Origin: Pocillopora verrucosa
Taxonomy: Eukaryota > Cnidaria > Anthozoa > Scleractinia > Pocilloporidae
Assembly: GCF_036669915.1 (NCBI RefSeq)
Contig: NC_089313.1
Span: 19,995,928-20,059,927, forward strand
Length of the DNA stretch: 64,000 nucleotides
Reading direction: 5' to 3'
Position numbers and translations under genes: made by a program. The notes below the pieces were generated by a model that searched no databases, had not been told where the DNA came from, and saw only the letters and a program-made list of their open reading frames with translations. Position 1 is the first letter of the stretch. Each line of letters starts with the position of its first letter. Of this stretch, positions 1 to 64,000 are shown piece by piece.

Positions 1-461
1 GACAGTTGAACCCCTGGCTGAATTTTTCTCCCTCTTTTTTGTTTTTTCTTGCCTGGCTCTTCAGCATTTGACATTTCCTCTAGCTTAAGGAATGCTGTTT
101 CCACCTCATTTTGTTTTTTTCCACCACTCTTCAAGTTTAAGCAAAAAGGCTTTAAGCTCTGTTGGAGAATGGACACAAGATTTACTTAATTCGAAAAATT
201 ATTTCATGTGAACACCACTACGAACACCAATGTAGGACAAACAACAAAGAGGAAACAATAAAGACAAAACAGTTCACTTAAGTGGATGGAAATTGTATAC
301 TTAGATTCACAGGACTCCATGTGTCACAGCCCAATTTTAGAGAAAAAATTGGAGAAAAATTGTAGTTCACTGTGTGACAGTGTAATCATTAATAGCTATC
401 TACAGTAAATGTGATGCACCAAAATTAAGTTATTAGGCATATTGACCACAGCAGCCTTTAC

Positions 462-3267
462 CTTGTCTCATCAAGGTAAACTGTTTCCTTTTTAGAGCCA
501 TAATCACGTATGTAAGTTCCCCTGTCAAACAGGTCACTCACAAACTGCAAATCAAAGTGTTGCATTTCCCAATTAGCAAAAATTTAACAATTATCATTGC
601 TAGCAATTCTTTATGACAGGGTTTTTGAAACTAAGCTTTATCTTATTTGCAAGGCATATTTAATTTTGACAGATTTTCCCTGGATTCAATCAAACAATCA
701 TATTCCAATATACAATAAATGCTGAGGCAGGGGTTCAAAAGGTGAAATGCATACCATTATGCGCTCTTCAAAGAAAGCAACATAGCTAAGAATAACATTT
801 CTTGCAGCTCCAGAACTTTCCATATAATACTGGGTCACTTTCTCCAGGGGCAGTGATCTTTCTACTATGTCTTCAAAATTCTGTAGAACTGTTCTTTCAG
901 TAGACCCTGAAGAATAATAATTTGTAGAATATTCATCTGTGAGTTTGGAGGAATGTAAATGTTATGACACACACTAGCAGTGTGGTTAGCATAAAGAGTC
1001 ACAAAACTACATGGTATTTGTCAGGTAAATGGAAATTACCAGAAAAGAATATACCTTGTCTCTAAAACAAACTGGTTGTTCAAATGAGTTTCATGCTGTT
1101 ACTGAGAATTAATACAGCTCTTCCGTGTGTTTCATATGTACAGAATGAGCTAATCCCTAATAAATAGCATTGGGAATGCTGATAAAAAAATAATAACTGG
1201 CCTAAGGTGAATGATAAACAAATATGGCACAATAAATTATATCAAATACAAACAAATGGCATACCTGAAAAAGATGCCACTTGAATGTTTTGTCTCATTA
1301 TTTCTGTTTGCTGGCCTTTTCGTTCCTTGATAGTTACTCTTGGAAACCCATGGCAATTTTCAGGACCATAATTAGACAAAACCTCATTTAATTTATCAAG
1401 GCTTCCAATGCAATAGGCAAACAACCCCAATGAACCCAAAAGTTATTCGCAATTTCTCATCTCACAATGCAGAGAACAAAGATTAATGCTGCTTAATTCT
1501 TCCTCCAATAGGAAATTAAGGTCATCTCGAAGGCCTGAACACCTGTATAGAGAGAAAGTAGAGAGATGGTTGGGTTAGATTTGCCACACATGAAACATGT
1601 ATGCATGATACCAATAAATTTTATCAGGTATCTCACCTTCTGATGTTGGCTTTTGACCTTAAACAATCTAGACAGGTTTCATCTGCATCAACTCCATGGC
1701 ATGTACAGGCCTCAGTGAAAATAAGTATTTAATTAAAATTCATTTCTTAGGTAATTTCATGCACTTTAACAACAGACATAAACATTCAATTCTACAAAAT
1801 AAAGTCATCAATGGCTGTTTTTCACTACAGCCATGTACTACCTCGAATTTGACTTGATGCCATTCTGCTTTCAGAAAACTGATCTGATCACAAGTTGATG
1901 AAATAATTAAAAGCAAGGAAAATATCAAGAGAAATAATTACCCTGATTGCATCACAAAATACACAAAATTCCACGCCATATCCTTTCCCACCAAGAAGGA
2001 AATCTTCATTATTTTTTTTTTTGAGAATAAGCAGCAAGGCCTTGTAATCAAGAGTCACTGCAGAAACAGGAAATTTAAGGTAACAATATTACAGAATATA
2101 CTTTGATGTTCATAACACATGAGACTTAACACATAATAAAAAAATTGTGTCTCAGGAAAACTCACTTCTCCAGATGATTTAAATTAATTTAATTAAACAA
2201 TGACTCAGTGTTATTGTGCAGTGAAGTAATAACAGGCTCTGTGTGGAATGTTTTCTTTTCCTTTTTTCAATGAGTAACTCTGAATGTTCAATTAAACAGA
2301 AAATTTGGCTGCGTTGCCTACTTAATTCCAAACTTTGTCATTTTGCGGTTTACTTTTTACTTTCTATCTCTCTAATTAAAAATTACCTGTGAAAGAAATG
2401 TTGTACTTTTTACCATCAACCCATATTCCATGTTTTTTGATGACATCTTTCTGATTATTGAGGTTCTCAAGTAACTGCTTTAAAATTGACCTGATAAAAA
2501 AAGGAGAAAAAAATTAAAAGAGAACACTTGCAAAAGCACCTTCATTAATGCAATCCCACTTCTCTGACTATTCTAGTATTTACAGCAAAAATGATGGCAA
2601 TGATGTAAGAGCCTTTAAAATTATTCAAAGTCTTCTCTTCAAAACCAGTAACATGCACTATTGTCTGCATGCACCAGCATGTGATCCAATACACATTTTA
2701 TAACTGTATTTTTTTATTTTTGTAAATGATTAGAAATGGGTGGTCATTGTAAAATTAGTTATTATAACTTTTGTTCACTGATTATTTGACCTGACTTACT
2801 TAAATCACCACTTACCTTTTCTCCTTACAGTTCCCAATTGCAAGGGGGTAAATAGACAGTCCGCTCACAGAGCTTTTGTTTTTAAAATCAATGGGTGCCA
2901 TGCCTACAGCTAATTGGTCTTTACCTGAAATAAACCAATACAAAGACACCTTTGCTTAATCTGGCCAGGATTACACTTTCATACTCAAGACTAACAACTC
3001 TCAAAAAATTTACTCAAATGAGAACACACCTCCTTGTGGGCGTCCATCAAGTTTAATGTTAAACTCTTTGTCTTCTGAGTTGCATGAATGGAGGTGCTGC
3101 TCCCTAATTGCCCAGACAAAAACAGAATTTAGATGCACATTCCAAGCATCAAAATCTGCATCCTTGACCCTGGCAATTTTGAATGTTTTCTGCACTGTAG
3201 AGAAGACTAGTTTCTTCAGTGCCTTTATCTCATTTTTTGTGAGCAGTACAGGTGTATTCCCAGTTCT
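462..3267 (-). pseudogene. RNase H-like multi-exon gene copy (RAG1/Transib-like?), one in-frame stop
   Basis: Eight exons join in one frame on the minus strand: 3267-3030, 2924-2816, 2490-2387, 2057-1942, 1710-1637, 1542-1265, 906-755 and 544-462, each with AG/GT borders and matching phases. The product has a 'DGRPQGG' motif, then 'TLDYKALL', then 'CVFCDAIR' followed by further cysteines ('ACTCHG', 'CLDC'), then 'SLHCEMRN'. The order D, D, CxxCDAxR, LHCxxxN resembles the catalytic core and zinc-binding region of RAG1 and Transib transposases; this is a resemblance read by eye, not a search result. The 1542-1265 exon has an in-frame TAA at 1445-1443, where CAA (Gln) would fit the context. A further 3' exon may lie at 158-1, but no single frame stays open there. 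The 5' end was not found. It may be a decayed member of a multicopy family, or an allele with one nonsense change. Confidence 0.5.
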
Positions 3268-3544
3268 CTGTAGAAAAAAATTATCCAGAAACAGGTTTAG
3301 ATCAACTATCACTTTATAAATGTTAAAAAAGGTTGACATCAGTTATGTTCAGAAATACATTAAAAAATAACCCACTAAAAGAAGTCTCAATAACTGCTTT
3401 ATAAATCGTGTTCTGATTTTCAAGCCATAAAACTGAATGAACAAATGTAATTCCCCTCTCAGGAGGAATCCTTTGAAAACTGGATACCTTACCTGAGGTG
3501 TAAGATGTAATTTTACTCATAAAAAATCAATATGCTGTACATCT

Positions 3545-3850
3545 CACCCTTGCGAAATGGCTTTTGGAATTCCTAGGAAAAAATTCCTAGGAATTCCTAG
3601 GAATAAAGGTGTGAATTTTCACGGTAAATTTGGACTGGGAATGCCTAGGAATTCCTAGGAATTCCCAACCATAACAACTCTGGTTCTAAAAACCTAGAAA
3701 TTCCTAGAAATTCCCAGAAATTCCAAGTTTATAGCCAACAGGACTCAGAGAACCAATGACTTCCCCTGAAAAGCTGTAAATCTAAAAAATTCCTAGGAAT
3801 TTCTGGGAATTTTTAGGAATGTTTAAGAATTACTGGGAATTTTAAGCAAA
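3545..3850. repeat. Dispersed repeat rich in palindromic AATTCCTAGGAATT motifs (divergent copy)
   Basis: This stretch is packed with GGAATTCCTAGGAATT-like and GGAATTTCTGGGAATT-like motifs. It is a diverged relative of the copies at 16374-17160 and 25495-26190, sharing the 'cccttgcgaa' start and the motif grammar but little intervening sequence. It lies just upstream (in gene sense) of the RAG1/Transib-like copy. Confidence 0.7.
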
Positions 3851-4310
3851 AATTTGAGGCTAATGATATAAAATAAATACTTTAAATTAAAAAAACCCAG
3901 CTAAAATTCAAGTATTTAATGAAATTTATTTAGAAGCTTAATTAAGGCTTACATGTGAAATATTTTTGATTAATTATTAACATCAATGTGTGGTAATATT
4001 AGGATGGAATTTGATTTATTTTTCTTTTCTTGAAAACTTCATACGGATTAATCCTCAATTACAGCTATTCATATAAAATAGTCCTAATCAATCATTAAAT
4101 TTGGGTTGACACAAATTGTGAATAAAATCTGTTGATTCTTTTCCATAAAATACAATATCTTAAATTATATTTGAAAACCAAGCACTCTTGGGAGTGAAGG
4201 GGTTAATTACAGACAAATAAAATTGATTTTTTGATTAAAATCTTGTTGTAACTGTAACAATAAATTAGAATGAAGTTATCCTAAACTGCAAACTTAGCTG
4301 CTGTTTGTAT

Positions 4311-4361
4311 TTTTTTTCCTGGGTTTACAATGAGTCGGCCTTGAATGAGGTTGTCTACAAG
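4311..4361 (+). other. Possible coding fragment split by the X insertion and inversion
   Basis: The frame reading SWVYNESALNEVVYK runs up to the X insertion point. If X is removed and the inversion reversed, the next bases are the complement of 19251 downwards, and the same frame continues for about 12 codons (starting RLDHFVSG) to a TGA. A short open frame across the rebuilt junction is suggestive but could occur by chance. No domain was recognised. Confidence 0.25.
4353..4361. repeat. Target-site duplication half, left flank of X copy 1
   Basis: GTCTACAAG directly precedes the X terminus GGGAGTTACTAC. It has no direct partner at the other end of this X copy, but its exact reverse complement, CTTGTAGAC, precedes X copy 2 at 19252-19260. 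Confidence 0.85.
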
Positions 4362-5290
4362 GGGAGTTACTACATCACGGGCGACGAGCGGTCAGCATTA
4401 GATTCCATCCACCAAAACCACCTTGGTCGAGAGGGACTGAGATGGAATGATGGAAAAAAATTACGAAGCTACGACAACATGCCGACTTATCCCGATGACC
4501 CAAGTGTATTATTTGTTTGGGAAATTGCGTCAAAACTTTTTACTAAAGAAATGGTAAGTATTAATTTATTGTTCGATTGTAGTATTATAAAACATTTTGT
4601 CTTTCCTTTGCATATGTTAGTGAAAAGTTCTTACAATTGTTAACTTCTAAACCATCTTCAATTTAGCCAAGATTGAACTGTTATCACGTTTGTCATAAAA
4701 GTATTCTGAGATCAATGTCATATGACCCATTCATGTATTTGACCTTTCAAATTAGCAAGCCATAGTTGACAGAAACACAAAGGTTGAGGATAAAAAGAAA
4801 TTATTATATACAGTACTTCTTCTGTATCTTTTCGTTTCCTTTTCTCTCCAGCTGTTCAATCTATGCCGTGCTGGCAATTGAACACTTTCCTTCCCAAAAT
4901 TAGGAAAGGCACACCAGTAAAAAACGAATTTTTGCTCCTTAAATATCTCATGCATCTTCCCCCAGTATTTTGTGACTTCTGTCCGAGGAAGGAGGTGTAA
5001 GCATTAAATTAACCCGAATGATTCCACGATTGTGGTATCATCCAAGCCATGCCAGAGGACTTGAACTAGACAAACTAGTGAGAATGCACAATAGCGATAG
5101 CAAAGCTTTGTAATGCTAAAGAGCTATATCAAATATATATAAATATATGTTCCCGAAACCTTTGACAGCTTTAAAGAAAGAAAACTTCCTCGTCAATCCT
5201 GTTTCAAATTCCGCAATAAGTTTAAGCGCCTCATCAACAGAATTTACGTATCCTAAATTATCTGCATGTCTATCATCAATGGTTCGCGAC

Positions 5291-6480
5291 TTAAGAGGCT
5301 GTCTCTCTTATTTCCAGCCGGTCAATTTTGCGTCAAAAATAATTTTTCCTGAAACTCTGTCAACAGAAAGACTTTATCTAGGAAAGAACTAAATTAGATT
5401 TGGTTTGATTCGAAATAATTTTCTGACTGCATTAGGGGCCATAATTATTTTCCAGTCCGTAGGGACCGTCGCAACGTCTCGAAAATTGAAAAATAGGCAT
5501 ATTTTGTAACATTGTAAAATATTTGATTCGCATAGTTAAGCCACAGAATTTATATCAGATTGCTTAAAAACCTTTCTAGTTTGCCAAGAAAGTTAGAATT
5601 TGCCCTCTCAATATATTTGATAAGGCGAATTTTAGCATATTCTGACCACTAGAAATCGCCATCGGCCGATGGCCGTAAATAACCTTGATTTAGACGTTAA
5701 GTTTTGGGATTTGGGACCTGGTTGACGATTCTATCCTACACAGCCGTTAAGTTTAGACCTTTATAGGTAAAATATGCAAAAACCCCTGTACGTTTTCGAT
5801 TTTTCAAAAGTTATGACCGTTTGAATCAGCACATGTACGAGCATTCGCGATTTTTTCGCCTACACCAAAATCGAACCACTGGAGCAGATTTCGTCATAAA
5901 TACAGCTTACCCGCTTTGCAGCCCGGCTTCATGGCTCACTTCAGCATTTTTCTAATAACCAAATTGGTGAAATCCATGATAACTTCAACAAATAGCTAGG
6001 TATTGCCTTCGAAAAGTAGGCGGCGTCCATCGTGATTCGTGGTATCAAAACAAATGTCGGAATTGGCCACATTTCGCGGTGAATCACCCATTTAACATCG
6101 CTGCAGAGCTGAATTTTTTCCAAAATCAGAATATAAACTCTCCATGTCTGGAAGCTGAGGGAGAAATGAAGGTTTTAGGCTTCTGAAGTGAAGAAATAAT
6201 CGCTTAAATTTAGGTCCAGTTCGATGTTATACTGTTCTCACAAAGGTCCGCGCAAAAGAGAAGACCGCTGATAGCTTGTGCCGTATGTTGTGCCGTATGA
6301 TTTTGTTTTGTATCCCAATGTAATATTTGGAGAGAAAAATTTTGGACGAAAAGAATAAATGCTTTTACCTAGAGTTTGATATCATATAATTAATAAATCA
6401 ATTTCAAATATCCTGAGCTTGCTTCTCTCGGTTCCGCGTCGATTGTATCCACAGAACAACAACCTGTCAATAGCCGGAGA
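5291..6480 (+). repeat. Left arm of 1.19-kb inverted repeat
   Basis: The sequence from TTAAGAGGCTGTCTCTCTTA to GCCGGAGA reappears as reverse complement at 6969-8157 with very few differences (for example GTATGTTG against GTACGTTG). A 60-codon open frame in this arm is mirrored exactly in the other and is a by-product of the duplication. A transcript through both arms would form a hairpin of about 1.2 kb. Confidence 0.95.
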
Positions 6481-6968
6481 AGAGAGACAAGATCTGGTAG
6501 ACAAAGTTAACAAAGAGATCAAAGTCTCACATCCAATCTGCTACGATACGTAGGACCTGTGTGAACGGTACCACAGTAACACACTTCAGAAATTCAATGT
6601 GGCTTTGTTGAGAGCCATCTGTAGTCATATTTGAGATCCCTGTAAAATTGAGTGACAAACTGTCGGACGTGATTAGTGATTAGACAAACTGTCGGACGTG
6701 ATTAGTGATTTTCAATGTGTTTCTCAGTAGACTTATGTAAAGAATGTCTTATACGGTGGCTGAAAGTGTAGAATATGCTCTACAGATACAAACTACCTTT
6801 ACTTCCGATATCAAGTTCTGACGGCGTTGTTATAGTGTATTATATTATAATATCTAGTAGTCAGTGAAATGTTTTGATGAAATCGATTGAAAATTTACCA
6901 AAAGCAACACTTATAACATCTGTTCACACGAATCATGTGTCAAGTTTTTAACACGTTGGTAGCCGATT
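6481..6968. other. 488-bp loop between the inverted arms, with a 29-bp tandem duplication
   Basis: This is the unique spacer of foldback element Y. A 29-bp unit beginning GACAAACTGTCGGACGTGAT is repeated at 6654-6682 and 6683-6711. No open reading frame or RNA gene was recognised. Confidence 0.8.
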
Positions 6969-8157
6969 TCTCCGGCTATTGACAGGTTGTTGTTCTGTGG
7001 ATACAATCGACGCGGAACCGAGAGAAGCAAGCTCAGGATATTTGAAATTGATTTGTTAATTATATGATATCAAACTCTAGGTAAAAGTATTATTCTTTTC
7101 GTCCAAAATTTTTCTCTCCAAATATTACATTGGGATACAAAACAAAATCATACGGCACAACGTACGGCACAAGCTATCAGCGGTCTTCTCTTTTGTGCGG
7201 ACCTTTGTGAGAACAGTATAACATCGAACTGGACCTAAATTTAAGCGATTATTTCTTCACTTCAGAAGCCTAAAACCTTCATTTCTCCCTCAGCTTCCAG
7301 ACATGGAGAGTTTATATTCTGATTTTGGAAAAAATTCAGCTCTGCAGCGATGTTAAATGGGTGATTCACCGCGAAATGTGGCCAATTCCGACATTTGTTT
7401 TGATACCACGAATCACGATGGATGCCGCCTACTTTTCGAAGGCAATACCTAGCTATTTGTTGAAGTTATCATGGATTTCACCAATTTGGTTATTAGAAAA
7501 ATGCTGAAGTGAGCCATGAAGCCGGGCTGCAAAGCGGGTAAGCTGTATTTATGACGAAATCTGCTCCAGTGGTTCGATTTTGGTGTAGGCGAAAAAATCG
7601 CGAATGCTCGTACATGTGCTGATTCAAACGGTCATAACTTTTGAAAAATCGAAAACGTACAGGGGTTTTTGCATATTTTACCTATAAAGGTCTAAACTTA
7701 ACGGCTGTGTAGGATAGAATCGTCAACCAGGTCCCAAATCCCAAAACTTAACGTCTAAATCAAGGTTATTTACGGCCATCGGCCGATGGCGATTTCTAGT
7801 GGTCAGAATATGCTAAAATTCGCCTTATCAAATATATTGAGAGGGCAAATTCTAACTTTCTTGGCAAACTAGAAAGGTTTTTAAGCAATCTGATATAAAT
7901 TCTGTGGCTTAACTATGCGAATCAAATATTTTACAATGTTACAAAATATGCCTATTTTTCAATTTTCGAGACGTTGCGACGGTCCCTACGGACTGGAAAA
8001 TAATTATGGCCCCTAATGCAGTCAGAAAATTATTTCGAATCAAACCAAATCTAATTTAGTTCTTTCCTAGGTAAAGTCTTTCTGTTGACAGAGTTTCAGG
8101 AAAAATTATTTTTGACGCAAAATTGACCGGCTGGAAATAAGAGAGACAGCCTCTTAA
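6969..8157 (-). repeat. Right arm of 1.19-kb inverted repeat
   Basis: Reverse complement of 5291-6480, about 99% identical by eye. The high identity suggests either recent origin or gene conversion between the arms. Confidence 0.95.
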
Positions 8158-9379
8158 AATTCTCGCTATGCTGTTTCTGTTTGTTCCTCAAGAATCATGG
8201 GATTTACAGCTTCGGATGTTCGGCTACATCACTTGCGGATTTCCGAGAATCTTCGGTTATGTTTTGCAAGTCATTAAATATTCCATCTCAGTCCCTCTCG
8301 ACCGAGGTGGTTTTGGTGGATGGAATCTAATGCTGACCGCGACGAGCGGGGATAGAAAAAACGACCCAAATACGAGTGGTCAGCGGTAAAACAACTTTAA
8401 TACCTCATATATAGACAGATCATTTGTAGTATCAAGAAATAATCGTGTTGTAAAGCCGAAGTGTAAGCAGTTTACTTCGCTAAATAAAATGTTAAGCAAT
8501 TCAAAAGTGTTGATTGTACATATATCTTTTACTGCTTTAATAAACAATGAAGGCATCGGTGGCATCCGAAAGGTACCAAGAATTAAATGTACGTTTTGTA
8601 GTTGCAGAAAACAATCGTGTTGTAAAGCCGAAATGTTACCAAGTTACACTTCGCTACTTAAAAAGTTAAGCAATTTTCCTCAAGCTTTAACTGGAACAAT
8701 ACTTTTAATGCTCTATTAACCAATGGAAGCATCGGGAAAGGCATTGGTGACACCGGGAAAGGCATCAAGAAGAATGATATTAACGTTATGTAACTTGTTG
8801 TGTGACGAAAAAAAGGTATCTTGACTTGTTCAAAGCATTAATCACAGTTGACTTCCTTTTCACTTGAATTTTGTATCCACAGCCTAAGATGAGAAATTTA
8901 AAATTTCTATCAGCTGAAGTTCTTTTACTGCATATTATATCTATTCAATCGCCCCCAATTCACGTGGAAAAAAGGCAAGTAGGAAAACACTGAGCTTCGA
9001 GAAACAGCCATGTTAAGGCTAATGTATTTACCATTCCTTAAATATTTATAATCAAGACCACTCGTTTAGGAGACCTTTTCTCAAAAGATCCTCACGTGCA
9101 AATAATTCTGTTTTCCGTTCGAAATGTTTTTCTTCCTATTCAATTGAAGAACTGACTTAGCGTTTAAGCCGAGAAAAAAATCACAAAGTTTGAATTCTGG
9201 GATGTTGTCCACTGTTGGCTCCATCAAGTTACGATTCTGCACCATTGACGCTCGTGAAAATCTATCTACTACCAAGGACTGTATTTCTTATCTTACAAAT
9301 TAAGATCTGTACATGACATTAAGTTCATCATCTGGTTCATTGTTATAGTCAGCTCTACTTGTACTGACAAGAAGCCACC

Positions 9380-11162
9380 CTAAGGGCAGGTGAAATGTTG
9401 CGTAAGCGTCTCCGCGAAAGGCACATCCAGACAACTTGCATGGAAAAACTGGCCACAGCTATCGCACCCAAGCCAATCCTCTCCATCGTCGTCTTTGCAA
9501 ATCTTACAGACCGCGGTATTTCTCCTATAATTGAACAAAAGATATGGGACGTCAAAGAGAGTGTTGCGACGTTTAAGAAACAATGGTATTTGACACCATC
9601 AAAACTTACCAATCAAGGTCATCATAACACGAGCCAAATATGACAGACGTTATTCTTTCCCTTTCCATGTCCACATCATAACTTCCATTGATATCCAACC
9701 CCTCACACAAACACCGAGCAAACTTAAAACAAACAAAGAGAAATTTAATACATTCGAAACCAGGAAGCAGTCCTATTAAAGTGAGCTTTAGCAAGTGATT
9801 ATGCTACTCACAAGACATACAATCACACCACAGTTATAGTTATCGGTCTGTGTGTAATGTAGTGGTTCAACACATAGCCATGACTTGCAATTCCATTCCG
9901 TTTTGAGATCGGCAACGGCACTGCAGAGTCAAACAAAATACAGCGATTACATAAGTATGTTTTTTCTGCATGCATCAAAATAAAAAGGAAAACATTGAGT
10001 TGAAAATATTTCACCTGATGTCATCGATCAGTTCTATCAGTTTGCTCTTAGGAACTGAGGTGCTCAAAATGGTGTGTACACGCCCATTCATGGGATCGAA
10101 ATAATATCTGGTTTTCTGCTTTCGACCCAGAACTTTTAAAACATAAGCAAGAGAGCGCTTAAAGATTTATTTATGATGCAAAGTCCAGTTAAAAGGTTCT
10201 TGATTAAAGTGCGTTATTCAAAAAGATTATTATCGTAAGGTCCTAACCAGAAGTGTCCAGTGATTTCCAGACTTGTTCATGGGTATAAATATTTTAGAAA
10301 TCTGGGTAAAGTTCTCTCCTGACCAAAGCAAGCGAGTGCTGGAATGTCGCTTTACCATTTCAGCCATAGTTGTGTGTGCCACAAAAATATCTCGGTGGAT
10401 TAAGGTCAGGCGCCACAGAACTGCTTCGATAACCTTTGAAAAAATGAAAAATTCGTATTAAAAGAGATTTCTTAAAAGATAAAACGGTAAAAACGAACGA
10501 TAAAATCCGACGTTTCGGAGTAGTTATGACTCCATTATCAAGGTAAAAGTTTAAAACATGCAAATAACAGTATTTAAGCGATGTGGCGCGAAAAATTAAC
10601 ATAATAGGTGCGAAGATTATACAAATACTTTCGCACGAATAGAGTCCGATTGCACGTTCAGGTTTGGCTTTAAAGTTCTTATATGAAGCATTTCGTACAA
10701 TAAGCAGTCAAATTTGTTCCTGCACTTCTTAAGAACTTCGAAGCATTTCAGTAGGTCCTGAGGGATCGTCCCGTGTACGTTCTTGCAATGTTTGGCAATG
10801 GCTGAGGATTGTTGTTTATGTCCTTTTACACGATTGTGTAAATTACACAATCGTGTAAAAGGACATAATTTTTCGCGCCACATCGCTTAAATACTGTTAT
10901 TTGCATGTTTTAAACTTTTACCTTGATAATGGAGCCATGACTACTCCGAAACGTCGGATTTTATCGTTCGTTTTTACCGTTTTATCTTTTAAAAAATGAA
11001 AAAGGAGAGCATTTCATGGAGGAAAGTTGTATGGAGAAGACACTCTATGTTAATAAAAAAAAGCACCTTGTCCACGAGCCAACCAGGCTGAAATCCCGCT
11101 ATTGCACTGTTAAAGTTAATATTTCTTTTCGCAACCTCTGGATGGATCAACCGGAAATCATG
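9380..11162 (-). CDS. Transposon-encoded Ulp1-like cysteine protease with PHD finger (X copy 1)
   Basis: Minus-strand exons 11162-11067, 10433-10248, 10157-10015, 9920-9812, 9722-9610 and 9524-9380 join in frame to at least 263 residues. The first exon ends 'GFQPGWLVDK', a typical Ulp1 entry segment. Next come 'NHWTLL' (catalytic His), 'YYFDPMNG' (catalytic Asp) and 'QTDNYNCGV', with the oxyanion Gln six residues before the catalytic Cys, as in C48 SUMO proteases. The last exon is a PHD finger (CKIC, GCDSC, FHASC, FTCP) whose final cysteine is missing because the stop follows FTCP. The intron between exons 1 and 2 holds a Penelope-type fragment. The true start is not resolved; upstream codons stay open for about 10 residues. 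This is likely the C-terminal part of a longer ancestral transposon protein. Confidence 0.75.
10452..10990 (-). mobile_element. Penelope-type fragment in X copy 1
   Basis: A 539-bp insertion flanked by a 13-bp duplication, AAAAAATGAAAAA, at 10439-10451 and 10991-11003. It consists of two inverted arms of about 124 bp around an 88-codon frame (10883-10617) ending SLNV-type 'PNLNVQSDSIRAK'. That end, together with 'KKCRNKFDCLLYEM', resembles the C-terminal GIY-YIG region of Penelope-like retroelements. The same insertion sits at the same place in X copy 2, so it predates the split of the two copies. Confidence 0.65.
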
Positions 11163-11488
11163 ATACTTTTTTTTCGTCACGCACGTCACGCAGCTAGCTA
11201 CAAACCATATATATAATTATTCTTGGTGCCTTTCCGAATGCCACTGACTCCCTCTCCGAAGCCTCCATTGTTTATTAAAGCAGTAAAAGATACGAGTTCA
11301 ATCAACACTTTTGAAAAATTGCTTAAACTGTGAAGTAAACTGTTAACATTTCGGCTTTACAACACGATTGTCTCTGGAACAACAAATTATATGTCTCTAT
11401 ATGAAGTATAAAAGCAGTTTTACCGCTGACCGCTCATATTTGGGTCGTTTTTTCTATCCCCTCTCGTTGCCCGTGATGTGGTAACTCC

Positions 11489-11497
11489 TAGTCGCAG
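11489..11497. repeat. Target-site duplication half, right flank of X copy 1
   Basis: TAGTCGCAG follows the X terminus (GTAACTCC). Its exact reverse complement, CTGCGACTA, follows X copy 2 at 22443-22451. It is not a direct repeat of the left flank at 4353-4361. Confidence 0.85.
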
Positions 11498-11544
11498 TCG
11501 CGCAATTAAAAACCATTACGGGAAACCATTAAATTTTGAGGATA

Positions 11545-14500
11545 ATGAAGGCGTTTCTACCATCGATCCTTTTTTTAGTTATTCAGTGCCTCACAGGTAA
11601 GATTTTCAGGGTTTGTCGTTGATGTTGAAAATGTTTTAATGTTCTCTTGCTCACATTGCTTTAGGGTCAAAAGGATGACTGGTTGCGTTTAAAAAAACCA
11701 AAGGAATAATGCAACTTCGGTCTCCTCGATAACTAAACCCACAAATTCCACCAGCGAACGATTTAACTGAACAGCAAATCTCCATGTTAGCATGTAAGAT
11801 GAGACGTTTATAAAACAGATCAGTTAGCTAAATCAGTATGTAGCTTGTCAATCAAATTGTTTATTCTGAATGCAGTAATTCCTGAAAGATTTTCCTAGAT
11901 GCCATGCAAAGAGGAAAAAAACCTATCTCTTGGTATTTGGCAGGTTGATTCATCTCTGAATTTCTGTGTCACGCTTGTCATGCAACTGAAATAATAAGAT
12001 AGAAAAGATACATAAACTGGAACTCAAATCTGGCTAGAATGTGGTAGAGCATAGTTAACGTAATCATCGAGACAGCTGATAAAATCATAAATAAACAAGG
12101 TAAGAGTGCTATGTTAGATTTTTAGACTATTTTACAGGGTTAGCATTAGATTCCATCCAACAAAACCACCTTGGTCGAGAGGGACTGAGATGGAATGATG
12201 GACACCTCATGACTTGCTATACTAAATAAAAATTACGAAGCTACGACAACATGCCGACTTATCCCGATGACCTAAGTGTATTATTTGTGTGGGAAATTGC
12301 GTCAAAACTTTTTACTCGAGAAATAGTAAGTATTAATTTATTGTTTGATTGTCGTACTATAAAAAATTTTACAAAATTTTATGCAGATATTTCACGTATT
12401 TAAAAGGTGTCAGTAGGGAACATCCACCAAAACTTTGACCAAAACCATCAACAATATATATTTTTTTATTTTATCTATAGCCACTGTTAGATCTTCAGGG
12501 AGACAAAAGATTTATACCACTAATTAGCAGTTAGTGCTCTTTTTTTGGAAGATCAAATTAACTTTGTGCTGTTTAAGATTCAGTTTTGGTTTCTTGCTTA
12601 TTCCAGCCTCTTCACATTCAAAAGCATTCCTTGCCATTTTTGTTTTCTTTTGTGCAATATAACTTGAAAAATAAACACAGAGAAAGGAAACCACAAAGGA
12701 TTAAACTTGAAGCTAAAGCAAAGTTTAAGTTGAGCCATAGCTGATCCAAATACTAAGCACTTTATATTGTAACCCATTTAACAGTAAAGTTTATCTATAG
12801 GTCTGCCAGCTTGTCACAAGTCGTACCCCTCTCCTCCAAAAGTCTCTATAAACAAATTTTTCTTCATGGTCCCTAATTGATGATAAGTATATTACAGCTC
12901 CTCAATTTCCCTCTCTCAAGACAAGGTGACTCTAAATTTAACAAAGAAGTGGACTTGATAAAACTCAAACTATAAGTCAACTGGCTGCTACTTGCAACCT
13001 TAATTTCTTGATGTCAGTAGACAATAAACAATATGTTATAAATAAGAACCCTTATGCTTAATTTTGCAGTGATCACCTTCCTCCTTTTCATTTGCAGACC
13101 AGACTGGAACCTTCATAGGTGTGTTTGCTTTTTTTGAGTGGGGATGGAAGAAAAGGAGTCATGCTACATATCTGATGTTCAGCTACATCACTCACTGATT
13201 TCCGAGGATCTTCGGTTATGTTTTGCAAGTCATTAAATATTCCATCTCAGTCCCTCTCGACCGAGGTGGTTTTGGTGGATAGAATCTAAGTGATTTATGC
13301 CAGTTAACAGTGGCGACATGACTTATGACTTTTGCCTTATTATGTCTTTTCCAGTGCCCATTCATGCAACAGTTCATCCAACCATGATCTCTGCTCCAAA
13401 TAAGTCAGTGAAAGCGGTCATTGGTGACACTGTGTCATTAAGGTGGCACTACAATTCAGGATATCTAAAGAATGATCTTTTAGAGGTTATGTTTGGTATT
13501 GAGAAGAGTCCTGACCTCCTGGAACCAAAGTTGGTAGCTGTCAACTCGAGTGGTTTTGCCTCAACACGGTCATCATATAGGTCCTCCGTGGGTTGGGCAG
13601 GAAATTTGACATCCTCTGTCGCAGTGTTTGAACTCTACAATGTAACAACTAACGATAGCAATACGTATGGTATAAAGGTGGAATACGGAGCTGGGCATAC
13701 CCCATTGATCGACTCAGTCCAGCTTCAAGTTGAGTCCGGACGTAAGTAGTAGATCGGAACGGTCCCTGAAATCTCCCAAAAGAGGAGCCACACTGAATAA
13801 TAAGGAGAAATCATTAACAATAATTCCAAGAGCACTACGAACTACGAGAATAACTCCTTTCAGAGTAATTGCAGATTATTGGGATCTCTTTTTCATAAAT
13901 ACTGTCGTTCTACACAAGTTCGGTTACCTTCGAGAATGGTCAAACACTTCCATTTAGTTACTGGACGACTGATCTAGACAACTGTGTTCCATTCATGATC
14001 AACCGAGAATTGAGGCCACCGCCGCACAATAGGGGCGGGAAAATATTTTTCATAAACTCTTCTTACCACCTTTAAACTTGTTTACTCAGACAATTGTATT
14101 TGCTAAGTTTTAACACTGCCAGGTATTAAAGTTGATTTTGCGTAAACTATTCAACACAGGTGCACCAGAAACAGCTACTCCTCGAGAGAAAAACGTCCCC
14201 ACAACGCCAAGAGCTACAGGGTCTCCAGTCACATCGAAAGGTAATGTTCGTATCCTGTTGGTTTGCCCATCTTAAGTTACAGTACTTTTGCACCAGCAAG
14301 CCTGTAGGTAAATTACACAAGAATTGGAGATGAAACTTTTTTCTTTAATAGCTTTTTATCCTCTTAATAATATATATTACCCACTCTACAAACCAACGTA
14401 CCCCTTTTCAGGACCTTTTCAAGTTTTAACACTTTTCAAGTTTTAACACTGCCAGGTATTAAAGTTGATTTTGCGTGAACTATTTGACACAGGTGCACCA

Positions 14501-15187
14501 GAAACAGCTACTCCTCGAGAGAAAAACGTCCCCACAACACCAAGAGCTACAGGGTCTCCAGTCACATCGAAAGGTAATGTTCGTATCCTGTTGGTTTGCC
14601 CATCTTAAGTTACAGTACTTTTGCACCAGCAAGCCTGTAGGTAAATTACACAAGAATTGGAGATGAAACTTTTTTCTTTAATAGCTTTTTATCCTCATAA
14701 TAATATATATTACCCACTCTACAAACCAACGTACCCCTTTTCAGGACCGGTAGCCTGAGTTTAGAGTGCAAGTGATTTCAAATATTTCAAGTTCAAACAT
14801 TTCATTTCCACCCAACATGTAAGAATACTTTCATTCCAATTAATTAACCTCCAAACGGACCTTCATACTCATTTAGCCATCTACCCTTTTACCTTATCTA
14901 CTCATAAAACTACTACGGTCTAATCATCAGAGTTGCTGTTGTTCTTTCTTTTTATTTCTGTTCTAGAGCCCGGCTTTTCACTGCCAAGAAAATTGATTTG
15001 GATAGCGATGATTGGAATGATTTTGACTGTCATAGGAACACCCTTTGTCTGTTGGCTGTACTTTTCCTCCCATAGGAAAATTTCTGACGCAAATAGACAT
15101 ACCTTCACTGAAGGCGCGATAAATAAATGTTTTATGGAAAATCCATTCGAAACAAATAATAACGGATGCCTTAAAGGCGTTGACTAA
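11545..15187 (+). CDS. Type I membrane protein with a cysteine-free Ig-like domain
   Basis: Exons 11545-11596, 13355-13741, 14160-14240, 14493-14573 and 14967-15187 are all phase 1 at their inner borders and give 273 residues. Residues 1-17 form a signal peptide (MKAFLPSILFLVIQCLT). Exon 2 encodes one V-like Ig domain (about 30-145): 'GDTVSLRWHY' as strand B-C and 'DSNTYGIKV' as the usual D-x-x-x-Y strand F. It contains no cysteine at all, so the canonical disulfide is absent. There are three N-glycosylation sequons (NSS, NLT, NVT). Exons 3 and 4 are a tandem exon duplication encoding a Thr/Pro-rich stalk. Exon 5 gives a transmembrane helix (about 210-233) and a 40-residue tail without an evident ITIM/ITAM. 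Ligand and role are unknown; cell-surface recognition is an inference. The gene lies wholly inside the inverted segment. A poly(A) signal AATAAA is at 15832. Confidence 0.8.
12138..13290. mobile_element. Y-related non-autonomous element in intron 1 of the Ig-like gene
   Basis: The left end (GGTTAGCATTAGATTCCATC) and the inverted right end at about 13232-13290 match the termini of element Y. The first 180 bp also match Y's exon-like segment, including a GTAAGT donor-like site. No clean target duplication was seen, and the extreme right end differs, so this copy is older or damaged. Confidence 0.65.
14105..14750. repeat. 333-bp tandem duplication creating exons 3 and 4 of the Ig-like gene
   Basis: Units start at 14105 and 14438. 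Each contains intron sequence, one 81-bp exon (phase 1 to phase 1, so frame-neutral) and downstream intron. The two exons differ by about one base, pointing to a recent duplication that lengthens the membrane-proximal stalk by 27 residues. Confidence 0.9.
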
Positions 15188-16373
15188 AGCTTTCTTAGGT
15201 GAGGTAGAAATCGTTGACACATTTTTATAGAACTAAGTTATATATATCCTTGTTTAACCGGTTTGATCACATGCGTTTTTGTGTGGGATTTCTCACACCT
15301 TGTCAAGGCCCACAAAATTCATATATTTATTTGTCCACGAGAGAGAAGTGCTTGACGTTTAGTGAGCCGTGAAGACTGGATTCTATCACATGCCGTGAAG
15401 ACTGGATTCTATCACATGACCAGAAGGCAGAGATCCCATGACGAGCTTTGCTCAAGAAAATAATTTGCAGCAGGTATCGTAAACTGATGCCGAGGGTTGA
15501 GGAAGAAGTTGTTGGGTTGATGTCATCACAAACATTACACCGCAATGTAATTACATAGACTTGGCGCCCACGAATCCGCGAGAGATACGCGATTGCGTGC
15601 TCAGTCATGAAACTTTAGAAAATTGCTATGCATAATGCTCATTAAAAAACTATGTTCTTTCTGATCCCGCCTGTTTCCTTATTATTGTGACGTTTCTAAT
15701 CACGTAGTCTTTTTTCACAGAAGAGGCGATACCTGCTAGGCGCCGTATTCATAAAAGTCTCTGTTTCAATTATTTATGTATTCTTTCGCTTGGTTTGTAT
15801 AGGTTATCACATGATTTCGAGTGCAATTTGGAATAAATAAGCACAAGTAAATTTTTTCAAAGACAAAATTGCATTACATATGATAAACAAAATAATACAT
15901 GGTTGTTTGTAGATATAAAATTTCTCTTCTCATGTTTAACTCGACATCTCACTCGTTCACTGCGCTCACTCGTGAGCTATCAATATAGATTAATTCCATA
16001 TCTATTTATTTATTTCATTAAATTTAAGTATTTTGTTATTTATTTTATTTTCATTGTAGGCAGTTGTTGAAATTTTTGAAGTGTTTGTAGATGGTTGTGG
16101 GTGGTTTTAGGTGGTTTTAGGTGGTTTTAGGTCGTTCCTTGTTTTAGTACTTACCTCCGTGGGGTGAGTTACTAACCCTAGAGGTTTTTGCATTCATTAA
16201 ATTTAAGTATTTTGTTATTTATTTTATTTTCGTTGCTTTGTTTCTATAGCGATGAGCTGTTGGTGATGTGATTCTTTTTCTTACCAGCAATGTAAACCCC
16301 ATGTAAGGTTGTATTTGACAAAATTCATAAGAGTTTTATTTCAAATTTCATTAGGATGATTTTGTGTATCGTG
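15188..16373. other. 3' flank and intergenic DNA with short repeats
   Basis: No gene seen. Small repeats: GGTTTTAGGT several times at about 16100-16132, and a 40-bp AT-rich block at 16014-16055 repeated at 16193-16234. The stretch around 15878-15930 (from TGATAAACAA to a TGTTTAACTC-type end) recurs near 26258-26330. Confidence 0.6.
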
Positions 16374-17160
16374 GTGCCCTTGCGAACTGAATTCCCAGTT
16401 TTCTGGGGATTCCTAGAATTCTCAAAAATTCCCAATTATGCAAACGACCCTTGCAAACTGAATTCCCAGTTTTCTGGGAATTCCTAGGAATTCTAAAAAA
16501 TTCCCAACTATGCAAATTAATTCTGATTTAAAAAGCTTGGAATTACTGGGAATTTCTGGGAAAGGAAGACTCCAGTTTTGTGAGGACTTGGAATCCCTAG
16601 GAATTCCTAGGAATTCTCAGCTTTACAAACTACCTATAATTTAAGAAGTGTGGAACTCTTGGGAATTTCTGGGAATTGAATTTGGGGCAATTTTAATACC
16701 CTGAGGTCCACATCAATTCTAAGAAATTCTCAATACCTTGAATGTGAAGGTTTTAAGAAAAGGAGTAATTTCAGAGGCTTAAAACTTTGGCTGAATAAAA
16801 GGTATGTTATACAAAACTTACCAAGAGATATACATACATGTATATGTTTATAACTTAAAGATCATGAAATTTATTATTCAAACTAAGTTTAAGTAAATCT
16901 TTACATTAATGTGGATTTTCTCATGAACCAGCTGTCAGTTATGTTAAATGGAAATTTCCAATTAATCCAATGTACTCATATCACAGATTTGCTTTCTAAC
17001 CTCAAAGGACTCTTGGATTCCATGATCAAAAAATATTTTTATTGTGATGCATATAAATGTCTCATGTTCACTGATGTGCCAAAATCATCAAACATTCATT
17101 AGCTGTTCCTTGGTACACAACTTCCACAATAATTAACAATAATTACATTGTTATCTTACT
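16374..17160. repeat. Dispersed repeat, AATTCCTAGGAATT family, copy A
   Basis: About 780 bp that aligns along its length with 25495-26190. The first 66 bp are duplicated in tandem. The 5' 300 bp are rich in palindromic GAATTCC/CCTAGG motifs; the 3' part is AT-rich and ends near the shared phrase CCAAAATCATCAAACATTCA. No coding capacity was recognised. Confidence 0.85.
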
Positions 17161-17829
17161 TCCCTAACCTATATTACTGGTTGCCTTTGTTAGAAAACCT
17201 TGGAACAGTCAAGCTCAGTTGCCTCAAACACTGTCAGAGAATTTTTGTTGACAATACTTTTAGGAGAAATTTCATGCCTTAGACAAACAAATTAAACACT
17301 TAATTAATCTTTCTTTTTTCATGACTGTTGTTGCTGTTTTTTTTTTTTTCAGTTTTTTGCTCTATTTTCATGACTAATTGCTGTAATTTGTTTTGCTGTT
17401 TTTATTCTTACAAAACATTTTTGTAAGAGTTCCAATACTTGTGGATCATCCACACACTTTGCAAACATTTGGCATGCAGACAAGACAGAGGTATTCAATG
17501 TTCCCTTTGAGAAAAAACACCTTTTAAATGACGTCTTCAATTTACTTTATTTGAAACTCTGATCTGAAAATATTTGTCAACAAGACTTGTTAGTAGTGAG
17601 AAGTACCAACCAAGTTTCCTTTCATAACTTAATTTCTTAAATGTCCCAATCACTGGATCTCCCAAAAAACATTACATCTTTTTATTTTTGGTGCAAAATA
17701 CAAGTTCTTCTTTATATACAAATGAAAAGCGCAAGTCACACTTCAATAACAACAGCTCTAAAGTTTACTTGATGTTCTTCTCTGTCTGTCAGCTATCAAC
17801 AAAATTGTTTTATACTTCGGACAGTGCAT
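17161..17829. other. Unannotated AT-rich intergenic DNA
   Basis: No feature supported. A 63-codon minus-strand frame at 17540-17349 has no recognisable domain. Confidence 0.5.
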
Positions 17830-18310
17830 AACTATTTGTGGACCAGAGTTCCAACGCACCTCTGTAATCGCATATAGTTACTTCTGCCTCTTGTACAAAT
17901 GTTTCTCCTTTGTAAGACGCACTCTACTCTGTTGTCACTACTGCCTTAAGTTCAGTGGAAACGACAGACTGAGGAATCGATATGGTGGTGTTGGAACGTG
18001 TTGCTGAACGCTTGCTACGGTCAAGCTTTGTATATTTAGGTACTGGTACACCGAGATCATCTATGTATCTCTTATACTTCCTAATGTGGTATCCTTCTTT
18101 TATAAATATGAGGGTAAAAGACGATTTGTAGTCGCATTCAAAACTGTGATTGGCTTGTGCTATTTCTCACCTTTGCCATTAACACAACTCAAGTGAGTTT
18201 CGAGTCTTTGTTTCCTCGACAACTTTCAGCCACAAATCGTGCATTTGTAATACGATCGATTCTTGTCTATTATTTCTACATAGAGTGAGCTCACATCTTT
18301 ATTTATATCA
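17830..18310 (-). pseudogene. Possible C2H2 zinc-finger gene remnant
   Basis: On the minus strand one frame reads 'YYKCTIC', a stop, 'KLSRKQRLETHLS', then 'CDYKSSFTL' and 'EGYHIRKYKRYIDD', with further stops downstream. The spacing resembles C2H2 finger fragments followed by a basic tail. At least three stops break it. The assignment rests on motif resemblance only. Confidence 0.25.
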
Positions 18311-19251
18311 CCAAGGTATCCATCGTCCAGAAGCAGAGAACCGGTCGGAGGAGTCAGAATAAAGTTGTGCGCTTGTTTTAAGACTGCAATCGGCAAGCCA
18401 GCGGATTCACTTTGCTAGCCAATGACAAGTCCTAAAAGATCCACGTGATCATGCCCATGATCAGAAACAAGGAAGACTCCGTTTGGCGCTCATCTTTGAA
18501 TGTACTTTTCATCGGTTGATCGCTTTTCTCAACCGTTTTGCTTAATATAACATTTCTAAAGATAGCTTTTATTGTGGTTCAATGGGAAAATGAGAATAGC
18601 GTGAGTGTTGTAAAAGAAAAGAAAGTCGTTGGCGCCGTGGAGTTAAAGAAGGGACAACAGTTGACATATTGACTGGTACAAACAACGGTCGAGTGGCCAT
18701 CTATAAAGCTACGATTTTGAAAGTTTGTGGTCAGTAAAAATTGCGATATTCGTTACGTGATCAAAATCTTATAAAAGAATAGATGTAGCGGGTTGTGTTA
18801 AGCTTACATAACGCTCGGCGCAACTGAAACTAGAATAATTCTGAGAATCGAATCGGTCACTTGCATGCCGCAGTTTCTTAAGCTTATGCTTTACCATGAA
18901 ATAAACCTATCAGTAAGGTTTCAAGATTCCTCTTGTCACGTTTGGGAACATTCAAGATTCATAATAGGAACTGTTATTAAACAAACCTTATTACATAAAG
19001 AAGCCCTCTTTGGTAAAAACAAAATAATATATTCAGCCCTCTTTTAGTAAAATCCATAAGAGAGATGTACTAACTCCAATATAAAAGTCACTCAATATAA
19101 CAGAGATTTCTCAATTTGAGAATCCAATGAATGCCCTTTTCCTCATAGCCATCTTAAAGGCCTGGTCTGAGCTTTAAATATACATATTTTAATATATTAT
19201 TTTTTTTCAAATTCAGATGTCATGGAATCCAGATACAAAATGGTCAAGCCT

Positions 19252-19260
19252 CTTGTAGAC
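19252..19260. repeat. Target-site duplication half, left flank of X copy 2
   Basis: CTTGTAGAC, exact reverse complement of the 4353-4361 flank of X copy 1. Confidence 0.85.
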
Positions 19261-19588
19261 GGGAGTTACTACATCACGGGCGACGAGCGGGGATAGAAAA
19301 AACGACCCAAATATGAGCGGTCAGCGGTGAAACAGCTTTTATACTTCATATAGAGACATATAATTTGTTGTTCCAGAGACAATCGTGTTGTAAAGCCGAA
19401 ATGTTAACAGTTTACTTCACAGTTTAAGCAATTTTTCAAAAGTGTTGATTGAACTCGTATCTTTTACTGCTTTAATAAACAATGGAGGCTTCGGAGAGGG
19501 AGTCAGTGGCATTCGGAAAGGCACCAAGAATAATTATATATATGGTTTGTAGCTAGCTGCGTGACGTGCGTGACGAAAAAAAAAATAT

Positions 19589-21370
19589 CATGATTTCCGG
19601 TTGATCCATCCAGAGGTTGCGAAAAGAAATATTAACTTTAACAGTGCAATAGCGGGATTTCAGCCTGGTTGGCTCGTGGACAAGGTGCTTTTTTTTATTA
19701 ACATAGAGTGTCTTCTCCATACAACTTTCCTCCATGAAATGCTCTCCTTTTTCATTTTTTAAAAGATAAAACGGTAAAAACGAACGATAAAATCCGACGT
19801 TTCGGAGTAGTCATGGCTCCATTATCAAGGTAAAAGTTTAAAACATGCAAATAACAGTATTTAAGCGATGTGGCGCGAAAAATTATGTCCTTTTACACGA
19901 TTGTGTAATTTACACAATCGTGTAAAAGGACATAAACAACAATCCTCAGCCATTGCCAAACATTGCAAGAACGTACACGGGACGATCCCTCAGGACCTAC
20001 TGAAATGCTTCGAAGTTCTTAAGAAGTGCAGGAACAAATTTGACTGCTTATTGTACGAAATGCTTCATATAAGAACTTTAAAGCCAAACCTGAACGTGCA
20101 ATCGGACTCTATTCGTGCGAAAGTATTTGTATAATCTTCGCACCTATTATGTTAATTTTCGCGCCACATCGCTTAAATACTGTTATTTGCATGTTTTAAA
20201 CTTTTACCTTGATAATGGAGTCATAACTACTCCGAAACGTCGGATTTTATCGTTCGTTTTTACCGTTTTATCTTTTAAGAAATCTCTTTTAATACGAATT
20301 TTTCATTTTTTCAAAGGTTATCGAAGCAGTTCTGTGGCGCCTGACCTTAATCCACCGAGATATTTTTGTGGCACACACAACTATGGCTGAAATGGTAAAG
20401 CGACATTCCAGCACTCGCTTGCTTTGGTCAGGAGAGAACTTTACCCAGATTTCTAAAATATTTATACCCATGAACAAGTCTGGAAATCACTGGACACTTC
20501 TGGTTAGGACCTTACGATAATAATCTTTTTGAATAACGCACTTTAATCAAGAACCTTTTAACTGGACTTTGCATCATAAATAAATCTTTAAGCGCTCTCT
20601 TGCTTATGTTTTAAAAGTTCTGGGTCGAAAGCAGAAAACCAGATATTATTTCGATCCCATGAATGGGCGTGTACACACCATTTTGAGCACCTCAGTTCCT
20701 AAGAGCAAACTGATAGAACTGATCGATGACATCAGGTGAAATATTTTCAACTCAATGTTTTCCTTTTTATTTTGATGCATGCAGAAAAAACATACTTATG
20801 TAATCGCTGTATTTTGTTTGACTCTGCAGTGCCGTTGCCGATCTCAAAACGGGATGGAATTGCAAGTCATGGCTATGTGTTGAACCACTACATTACACAC
20901 AGACCGATAACTATAACTGTGGTGTGATTGTATGTCTTGTGAGTAGCATAATCACTTGCTAAAGCTCACTTTAATAGGACTGCTTCCTGGTTTCGAATGT
21001 ATTAAATTTCTCTTTGTTTGTTTTAAGTTTGCTCGGTGTTTGTGTGAGGGGTTGAATATCAATGGAAGTTATGATGTGGACATGGAAAGGGAAAGAATAA
21101 CGTCTGTCATATTTGGCTCGTGTTATGATGACCTTGATTGGTAAGTTTTGATGGTGTCAAATACCATTGTTTCTTAAACGTCGCAACACTCTCTTTGACG
21201 TCCCATATCTTTTGTTCAATTATAGGAGAAATACTGCGGTCTGTAAGATTTGCAAAGACGACGATGGAGAGGATTGGCTTGGGTGCGATAGCTGTGGCCA
21301 GTTTTTCCATGCAAGTTGTCTGGATGTGCCTTTCGCGGAGACGCTTACGCAACATTTCACCTGCCCTTAG
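19589..21370 (+). CDS. Transposon-encoded Ulp1-like cysteine protease with PHD finger (X copy 2)
   Basis: Exons 19589-19684, 20317-20502, 20593-20735, 20830-20938, 21028-21140 and 21226-21370 total 792 bases, and every junction phase agrees. The catalytic set is His in 'NHWTLL' (exon 2), Asp in 'YYFDPMNG' (exon 3), and Gln and Cys in 'QTDNYNCGV' (exon 4). Exon 6 is the PHD finger, ending FTCP-stop. C48 proteases cut SUMO or ubiquitin-like modifiers, and PHD fingers read histone tails; for the transposon, roles in chromatin targeting or de-SUMOylation are inference. Copy differences are few (one turns an Asn into an Asp in an alternative frame). A poly-A length difference upstream of exon 1 changes the open frame there, so the start is uncertain. 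Confidence 0.75.
19761..20298 (+). mobile_element. Penelope-type fragment in X copy 2
   Basis: 538 bp flanked by the 13-bp duplication TTTTTCATTTTTT (19748-19760 and 20299-20311). Inverted arms of about 124 bp (19762-19885 and 20155-20278) surround an 88-codon frame (19868-20134) resembling a GIY-YIG C-terminus. At 19883-19935 two 26-base complementary arms flank one base. The arms contain ACTCCGAAACGTCGGAT next to TTGATAATGGAGT, which recalls the hammerhead ribozymes reported in Penelope-like elements. If aligned that way the core is degenerate. Confidence 0.65.
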
Positions 21371-22442
21371 GGTGGCTTCTTGTCAGTACAAGTAGAGTTT
21401 AAATTTTAAAGCTGACTATAACAATGAACCAGATGATGAACTTAATGTCATGTACAGATCTTAATTTGTAAGATAAGAAATACAGTCCTTGGTAGTAGAT
21501 AGATTTTCACGAGCGTCAATGGTGCAGAATCGTAACTTGATGGAGCCAACAGTGGACAACATCCCAGAATTCAAACTTTGTGATTTTTTTCTCGGCTTAA
21601 ACGCTAAGTCAGTTCTTCAATTGAATAGGAAGAAAAACATTTCGAACGGAAAACAGAATTATTTGCACGTGTGGATCTTTTGAGAAAAGGTCTCCTAAAC
21701 GAGTGGTCTTGATTATAAATATTTAAGGAATGGTAAATACATTAGCCTTAACATGGCTGTTTCTCGAAGCTCAGTGTTTTCCTACTTGCCTTTTTTCCAC
21801 GTGAATTGGGGGCGATTGAATAGATATAATATGCAGTAAAAGAACTTCAGCTGATAGAAATTTTAAATTTCTCATCTTAGGCTGTGGATACAAAATTCAA
21901 GTGAAAAGGAAGTCAACTGTGATTAATGCTTTGAACAAGTCAAGATACCTTTTTTTCGTCACACAACAAGTTACATAACGTTAATATCATTCTTCTTGAT
22001 GCCTTTCCCGGTGTCACCAATGCCTTTCCCGATGCTTCCATTGGTTAATAGAGCATTAAAAGTATTGTTCCAGTTAAAGCTTGAGGAAAATTGCTTAACT
22101 TTTTAAGTAGCGAAGTGTAACTTGGTAACATTTCGGCTTTACAACACGATTGTTTTCTGCAACTACAAAACGTACATTTAATTCTTGGTACCTTTCGGAT
22201 GCCACCGATGCCTTCATTGTTTATTAAAGCAGTAAAAGATATATGTACAATCAACACTTTTGAATTGCTTAACATTTTATTTAGCGAAGTAAACTGTTTA
22301 CACTTCGGCTTTACAACACGATTGTTTCCTGATACTACAAATGATCTGTCTATATATGAGGTATTAAAGTTGTTCTACCGCTGACCTTGTATTTGGGTCG
22401 TTTTTTCTATCCCCGCTCGTCGCCCGTGATGTAGTAACTCCC

Positions 22443-22451
22443 CTGCGACTA
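22443..22451. repeat. Target-site duplication half, right flank of X copy 2
   Basis: CTGCGACTA, exact reverse complement of the 11489-11497 flank of X copy 1. Confidence 0.85.
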
Positions 22452-22640
22452 GCGCCCCAGCAAATTGCGCAGACTCCGTAGACAGTTCCCGGCGCCATAT
22501 TGGTTTAGTAACCGCGCACACACGATAACGAGGCTGGGGTTGACCCGGCGGTTTCAAACAACTGATATGCTGACATTTCACTTTTTAATGCACTTTTCAA
22601 TGCGATTTCTCCCTTCAAAATGGTTCTTTAACACAACAAT

Positions 22641-23460
22641 ATGGAAATTTCGTCATTAGATGAGATCCAGAAACTCGAAGCAAAAGATCTCAGGGAGATT
22701 TTAAAATCTAATTCAGAGATTCCAACCCCATGTGATGGAAAATAGGGAGTAATTATTAGTGCCAAAGGCGCGAGCTTCTAGGGGGGTCAGGGGGCATGCC
22801 CCCAGGAAATTTTGCAAATTTAGGTTCTCTCAAGTGCCATTTCCTGAATTTTGACATCATTCCGGCCTGAGTTATAACATACCATAATGCTCTTCGCGAA
22901 GAAAGTAAGTATAATATGAGTGTTTCACAGTGACAGATCGCCAAAAATTCTAAAGAGTAGTAATTTTCCCCTAGTTTTCAGAATTTTATGATAAATCGGG
23001 AGAATTTGGTAAAAATCGGGAGAGCGGGAGGCAAGACATCAAATCGGGAGACTCCCGATCAAATCGGGAGGGTTGGAATCTCTGCTAATTCAAAATCGAC
23101 GGGCGGAATTAGAGCCGACTTAGTGTCGAAAGTTCATGCTTTGCTGATGTGACACGTCCTTCCATCAAGTAGTGGAGAAAACCGAGAACTTCTTACAGAT
23201 GTCTAGGACCTAGAACAAAACCAGAGCGACTTCAAATACGAAGCAACTATGGTAAGGATTTCAGCCCTTGGATGGTCGAGCGATCTCCGTAATTTACCCG
23301 AGGTTAATTTCATTCAGCTTTACGATTACCTTGTTTCACGAGAATATCGCCACATCGTGTTAAGAGGAACGCATCACAAGAAGTACCACAGAAGTTGTTC
23401 AGTATGGCTTAGAAAGCGAGGCAAAGGCTGTAGCCCTCTAGGTAGAGGAGATTTGTTATT
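22641..23460 (+). pseudogene. SAP-domain protein pseudogene, interrupted by a MITE
   Basis: ATG at 22641 opens a frame 'MEISSLDEIQKLEAKDLREI' that breaks at a MITE and resumes at 23085 as 'SKSTGGIRADLVSKVHALL'. Together they form a SAP-like helix-helix motif (leucine-rich helix, GG, then K/R-x-D/E-LV). Downstream the same frame has TGA at 23150-23152 and TAG at 23204-23206, then continues with 'DFKYEATM', 'ISALGWSSDLR' and 'EYRHIVLRGTHHKK'. The order recalls a multicopy cnidarian family that I associate with SAP plus SWIM-type zinc fingers; no SWIM motif remains here. With an insertion and two stops it is almost certainly dead. Confidence 0.5.
22714..23084. mobile_element. MITE inserted in the SAP pseudogene
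   Basis: Terminal inverted repeats CAGAGATTCCAACCC/GGGTTGGAATCTCTG enclose 371 bp, flanked by CTAATT on both sides (22708-22713 and 23085-23090). The interior has a GGGGGCATGCCCCC palindrome near 22790 and several TCGGGAG repeats near the right end. It has no coding capacity. The ends look hAT-like, but the duplication is shorter than the usual 8 bp. Confidence 0.75.
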
Positions 23461-23756
23461 GCTGCTGTTGTTGATGTGGTACTTGTTGTTGTACCATATT
23501 CTTCAGTTAAAGTTATTTCCATTTTGTTCACCAAGATGTATTTCAGTTTGCCATTTGTACATTGTATCTTATGGGAAACTATACAATAGAGCCTGTACAG
23601 CCACTTGATTATAATCTTCTTTCTATCAACCCATGAGGGAAACTGTAACTAACAGATGTCATAATATTTTTAAACCCATCTGGCCCATGACAACTTATGC
23701 TCATGATACATTGAAAACCATTTGAGTTAGTGACCCATGGTAATTTATTTAATTTA

Positions 23757-23959
23757 AAAACTCCCAAAAGTGACTGATTCATGTAACTTCTCCCTATAAT
23801 ATCCAAACACTATCCAGCAAACAGATAATGATAATACTGAAGCTTATCAGGCAGAAGTTATCTTGATATTACACCAAATTCTCAGAACTTATTTACAAGT
23901 AAATGTGTAGAAACTAGAAGGGAGAATTAACAATCAGATCTTGGGTATTTAAGGGTTAA
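23757..23959. repeat. TTAACCCTTTAACTCCC-type MITE, copy 1
   Basis: Starts near AAAACTCCCAAAAGTGACTG and ends CAGATCTTGGGTATTTAAGG plus GTTAA. Shares its core (TCCAGCAAACAG, TTATCTTGAT, AATTAACAATCAGATCTTGG) with the copies listed below. Confidence 0.7.
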
Positions 23960-25377
23960 AGGAAGAGAGCAGAAATGCTTCCTCTCAGCTACTGATCTCA
24001 GCAATGCTAGTCCTTCACACACATTTAAGTTTCTGTCAGTGATAAACACTCAGTGAATTGATATTCCCATTCTTAGCACTCAGAGGTCTTCTGACACAAA
24101 GGTTTGCTATACTGGTTCTTATTGCCTTGTGTTAACTAATGCTATGATCATATAATTTTAAGATACTTAAAAGATTGAGAAATATATCCAAATCAAGATA
24201 TTTATTTTATACTGTTACAGTTACCATAAGATTTGTTTGAAAGAGAATCTTTCAGACCATTGAATTGTATGAGAAATTATTTTTTGCGAGACTTCTATCA
24301 AACTTCTTATTATGAGGACAATTTTGTGAATAATAAAATTTAGTGTCAGTTCATCTTTGTGTTGAGAACTCTTTTAGTTGGTGAAACTCACTTTTTCTTT
24401 TTTCCAATTTGAAGCATCAAATTGATTGATACATAAAGCACACAAAATATTTTATGAGAGTTCCATGTGGCATCCATAGTGGATTACCATGCTATCATAA
24501 AAAAGAACTACTGAAAACTGCTTTTGTCACAATTGCTACCAAATTTGTGTCAGTTTTCTGGGTCTGCCATAATAAGTGAAAACTCTGAAGATACAGTGTC
24601 TTGGTTATTTTATTAAAAGCAATTACTTTCCAAGAGTTTCTCTGCTAGGAGTGTTTTAGGCAAGCCATGTAGTAAACAGTTGAGCAGTACTGAACTTATT
24701 GACTTACTGCCGCAATGAAAAAAACTCTATCGAACTTAAAATAATTCAGGTACCTTATTGAAAATTGGTACTAATTTTGCAACAATAGTCACCCTCATCC
24801 ATAATTCACAGAGAATAAGATAAGTATAGAACGATAATACTTAGCAAAAGTACATGCCTACATGCATAAACTTGAAGAAGTGAAAGCTCGTAGGCAAACC
24901 ATTGGGGCCATAAAATGTATTTGAACAACCAACAGCGGCACACTACTCTCCTTTCTTTTTGGGAGAAAAATTAGCTTTATCGGGATTTCGGCTAGGACCA
25001 TCCATTTTCCTTAAAAATCGAACAATTTTGCTGCCTAAGTCTGAATTTCACCAAAAGTGCTCACAGAGATTAAACACGAGTCAACCCCAACCTCGTTCTC
25101 ACGTGTGCGCGGTTGCATTTCTAATGTAGCGCTGGGAACTGTAAGGGTAGCTTGAATCAGTCTTGTCGTGAAATGATTGGAACATCGTTTTACACTTTTT
25201 TCGGACGGATATTGATGTGATCCGAAGGGGAAACTCGATGGAGTTTGTTATTATGGAAAATTTTGAAGGTTTAGTCTTTTAGTTCCAGTTTAACTAAAGA
25301 TGATTTAAATTTATGCAGCAAATTCTATTTACAAAACACATTTCATCATCGGTATTTCAAAGTAACCTCTCTTGGCT
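23960..25377. other. Gene-poor intergenic DNA
   Basis: No gene recognised. Around 25080-25116 the sequence is an imperfect reverse complement of 22511-22548 (GTCAACCCCAACCTCGTT type), hinting at another small inverted repeat. Confidence 0.5.
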
Positions 25378-25490
25378 TTTTGGCTTTATTGGATCAACTA
25401 ATAATCCCCTTAATTATATTCTTCTTTATTCTCATTACTTTTGTACTTGACATTGTGAGGACAAATACTGTTTCGGTCAGACTGCACCAA
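25378..25490. repeat. Partial MITE related to the 40828-41038 copy
   Basis: Shares TTGGATCAACTAATAATCCC and the following TTCTTTATTCTCATTACTT with the internal part of the 40828-41038 repeat; both ends are missing. Confidence 0.55.
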
Positions 25491-25494
25491 GCCA

Positions 25495-26190
25495 TTCCCT
25501 TGCGAACTGAATTCCCAGTTTTCTGGGAATTCCTAGGAATTCTCAAAAATTCCCAACTATGCAAATTAGCTCTGATTTAAAAAGCTTGGAATTACTGGGA
25601 ATTTCTGGGAAAGGAAGACTCCAGTTTTGTGAGGACTTGGAATTCCTAGGAATTCCTAGGAATTCTCAGCTCAACAAACTACCTATAATTTCAGAAGGGT
25701 GGAATTCTTGGGAATTTCTGGGAATTAAAATTGAGGCAATTTAAAGACCCTAAGGTCCCTAATAAATTGTAAGAAATTCTCAATACCTTGAATGTGAAAG
25801 TTTTAAGAAAAGGAGTAATTTCAGAGGCTTAAAACTTTAGCTCAATATAATTTATACTATACAAAACTTATAACTTATAACTTAAAGATCATAAAATTTA
25901 CTATTCAAACTAAGTTTTAGTAAATCTCTACATTAATATGGATTTTCTCATGAATAAGCAGTCAATAATTATGTTTAATGGAAATTACCAATTAATCCAA
26001 TGTACTCATATCACAGATTTGCTTTCTAACCTCAAAGGACTCTTGGATTCCATGATCATAAAATGTTTTTATTGTGATGCAAATTAATGTCTCATGTTCA
26101 CTGATGTGCCAAAATCATCAAACATTCATTAGCTGTATTTTGGTACACAACTTCCACAACAATTACATTGTTATCTACACTTACAGAACT
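25495..26190. repeat. Dispersed repeat, AATTCCTAGGAATT family, copy B
   Basis: Closely matches 16374-17160 over its whole length, in the same orientation. Short open frames inside are translations of the motif array (repeated LEFLGIPRN-like peptides) and not genes. Confidence 0.85.
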
Positions 26191-26400
26191 TTGTTCATTT
26201 ATTTTTATTCATCAATGAAGTCGGCTTTTCTTCTCAGTAAAGGGCTATTGTGTTTATATGATAAACAACTTAATACATGGTTGCTTGTAGATATGGAATT
26301 TTTCTTCTCTTGCTCAACTCGAAGAGAAATTCCATATCTATGCGCGCCCATGTATTATTCTCTATCAAGCATTTCACTTAACGAGTAACCATCCGTTTAT

Positions 26401-26500
26401 NNNNNNNNNNNNNNNNNNNNNNNNNNNNNNNNNNNNNNNNNNNNNNNNNNNNNNNNNNNNNNNNNNNNNNNNNNNNNNNNNNNNNNNNNNNNNNNNNNNN
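26401..26500. other. Assembly gap (100 N)
   Basis: A run of exactly 100 N. The sequence before it (26255-26340) contains an inverted pair around GAAGAGAAATTCCATATCTA, which may explain the assembly failure. Confidence 1.
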
Positions 26501-26697
26501 TCAAGACACATGGAAAATGTTTCAACACCCCCTTTGCCATGATTTAGTACCAGCATGAATAAGGGTTTCCACCTTACTTAGGAAACACATGGAAACGTGC
26601 AGGACAAAACCCATAGTGGTGCCACTGGGGCGTCACCAACAGCTGACTCCAATCCAACCTGTGCCATTATGTCACACTCACGCGGATTGCCTTAAGA

Positions 26698-27110
26698 TTG
26701 AAAAAGTATTGTAGTTACCAGCCACCAATGCCACGGTTAGGAATTCCTCCCAAGTTTGCATGGATGCTGCCTGTTAAAGACCTTTCTCCAGGAAATCATG
26801 GAAAAGAGTTTCTGCCAGTCCCCACCAATCAACCAATGCCAGCTCCTGGTGCAATTTCCCAGCACTCAAACACAGTCGTGATATAATTTTATTCTTCTTA
26901 ACTCCAAAGCTGTTCATAGTACTCAAGCCAGACTACTGCAGAATTTACTGCCATACCCAACAGTCCAAAATAGCATTCCAAGTAGTGCAAATATCACCTC
27001 CCAAGCAGGGCAAACAAGGCCATCTTTTCAAATATGGTGACACCATGCTCATCTACATCTGTATCAACTGGAGGAAGTGGTGCAGGTGCTGCACCAAAGT
27101 CAGATGATTT
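26698..27110. other. Possible coding remnants, strand unclear
   Basis: Plus-strand frame 26698-26886 is Pro-rich ('PKFAWMLPVKDLSPGNHGKE'). On the minus strand, 27125-26990 reads 'FVIGKSSDFGAAPAPLPPV' then 'DEHGVTIFEKMALFALLG'. Both look more protein-like than background, but neither has convincing borders or a recognisable family. Confidence 0.2.
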
Positions 27111-27288
27111 TCCAATCACAAACTTTAGCCCGCAATGTCAATGCCAAATAACATTCAGATTGTAACTACAGGAACATGTTAACACAATCTCACCTAACAA
27201 GCCAGGTCAGGTTCAAGGAACAGTCTTTTTTTTTGTTGTTGTTTTTTCTTTCAGTAAATAACTGTTTTGGGATTTGACGTGTTTTATC

Positions 27289-27492
27289 AACTCTTTAACT
27301 CCTGGAAGTGATTAACATGTACTTCTCCCCATATATCTCTACATTATCCAGCAAGCAAGCAATGAAATACTCAAACTTATCAGATATACCTTCTATCTTG
27401 ATCTAACACAAAATTCTCCTTACCAATTTAAAAAGAAATTATTAGCAATCAGAGGGGAGATTTACAATCACATCTTGGGAGTTAAAGAGCTG
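27289..27492. repeat. TTAACCCTTTAACTCCC-type MITE, copy 2
   Basis: Begins AACTCTTTAACTCCTGGAAG and ends CACATCTTGGGAGTTAAAGA; its core matches copy 1. Confidence 0.75.
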
Positions 27493-27529
27493 ATATTAAA
27501 GGGTTGCCGATGTTTAGCAAACTGAAAAA

Positions 27530-27790
27530 ACTCTTTGAAAGATCCTCGTTAAATCCTTGAGGATCTTGAAGGATCCTTGAAAAGAATCTTTGTGAGGATC
27601 CTTATGAGGATCTTTGTAATATCCTTTAAGGATCTTTATCAATCCTTGAGGATCTTAACAAACGTTTTTGCTTACAAAGATCTTTGAGGATCTTTTAACG
27701 ATCCTCTAAAGATCCTTGAAATGATCCTACTCCTTAAGGATCTTTGGCAGGTCTTTGACAATCCTTGAAGATCCTCAAAGATCAAAGATT
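27530..27790. repeat. Array of palindromic AAGGATCCTT-like motifs
   Basis: About 260 bp with roughly twenty GATC-centred motifs (GAGGATCTTT, AAGGATCCTTGA and variants) on both strands at irregular spacing. The design is similar to the AATTCCTAGGAATT repeats but with a different core. Confidence 0.8.
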
Positions 27791-28189
27791 TTTCACCAGG
27801 AACGACAAGAGACAGTTTGATTGCTAAAACAATGCAATGCAAATCAAACTTTGAGATTCTTGAGTTAGGTTCATTTCCCTCTGAAAGAGAAAAGAGAGAC
27901 AAAGAACAATTTCAGAGAGTTCTTTTGACAATTTAGATTACCACTGTCAAGAGGTGCATTTTTTCCTCGAATTTTCAGTGAACAATCTGATCACATTGTT
28001 CATTTGACATATGACAATATTTTCTATTATGTATTTATTTAAGTAACTTGACAAACCTATCCAAATTTTGAACTTTTTATAGTACGCCTTAAAATTAATT
28101 CACATACAGTCAAAAACTGTAGATAAAAAAAAAACAAATAAGCATACAAAGAAATAAAGGAATAATACAAGAGTGTAATAACCTCAGCT

Positions 28190-28530
28190 TATTTTTTACT
28201 TAAGGAAATGATTAGTAATATGGTGGCTGAATGATTTAAAACAGAACTCAGGTTGCAGAGGTCTGGGTTCGATACCTGGCCAGGTCATTGTGTTGGGTTC
28301 TTGAGCAAAACACTTTACATTCATTGTGTCTCTTGCCACCCAGGAGTACAAATAGGTCAGTTGAATTGTCAGGAAAGCCTGATGAAATGCTGACAGGGGG
28401 GAAGGGTGGTGGGGTAACCTTGCAATGAACTGACATCCCATCTAGAGGGGGGAATGCTCCTGGTCACTTTATGCCAAGGAAGGTGGGATAAGCTAGGGTT
28501 GGATAGGCCACTTAGTTCAACTGTACCTTT
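28190..28530 (+). repeat. tRNA-derived SINE
   Basis: A tRNA-like head with B box GGTTCGATACC (28266-28276) is followed by the conserved body phrases CTTGAGCAAAACACTTTACA and GCCACCCAGGAGTACAAAT, typical of metazoan tRNA-SINEs. It is not a functional tRNA because the acceptor and anticodon stems do not fold well. Confidence 0.75.
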
Positions 28531-28563
28531 TACCTTATTTTCTGTTTTGCTTTGACTGAGTAG

Positions 28564-28656
28564 GTTGATGTATCACAAAACTGGTCAAACCAGATGGCAC
28601 AGGGAAGGCTGCAGACTCCTTCAGTACAGGATGACTTCCTGCTTCAGATGCTTCAG
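28564..28656 (+). other. Candidate orphan exon
   Basis: A TAG acceptor and GTAAAT donor bracket 93 bases open in one frame ('PSVQDDFLLQMLQ' at its end). The tail is faintly GoLoco- or LxxLL-like, but the motif is incomplete and no neighbouring exon could be assigned. Confidence 0.25.
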
Positions 28657-29102
28657 GTAAATGAATTGTATCTATTTTTTTGTAACACTTTCATTTGTTT
28701 GCTAGTATTTTAGCTCTAAGATTAGCAAACAGAAGCAAGTTTTTGAAAAGGCTTCATTGCTGCTCCATGATTGAACTTGGTTACTGTTGTAAAAAGGTAT
28801 CTTAATGTTTTGAAAAATAAGGTCTTAGATTCTAAATATAGGCATCTTTTTTTAGCCTTAGGTTTTGTTACTGTCATAGGTAAGACTTTTCCACAACAGT
28901 GCTTCCATGGCTTATTTATAACACTTCAAAGTGGGTAATAGTGTCCTATATGAACAATGTTACCGAATTATTTGGGGCACCCACAGTCTACTACTCATCT
29001 AAGGAAAGTAAATAGGTAGAGCCAGCTTGTGAACCAGTAGGATCTGAACATCTGTTAACCCAAATAAAATATATTAAAGTTCACACGGCAACCAGGTGGA
29101 CA

Positions 29103-29255
29103 ATCAGACATAGTTTGAAGCTACACTGGTTTGCAGATTTAATGAATGTAACCGAAGAAGTTACAATTCATAGAAACGTTGGGTCTATGAATTGTAACTT
29201 CTTCGGTTACATTCATTAAATCTGCAAACCAGTGTAGCTTCAAACTATGTCTGAT
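29103..29255. repeat. Perfect 72-bp hairpin with 9-base loop
   Basis: 29103-29174 is the reverse complement of 29184-29255, with loop AACGTTGGG. The GAAACGTT at the tip recalls the GAAACGTC motif of the Penelope-type arms elsewhere in this window. The source of the hairpin is unknown. Confidence 0.95.
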
Positions 29256-29259
29256 CTGT

Positions 29260-29468
29260 TAACCCTTTAACTCTCAAGATCAAATGATTAATTCTCCCTT
29301 CAAGCTGCTACACATTTCCTTGTAAAGTAGTAATGAGAATTTGGTGTCAGATTAAGATAACTTCTACCTGATAAATTTGAATATTCTCATTACCTATTTG
29401 CTGGATAATGTAAGGATAATATAGGGAGAATTTACATGTTGATCACTTCTGGGAGTTAACTGATTAAC
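29260..29468. repeat. TTAACCCTTTAACTCCC-type MITE, copy 3 (reverse)
   Basis: From GTTAACCCTTTAACTCTCAA to CTTCTGGGAGTTAACTGATT, the inverted orientation of copy 1. Confidence 0.75.
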
Positions 29469-29469
29469 A

Positions 29470-32400
29470 TTAGCTTATTCCCCTTTGACCAGGAGTACTG
29501 CGACCAAGTAAGATGCAAGTCCATTTCTAGGTTACCTCTCAGCATTTTGCTAAGTTTCCTTCATAATTTTTGGTTCTAATTTGTAAATCCAAGTGAAGAG
29601 AGATGCTGTAAGAATCACGAGAGCACAAAATGGTGATTAGCTCAGAGCTTACACTAATATGTAAGCCCATTGGAATCCAGATTGAAGATCAGGAGTCCAG
29701 TGGGCAAATTGCAAGGCTGTTGCATAGGCACCTTATTTTTCTCTTTAGGGTGACAATAAAAAACATTGCAATTTAGCTTAAAATTTTCTCTTTCAGGAAA
29801 ACAAAGAGCAGCAAGTCCAACTTGGTGCCCAGTCCCAAACAAACAGTGGGTTGTCCAGTATAGATCACGTGATACCTGATTCCTCTTGGGCTGCAATGAC
29901 CATTGGGATATGACAGCATGAGGCGTGGCTACGTAGTCTACTCATGCTCAATCCTTGTGTTCCAATTTTCTGTACCTCTCAACATAAGTTTTATACTTTT
30001 TTATTCATCTTCCCTTACGCTGAAGTCGTTACATATTACAACTACGTTTTGAGCCTAGGAATCGTGTTAATTATTTTATATGTTCAGAGCCAATATTCTT
30101 TCACTGTGTTTTGTGTTCAAAGGTTGCTTATAAGGAAGAAAACAGCGAGAACTATGCCACGTCTTCTGAAAAAAAAACCAACCAAACTAACACGATGTAT
30201 TGGGTGCATTTCGAAAGAGTGTCAATAAATCAGAACCAACTAAAAACCGCAGCCATTAGAACAAAGAAAATGTACTCCTTTTTTTTCTCAAAAGAGTAAC
30301 ATTGTTAAGTCCCACCCAAATTTTAATACCAAGGTGTGGTATTCAGTTTTAAATGTACAACTTCTCTTTTACCGACGGGCACCGTCATGTGACAACTTTG
30401 ACAAGTTGCTAGGTAACATGCATGAAGAAAATCACTCGCTCACAAAGTCATCACTGTAGCTTTCAAAGTTGTTTTACTGTGGGCTGTTGACATTTGCATT
30501 TTTATATTGTGAACTAGTATTGTTCATGATTCACGTTTGTTACTTTATCCGCCTTGCATCTTTCTCGCAATTAAACTTCCTTTCAACTTTTAGGAGAAAT
30601 CTCGCCATGAGGTTTAATTATTTTTTAATAATTTGTTTGTTTAAGTCTTTTTGATGGCTTTCTCTTTTGTTTTCTTTTGTTTTTCTTCAACTCTTATAGC
30701 TTTAATTAACACTGCCAATTAAATTCCTATTTTCGAAGCCAGGAATTGAACACGCTTTCAGAGATGACAAACGATTTCGTCACTTGAATGACGAACGCTT
30801 TTCCATCGTAAAATGCAGAGAAGAGACTGTTGGTTTCTAGAATCCGAATCTATACGTAACTGGACCCTTTTAAGGAATCCTGTTTTAGCTCCTAAATATG
30901 ATGTCTACCGATGACTTTGGCTCGTAGTCATCTACTGGAGATGATTCCCATTCTTAAAGGAACGTTTGTACCAAATTCTCAGTTCCATTTCTAAAAATCC
31001 ATCCTACGTCGTCAAGAGAACTCTAAATGTCTTTTGCTATGTTGATGATAAAGATTGTAGACTCAGGTCGTTGCCAAGAGCAAGTTGTTCAAGGTCACTC
31101 CACACAAACGAAGTATTCTCTGTTCTTTTTGCAATTAGCTCTCGCTTTGTTTGTGGTAAACCACAGTTACATGAATCAGTACTGCTAATTACTTACAGCT
31201 GTTTGTTTAAAAAGTTAAACTGTTAGAATAATGGAAATCACAGGGAAAATGCCCAATTTGCAAGATTTTAATTTGCTCAGCGAAAATTTACATCAGTATG
31301 AAAGAAAATCGGACGCCATGTCGAGCTTTCACGTTGGTTAATTTACTTACGTTTTAAAAGGGTTATGAAAAGAGCTTTTCCCGGTAAAGATCATCTTGGT
31401 TTGTCTTTTTATCTACTAAAGCCTTGAAAAAATCCGGTTTCACTTCCGTAAACGATGTTTTGGCCTAAGTATGCAATTTCGGTGGCCTTCTGCTTGAAAC
31501 AAATGGAGCCTATTACATGTAAATGGTGAACGATGGTTGCCTCATGAAAACCAAAGTAAAGGCTCAGAAAATCGAACTTTCAAGATCTCTCTTTTCAAGC
31601 AAAAGTTTATCAAACTTTTGCTTTGATACAAAAGTAATGGAAGATTTAAAACGTGCTAAAACCTTTTTCTCCTTTAATCAGCTCATGGCAGTTACAAAAC
31701 AAAGCGCCCCTTTGACAACGTAGCCTTTTCTGTGTGTTTTCATTTACGCTACACGTGAATACCCTAACGTGCAGGTTTTCATCACAGAACACCTGCCGCG
31801 GAGCATAATATTACCAAGGTTCTTTTGTTGTCCTCTGAAAGGCTACATTATTAATAAGTTAAAAAAACTATCAAATACCATTTTGCTCCGCTGTGTCTTC
31901 GCGCGCAACTTTTCGGATCGCGGCCCTGTCTAACAAGGTTTTCATTTGAATAAACGGCTGTTGTCGAAGATTTACCCGCCTCTGTTGCGAACATATTGCA
32001 TCAAAAGCTACGCATAATTCTATTATCAGCGCGTGATTTTCTGTTTTTGTAACTCACGAATATATATATTTGGTTCTAGGTAAATTCAGCGGTCATGTTC
32101 AGCTTAATCTTTACAAAATGTTGCTGACATTGAGCATAGTGTTAAAAATATGGCACCCAGTTAGTGCAAACTTATTACAGAGCCAAACAAAAGCCGTTCG
32201 TTGCTAAATACTCGTTAGAGATTGACACTTGTCTGTGAGAGCTAAATATCGAAAAATATTAACATTGTGATAACCACGGTAAGTTACAACCTTGGAAAGT
32301 TACTGTGAGTCACATGCTTTGATACGGAACTGAAGGGAAATACTAGTGAAAAAGGGGGCTTGGAAGTTTAATACTTTCCTGGCAAATTCCGCGTTCTTTG

Positions 32401-34940
32401 TTAATATAGTCATGAATAATTACTTTCGATTAACACTCTCCTTTGAAGTTCTACTTTATGAAAAGATAAATTCAGCCACGGGAGAAACCCTCAACCCATG
32501 TGCGGTGTCTGATTGTTGTGAACGGGGATGGTTTTCCAAGAAGTTGGTCGAAAATTCTAACATTTTGCCTTTAAGAATTTCTAAGCTTCTCTCTGTGAGA
32601 GAGAGCTTTGGAGAAGTAATTAAAGAAAGAGCTATACACACAAAATTGCAGCTGCCAAGCACAATTTACACTTCGTTGCTTGTTCATATTTTTATGGCTG
32701 AAAATAAGCAAATCTCATACCACCTTCTTTTCGCTGATGTTTGAAATTTTTTATCCACATACTTCTCTGAGAATGGAATACATCACCGAAGAATTTCCTC
32801 TCCCTGTAGATTTAGTGCGATTAATTGTGGGCGATCCGTGATGAACTTATAGAAAAAGAGACTGCACGTCATCTTGTATCAATATGATGAATATGTTTAT
32901 TTGTGAAAATGTCTTGAGTCCTTGCCATGTTTAGCTTTCACTGTGTGTAGATCAACAAAAGTAAATTTCAAGTATAAGTGAGAATGTGGGTTACGTTTCT
33001 TTAAAAGCTGCCAAAAAAAACTAGTTCAAAAAATACACCGTTTCGTTAATATTTAGAAGCGGGCTGGTAGGCCAACTAAAAAAAAATTCGTCAAACGCGT
33101 CTTTAGATATTGACGAGTTTTTGCGTGAAAAATTCACGAAAACTTATGCCCTCAATCACTCGCTTTTATTATTAGTCATCGAAAGCATACAACTCTGCAC
33201 ACCTGCTGAATTTTATCCCCATGAGCCAAGGTGTGGACGGAAAACATACAATTTGCTCAGCTTAAAACTGACAGCATCAGCCGTCCCTAAAAGGTTTTAT
33301 AAAAATGGAAATGGTAACTCATATTTTGAACCTTTTGTCACTGCTCTTAAACCTTTTATGAAAATATCAGTCGAAAAATTCTTTCCTAGATACGCGACAT
33401 GTTGACTGCGTTCGTTTCTATCAAGACAATCTTTTTATCAAGTTGCCTAAGGCTGGCTTGCGCTGATTAAAAAGTATGTCTCTAGGATATTTGTTATTTG
33501 AAAAAAACAAAAAAATAGCAGAAAGCACTGCATGCGTTATTTATTTAGTTAAACAACTTCTCATTCTCCAAAATAATAAAAACATTTTGACAGTTGGGTC
33601 TATTTCCAAGCAGTTCTGACGCTGTTTTTGGGTATTTTAATAACTATGTCCCAATTAAATTTTATGTGATCTACTCAGAGCGAGACAGAAAGAAGAATCA
33701 CAAATTAAAGATAACATCTTTTTAATTTTCTTATTAATTTTAAGGGATGGTAAAATCTGATTTTTTGTTTGCAAGGCATTTTCACGAAAAGGGAAAAATA
33801 CGAAATATGGTATATTGCTATTTTTTTCTTAATCATATCAAGTTATGCGAGAACTGCATGCAGAAGAAACGTTCTATTTCTTGTTAAAAAAAAAAAAAAA
33901 CGGAGATTCATCAGCGGCAAAACAAAGACTATCCCTAAAAAAAAAAAAGCCAGCTCATTGATAGAACCATCTAATGAAAAATTAATGAGAAAGACTTTTA
34001 TCCAAACCGCGTGTTAGTTACCACGAATTGTTTTCGTCTTCCTTTGTTCATTATCTCCTTTTCAACTGCAAGGTTAAGAAAACATCATTCTTAAAATGAG
34101 AAATAAATCTAAAGCCTTTTTTTCTTTAAAATAAAGAAAATTGCTGTTTTTCGCTAAATGCGTGCCAGAAAGCAATTCTCTTGATTACACCGTGGTAGGG
34201 AAATGGCGAAATGATATATTCTGTGGAAAATGATTACAGCCAGAACACAGAATCAGACAAATTGACCCAGCCATATGATAAGTCAAGTCTGTATATTCTG
34301 ACAGCTGTTCATATGCGACATCGAAACTGCGCCTTCAAAATTTGCGCGAATTCACTATTATTTGGATAACAAGATATTAACCAGAGCGCGCACAATGCTA
34401 TCCATTGTTAACTCATTTTGCCTTGGTTGCGCAAAAGGACTAATTTTTAAGAAATGAAATACAACGCGTTGTTTAAGATAAGTTTATTTTTCTATGTTAA
34501 AAGTAAAACAGTTTTATATGTACCTTTGGGGGAAGGACAGAAATATAACAAGTGTTAATGTGTATAACTTTCAAAGTGTTCGTATAATGCGTGTGTTTAG
34601 CCCGGTCATCGATGTAAATTTTTACTCCAACAAAGTATCTTTTTTTTCACCGTATCTAACCGGCTAAAATTTCAATCTTTTAAGTCAGTGGAGCATTTGA
34701 TAGCTCATCTTAAAAAAAATCTAAGTTAGACTGTTTTACATGTAATTCGTAAATACAGAAGTTTCGAGGCGTCAATGATTTGACAGTTGACAAGCTTTCT
34801 GTGATGCAAACAGTCAGAATTTGACAACCAAAAAGCTACCTTTGAAACCTTTGGGCAACTTTTATATTACCTGCTGTCTTTCGTAATAACTTATAAATTA
34901 GTAAAAGAGATTTAAAGTGCCGCCGGACCGGAGAAATTGT
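29470..34940. other. Long gene-poor region
   Basis: AT-rich with many homopolymer tracts. The longest frame (32346-32744, 132 codons) shows no domain, biased composition or splice context. No RNA gene or repeat family was recognised. It may contain regulatory DNA for the FAM181 gene at its right edge. Confidence 0.5.
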
Positions 34941-34946
34941 CTACGT

Positions 34947-34952
34947 TTTATT
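34947..34952 (-). terminator. Poly(A) signal of the FAM181 homologue
   Basis: AATAAA on the minus strand, 42 bases after the stop codon. Confidence 0.5.
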
Positions 34953-34993
34953 GAAATTAAATTGGTTTCTCGTTTGCGCCGCGCGACTATCCT

Positions 34994-36013
34994 TCAAGAT
35001 AAAATATTGTATCCAGTTTCGAAATAGTTCGGCTGAACTGGATTTGTGTTCCATTTATTTGCAGAAAAGCCGTAGTGTCCACCGTAACAGGAAACAGAAT
35101 GGCTCATTTGCCTCTGAACATAATTTTGCGGCACACTGTATGTTCGGTTATCCGCAAAATTCAAGTTAGTGTTCGATAAGTTCCTTATCGAAGGGATGTT
35201 AGTTGTATATTCGCCATTTTTCGTTGAAGAATCGAAGGAAAAAGGCACTCGTTGCTCAAAAAATTCGTCCATTGATCCGACATTTTCCGATTCGTCGGAA
35301 TATGGCGAATGAGGATCGAGAGTGGATGGACTATCTGATAAACTGTCAGGTCGACTCGAGTTATTCGACGCGCATTCGCTCTCCTCTGACCAACGTTCGA
35401 TAAAGTCGTCTAGTTCAGGACGAAGCCAATCCAAGATTTCAAGCTCTGAGCGTTGTAATTCATTTGTCGCCAAATTTGTGTTAGACTGCCGAGTTGCTTG
35501 CAGAGGTTTACGCGAAGCTTTAGGTGACGGCTCGGTCCAGAAAGACTCGGGAAGTTTTCGCTTTCTCAGCGGCTGTGAAGGCTGAGAGGAAGGTGCTTCA
35601 GAAGACTTACAATCGTTTATTTGCTGGCTTCTTGCAATTCTCCAACTCTTTTCTTCTTTTCCTTGAGCACGTTTCCTCTCTCCTAAAGATTGAATTTTCT
35701 CCGAATGGTTTTCCCGGGAAATTGCTGTTGATTTCTCAGCTCGAACGACAGCGCTAGGGCTTCCTCGTTGCCCACTTTTTAAAACGTGATCAAATAGCAT
35801 CTCTCCTTGACTTATCCAAGAACCGTCGAATGATGACGTTGTTGCCGAAGATGACCTTCCGTTGAGCTGGCGTTGAAGATATTTTCGGTGGTTAACCTTC
35901 CTCTTCGGCTTTATCGGTTTATCCAAAGCGAATTTCAGCGTGCTTGTTGCATTGCTGACAAAATTCAACAACGAGGTTGGCGTCGCCACGCTTTCCTCTA
36001 CTAAACTGTTCAT
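34994..36013 (-). CDS. FAM181: FAM181 family protein with TEAD-binding omega-loop
   Basis: A single-exon frame of 339 residues. ATG at 36013-36011 is preferred; the longer open frame would need a TTG. Residues 18-53 carry the family signature, including '[20 protein letters not shown]' followed by LQRQL, as in vertebrate FAM181A/B. Residues 149-162 read '[14 protein letters not shown]', close to the YAP omega-loop that binds TEAD (F158 and W159 stand at the YAP double-Phe position). Vertebrate FAM181A/B are reported TEAD interactors, so a role in modulating TEAD transcription is likely. The rest is Ser/Asn-rich and probably disordered. The cnidarian gene combines both conserved elements in one intronless frame. 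Upstream DNA near 36390 has an ATTGG box, which may be promoter. Confidence 0.88.
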
Positions 36014-39000
36014 CTCCTTCACTTGAAAACGCAACGGTACCCAAGAATTAAACTCTTGAATTATTTGTGTTTAGTGATCAAATAAACATTAGGCAGTATG
36101 CTCATTTGCTTGTCGAACACCCAGGCCAGGAATCACGGCTTTCCAAAGTAGAAAGCTAAGGTATCCTGCCAGATACTCTCAAAAAGCAAGTACTGGTTGA
36201 AATTGTTCCTTGACCGATCGACACCGAAATTAAATGCTTGTAGGAAGTTAACAGCTGTTGACTTTACATCAGAGTGTCTTATAACTTGGAGCGATAATTT
36301 TTTCTTCCCTCTAGTGGGAGGAAGGAGAAAAGCAATGCTCTTATTGCACACCTTTTCTGCTTACTATAAGATACAATAATTTATCGGCACGCCATTGGTC
36401 AATTTCCTGTCAATAGCTTTTAAATACGAATGAAGCCTTAAACCCCTCATTTATCTGTCAAAACAACTGTTTCTTGGGTAAAATTGCCTCAATAGCTAAT
36501 AAGTCGAGGGAAATTATCATAAATTACCATTTTTTCATAATCAAAACATTTGTTTTTTCACCGCCCCAATTTTTTTTAAAACACGTCCGCTTGATAAATA
36601 CGCTTAGGTCGCGGACAAACAAGATTTTGATAGGGATGACAGATCGACAAATTTCATTTAAAAGTAGCACGATTTTTGGAAGAAGAAACGTTTTATTTCG
36701 CTGTTTTGTTATTGTATTCGTGCGTAGAAGTACAAAATTTAAAATAAATCTTATGTATTAAAAATACCGCTTATGGCCGGCAGAACTTCTTCTACGAACA
36801 CACGTGCAAGAGTGTTTGCTTTTAGACTCAGAAGCGGTCGCGCTGTACGCATCAAATTTTTTTATTCTCCTTCCTTTTCTTCAGTTTTAAACGTTCATTG
36901 TTTTGCATATTCGAGAAAACGAAAACGAGTGGAAGAAGAGCAAATGACGGCGGTGAAACGTTTTTAAACTCTGTCGGAATATCATGTGTTTACACTAATT
37001 TTAATTCCATACTTAGTTATTTAATATCCATTAGTAGGAAAGACTTCGCCATAATCATACCTCGACCAACTGCTCTATTTGACATTACGACGGCGCTTGT
37101 CGAAATCACAAAATTTCTAATCAAAGTAGTAATTTAGCTCCCGCCTTCCTATTGTGCCGAAGGGCTGTAGACACGAACTAGGCAAAGCCATTTAGGACAA
37201 GCATTTCAAGATCCAGCTATCATCTTTGAAGCTTCCTGCCCTAAAAAACTTCGCATCTCATTTCCTCGATTTTCTATACGCGAATCGAAGCTTTATTTTT
37301 CCTAACCTGCCATGGCCGTATTTCATTTCAGCTCATTTCATTCCTAAGGGAAAACGATTCTTCAAAAAAAAAAAGCAAGTTGTTGCCAACAAGTCAACCT
37401 TAATAAAAGTAAAATTATACTCAGAAAAGGAATTAAATTATAAGCCTGAGACATCAATTGATCTCCCTTTTTGTCTTGTGAGAGAAAATAGTCCCACAGA
37501 AAGTACGCTTGTGTGTATGTGTGTGGCTGTCTTTGCTGACCGTGAATTTCTTCTGCAGTTCGAGGGAAATTTACTCAAGAATGGCTTCCTTAGTGTCACT
37601 AGGGCAAACGTTACAAAACACTGACTTCACACACATCTTCTAGCCGCAGTAAAAAGCTAGATTGTGACTGTCAGGAACATCTGCTGTGAAAACGAATTGG
37701 CAGCTTGTCGAAGATTTTGAACAATGTTGAATGATGTAAGACCAAGAAGTGTGCTTTTCTAACCTTCGTAAACACTTCACAACTTTTTTTTATCACGTAC
37801 GAGGCTCGAAATCTATTAAAACAAGGAGACTGAACGACGGACTTTCTGGTCGGTCGCTTTCACAATTTTTTTTAACACAGAAAATATCTTAATATTAACT
37901 TTGCCATGTGTGAAATACGCATTGGTCGATTTTGGCCAATTTTGTCACGTAAAATTGCATTTGAATTACAATTGGTCGAGAGAAATGACCTTTTCACAAA
38001 ACCAGCTTGAGCTTTGAAAAAAAAAAAGATACCTGCTTCGTTAATTGTTTGATAGGAACAAAAGAGGAATAACAATATATTTAATACATCTGTGGCATTT
38101 TTTTATACCTTGCGACTCAAGGCTAACTTTTTATTATTTCTCTGAATGGACGACAGAACCAAATTAAAATTTGTTTCGATTCAAGGTGTAAAAATATGGT
38201 TATCGAGGTGAATTCGTTAAAATGCATATGGTAGCATGATGTAAAGTCTCCTATTTCTCGCCACTGCTGTTTTGAAAATGACTTTCTTTGAAAATACTCA
38301 TAAATTCACTCTTGCGGTACTTCACAAGAAGCCTGAGTTTTTCTGCTTCGTTCTAAAGCTTCTTCAAAGGGATGTTCTGATGTATCAAGGCAGAAAACCT
38401 GACAGATTTGGAAACATCTCTCCGTAAAAGTTTACAAGCGAGAGTCCTGCAAATATTACAGAAGTGTGGACAGATATGAAAGGCATGAATTTTCAACCCA
38501 CAACTGCCCACAAAGCGCGTCCTTGAATTGCTCTACAAATGAAACTGACTCTTCCTCAAACAACGAACACAAAAGGCGCTTCGAATGGGCGAAAATTCAG
38601 TAATTATCAAATGAGCTTTAAACTTGATCAGAAATGGCACATGACCTTCGGACGAGTTAGTATTTTAGCGCAAAGAGGAAGAAAAAAAAAACTTAAGACA
38701 AATAAATATTGGGTTTTTCCTTTCTAGATTCAGTTTCCAAAAAAGAATAATCATACCTTTTGGAGGGTGGGAATACTCATGAATTACGACAGGCAAATAA
38801 AGAGAATATGGAAAGGCCAAGCGCTAGGAAAGCGTTTAAAAAAAAAATAATCGCTCTACTGACTCGGCCGTTCACTTTTTATTTGGTTCCACTCCTGAAG
38901 GATTTACTTTAAATTATTCTTCTTTCAGCATGCTTTTTAAAACTTGCTAAAAACTACTAAATGTTGATTGAGTAGTCTGATCGTCCGCGGAAGAGAAAAG

Positions 39001-39040
39001 TCCTCGAAAGGGTTGATATCAGCTGCATTGACTGACCAAA
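36014..39040. other. Intergenic DNA, FAM181 upstream side
   Basis: No gene seen. Open frames of 60-132 codons (for example 37226-37624) lack domains and run through homopolymers. The first 400 bp probably hold the FAM181 promoter. Confidence 0.5.
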
Positions 39041-39049
39041 CCTGAGTTG

Positions 39050-39200
39050 TGCTCTACTAACAAAGAACTCCTCACTTGACCCTAATGATAACTTCTGCTT
39101 AGGCTGCTGAAACGTCAGTCACTTTTACAGACAACAGTCTTTTCCAGCACCGATCACAACCGGGAAATCAGACTGTACGATGAGTTACGGCGAACTCTCG
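39050..39200. mobile_element. Penelope-type terminal fragment
   Basis: Contains TAATGATAACTTCTGCTTAG, then GCTGCTGAAACGTCAGTCAC and a downstream phrase (AACAGTCTTTTCCAGCACC) that I associate with a coral repeat linked to Penelope-like ends. No coding part is present. Confidence 0.4.
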
Positions 39201-40239
39201 TGAGGAGTTAGGTCATGACTGAGTTATTGTGTAAGACGCGACCTGTATATTGCTAGGATCTGAAACATTGAAAGCGTCGCGTGGGTAACTAGCAAAAGAA
39301 AGATGACAAATTTTTGAGCTCGGTAATGAAACAAAGGGAAATGTCATTCGTGTTGTTACGAGGGCGGGAGAAAGAGGAGATGCGATCAACATCTTTCTTT
39401 ACTACACCGAGGTGTTTTCCACTGATTAGTATCCAGTTTCATGTCGGAATTACGCCGAGAGAGTCGGAGAGAATGTTGGTAACCTACATTTCAACAGAAG
39501 AAGAATCTGAAGTGCTTGGATAAGCTAATCAAAAATTAGATCTTACGGCGTACTAATTGGAATATTAACAAGAAATGGTTTGAACCCAAGAGTAACGAAT
39601 CATTAGCAAAGCATCGAAGGGCCAAAACCGAAGGTCTGAGACTCGTTTCTTCGAGAGAGACTTAGAATTTTGTATGTCAGGTGTACGGGATGAGAAGAAT
39701 AACGCCTTTCTTTAGTTCATTATCGAGCTAAAAAATGTACCACCTTTCTCATCGTATTCATTTCGGTGCTGTGGACTGCCGTGTTAACTTTGGAACGCGA
39801 GCGTCACAACATTTGTTCTTTAGCCGATTTCTGTAAACGCGCGAAACATCTTACGCTGAGAAATGACGAATCATTTTCGTCTAACTGACCTAAGGCTCTA
39901 TGATTTTTTTTTCAGAGTTTTCCAGCAGTAACCATCGATAAAGTTTATCGTTCCTGAATTCTGGCATGAACAGAATAAATCCTCGGAATAACAGCCATTG
40001 GCAGGGCATCGGTCAGTAGAGACGAGCGAGACAGCACGTGGGCGCAAAACGGCGGAAGTTTTTGAGGTATAAAAAACAAAGAGAAAGAAAATCTGCTGCC
40101 GTTTCACCCGACAAATACTAAGTTCCATTCGCTTGTTATTTCGTTCGTCTCCTCTAACCAAGAGAGCCTGGTACCAGCTTATGCAATATCGGCGAAACAA
40201 GAACATATACAGGATATCAACTGTTGATACTATATATAA

Positions 40240-40431
40240 TTTGGTTTTATAAACTAAGTTTATAATGTATTGTGATTCGCTCGACGAACGGCTAACGCTC
40301 GAAATGTCAGGTTGGAAACTCTTTACGGTGGCCAATTTACATCATCAGCACAGTTGATAAAACCAAATTACCCTGCTAGACTCCCCCATCAACGTAGCAA
40401 TTACCCTGCTAGACTCCCCCATCAACGTGGC
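40240..40431. mobile_element. Second Penelope-type terminal fragment with a duplicated 33-bp block
   Basis: CGACGAACGGCTAACGCTCG followed by AAATGTCAGG resembles a degenerate hammerhead core. A block beginning AATTACCCTGCTAGACTCCC occurs twice in tandem up to 40431. It differs in sequence from the copies inside X. Confidence 0.4.
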
Positions 40432-40641
40432 ACCACAGATTCTCTCGGGAACTTACCCCTTTATTCATTGGTGATACTATATGCTCGTCTTTATTTTCAA
40501 AAGAAGACTTTTTTATTACGAAAATAACTGCTCATTTTTTCAGCATTTTTCCCTCAAAAAATTTATAGCTTTGGGAAAAAACACATTTCAAGATGTTTCA
40601 ATCACGATTCTTTGAGTATTTACATTCTCTGTGAGGTAGCA

Positions 40642-40647
40642 TTTATT
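40642..40647 (-). terminator. Poly(A) signal of COA5
   Basis: AATAAA on the minus strand, 43 bases beyond the COA5 stop. Confidence 0.5.
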
Positions 40648-40689
40648 GATTGTCCAATCCACTAAACACAACATTCCTGTGTTCCTTCA

Positions 40690-42618
40690 TCAGTATCCTT
40701 TTCTTCCCCTGAAACGGGTGCGAAAATCTAACTGTCAACAAATAAAAAATGAGAAGTTTGTCAGTCCAACCACATCTTTCCCTTTTTGCTCCAAAAACTG
40801 ATCCTTTGATGCATTCTCTTAAACCCTTTTAACCCTTTAACTCCCAGATCAAATTTGTAATTCTCCTTGCTGTCAACCTTACAATTCTTATAATGTTAGT
40901 TCAGAGAGGTTAGTATTGGATCAACTAATTATTCCCAAATTGATATTTTTCTTTATTCTCATCACTTATCTGGTTAATATTGTATTGATATTGTAAGGAG
41001 AAATTCTGTCTTGGTTATTCATGAGAGTTAAAGGGTTAATACAATGACAGGCAGATAGGTAATGAGACCTCAGAAAATTATCCTACTGCAGGGGGGGCAC
41101 ACCAAGGGTGGAAAGGGGGAGCTGGGTGGCCATGAAACTCCATTAAAAGGTTATTTAAAAAAAAACTCTGAAACAATCAAAATTTATGATTTGGGTGGCA
41201 GAGAAGCACAAAACAGAAGAAAAACTGTGATGCAAAATTTTACTTTTTGTGATTAAAAACACAGTTTACTGGTAGATGTTGATTTGTCAGTAAGGTAGGT
41301 ACCCAACCCCTAGAAAAATAATTGCTATACTTCTGTAAAGGGAATATTGTTGTTAACAAGCTTCAAGTACTAAAAAAGCAAATACATTTCTAGTCAACAG
41401 TTAAAAGGATCAGCTTTCAGACAGTAATGGTAACAGTGTTAAACTGTGTTCCATTCTCTTATATAAACAGTGTGGGCAGGAGAGGGAGTCTGGTACAAGA
41501 CCTGGGAATTTGACACAATTCTCCAGTAGAGAGTCCTCCTCAAACAACCTATTATACCACAGAGTAATACCAGGTTGTTTTACCATTTACCATATATAAA
41601 TGTTATCAGTGATCTTTGCCAGAACAGACACTGACAGCTGATATGTAATCTCCTTTCAACAAGAGGAGACTGAGTTGTTAAGGAAAAACAGTTGAAAAAG
41701 GTTCCAAAATAACATCCTTACCAGTGACCTCTTGCACTCAAAGAATGCATACTGGACCCTTCTACAGTTCTCATTAATACCTTGAGCATCAGGGTTCAAA
41801 CAGTCATTGGGTTTGGATCCAAACTACAAAAAAAAAATAACAACAAAACAAATGAATGAAGGAACACATGAATGAAAGGAGAGAATTAATCAACCACTCA
41901 TTCAGATAGTCCATCAATCAGTCATTCTGTATTCAGTAAGTCAGTCATTCTGTTTTCAGTTAGTAAAGCAGTCAGTCAGTCAGTCTGTATTCAGTCAGTC
42001 AGTCAGTCTGTATTCAGTCAGTCATTCAGTCAGTAATTCGGTTTTCAGTCAGTCATTGTGGTCAGTCAGTCAGTCATGTGAATCGATCAATTAACACCTA
42101 ATCAATTAATCAATTACAGGAGGGGCTCCAATATATCAATCTCCTTTTGTCCCATCCTAGTTTCAAGAGTAATCTACTCATTCAGTTCTGAATATTCAGC
42201 AATTCCTCTTTGGTTACGTCCAGCTTTATGATCCGAACTACTGAACATGCCACAGAGAGGAGAGGTAGAGTTATGTAAATATCGTTCACCCTCAAAGCAT
42301 GAAATGTTATTTAGGGTTAGTAACATTCATGAAAGACAGAAACGAGTAGAAATATATTTTGGATGTTATGATTGTACTCGAACACGGTAGTCTCTATTAA
42401 CTCAACTTCTGAACCTATGTAATCGTTCGAATGTAGGCTTAAGCTACTTAAAATCAACCAGGACGAGCATAAAGCTTGCCACAATATAATACATTTATGG
42501 CAAATTTTACCTTTTTTACACAATCACTTGCTAAAATGCAATCCTTCAGTTCCTTTCTAAGGCCGCTACAAGGTTTCTGAGGCTTTTGATTTTCGATATC
42601 TTCCTCGTCTAATTGCAT
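40690..42618 (-). CDS. COA5: Cytochrome c oxidase assembly factor 5
   Basis: Three exons, 42618-42511, 41823-41722 and 40731-40690, all joined in phase 0, give 83 residues against 74 in human. C17 and C27 form the first CX9C ('CSGLRKELKDC') and C56 and C66 the second ('CRRVQYAFFEC'), the twin CX9C fold of PET191/COA5 in the mitochondrial intermembrane space. The C-terminus 'FECKRSL' + 'RTRFRGRKGY' is almost the family consensus. COA5 is needed for early assembly of complex IV. An in-frame upstream ATG at 42702 would add an N-terminal extension, but the start at 42618 fits family length better. Introns carry a TTAACCC MITE and a CAGT array. It is divergent with the TRIM-type gene, 250 bp away. 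Confidence 0.9.
40828..41038. repeat. TTAACCCTTTAACTCCC-type MITE, divergent copy 4
   Basis: Ends TTAACCCTTTAACTCCCAGA and GAGAGTTAAAGGGTTAA are well kept, but the interior differs from copies 1-3. Lies in COA5 intron 2. Confidence 0.7.
41930..42078. repeat. Imperfect CAGT microsatellite
   Basis: Blocks of (CAGT)n separated by CTGTATT or CTGTTTT spacers, in COA5 intron 1. Confidence 0.9.
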
Positions 42619-42868
42619 GCTGTCTGCTCGGATCAATCCGCCATATTGTTTCCTCGTATCACCACTGACCAACAGCTCATGGGCGCATGTCAACCCAAAC
42701 ATCAATTCCTGCTACACATTGTTTCTGAGAAATGTCACAACAGAATGCGCTTCTGTGTTTGTTTTCTATCGTTTTAAGCCTTTGCTTTGTTGGGAATGCT
42801 AGTATTGTGTAATTACCGGCTTTAAACCTCGGCTTTTACCATTTACACCCGTTTTTGTCGAAATTTCC
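42619..42868. promoter_or_regulatory. Likely bidirectional promoter between COA5 and the TRIM-type gene
   Basis: Only 250 bp separate the two start codons on opposite strands, leaving no room for separate promoters. No TATA box was seen close to either start. The boundary of 5' UTRs is unknown. Confidence 0.5.
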
Positions 42869-45800
42869 ATGGCTGAATTGAGGGGACTGAGTTGCTCTGT
42901 GTGTTACAACGACTTCAAGTCAGATGAAGTGCAGTTCGTTCCCAGAAATCTAATCTGCGGACACACATACTGTACAGGTATATTACTATTTTATAACCTC
43001 TTTTAGAAAAAATATTTCGTAAAGATAGTTCCATGTTGCACCAGAGAAATTTTATGAGCATACTGTAGCTATAGCGATCTGAAACCGATGTTTACTTATG
43101 GAATGATTGATTTCATTTGATACCGTTCAAATTATGCAGGCTTGTCTGGAATTTGTAAAACATTATCCCCTCAACAAATCATTAAAAATCCACGTTTTAT
43201 CTATAACCGCTCTAATCAAAGTTTGTTTATCATTCTAGACGAGTTTGCTTTCGCTTGCGCCAGCTTAAGCGGACTTTTCTCGACGTAATTTTTCGTTTCG
43301 AGAAATTTATTCGAAACCCCTTCCCCTCCCTCCCCCTGAGTATAAGACGCACAATAGGCCTCAGTAGAGAAAGAAAAGGGGGTTGTGTGATTCTTTGAGT
43401 TCCTTTGTTTATTTTACAAAAGTATTGATTCCTATTGGAATATTTTATTACAGTCGAACCTCGATTATCCGGACTCGTTGGGACTAGACGAAATAGTCCA
43501 GATAATCAAGAATATGAATATTAATAAGGAACAAAAACTGATTAATTTGAGAAAGTGACGTTTAATCGTGAAACAAAACATTTACAAATTGTTTTGAAGA
43601 AAATATAGTCTACATCTTCACTGTCCATTGTGAATACCTCTACATGTGTGTATTAACAATTAAAACTAATGAAAAATGTTTTTGCATCAGCATAAAATGT
43701 TGAAATAAGTCCGTATGTCTTAAAGAAGAACATCACATGCACAAAGCAACTCTAAGCCAACCAGACCTCATTCAAATTTTCTTCATTAGTTATGAGGGAA
43801 ATCTCTCTAACTTCCAGCAGTGATTGACATGTAAACTCTCCATATAAAATCCAAGCATTATTTTGTAATGAGAATACTTTAACTCATCAGGTAGAAGTTG
43901 TTATCTTGATCTAACACTAAATTCTCATTACAGGGAAACTTGTAATGACTAGAGGGGAGAATTAAAAATCAGATCTTGGATGTTAAAGGGTTAATACATT
44001 TTAGTACTTATACTTAGAAATACTCAAGCAATAGATGCAAGAGATACACTTAATGTCAAATTTGACATTGAGTGTTCAAGCTAAGAGTTGCTAAATGTTT
44101 TCTCTCCTCTTGCCTTCAAAGGATGTTTGAACAAGTTAGCTTTTCAAGCCCGAAATCCTGGTACAATCTGTTGTCCAACATGTAAAATCGAGACCACTTT
44201 GTTTCCAAGGACTTTTGAGTCTGTGAGAAATCTACCTAAAAACTTTGGAGTGCTTGAGATTCTTGAAGGGAAAGAAGAAGCTCAAACTGATGGAATATCA
44301 AAGGAGAAGGAGAATAATAAATATCTCTGTCCAGAACACGACGAAGCTCTGAAGGTTTACTGTCATACTGATAATTGTCTTATCTGCATTTACTGCCAGG
44401 TATGAATAATTAACAATAGGAGTTAGTGGATGAGGAAATAATAAGAAGGATTTACGCAACATTGGTTTGTGTCATCTGCTTGAGCTAAAGGCTAAGGTGG
44501 ATAATTCAAACCATGGCCTTGATAATTCTTGTCATTATCTTGCTGGCAGCACCTGTGGGTAATATGAAGTAATTTACGTGTTCTGATTGGCCACCTGAGC
44601 AGGATTGTCCACTTTAATCATGTGCAAGAACAAAAACTGCTTGGAGTAGACTCAATACAAAACTTCTAATATTTTGGACAATGTTGGCAATGGATATGCC
44701 AAATGTTGTAGAAAAAATGCTTAAAATAATTTGGCCAATTTTCAGCCATCCAGACCTCACGCTTGGTCAATAACACATATTTATAACTTGCAAGCCAAAT
44801 CATATACTTGTCTTTTTATGGATGCTGATGAATTGTAGTCCGTAGGTATAGTGTTATTTCTACATGAGGATCTGTATGGTATGATGTAACAAATGTAAAT
44901 CACTATCAGTTTAGCTGCATGTTTTGTCATATACATATGCATATTTTTGGGAGTAATTTATTTACAAATCAAGGCTCTGAGGGACTCTCAGTGTTTGCTT
45001 GGCCTTTTCTAAACACTAAGGAGTTTGAGAGAGTTTTGAACATGTTCTAAACCTGAGATGTAGTTTAGGGTATGTCTGATTGTCTAGGATAATCATAACA
45101 AATGATTTAGTTTTTGATCAAGGAGAAGGGAGGAAAGAGGTTTATTAGAGAGGTTTAATGTGGTTGTGATAGATTGGGAGGGGGAGGGTGTAACAAAGGT
45201 GAGGGGTGCTAATCAGATTGTTTATGCCAGTGCTTGTTCCACCTAGGTGTATGGCAAGCACATGGGACACAAATGTGAACTTGCCACCAGCATTGCTACA
45301 ACAACTCGTGAAGAGCTTCGCAGCTTGTCCAAGAAATTGGGTGATCATTATGACACAGTGAAGAAAGCTAGAAGAAACGTGATTGATACAAGGGAGTCCA
45401 TACTGAACACTCAACAGTATTTGCGAGACAGGATTATGAAACATATGGGAGTGCTGCGAGCTTGCATGAGTCGACGGGAAACTGTGCTGAAGTGTGACGT
45501 TGATGACAGGACAAAACAGAAGATCAAACCTTTGGATGAACAAGAAAGGTAATTATTGGGAAATTAGTTTTGATATTCTTTAACCCTTTAAGTCCCTGAA
45601 GTCTCTGTAACTTCTCCCTTTAATAGCCAAGCCATACATTATCCAGCCAACAGGTGAGGAGAATTCACATCAGGTAGAAGTTGTTATCTTGATCTAACAC
45701 CAAATTCTCATCCTTAATTTACAAGGAAATGTGTAGCAACTAGAAGGGAGAATTAAAAATCAGATCTTGGGAGTTTAAGGGTTAATTTTGTGTATGCAGC

Positions 45801-48800
45801 AAAATAGCTTCTCTTCCACTGAGGATTTTGAGTTTCAGCCACTAAGGGGGAGGATATTGTTTGTACAACAGGGTAATATATTATTATCAACTGAGTTGAT
45901 GAAATAAATTGGCCACCATAAAGAATTTGAAAAGGGATGTTTCAAGCATTAGCCCTTCATCATAGTGAGTGGAGGAAATGTGGGTTGCATGTGTGTTGTT
46001 TGTTTGTAGAAGATTGTTTCCTAATGGAGTGTTGGCATTTGATTTAAGAAATTTTGATTTTCTCTATTTTTGTTACTTTCATTGTATAGAGAAATTGCAT
46101 TTTCTGCTGGGAAAAATCTTACAATTTATTCATCAGATTGACCTCTGAATCAACCATGGTGATCTAGAAGCTTGTATAATACATCAACTATTGTTATGTT
46201 CTTTTCTCATTCAGCATGATGACTGAAATTGTGAATAAGTGTGAAACAGCATATTCTCTGATCCAGAAATGTCAGAATAATGACAGTGCTTTAGTGGATG
46301 AGAAGCGCCGTATCTATGGACTTGTTGATGAAGTTTGTGATCTGATGGAAAAGGTTGTTTTGGAGCCCAAGGAAACAAGCAATCTAACTTATTACTTTGA
46401 GTATGATATCACTTGCATTCTGGAGACACAGATTGGGGAAATCAGAGTCCTAAAGCCAGGCCAGAAAGGTTTGTTATGGGTCATCGGGAATTCTATAATT
46501 TGGGAACTATTGGTATAGATCTGGAAAGTATAGAATGAATTATGGCATATGTCATTGTAGAAGAGTTTTGAAACCCTCCATTATGACAAGAGCTGTCTGC
46601 GGTTTGAATTATGAACAAAAAACAATTCAGTTGGAGCAGAAGTCACTGGCCTCTCTTTTTGCATTTAAATGCAACCCACTTTAAAAAGGCAAGATGACTA
46701 ATAGGTAATGGCATCTCCTCTGGAAAGCAGGTCCTCTTTTATCACTGCAACATGAGCACTAATGTGCTGGAGCTTTTAACCAGCAAGCAAGAGCTCTCAC
46801 ATGAAAATGAAAGTCATCATTTTTCGCGCCAGCCCTCTCACATGCTCAAATGCTCAATATATTCACTACCTTGATCTGTTCTCTAAGCCTGCTTGCAGGG
46901 AACTGGTCACTTTTTGCATTTTTATGGACCTCAACTTCATCCCAGTCAACAATAACATACGAAAAAAACCTTCCAGTATTCACAGCCATTTTGACCTCAT
47001 GATGCTTGTCAACAACATATTCATAACTTGTTTTTCACAGAGGAGCCTCTGGCTGGGCTGAACAAACATGAACTGTCAGGGAAAAAAGAAATGTATGATG
47101 CTGAGACACAGACAGAAGATCTTCAGGAAAATGGTGAAAACCCCCTGTTTCAAAGCCTATTGCAAGGATTGGAGGAAATTGTTCACACACGTTTGACGCA
47201 ACCAAGATGGGATGAAAGTCCAGCTCCTGGGTTACCTGTGTTCGAACCTGAAAGTCCTGACCACAGTAGCTCAGAGTCAGGTCTAAATGAGTTGGGTTAG
47301 TGTAAACTAGCACATGATGGTACAGACATGTCTGGTTGCCATAGAGATAATTTTGAAAATATTCCCTCGGGATAGGTCTTGATCTGGGGCATTGGAACTG
47401 TTGCTAAAATTGTTGATATAATCATTTTAAAAAATCTTGGAAGCCTTCTTAAAAATATACAGGAAGTTTTATAATGCTAATTTTTTTAGAAGTCTTAAAA
47501 TCTCAATATTTTTGCCACAAGGCCATGGATTGAAAGCAGAGGACCTGACATGTTAGGTTGTCTTTGACCAGCAAAGCTAATAAAGCTTTAAAATTTTTTT
47601 AAACCTGAAAATTCTATGTGAAAGGACTTTTTACAAAGTCTTTTGACAACTGTACAATTTGTACTTTCCTTTAAAGAGGAGATCAAAGACATAATCTTTG
47701 CTATTTCATTTAACCCTCTAGGTGGGACCTCAGACCATTCAGATGCAGAGGAAATAGAGAGTGATACTGAGCTTGAGGGAGCAGTGGGTGGGGAGACTTT
47801 GCCTAGCAGCCACAGTGAAGAATTGAGAGATTCAAGAAATTCGGAAGAGAACCAAACAAGTTTGCTTGATGAATTACAGGATGAAATTGATAGACTTCGA
47901 CTTCTCAGTCCCAATGGTTAGTTACACTTGTAATGTGTCATACTGATGTGTGTCTTATGGTTATTGTTGGCTCAGTCATTCACTTTTCTGTTTTTCCTTT
48001 GTCAGATGATGCTGCGGTAAGTTAGCAAAAAAGGAAAAATGAATATTAAAGCAGAAAAATATACATTGCATGAGCTGATTCACAATATTTTGTTCCAGTC
48101 TTAGAGACTTGCAAACTTATAGCAAATTTTAACCTATTGTAACATTATGGGTCCTGTAATCAAAATGTACCACCTGATTCCAAAGAGCCAATCAAGTTTG
48201 TTAAGCTCCATGTGCTTAGGTCAGCATCTTGTACAGAGTTTTTGTACTTGTTTTTTGTACCTCCAGTTCATCATTATAAAATCATTTTGCTTTGGGTGAG
48301 TTCTTTCAGTTTGAGATTGTCAACACTCATTGAGATAGAAAACCACAAATTGAATAGGTGATAATAAGCCAAGAGCAAGTAAGCCTAAGTTAAAGTACAA
48401 ACAGAATTCAAATTACAAACCTGAAAAAATTCAGGATTTATCTTTTAGTGCATAGAAAATCATAAAGGTGCTCTGAGACACAAACCCTGTTTGTATAGAG
48501 AATGTGGCTTCAGACAAAATGCACTCAGTAATCCTTTCAATCCTACAAACACATTTTGAAAAGGGGGTGATCAACAGGTCTGTTACTTCCATGTCTTTGC
48601 ATACAGGTGATGTAGTTTCCCTGAGAAATGGAGGTACTGGAGTAAATACTGATACAACAAATTCAGAAGGTATTTCTTTATTTTACCACATGTGTTCCTA
48701 ATGAGTAAGTAGATGGTTACCTCAACCAGTCACATATGTGTCGTATTTTTGCAACGCCTCTATTTGCTCTTGGATGGGTTGCTATTAAGATATGGAGGAG

Positions 48801-49607
48801 ATCCAGGACAAATGGAGAGAGTCCACGTTCATAGTTTCTCAACCCTCCTCTTGTGAAGAGCATTTTTTGCTTCCCCCCCTCTTTTATTCATATCAAATTT
48901 ATGTTTGGATGAATCTAAGAGCCCCGCCCTTGCTCCTCTTATTCATGGATGGTGTCTGAGCCCTACTGGCTTTTTGGTTTTCAGGTGTTGATACTAATAA
49001 CAGGAGACAATCAACTTCAAGTGATGAATGGAGTTTAACGCCCCCAGCAAATCAGGGGGGACCTCTCAGCTTAGACAGCACCTTACTTCTCCCTGGGCAA
49101 AGACTGATGTCCACCGATGGGTTTAGAAGTCTGGACAGTCAGCAGTGTGTTACTAGGGACAGAACTCATTGTTTTGCTGCCGACTGTCAGAACCCTACAG
49201 CACGTGCATCAAAAAGGTGCCTACACTGTCGGCATTTTTACTGTGTAACTTGTGCATCCTTGTCACTCATGTGCCCAGAGAGTCCAAGTGGACATCGATT
49301 TGTGTCAAGCATGCTTACAACCAGGGGTAGAGAACAACCAAGGACTAGTAGCAGGGTAAGGAAAAGGAAGCCAAAGAAAGAGGAAGGGCCCCCCTGGGAA
49401 TGCAAGCAGTGTACCATGATAAACGGACCACAAGTGCTGGTATGCCTGGGGTGTGACACCTTGCGAGAGGTAGATGCTCAAGAAGGGCGCAATGTGTGTC
49501 CCATGTGTACCTTGGTTAATGAGCCTGGTAAGACAAAGTGTGAACTGTGTGACACAGAGCTGGTCAGTCAAGCACAAGCTGACGAGGCAGACACTGAGGA
49601 GTCCTAA
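42869..49607 (+). CDS. TRIM-type RING/B-box/coiled-coil protein with two C-terminal RanBP2 (NZF) zinc fingers
   Basis: Exons 42869-42977, 44122-44399, 45247-45548, 46215-46468, 47041-47295, 47722-47916, 48607-48669 and 48985-49607 agree in phase and encode 692 residues. RING: C9, C12, C30, H32, C35, C38, C54, C57. A B-box follows at about 105-140 ('CPEH', 'YCHTDNCLICIYC', 'GHKC'), then a coiled coil through about 310, an acidic Ser-rich linker, a cysteine cluster (about 548-582), a basic KRKPKK stretch and two zinc fingers: 'WECKQCTMINGPQVLVCLGC' (623-642) and a second at 656-674 (CPMC/CELC). Zinc fingers of this type often bind ubiquitin, so a ubiquitin ligase that reads ubiquitin chains is the natural inference. 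The RING-B-box-coil arrangement is TRIM; the NZF tail is unusual. Confidence 0.85.
43790..43993. repeat. TTAACCCTTTAACTCCC-type MITE, copy 5
   Basis: In intron 1 of the TRIM-type gene. The left end is degraded (CTCTAACTTCCAGCAGTGAT); the right end TCTTGGATGTTAAAGGGTTAA is kept apart from one base. Confidence 0.75.
45578..45786. repeat. TTAACCCTTTAACTCCC-type MITE, copy 6
   Basis: In intron 3 of the TRIM-type gene. Both ends and the core AACACCAAATTCTCATCC are recognisable. Confidence 0.8.
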
Positions 49608-50040
49608 CTAAATGCATGTCACTTCCACTCTTGAAGTGATTTGCTCTTAGGAAGTAAATCATAGTATTCTACATAGGAAAAATAAGTGGTCTCAGCCAGT
49701 ATCTAAGCTACTACACGCCAACCCCTCCCCTAACACAATATTAACCCTAACTTGTAATCAGTGGACTGTTGTTGGGTTAGGGGAGGGGGAGGTAGGTTAG
49801 TTGCTCAGATACCAACATTGATCCAAATAATTATCACAAAGTGGTGATTTTTTAAGGGATAATCTTGGGATTTATTTTGCTCAGATACTGCATGAAGCAA
49901 GATCGTAACTGGACAAACAATTTGCCGTATGTCTCAAGAAACACAAACATGTTCTGTTGTTCCTCTAACACTCATTTTGACTGCCAAAGTTTTTTTTTGT
50001 TAAAAGTGTGTTATATTTTTATACCCCTTGGAAACATTTG
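48170..50040 (+). repeat. Segmental duplicate, source copy of 62158-64000
   Basis: Introns, the last two exons and the 3' UTR of the TRIM-type gene recur at 62158-64000 with roughly 90% or better identity by eye, in the same orientation, about 14 kb away. Confidence 0.9.
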
Positions 50041-50457
50041 AAGTCATCTCTACTTTCTTTGAGCAATGTAAACACGTGAAGCAAGACAAGATTGCCAATG
50101 TTCAAATGTGTCTTAAATTTTTTTCCTATTTCATTCAGTGTATTTCAATGGTAGAGCTCATTTGGAGTAAATCCTTTGTAAAACTCTGCTGCATAAGGTG
50201 CAGTGTGGTTTGACTAATGTGTTACCTGGTGGAATAATTTCTTGTCAAAAATATGGACAAAAATGTTTATAGTAGTCTTCAAGAAGGTGTAGACAGAATA
50301 CACAAACTAATCTACTTGTGTAGTTAAAGTGATAAAATTTTTGGCCCTAAAAGGTAGATTTTTCTTTGTAATCAGTAATAACATCAGGAAAATTTGTGTG
50401 GAGTTCTCTGTAAATAAATTTCAGTGTAACAATATAGTCTGTTGGAGAACAATGTAC

Positions 50458-50463
50458 AATAAA
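50458..50463 (+). terminator. Poly(A) signal of the TRIM-type gene
   Basis: AATAAA about 850 bases after the stop; another AATAAA lies at 50413. Either would give a long 3' UTR. Confidence 0.4.
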
Positions 50464-50469
50464 GGAAAA

Positions 50470-51590
50470 CAGAAGCAATTAGCTGTTTAAATGTCTTTTT
50501 TCCGTAAGATTTTTCAGCATATTCTTCTTCAAGAGCAAAGTTTTGATTTCCACATATAACTTCTTCTATTTGCGCAGTGTAACGTCATTTACATATTTAC
50601 CAAGACTCGTTTTACGAGTTTGGGCTTCCTGTGCTCAAACTGGTTTTTTTTGTTTTGTTTTTTTTGTTTCATTTTTTTAAAAATGTGTTTAATTTTTTTT
50701 CTTGCATATAAAGTAGCCTCGATTCTGCGCACCTTACCCAGCATTCCACGTTTGAAATCGTAAGGTTGCGAGGTTATAATGAGTTATCTTAATTTTTCGA
50801 TTAACAGTAATAACACCTGATTACAAGAAAGGAAGGGCGTCGCAGAGGAGGAAAATTCATCTTTTCCTGATCATTTTCATGGTCTAGCTTTCTCTCTCAT
50901 TCTTGATCAACTGACTCGCTCGACAGCAAGCTTGAAATTCGAGGTATTTGTAAAGCATCAATGTAATTGTAATTCTGAGTTTTTTTAACAGATCTAGATC
51001 CTACATTAGGCATTCGTTTGGAACCATAATTTCAAGACTTAAATTAAAGGCCTTTGAATTTAACACTTTTGCATGGACCAGTTTTGAATGGTTTTGGTTC
51101 TTACTCGTGATATATTGAAGGACTGATGCAGATGCAGGTGCAACCTAAGTATTATCCAGTTTCTTATCATGAATTTTCTGTTTTAATTCCTTTACATGTG
51201 GTATATTGATATTATAGTGAAGAGAATTTTAAAACATGAGGTATAAATACGGAATGGATGAAAAATGCTTCAATGTACCTTAAATTAAATTTCAGTAGAA
51301 GAGCATGGTATGGGTGCACTATTTGATCCTTCTGAGCAGTTAAGGGAAGGAGTGTGGGCTTATTTTCTGCTCAGCATATGGCAATCAAGCCAAGGGTCCT
51401 ATAGCACAAGGAAATCTGCTATTTGATTAGTTTGGCTATATTATTTTTTGCCCTTGGGAATGGAGCTAAGGAGGGTTCTAACATGTTTTGTGTCTATGGA
51501 AGTGCTACCTTATAAATACCCTTCCTTTGTGAACTTTTCAATGATTTTCCCATGTGAACTTTGAATTTCCCATTATTTTTTTTCAATCAT
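50470..51590. other. Intergenic DNA
   Basis: No gene or repeat family recognised; homopolymer T tracts near 50640-50700. Confidence 0.5.
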
Positions 51591-51599
51591 TTTCACCAT

Positions 51600-51800
51600 T
51601 AAGGTGCAGGACACACAACAGAGCAAGGTTCCAAATTAAGTGTGTCCTTAAGAGAGGCACTGTGAAAGTACAGTATCTAGCCCAGGAACACAACGCATAG
51701 TCCCAGCCAGGTTTTGAAGCCAGGCCTCTTGATCTGGAGTCCAGTGTACTGACCATTAGGCCACTACGCTTCTCCAGGCCACTATGCATCTTCAGGCTAC
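51600..51800 (-). repeat. tRNA-related SINE (minus)
   Basis: On the minus strand a tRNA-like head (GTGGCCTAATGGTCAGTACA as A-box region, GGCTTCAAAACC as a decayed B box at about 51709-51720) precedes a body ending in GTGTGTCCTGCACC-like sequence. Confidence 0.6.
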
Positions 51801-51809
51801 CATGCCTCT

Positions 51810-52575
51810 TACATTTGTATTATGTTATAAGATTCCACTTTTACCTTAGGTGGACTTGCAATACAGATAATAGTTGCAGTAATGATGTGAATCATAACAG
51901 AGTTTAAAAAAAAAATTTGAAAGAATGCTACAGTTAGCTACTAATGTTAACTGCAACTATTAAAATCCAATAAATTTATTTGCTAATTATGTTCAAATTA
52001 CAAGAATAGTACATAAATGTAGTGAAAACGAGGAGACGTGCACTTACAGGTCTTTACCCAGAGTGCCATTTGTAACATTTTCTTACTCTGGGAAACAATT
52101 AAAAAAAAACTGAAGGCAGAACAGTTAAATTCAATTGTAATCTAAAACTGAGTCACAAGAAAGGCATATAATTGAATGGAGAAATTATTGATTTAATGCC
52201 TTAGAGTTTCAAGTTTGTGGGATATTTCATTGTTTCATGGTGGATAACTCAATGTGTAAGTTAAGTAGCAAAACTATTTTGAACAGGATGAGTTATGAAT
52301 TTGTCACAAGTTTTTATTTCTTTCTACTTCCTTCTGTTAGCAACAAGAAGTCATTCCTTTGCTTCCTTGCTTTCCAGTCTCTGATCTCTCTTTTTTTTGA
52401 CAGGATCTCATATGACAGGAGATATAGGTATGGACCAGCTGGGAACACCTGTAAAATTCAATGTAAGTGGATGCAGTTAAGTGATACTATAAGTGAACTA
52501 TGATGTGGCATACTCTTTATTTGCAGCTGTTAATATGTCTAAGGATCATTTGCAGAGCTTTACATGAGTTGCTTG
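51810..52575. other. Intergenic DNA
   Basis: Nothing recognised beyond short AT-rich tracts. Confidence 0.5.
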
Positions 52576-52579
52576 ACTA

Positions 52580-52960
52580 TGTTCTTATTTGTCCTACGCT
52601 CATTAAATGACGAAAAACATCTTTCTCTATTTCTTTACCGAGCTCAAAACTTACGATCTCTCTTATTCTATTTACAAACATGACGCTATCGACATTGCTG
52701 ATCCTAACAATATGCAGGGCGGGTGTCATGTGAACTTCGTAACAGACCTCGGTCACTGGAGAGTCTCTGTGGCTCAGTGGTAGAGCATCAGAGCCCGGAA
52801 TCCGAAGGTCTGAGGTTCGATTCCTTATGGGGACTCAGAACTTTTTCTTTGTCCCACGCTCGTGACAAGACAAAAAACATCTTTCTCTATTTCTTTACCG
52901 AGCTCAAAACTTACCATCTCTCTTGTTCTGTTATGTACTGCTACTTGTAAATGTTACTGA
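52580..52960 (+). repeat. tRNA-derived SINE, partial plus full head in tandem
   Basis: A full tRNA-like head starts at 52763 (A box TGGCTCAGTGG 52770-52780, B box GGTTCGATTCC 52814-52824). Its tail phrase AACATCTTTCTCTATTTCTT also occurs upstream near 52618, so two SINE bodies lie in tandem. The anticodon arm does not fold as a clean 7-base loop, so it is not called as a tRNA gene. Confidence 0.75.
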
Positions 52961-54154
52961 CCAATTGGAGTCAGGTACTTAACCAGGAAAATTTGGCCAT
53001 AACAACCAGTTGGAAGTTGTTAAAATGATAAAAAAGGGAACAAAAAACTGACCCAGCGTCCAATTAGTTTGGAACACATAAATTTTATCAGGCGAGTGAA
53101 AAAGAATTGAAATTATTGGCACTATTGTCGTTTTTTTTAGGTTGTTCCAGGAACTGATAGTTTGGTCATAAATGGCATCGCAACAAACATCAGCGTCAGA
53201 CATCAATGCATCACAGTGATGGCAAATTACGATAAGAAGAGCGTTGAGGTGTGTTAAAAAGAAACAACATTGACTGCTATTCTTATGAAATCTTGGACAC
53301 AATTTGAGCGGGAAGAATCCACGAATCAAGAAAAATTTATTACATGAATTATCGTCATTCGCTTCGTAAAAACAGGAGAAAAAACTGAAATGATTCAGAT
53401 ATTTATCGTTGGCAGGAAAAAAGGTCAATAGCACTGAGGTTACGAATCATTGCTTGAAAACGTGGCAATAGGAGTCTTTCCTGAAATAGCGTCAACTTCT
53501 TCAAATGACTGAGAATAGTGGATCTATTTTCCTGTCAAGCGCTCTAAATGAGCAAATGAAGTTCAGTATCAATACCAAACTGTGTTTGTTCTTTGCTGTT
53601 TTGAAATAGGAGTCCTACCCATATCGGGAAAGTTAAGATCATAGGCACGAGTTTATCAGTGCGTAGAGTGTGCAGAAGAACCTCGTGAACCCTCGAACAT
53701 TGCTGGCCACCGTTATGCCATGAAAATTTAAGTGATAAAATATTGGGATCCGAATGAACTTGACGTCTTCACGGACGAGGTTGCAGAATAGCGGGAAAAA
53801 ATAGACTTTCCGTTTGTTTGATGCAGCACTGAAACGTAGTTGTAACAGTCCTTCCGCCTTTTTGCAGTAACTGACCGACCCCTCCAGCCTGAGAAATCAG
53901 ACAGGGGTAGGGTGTCTCTCTCCAGCCTAATATTAATTTCACTAAGAACGGAGCTTGAAACTGACTATTCAGGAATCAGATTGCATCTTATTTTTAAGAT
54001 GTTAACGATAAGTCAAATGACCTTTGATGAAAGATGTCCCATACGAAACAATAATTTAAAGTTATCAAAGCTTATCTTGAGAATATTTATTAAAAGTAAT
54101 GGTTTCATCTGTCCTACCAAAATTCCAAATGGAGTAACAAAAATTATTGTCGGC

Positions 54155-54322
54155 GAGTTAACCGAAGTTGTCAGCGAGTTGACCGAAGTTGTCAGCGAGT
54201 TGACCGAAGTTGTCAGCGAGTTAACCGAAGTTGTCAGCGAGTTGACCGAAGTTGTCAGCGAGTTGACCGAAGTTGTCAGCGAGTTGACCGAAGTTTTCAG
54301 TGAGTTGACTGAGTTTGTCGGC
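54155..54322. repeat. 21-bp minisatellite encoding a seven-residue repeat
   Basis: Eight units of GAGTTGACCGAAGTTGTCAGC, the last two diverged. In the plus frame it translates as repeated SELTEVV; the minus frame is also open. It sits inside a 149-codon plus-strand frame (53912-54361) with no other recognisable feature. Confidence 0.95.
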
Positions 54323-54751
54323 GCGCTATCGTCGAGCTGGCCAGTAATGTCGGCGAGGTGACTTATGGTGTCGTCGAATTGACATGTTGCTAAGTGAGCG
54401 GTAACCTCGATGGCGAAGTGAATGGTAACCATCAAACGTTTGAAGTTAGCTACCATCAACTGCCTTCCGACCTTTTTGCACTTAACTTTTAACCTCTGTT
54501 TGAGAAAAATGCTTGGAGACTGTATTTGATTTTTATGTCGCTTATCATTTTAATGTTTGCTTGTTATCAGTCACGATAAGCTTTGATTAAAGCTCTGTTT
54601 TCCATAGGAACTCAGATTAGAAGATTATTTACTTCAGGGGCGCGTACAAAGACCCGAAGGTAGGTGTTGGGTTTATTGATCTCATCGATTTTTGTCGTGG
54701 CTGTTGCTTGGTTATGTAATATTTGCAATTTGTTTTTGAAAAGCCACCAGG

Positions 54752-57700
54752 TTTGAAAGCAAGACATATCTTTGTTCGGAACACAACGAAGCTCTGAAAG
54801 TTTACTGTCACACAGATAAATGCCTCATCTGCATTTATTGCCAGGTAAAATTGCTTACCTGCGTAGTGTCCTTCCAAGAAGTCAAAATCTTATACCGGCT
54901 AAGAAATTTCAGTTCTTCCCAACTCTTGGAAATCATGTCACATCAGCCCTTTGGCTGCCTTTCACACAACCTACTTATGTAAAACTCATAGGAAATTCTC
55001 TCCTTTACTCATATCCTTTAATGATTGTCTGTGTAGCAGGCGTTTCTTTTAAGGGCGCTCCGATGAAGAAAAGGCATCGGAGCCGCGAAATGCACAAGTG
55101 GCACTCTCATTATTCACAGACTCTAACAAAACAGCCTGGTAGGCCACTAGTGTGAGGCTTGGAATGGGCCATTTTACAGTTGTGTCCATAGTTGCCAAGC
55201 CTTTGACTTGGAGTGAGGTTGAAGGTGACCTCGTTGTTATAGAGACCAGTATCTAGTTAGCATGATAACAAAGTAATTTACATTTGAAAAACAGCAACAT
55301 TTGTCTCTTAACCAGGTTACCCTCACTCCTGGGTTTATATGCAGAAAATGGAGCTACGCTATTGGTGGGAATATGGTGACGAGAAAACAAGAATAGATTA
55401 GTTGAATGAAAAGCGCTCGTTAATACCGTAGGGATTAAGAGTGCCGATATGGAAGATAAATTTTTGTTCTAGAGTTTTGCAATTTTCCGAACTGTCTTGA
55501 TGTAGGGAAAGGCCCCAAACTGCCGTATGCTGTTTTTAATGATTAGGGTGATTAGGGAGATTAGATCAGAAAAATAGAGTTCACCTCTTTCTAAAAAAAT
55601 TAATTCATATATGGAAAATTTTGATCAGCAGGATGGTGATCTACAAGTAGTTACGGACGGTCCTTTAGCTTTCTTTTGGTTCTGTACATATAGTTTAGAA
55701 TGTTCCTTTCGGGAACTCTAAGTTACATGCATGCAAACCTGTTCAATTTTCTGGTTATTTATTCTTAGGTCTATGGCAATCATGTGGGTCACGAATGCGA
55801 GCTTGTCAGTGATATTGCCACCACGATACGTGGGGAACTTAGCAACGTATCTGAAAAATTAGGCGATCACTGTGAATTGATCAAGAAGTCAATAGGAAAA
55901 GTGAATAACACGAAGGACTCTGTATTGGCTACTCAAAATTATCTGCAAGACAGGATCGGAAAACACATGACATTGTTACATGCTCACATGAGTATGGGAG
56001 AAACGTCGCTGAGGGATGCTGTAAACGATAAAACGAACCAGAAGATGATGTTTTTAGATAATCAAGAGAGGTTTGTTTTATATGGACCCCTTTTGTAATG
56101 TTGGGCTTGATTATTATCAGTACTTTCATGTGCATGTAAATGAGCCTTCTTGGCCTCGCTTTGGAGTGCAAATTCTAGCAATTAGGGCCGCCAATTATGA
56201 AAGAAGTTTAAATTCAGAAAGATATTAAATGTCACGAATTTATAATATCGTTAATAGATAAAGTTTTAAAATGGTACAGAAACTGAAGATGCATGATCGA
56301 AAACTCAAGGCTTCACATCCGACCTCGTTTACCCATTTTATTAGTCTTTTAATCTGAGTCCAAGATGTTGTTACTCCGCTGTTTGCCGACCAACAGGCAG
56401 ATTATTTGCGTAGGAGCTTAATTATTCAACGTAGATGAGTATACAAAAGCGATTGCAGTTAGAGTCATTTTCACTGAGGCTTGCAATCGATTAAGGACTT
56501 TTAAGGCTTTGGAAACACTTGACGTCAAATCGCGCTCTTCAGGTCGCTTACCTTTGATTTACTTTGAGTTGCAATCAGCTCCTTGAAACATTTCCCAATT
56601 TAATGATTGGCCGCTAAAATCACTTTGTTTTAAACACTCAATAAAAATCACTCCAATTTACTTCAGGTATGAGTTTAGCAGTAACAGCACGAACTTAGGA
56701 CGCGATTTCTGGGGAGATGTTCTTAGAGATTTAAAACTCCAGCGTAATTTGTTATGTGTTGCTTGTTTAGGACCATGTCAGGTATTTTGAACAAGTGTGA
56801 GTTAGCGCTTCTTTTGTGCGAGTTGTATCAAAAGAATGACAGTGCGTTGGTTGACGAGAAGCCCAAAATATATAGTCTCATCGATGAGGTCTCCGCTTTC
56901 ATGGAGAAGTGTGAGCTGGAGCCGGCAGAAACAGACAATTTGACATGTTACTTTGAGTATAATCTTTTAGATTCGCTTGAAACACAGATCGGTGGAGTAA
57001 AGATGCTAAAGCCTGGCCAAAAAGGTTGGTTTAGTCAATGACTAAAGTCGTAGACAATGAAAAATGTCAAAACTGCGTGTGATGAAAGCACGCGTCAATA
57101 GTCTTTTTTTTGCTTAATTCGATATGGCAGTGTGATATGTCTACAAGACTAAAATTTATCTATATTTTGTTTCCAGGGAGCTCTATTTACGACTTCAACG
57201 AGCATGAGATATGGGAGGAAGGGAAAACCAAGGATGCTGAGGTTCAAACAGAAGATCCACAGGAAAGCACAACTCATAATACACAAGTTTTGGTAGAAAC
57301 TACTGACCCTGGCGTGACGGCGCAACTCAGGGACAACAGCCCTTCAGCCCTTGTGGACCCAGGTGAGTCAGAAGTCATCGGTCGGTTCCAGCCATTCATT
57401 TAGAAAAAAGGCACGTTAGTGGCGGCAGGGCGGGCAAAAACAAAGAGACTAAATTTCTCCTAGGCATGTGGTTAAGTTTACGATACAGATACCCAGTCGA
57501 GAACACTGAAAAATAAGAAAAGCACGATTTTCTCCGCGTCTGGAGTTCGTTAAATTAGGCGGGCACATTTTCCCATGAATTCGTCCAGGAATCTACAGGT
57601 CTTTATCTGAGAGATACTAACGTTATTGTTTTCTTTTGTTTTCAATATTCCACTTCTTAGATGTCAACGAAAAAGATGATCTTGATTGCAACGGTGACGA

Positions 57701-58290
57701 GAAAGTTAATGACGATGAGAATGAAGTTGGACTTGAGGGAGGGGTGGGAGGCGAAACTTCAGTCCTTGTTGATCCTAACCTGCAGATATCAACAGATTCA
57801 CAAAGCTCTGGAGAAGTAATAACTGGATTACTGGATGAGATGCTTAGAAAAGTGGACGGAATCGCAGGTCAGTTAATTTTAACTCCATTCTCTTCATGAA
57901 GAATCATCATTTTTTTTGTATAAGGGGATAAAATTTCCATTAATAGAGAAGATAAAAAGGAGTCACTATTGATCCTAATAAATCAAAAGTCATTACTGCA
58001 ATATTAATCTAGAATCTATCCAACACAAACGCGCTACGTTTTCAGTAATGTGCCTACGAGCGGCTGCTAAAATAACGATTACTATTGTGTACATATACTT
58101 GTGGACTAATGGATCGAGTTATTGGTGGGATGAGATATCCTCTACCATAAAAAATTTAACCAACCCTCGCCTTTCTCAATTAATTGTGAGTCTAGATTAT
58201 GGGGTATATATTCACATTGATCTTTTTTCAGTTGCAGTTGGTGACGATGATAGTGATAGTGTTAAACAAGAGATTGAGACTGACGATTAA
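54752..58290 (+). CDS. B-box/coiled-coil paralogue of the TRIM-type gene, lacking RING and NZF exons
   Basis: Exons about 54752-54844, 55769-56070, 56771-57024, 57177-57362, 57661-57867 and 58232-58290 keep phase. Exons 2 and 3 have exactly the same lengths (302 and 254) as exons 3 and 4 of the 42869 gene. The B-box reads 'YCHTDKCLICIYC' + 'GHEC'; the coiled-coil part keeps 'NDSALVDEK' and 'MLKPGQK'. Introns do not align, so the duplication is old, yet no frame is broken, suggesting the region is or was expressed. The first exon starts at an acceptor and no RING exon was found upstream. The last exon ends in an acidic tail ('GDDDSDSVKQEIETDD') and a stop in place of the zinc fingers. It may act as a ligase-dead partner of its paralogue (inference). 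Confidence 0.7.
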
Positions 58291-59248
58291 GCATTGAGCT
58301 TAGACCAGACTCCCTACGAATTGAACGTCCACTGTCTGATATTGTATCGCTGTTTTTCTAGACTAATCACGTGAAAGGAGCGTAAAACAAGTAGATTACT
58401 TGTATTTTAATTTTTTCTTGTACGGTTCCTCAAGCATGATGGGTAGGAAACGCAAAATTAATGTTTGGACGGAAAGTGACTGGGACATACGCAGGCGGAT
58501 CAATTTTAGTTAATCCAAGCAAGATTTTCAGAACGCAAGAAACAACCTCAATTTTCATGCGAAAAAAGGGGAACAAATGAAACTTTCATAGAATCTGTGA
58601 GAGGAAAAATTACGTTGGGAAAAGAAAATTTGAGACTTCTCGAACGATCTGGAGTTACACAGTATAACAAATACTTTAAATAATGCTGATAGTTTCTCTT
58701 TAAATTTTAAGTGTTTGTTTACGTAATTAGCCATTATGCCTTGACTTACAAAATATATCCACTTAAAATAAAACGGTATTTTGTAGATTTGTACGATGCA
58801 TAGAATTAAAGGAAATAGCTGAATACAGTCACGGATTGCCTGTGTGGCTGGTTGATTTGCATGTTTTTTTTCTGGTTTTTTTTTATGACTTTGTGTGCGC
58901 TAAGTGATGAGCGGTGAAACTATCTTCCGTCCCAAGCCTCTCACGGCTTCGTCGCGTATTGCTTTAGCGCGAAACTTGCTACCTTCGTAAGTTAGGTTCT
59001 GGCGGGTGCCTGATGTTTATTGTTCCAGTTTTGGGACCTTTCGTCGAGTGTGCGCGAAGATGATATATTTAAAATTCATTTTGTGTCTGAAAATGTTATA
59101 TGGACAATGACAGGAAACACCGACAGCGAGCCAGGGAAGCGTTTGAGTAGCATCAAAAACTGTGCAAAATTGGTTTGATCTGGCGTTCCGCGAGAGAAAT
59201 CAAAACACGTTGTTCTGTGGTAGTTATTGGACCCGGGCTCTCATCCTG

Positions 59249-60367
59249 GGCCCGGTTGTTCAAAACCGCGATTAAACTAATCACCGATTAGGCCTAATCG
59301 GCGATTAAATTTCTCAATCGTGGGTTAGTTAATCGTTGGTTAAAAAACGGTTGTTCAAAGGGAGATTACTCGGTCGATTTACTAATCCGCGATTAAGCAT
59401 AAAATGAATTATATTAATTAATTATAATTTATTTTGTGCCAGTTTACGTCATAAAATTGCCGGAAATTTATTTTTGTCAATATGGCTTCTCCAGCGAAGA
59501 AAGTGCGGAAAGCAAACTTTTCACCCGCTGATTTTTAACGGAAAAATTTGAAGAAAATATGGACATTCTTCAAAGTAAATTTACCAACAGTATAACAAAT
59601 GCAAAAAAAAACAAGATTTGGGAAGAAATCTCGGAGGCGGTAAACGCCGTCGGTGTGACAGCAAGATCAACGCAGGAAGTACGAGACAAGTGGAAAAACC
59701 TCCAGAGTCACGCAAAAAGAGAATTCAGTTCCTTTAAAAGTGAATAGAAGAAGACAGGTGGTGGCCCTGCTCCCCCGAACCCATCAGAAGCCAGTTTAAA
59801 AATAATAAACATGTTCAGTGACACACCGTCATTTACTGGGTTACAGGGGTTTGAAACAGGTAAGTTTATAAATGGAAACATTATTGTAATACCTCTCAAT
59901 GTCCATACCTTGCATAAAATGTATACTTCGCTAACAAACACAAAGCAAAGTGAAAATTAACGGACTTTAGACTTTTGTTTCTTTCTTATTTTCTTTTACA
60001 TGTACTCCCATGTAAACAAAAAAACAAATGGCGCCCGAAAAGTCTGCCTTGCTCTTAATTCTTCGTCTGTATATCCATCTATCGTGAAACCGATGCTCCT
60101 AAACTCTCTTTGCTTCCTTTTTCTTCGTCCATCAACACCAACACAACCATACAACAAGTCAGCCATGTTGTGATTTTTATTTTTTAATCTGCCGATTAAG
60201 GATTTAATCCACCTAGCGAGCAGGGTTAGATTTAACCCTCGGTTTGATCGAAGGTTAGGAATAATCGGGCTTTGAACAACAGAAACTAATCGGCGACTTA
60301 AATTTAATCGGCGATTAGCCTATTTAATCGTGGATTAGCGCTAATCGCAGTTTTGAACAACCGGGCC
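59249..60367 (+). mobile_element. Harbinger-type DNA transposon, non-autonomous or decayed
   Basis: Terminal inverted repeats GGCCCGGTTGTTCAAAAC, flanked by the 3-bp duplication CTG (59246-59248 and 60368-60370), enclose 1119 bp. Subterminal DNA is full of CGATTA-type motifs on both sides. It contains the Myb-like gene fragment of a Harbinger element and no nuclease. Confidence 0.8.
59482..59859 (+). pseudogene. Harbinger Myb/SANT-like DNA-binding protein fragment
   Basis: From ATG at 59482 the frame reads 'MASPAKKVRKANFSPADF', meets a TAA, and resumes one frame over with 'ENMDILQSKFTNSITNAKKN', 'KIWEEISEAVNAVGV' and 'EVRDKWKNLQSHAKREF'. That is the trihelix/Myb_DNA-bind_5 pattern of Harbinger and NAIF1-like proteins. 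A single lost T in the TTTTT run would explain the first break; a TAG at 59745-59747 is a second. The exon ends at a GTAAGT donor. Not functional. Confidence 0.75.
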
Positions 60368-60843
60368 CTGGTGATTAGTTACAATCAGTCGGAACTGAGT
60401 AGCCAGATAAGTCTGGTTAAACATGACTGGGCTTTTTTCATCATTCAGTCTTAAATTCAAACTTAATGTACAAAGAGTAACAAAGAACAACTATTTCTTA
60501 ACTAATAAGGTCCTAACAGGAACACCGAAGAAATTCTTTTGAGGTCTTAACGGGGAGAGCTTTTGTGACAACGTCTTCGGTACACTGATAAGAGTAGATA
60601 TGTTACCAACATACCTTAAGCATTACTGTGAGGGCATGGAATTTCTATTTTAATCAGTGCAACGAAAACGTTGTCACAAGGGCTTTCTCTAAAGGCCTCT
60701 AGAGTTTCATCAGAGACATCAGAAAGTCAGTGAGTCCTAAGGCTAGGTCGCAGAGCACCTCACTCAGGAACTTCCGAAAGACTGGGGGTGAGCTATGACC
60801 AGAATTCCGCGGGAATTTCGCGTCTTGTAGTAGACTTAAAAAC

Positions 60844-62100
60844 ATGGCCATCAGCAAAGTGTTTACGACCTTTAGAGGCGACGTGATGTTCTTTTCTCTT
60901 TTAAATACGGGCAGCGACGATGAAAACTGTATTGAAGTTCAAATCTTTGGCTTTTCTAAATCCTCTAGATCCTTCACAAGGACTGCAAAGCAACTGCTAC
61001 CCCTTGGAATATTAGGACACGAACTGGAACTCGTTTCTGCAAAATGTTTGATGAACTCAACTACAAAAATGTACCAGCCTTTTATTTTGCTACGCCAGAT
61101 TCGAATGAAGCATTCCAGCACACAGGAGCTGCATGTATTACTTCTAGAAGACTATGATTCGGTTATTCTGCGAGGCAGTTTTGAAATAAGTCATGTCTCA
61201 CCAACACAGAATATTGAATTTTATTTTTGTGATGGCCCCACAGTTTGTTGGAATTTTGAAGGGGTTATGTACTTTGCATACTATGATGCCGTTTGAGAAG
61301 TTTACAACTGATTCTGTAACGGTTGATAACTCTATGAATGAAAGATCAAATGTGGAATTTACTGTCTCCTGGTGTGGATTATTGAGGGGCCAAGTTGTTT
61401 CAATGGGAGTAAAATCAGAAATGACAGATGATACCAGCACCTTAAAAAGATGGACATGTGTCCATCATACTCATAAAGATGTTCAAGAAGTCTCATTGGT
61501 TCCAAATCTGTATGTTCCCATAGCAACATGCTGCCATGTAAGAGAACCCTTACATGTAGGGGAATTTGGGGGTAATTCTGCATATGATAATGTGAATGTG
61601 TATTTAGCAACAAACAGAGGACAGCTCCTAAGCTTGTGAATGGAAGGCTCAAAACCTACTGGCAGTTGCCATTTAAAGACCCTTGCAGAATGTGGATTCT
61701 GGAGGTAACAAATATACTTTTGCAGTAAATGTTTTGACCTTATTTTGAAATAATATTTGATCATGTACTCTGTTTGTCTGGCAGAGGGTAGTCTGATGGG
61801 GAATTTTGTTGGTCTTAGCGACTAATGTTTAGGGAACCTTATTGGAAATTATCATTAGACTTATTGAAGAGTTATTGTCAGTTGAGGGGGGTTTTTTTAA
61901 ACCTCAGTCACTGCAGCCAACAACATACTCAACATTTGAGCTATTTTAATGAGTGGTCGGTTTGCTGTTCTTTACTTTAGTGTGTCACAGATTACCTTCC
62001 TGACCCAGACTCACAGAAGCTGCAATGTAGGTATCAACAAAATGGATGGGAGTCTTTGATACCTATAGCAGCCTATGATCAGAGAGAATTTTCCTTGTAA
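60844..62100 (+). pseudogene. FANCB: FANCB-like N-terminal fragment with two frameshifts
   Basis: The frame from ATG 60844 carries 'FRGDVMFFSLLN' and 'CDGPTVCWNFEGVMYF'. At about 61290 the reading moves one frame over ('FTVSWCGLLRGQVVSMGVKS' through 'NVYLATNRGQLLSL'), then at about 61637 back, giving 'NGRLKTYWQLPFKDPC' before a GTAACA donor at 61705. Order and motifs match the beta-propeller region of vertebrate FANCB, a subunit of the Fanconi anaemia core complex. A likely next exon starts at 61981 and runs to TAA at 62098. About one third of the protein length is present; it stops where the duplicated TRIM segment begins. The frameshifts could be decay or assembly indels; truncation favours a pseudogene. 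Confidence 0.65.
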
Positions 62101-62157
62101 TTTTTCACACTGAAATATAGTGAAAAAATACTGTTCAGAATATATCAAGTCCTGTAT

Positions 62158-64000
62158 CATACCATCTGATTCCAAAGAGCCAATCAAGTTTGTTAAGCTC
62201 CATGTGCTTGGGTTAGCATCTTTTACAGAGTTTTTGTACTTGTTTTTGGTACCTCCAGTTCATTATTATAAAATCATTTTGCTTTTGATATTAGGCGAGT
62301 TCTTTCAGTATGAGATTGTGAACACTCATTGAGATACGCAAACACAAATTGAACGAGGTATAATAAACCAAGAGGGAATAAGTTTAGGATAAAGTATAAA
62401 CAGATTTCAAATTACAAACCTGAAAAAATTCAGGCTTAATCTTCTAGTGTATAGACAACAGTAAAGGTGCTCTGAGACACAAACCCAAGTTGTATAAGGA
62501 ATATGGCTGCAGAAAAAATGCACTAAGTAATCCTTTTAATCCTGTAAACACACTTTGAAAAGAAGTTGATCAACAGGTCTGTTACTTCCCTGTCTTTGCA
62601 TACAGGTGATGTAGTTTCCCTGACAAGTGGAAGAAGTGGAGTAAATACTGATACAACAAATTCAGAAGGTATTTCTTTATCTTACTTCATGTGTTCCCAA
62701 TGACTAGATGGTTAGTTCTACCTATCACATATGTGAGTTATATTTTTGCAACACCTCTATTTGCTTTTGGATTGGTTACTATTTAGATATGAGGAGATCC
62801 AGGACAAATTGAGAGAGCCCATGGTCAGAGTTTCTTCACCCTCCTCTAATCTAAGGTTCATACCAAATATATGTTTGGATGAATTTAACACCCCCCCCCC
62901 CTTGCCCTTGCTCCTCTTATTCATGGATGGGGTCTGAGCCCTACTGGCTTTTTGTTTTTCAGTTGTTGATACTGACAACAGGAGACAATCAATTTCAAGT
63001 GATGAATGGAGTTTAATGCCCTCAGCAAATCAGGGGGAACCTCTCAGCTTAGACAGCACCTTACTTCTCCCTGGGCAAAGACTGGTGTCTACAGATGGGT
63101 TTAGAAGTCTGGACAGTCAGCAGTGTGCTACTAGGGACAGAACTCATTGTTCTGCTGCCGACTGCCAGAACCTTACAGCACTTGCATCAAAAAGGTGTCT
63201 ACGCTGTCGGCATTTTTACTGTGCAACTTTTGCATCCTTGTCACTCACATGCCTGAAGAGTCCAAGTGGACATCGATTTGTGTCAAGCATGCTTAGAATC
63301 AGGGGTAGAGAACAACCAAGGACTAGAAGCAGGGTAGGGAAAAGGAGGCCAAAGAAAGAGGAAGGACCCCCCTGGGAATGCAAGCAGTGTACCATGATAA
63401 ACGGACCACAAGTGCTGGTGTGCCTGGGGTGTGACACCTTGCGAGAGGTAGATGCTTAAGAAGGGCACAATGTGTGTCCCATGTGTACCTTGGTTAATGA
63501 GCCTGGTAAGACAAAGTGTGAACTGTGTGACACAAAGGTTGGTCGGTCAAGCACAAGCTGATGAAGCAGAAACTGAGGAGTCCTAACTAAAAGCATGTCA
63601 CTACAACTCTTGAAGTGATTTGCCCTCATTAAGTAGATCATAGCATATTTCACAGGAAACATAAGTGGTCTTGGTCAGTATCTGAGCTACTTCACACCTA
63701 CCCCTCTCCTAACTTGTTATCAGTTGACTGTTGTTAGGTTAGGGGAGGGGGGGGGGTGCGCAGTGTCTTAGATACTAACATTGATCCAAATAAGTATCAC
63801 AAAGTGGTGATTTTTCAAGGGGTAATCTTGGAGTTTATTTTGCTCAGATATTACAGGAAGTGAAATGGTAACTGGGCAAACAGTTTGCCTTATGTCTCTG
63901 AAGAACCACAAACATGTTCTGTGGTTTCTCTAACACTGCCAAAGTTTCTTTTTTTGTTTTAATTGTGTTATATTTTTATACCCCTTGGGATAAGTTTGAT
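62158..64000 (+). repeat. Segmental duplicate of the TRIM-type gene 3' end
   Basis: Colinear with 48170-50040 from the phrase GATTCCAAAGAGCCAATCAA onward, and continuing to the window edge, so its right end is unknown. Confidence 0.9.
62606..63586 (+). pseudogene. Duplicated last two exons of the TRIM-type gene, broken
   Basis: Exon 62606-62668 and exon 62963 onward match exons 7 and 8 of the 42869 gene, including borders. The copy keeps the first NZF finger ('WECKQCTMINGPQVLVCLGC') but has TAA at 63457-63459 where the source has CAA, and an extra base in the second finger (ACAAAGGTTGG against ACAGAGCTGG). Several cysteine-cluster residues are changed (VTCASL to ATFASL). No upstream RING or coil exons of matching similarity precede it, so it cannot make the full protein. 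Confidence 0.8.

Follow-up and report, generated by a model that had tools for sequence, protein, structure and literature searches.

In a 64,000-nucleotide stretch of the genome of the coral Pocillopora verrucosa (the window), a segment of 7772 bp at 11489-19260 was probably flipped between two inverted copies of a DNA transposon, X, by a crossover with gene conversion. At the level of the sequence the inversion appears well supported, with the flanks of the two X copies exchanged and the ancestral order recovered on the side of a dispersed repeat, R. The segment is deduced to be inverted in the animal's DNA rather than flipped in the assembly, and both the crossover as the cause and the flip as a single event are likewise deduced. 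All comparisons were made to other places within one genome (353 Mb, 52 contigs), represented by one assembly, and the caution voiced originally, that a segregating inversion or an assembly flip could look alike, still holds. The genome contains 74 GFP-family matches, in keeping with a cnidarian host. The features referred to are collected in Table 1.

Table 1. Features of the window that bear on the proposed inversion
Feature	Position	Strand	Remarks
Inverted segment	11489-19260	-	Reversed relative to the presumed ancestral order, on the basis of the R joint and the order of G
X1, DNA transposon copy that contains Y	4362-11488	-	8339-11488 in common with X2
X2, DNA transposon copy of 3182 bp	19261-22442	+	Inverted ends of ~240 bp; remnants of an Ulp1-like peptidase and a PHD finger
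X1 left flank, GTCTACAAG	4353-4361	+	Half of target duplication t1; adjoins X1 end
X1 right flank, TAGTCGCAG	11489-11497	+	Half of target duplication t2; adjoins X1 end
X2 left flank, CTTGTAGAC	19252-19260	+	Reverse complement of 4353-4361; adjoins X2 end
X2 right flank, CTGCGACTA	22443-22451	+	Reverse complement of 11489-11497; adjoins X2 end
Y, nested transposon near X1 left end	~4389-8339		Visual inspection gives CGACGAG(CG) as the target duplication
Foldback element within Y	5291-8157		Arms 5291-6481 and 6968-8157, 99.4% identical
Nested insert of ~0.53 kb common to X1 and X2	19766-20298		Missing in all five fetched copies examined at this site (L003-L007)
R, larger half	16377-19260	+	Split off by X1 and the inversion
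R, smaller half	3546-4361	-	Counterpart of the 16377-19260 half
G, "in" part	15437-16376	+	In relatives, colinear with 1446-3548 read on the minus strand
G, "out" part	1446-3548	-	Portion 2607-3548 used in the order test
Ig-like gene	11545-15187	+	A signal peptide and a membrane segment were judged visually; the start codon lies 57 bp from X1

The original prediction held that two X copies of 3.2 kb and about 99% identity lie in opposite orientation with their 9-bp flanks swapped. The opposite orientation was borne out by an alignment of 3165 columns. The identity was correct overall (98.96%), with the substitutions unevenly spread: 10 of the 15 lie close to one edge or the other of the shared part (within 130 columns), and none of 20,000 uniform simulations was as clustered. 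The length applies to the part in common with X2 and not to X1 overall, which spans 7.1 kb because Y sits near its left end. A relative of Y was noted at ~12138-13289. The swap of the flanks was found as described, since all four 9-mers touch X ends and the flanks on the same side of the two copies are exact reverse complements. An extra occurrence of GTCTACAAG was seen at 57139, away from any X end.

As a control for the flanks, 28 other X loci (L003-L030) were drawn from the larger family, and 16 of these had both ends. Perfect matching 9-bp flanks were present in 10 of the 16, flanks judged on reading to be near-matching or shifted in four (L019, L021, L023, and L027), and flanks without a match in two (L006 and L012). 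The target duplications of the family are 9 bp. When the apparent duplicates L005/L030 and L026/L027 were set aside, X1 and X2 provided the sole flank match between different fetched X copies.

X may be regarded as Rehavkus/Mutator-like in looks. Its 9-bp duplication falls within the 8-11 bp of Mutator-like elements and Rehavkus, its TIRs are long as theirs are, and it has the PHD finger of Rehavkus, which was matched in a Pfam scan of two X pieces (PF00628, E 1.6e-09). An Ulp1-like piece was matched when the two pieces were joined by hand to form the query (PF02902, E 2.4e-04). The right end of X1 lacks the terminal base present in X2. Table 1 of PMC6446971 places Rehavkus as an outgroup to Mutator-like elements, and the description in the relevant parts of that paper has in common with X a 9-bp duplication, a TIR within 26-400 bp, and the PHD finger. 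Unlike Rehavkus as described there, X carries an Ulp1-like remnant, and no transposase was recognized in the Pfam scan of the two X pieces; furthermore, the Rehavkus hosts in that table are arthropod and annelid, whereas the host of X is a coral.

One line of evidence for the ancestral order came from joint 1. When 11489-19260 is turned back and X1 is left out, the sequence beside CTTGTAGAC becomes continuous with R. Failure of X-free sequence to read through the predicted sites had been put forward as an outcome that would refute the inversion; at the GTCTACAAG/CTTGTAGAC site, read-through was observed. With the B half alone as the query (17200-19260 of the window), 39 other matches were listed (the scoring covered 40 of 384 candidates), and 38 of these 39 unselected copies span the restored joint without X at 91-96% identity; in the exception, L120, the stretch around the joint is missing. 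A further 16 copies all read through as well (88.8-97.3% identity), although this set is biased, since the peptide used to choose it itself crosses the joint. The present joints were found in none of the 55 copies (0 of 39 unselected and 0 of 16 biased). In 19 copies that were read out, the 9-mer at the empty site is CTTGTAGAC or one base off. Since R copies read through joint 1 without X, the ancestor of X1 is proposed to have sat within an R copy ~3.7 kb long, the halves of which would now be in inverted positions.

An open frame across the restored joint, DVMESRYKMVKPLVDNLIQGRLI, was considered as a split gene exon and rejected, as its genome matches are repeat R. The hand-joined peptide across this joint had no relative in the collections of viral contigs or genome contigs and only weak matches in the PDB (best E 0.071).

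A second line of evidence came from the sequence in which R is itself embedded, a repeated gene-like sequence termed G. The two parts of G are now separated by ~12 kb, and both are on the plus strand of the window. Ten other G matches were compared, the window's own copy being excluded, and both parts were found in six. All six have the un-inverted order, with the plus-strand window sequences aligning to opposite strands, and in five of them the parts lie within ~32 bp of each other, L080 being weaker. The "in" part was not found in L038, L039, L041, and L042 within the 1.5 kb examined on each side. G may be mobile too, because a DDE_1 transposase domain lies upstream in one relative (L077). 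In five relatives, the stretches that match 15797 and 16159 are separated by ~0.7-1 kb of sequence not present in the window's G copy, which was therefore possibly broken already. Together with joint 1 of R, the order of G in the six relatives supports the original reading of a transposon-mediated inversion.

At joint 2, the only evidence is the exchanged CTGCGACTA. On the Ig side, 11489 to ~11708 gave a self-match only, among the matches listed, and the C side runs into a dispersed repeat 39 bp from X2. The restored joint 2 (CTGCGACTA) was spanned by none of 39 loci, and no empty-site relative was found among them. The gene beside this joint may be Ig-like; the assignment is weak, as Pfam gave V-set (E 0.023) and DUF5992 (E 0.015), both under the cut-off, and the PDB gave no clear match.

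The divergence between X1 and X2 proved informative with regard to mechanism. In the core, 6 of 2346 columns differ, and the nearest other copy is ~1.6% away. In the ends, 9 of 250 columns differ, and the two copies are no closer to each other there than to other family members (Fisher p 1.8e-6 for core versus ends, or 1.8e-8 when the edges are set at the shared part). Relative to the other fetched copies, 15 variants in the core are exclusive to the pair, with a further one at the nested insert's edge; in the 250 end columns there are none, an outcome with a chance of 0.22 when taken alone. The left end of X2 is identical to the left ends of L004, L006, and L017. The excess of differences at the left end is not general among the other X copies, for which divergence from the consensus averages 1.0% on the left, 1.1% in the middle, and 1.8% on the right. 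Divergence is uneven along X1 and X2. After a crossover the two copies would be expected to be chimeric, but at 8 of the 11 listed end sites the X1 state is absent from every other fetched copy, which leaves the ends without traceable parentage, and one end pattern had a single genome-wide match, itself. This contrast between core and ends is the reason for reading X1 and X2 as two separate insertions with homogenized cores. The nested insert common to both is explained equally by common origin or by conversion.

An error of assembly, in which the DNA is un-inverted and the X cores were threaded the wrong way round by the assembler, would give an identical pattern of exchanged flanks. It would also account for differences lying mainly within ~130 bp of the core edges, as expected if only flank-anchored short reads had separated the copies, and polishing limited by short reads could yield edge-limited differences too; in addition, a gap of 100 N lies 4 kb from X2. 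Against this, 1-26400 is without any N, and the shared core is just 3.15 kb. Furthermore, a 14-bp deletion is present only in X1, ~1 kb from Y and more than 2 kb from the right flank of X1, and single substitutions occur inside the X cores, so the cores are not one collapsed sequence. The unbroken sequence and the core differences favor a real inversion, and an assembly flip is considered unlikely.

A single hybrid-element insertion, in which one X on both sister chromatids contributes an end from each and inserts 7.8 kb away, is judged quite unlikely. According to passages of PMC2775673, such an event yields the two X copies, flips the segment, and swaps the duplications all at once, with no second ancestral copy, and the Galileo authors regard its outcome as strikingly similar to that of ectopic recombination but with identical copies. 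The nested insert and the 15 exclusive core variants that X1 and X2 have in common would be natural under such an origin. However, equal likeness along the whole length is then predicted, in conflict with the divergence observed in the ends, and a later conversion confined to the core would have to be added. X copies that are alike in the core and diverged at the ends are better accounted for by ectopic recombination with gene conversion than by the insertion of a hybrid element. Least credible is the proposal of no inversion at all, with two independent insertions whose flanks are alike by chance or target preference: two exact 9-mers in the right places would be needed, which by hand reckoning is of the order of 4^-18 and agrees with the original statement that a chance match is very unlikely, and the proposal is contradicted by the order of G and by the split repeat R, at joint 1.

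The preferred reading, ectopic recombination with gene conversion, may be set out as follows. Two X elements would have landed 7.8 kb from each other in opposite orientation, one within an R copy and one a short way upstream of the Ig-like gene, and both insertions would have left a 9-bp target duplication. Gene conversion between the copies would have rendered their cores almost identical, and a crossover between them would have flipped the 7772 bp and exchanged the duplications. X1 and X2 may also be sisters by origin that were later converted.

We also considered a standing flip-flop, whereby the near-identical X cores let the 7.8-kb segment invert repeatedly, with both orientations segregating in the population of the animal. 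This is judged improbable. If it were true, the Ig-like gene would alternate between two upstream neighborhoods, and repeated exchange would have left its mark in cores that are homogenized and edges that have diverged. Under the preferred reading of a crossover between inverted X copies, mobile DNA would have flipped a gene-bearing segment in a coral genome, as deduced from one assembly with paralogous empty sites serving as the outgroup. The combination of exchanged duplications and split repeats is a test that could be used genome-wide to count such inversions.

The class of mechanism is already known and is textbook material. In a narrow literature search, which is no proof of novelty, the only cnidarian paper listed was one whose passages deal chiefly with tandem duplication by NAHR. 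Inversions are named there a single time, among the outcomes of break-induced replication, and nearby transposons are suggested as helpers. In human inversions, as described in passages of PMC3961182, inverted repeats flank an invertible segment and recombine, like the X pair here; both orientations were genotyped there and recurrence was inferred, whereas the present data consist of one assembly with a single orientation. The closest counterpart is provided by the Galileo inversions of Drosophila buzzatii (2z3, and also 2j and 2q7), which according to passages of PMC2775673 have inverted copies at both breakpoints, as is the case here. For 2z3, exchanged target duplications were reported and ectopic recombination was inferred, and this flank pattern matches that of X1 and X2. 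Galileo makes 7-bp duplications, whereas X, a different transposon, makes duplications of 9 bp. The Galileo evidence in those passages was obtained from non-inverted chromosomes, whereas here the evidence is supplied by paralogous empty sites of a single genome, for another transposon family and in a coral host.

Two other copies of the DNA transposon X in the same genome, L012 (301-2089) and L006 (211-3636), had both ends present but 9-bp flanks that did not match, and these flanks may mark further rearrangements. The same 9-bp flank was common to copies L026 and L027, which lie about 40 kb apart on the chromosome-size contig C3, and this pair is probably a segmental duplication.

The foldback element within Y, the transposon nested in the left copy of X (X1), has arms of 1.19 kb each with 99.4% identity, and the 7 columns that differ between them were not confined to the edges. 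The 311-bp duplication (98.4% identity) takes in what appears to be one exon of the Ig-like gene. An assembly gap of 100 N lies 4 kb to the right of X2, the other copy. In the right part of the window, two segments were found to be duplicates of each other (87-88% identity), the first containing a Ran-binding zinc finger, and a B-box domain was also detected. The tRNA-like sequence scored 45.6 bits against Rfam tRNA, and ARAGORN assigned it an odd anticodon of four bases.

Window positions of the features described
Feature	Position
Foldback element	5291-8157
311-bp duplication	14105-14415 / 14438-14748
Assembly gap	26401-26500
B-box domain	near 44085-44402
Duplicated segments	48168-50031 / 62160-63988
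tRNA-like sequence	52763-52836
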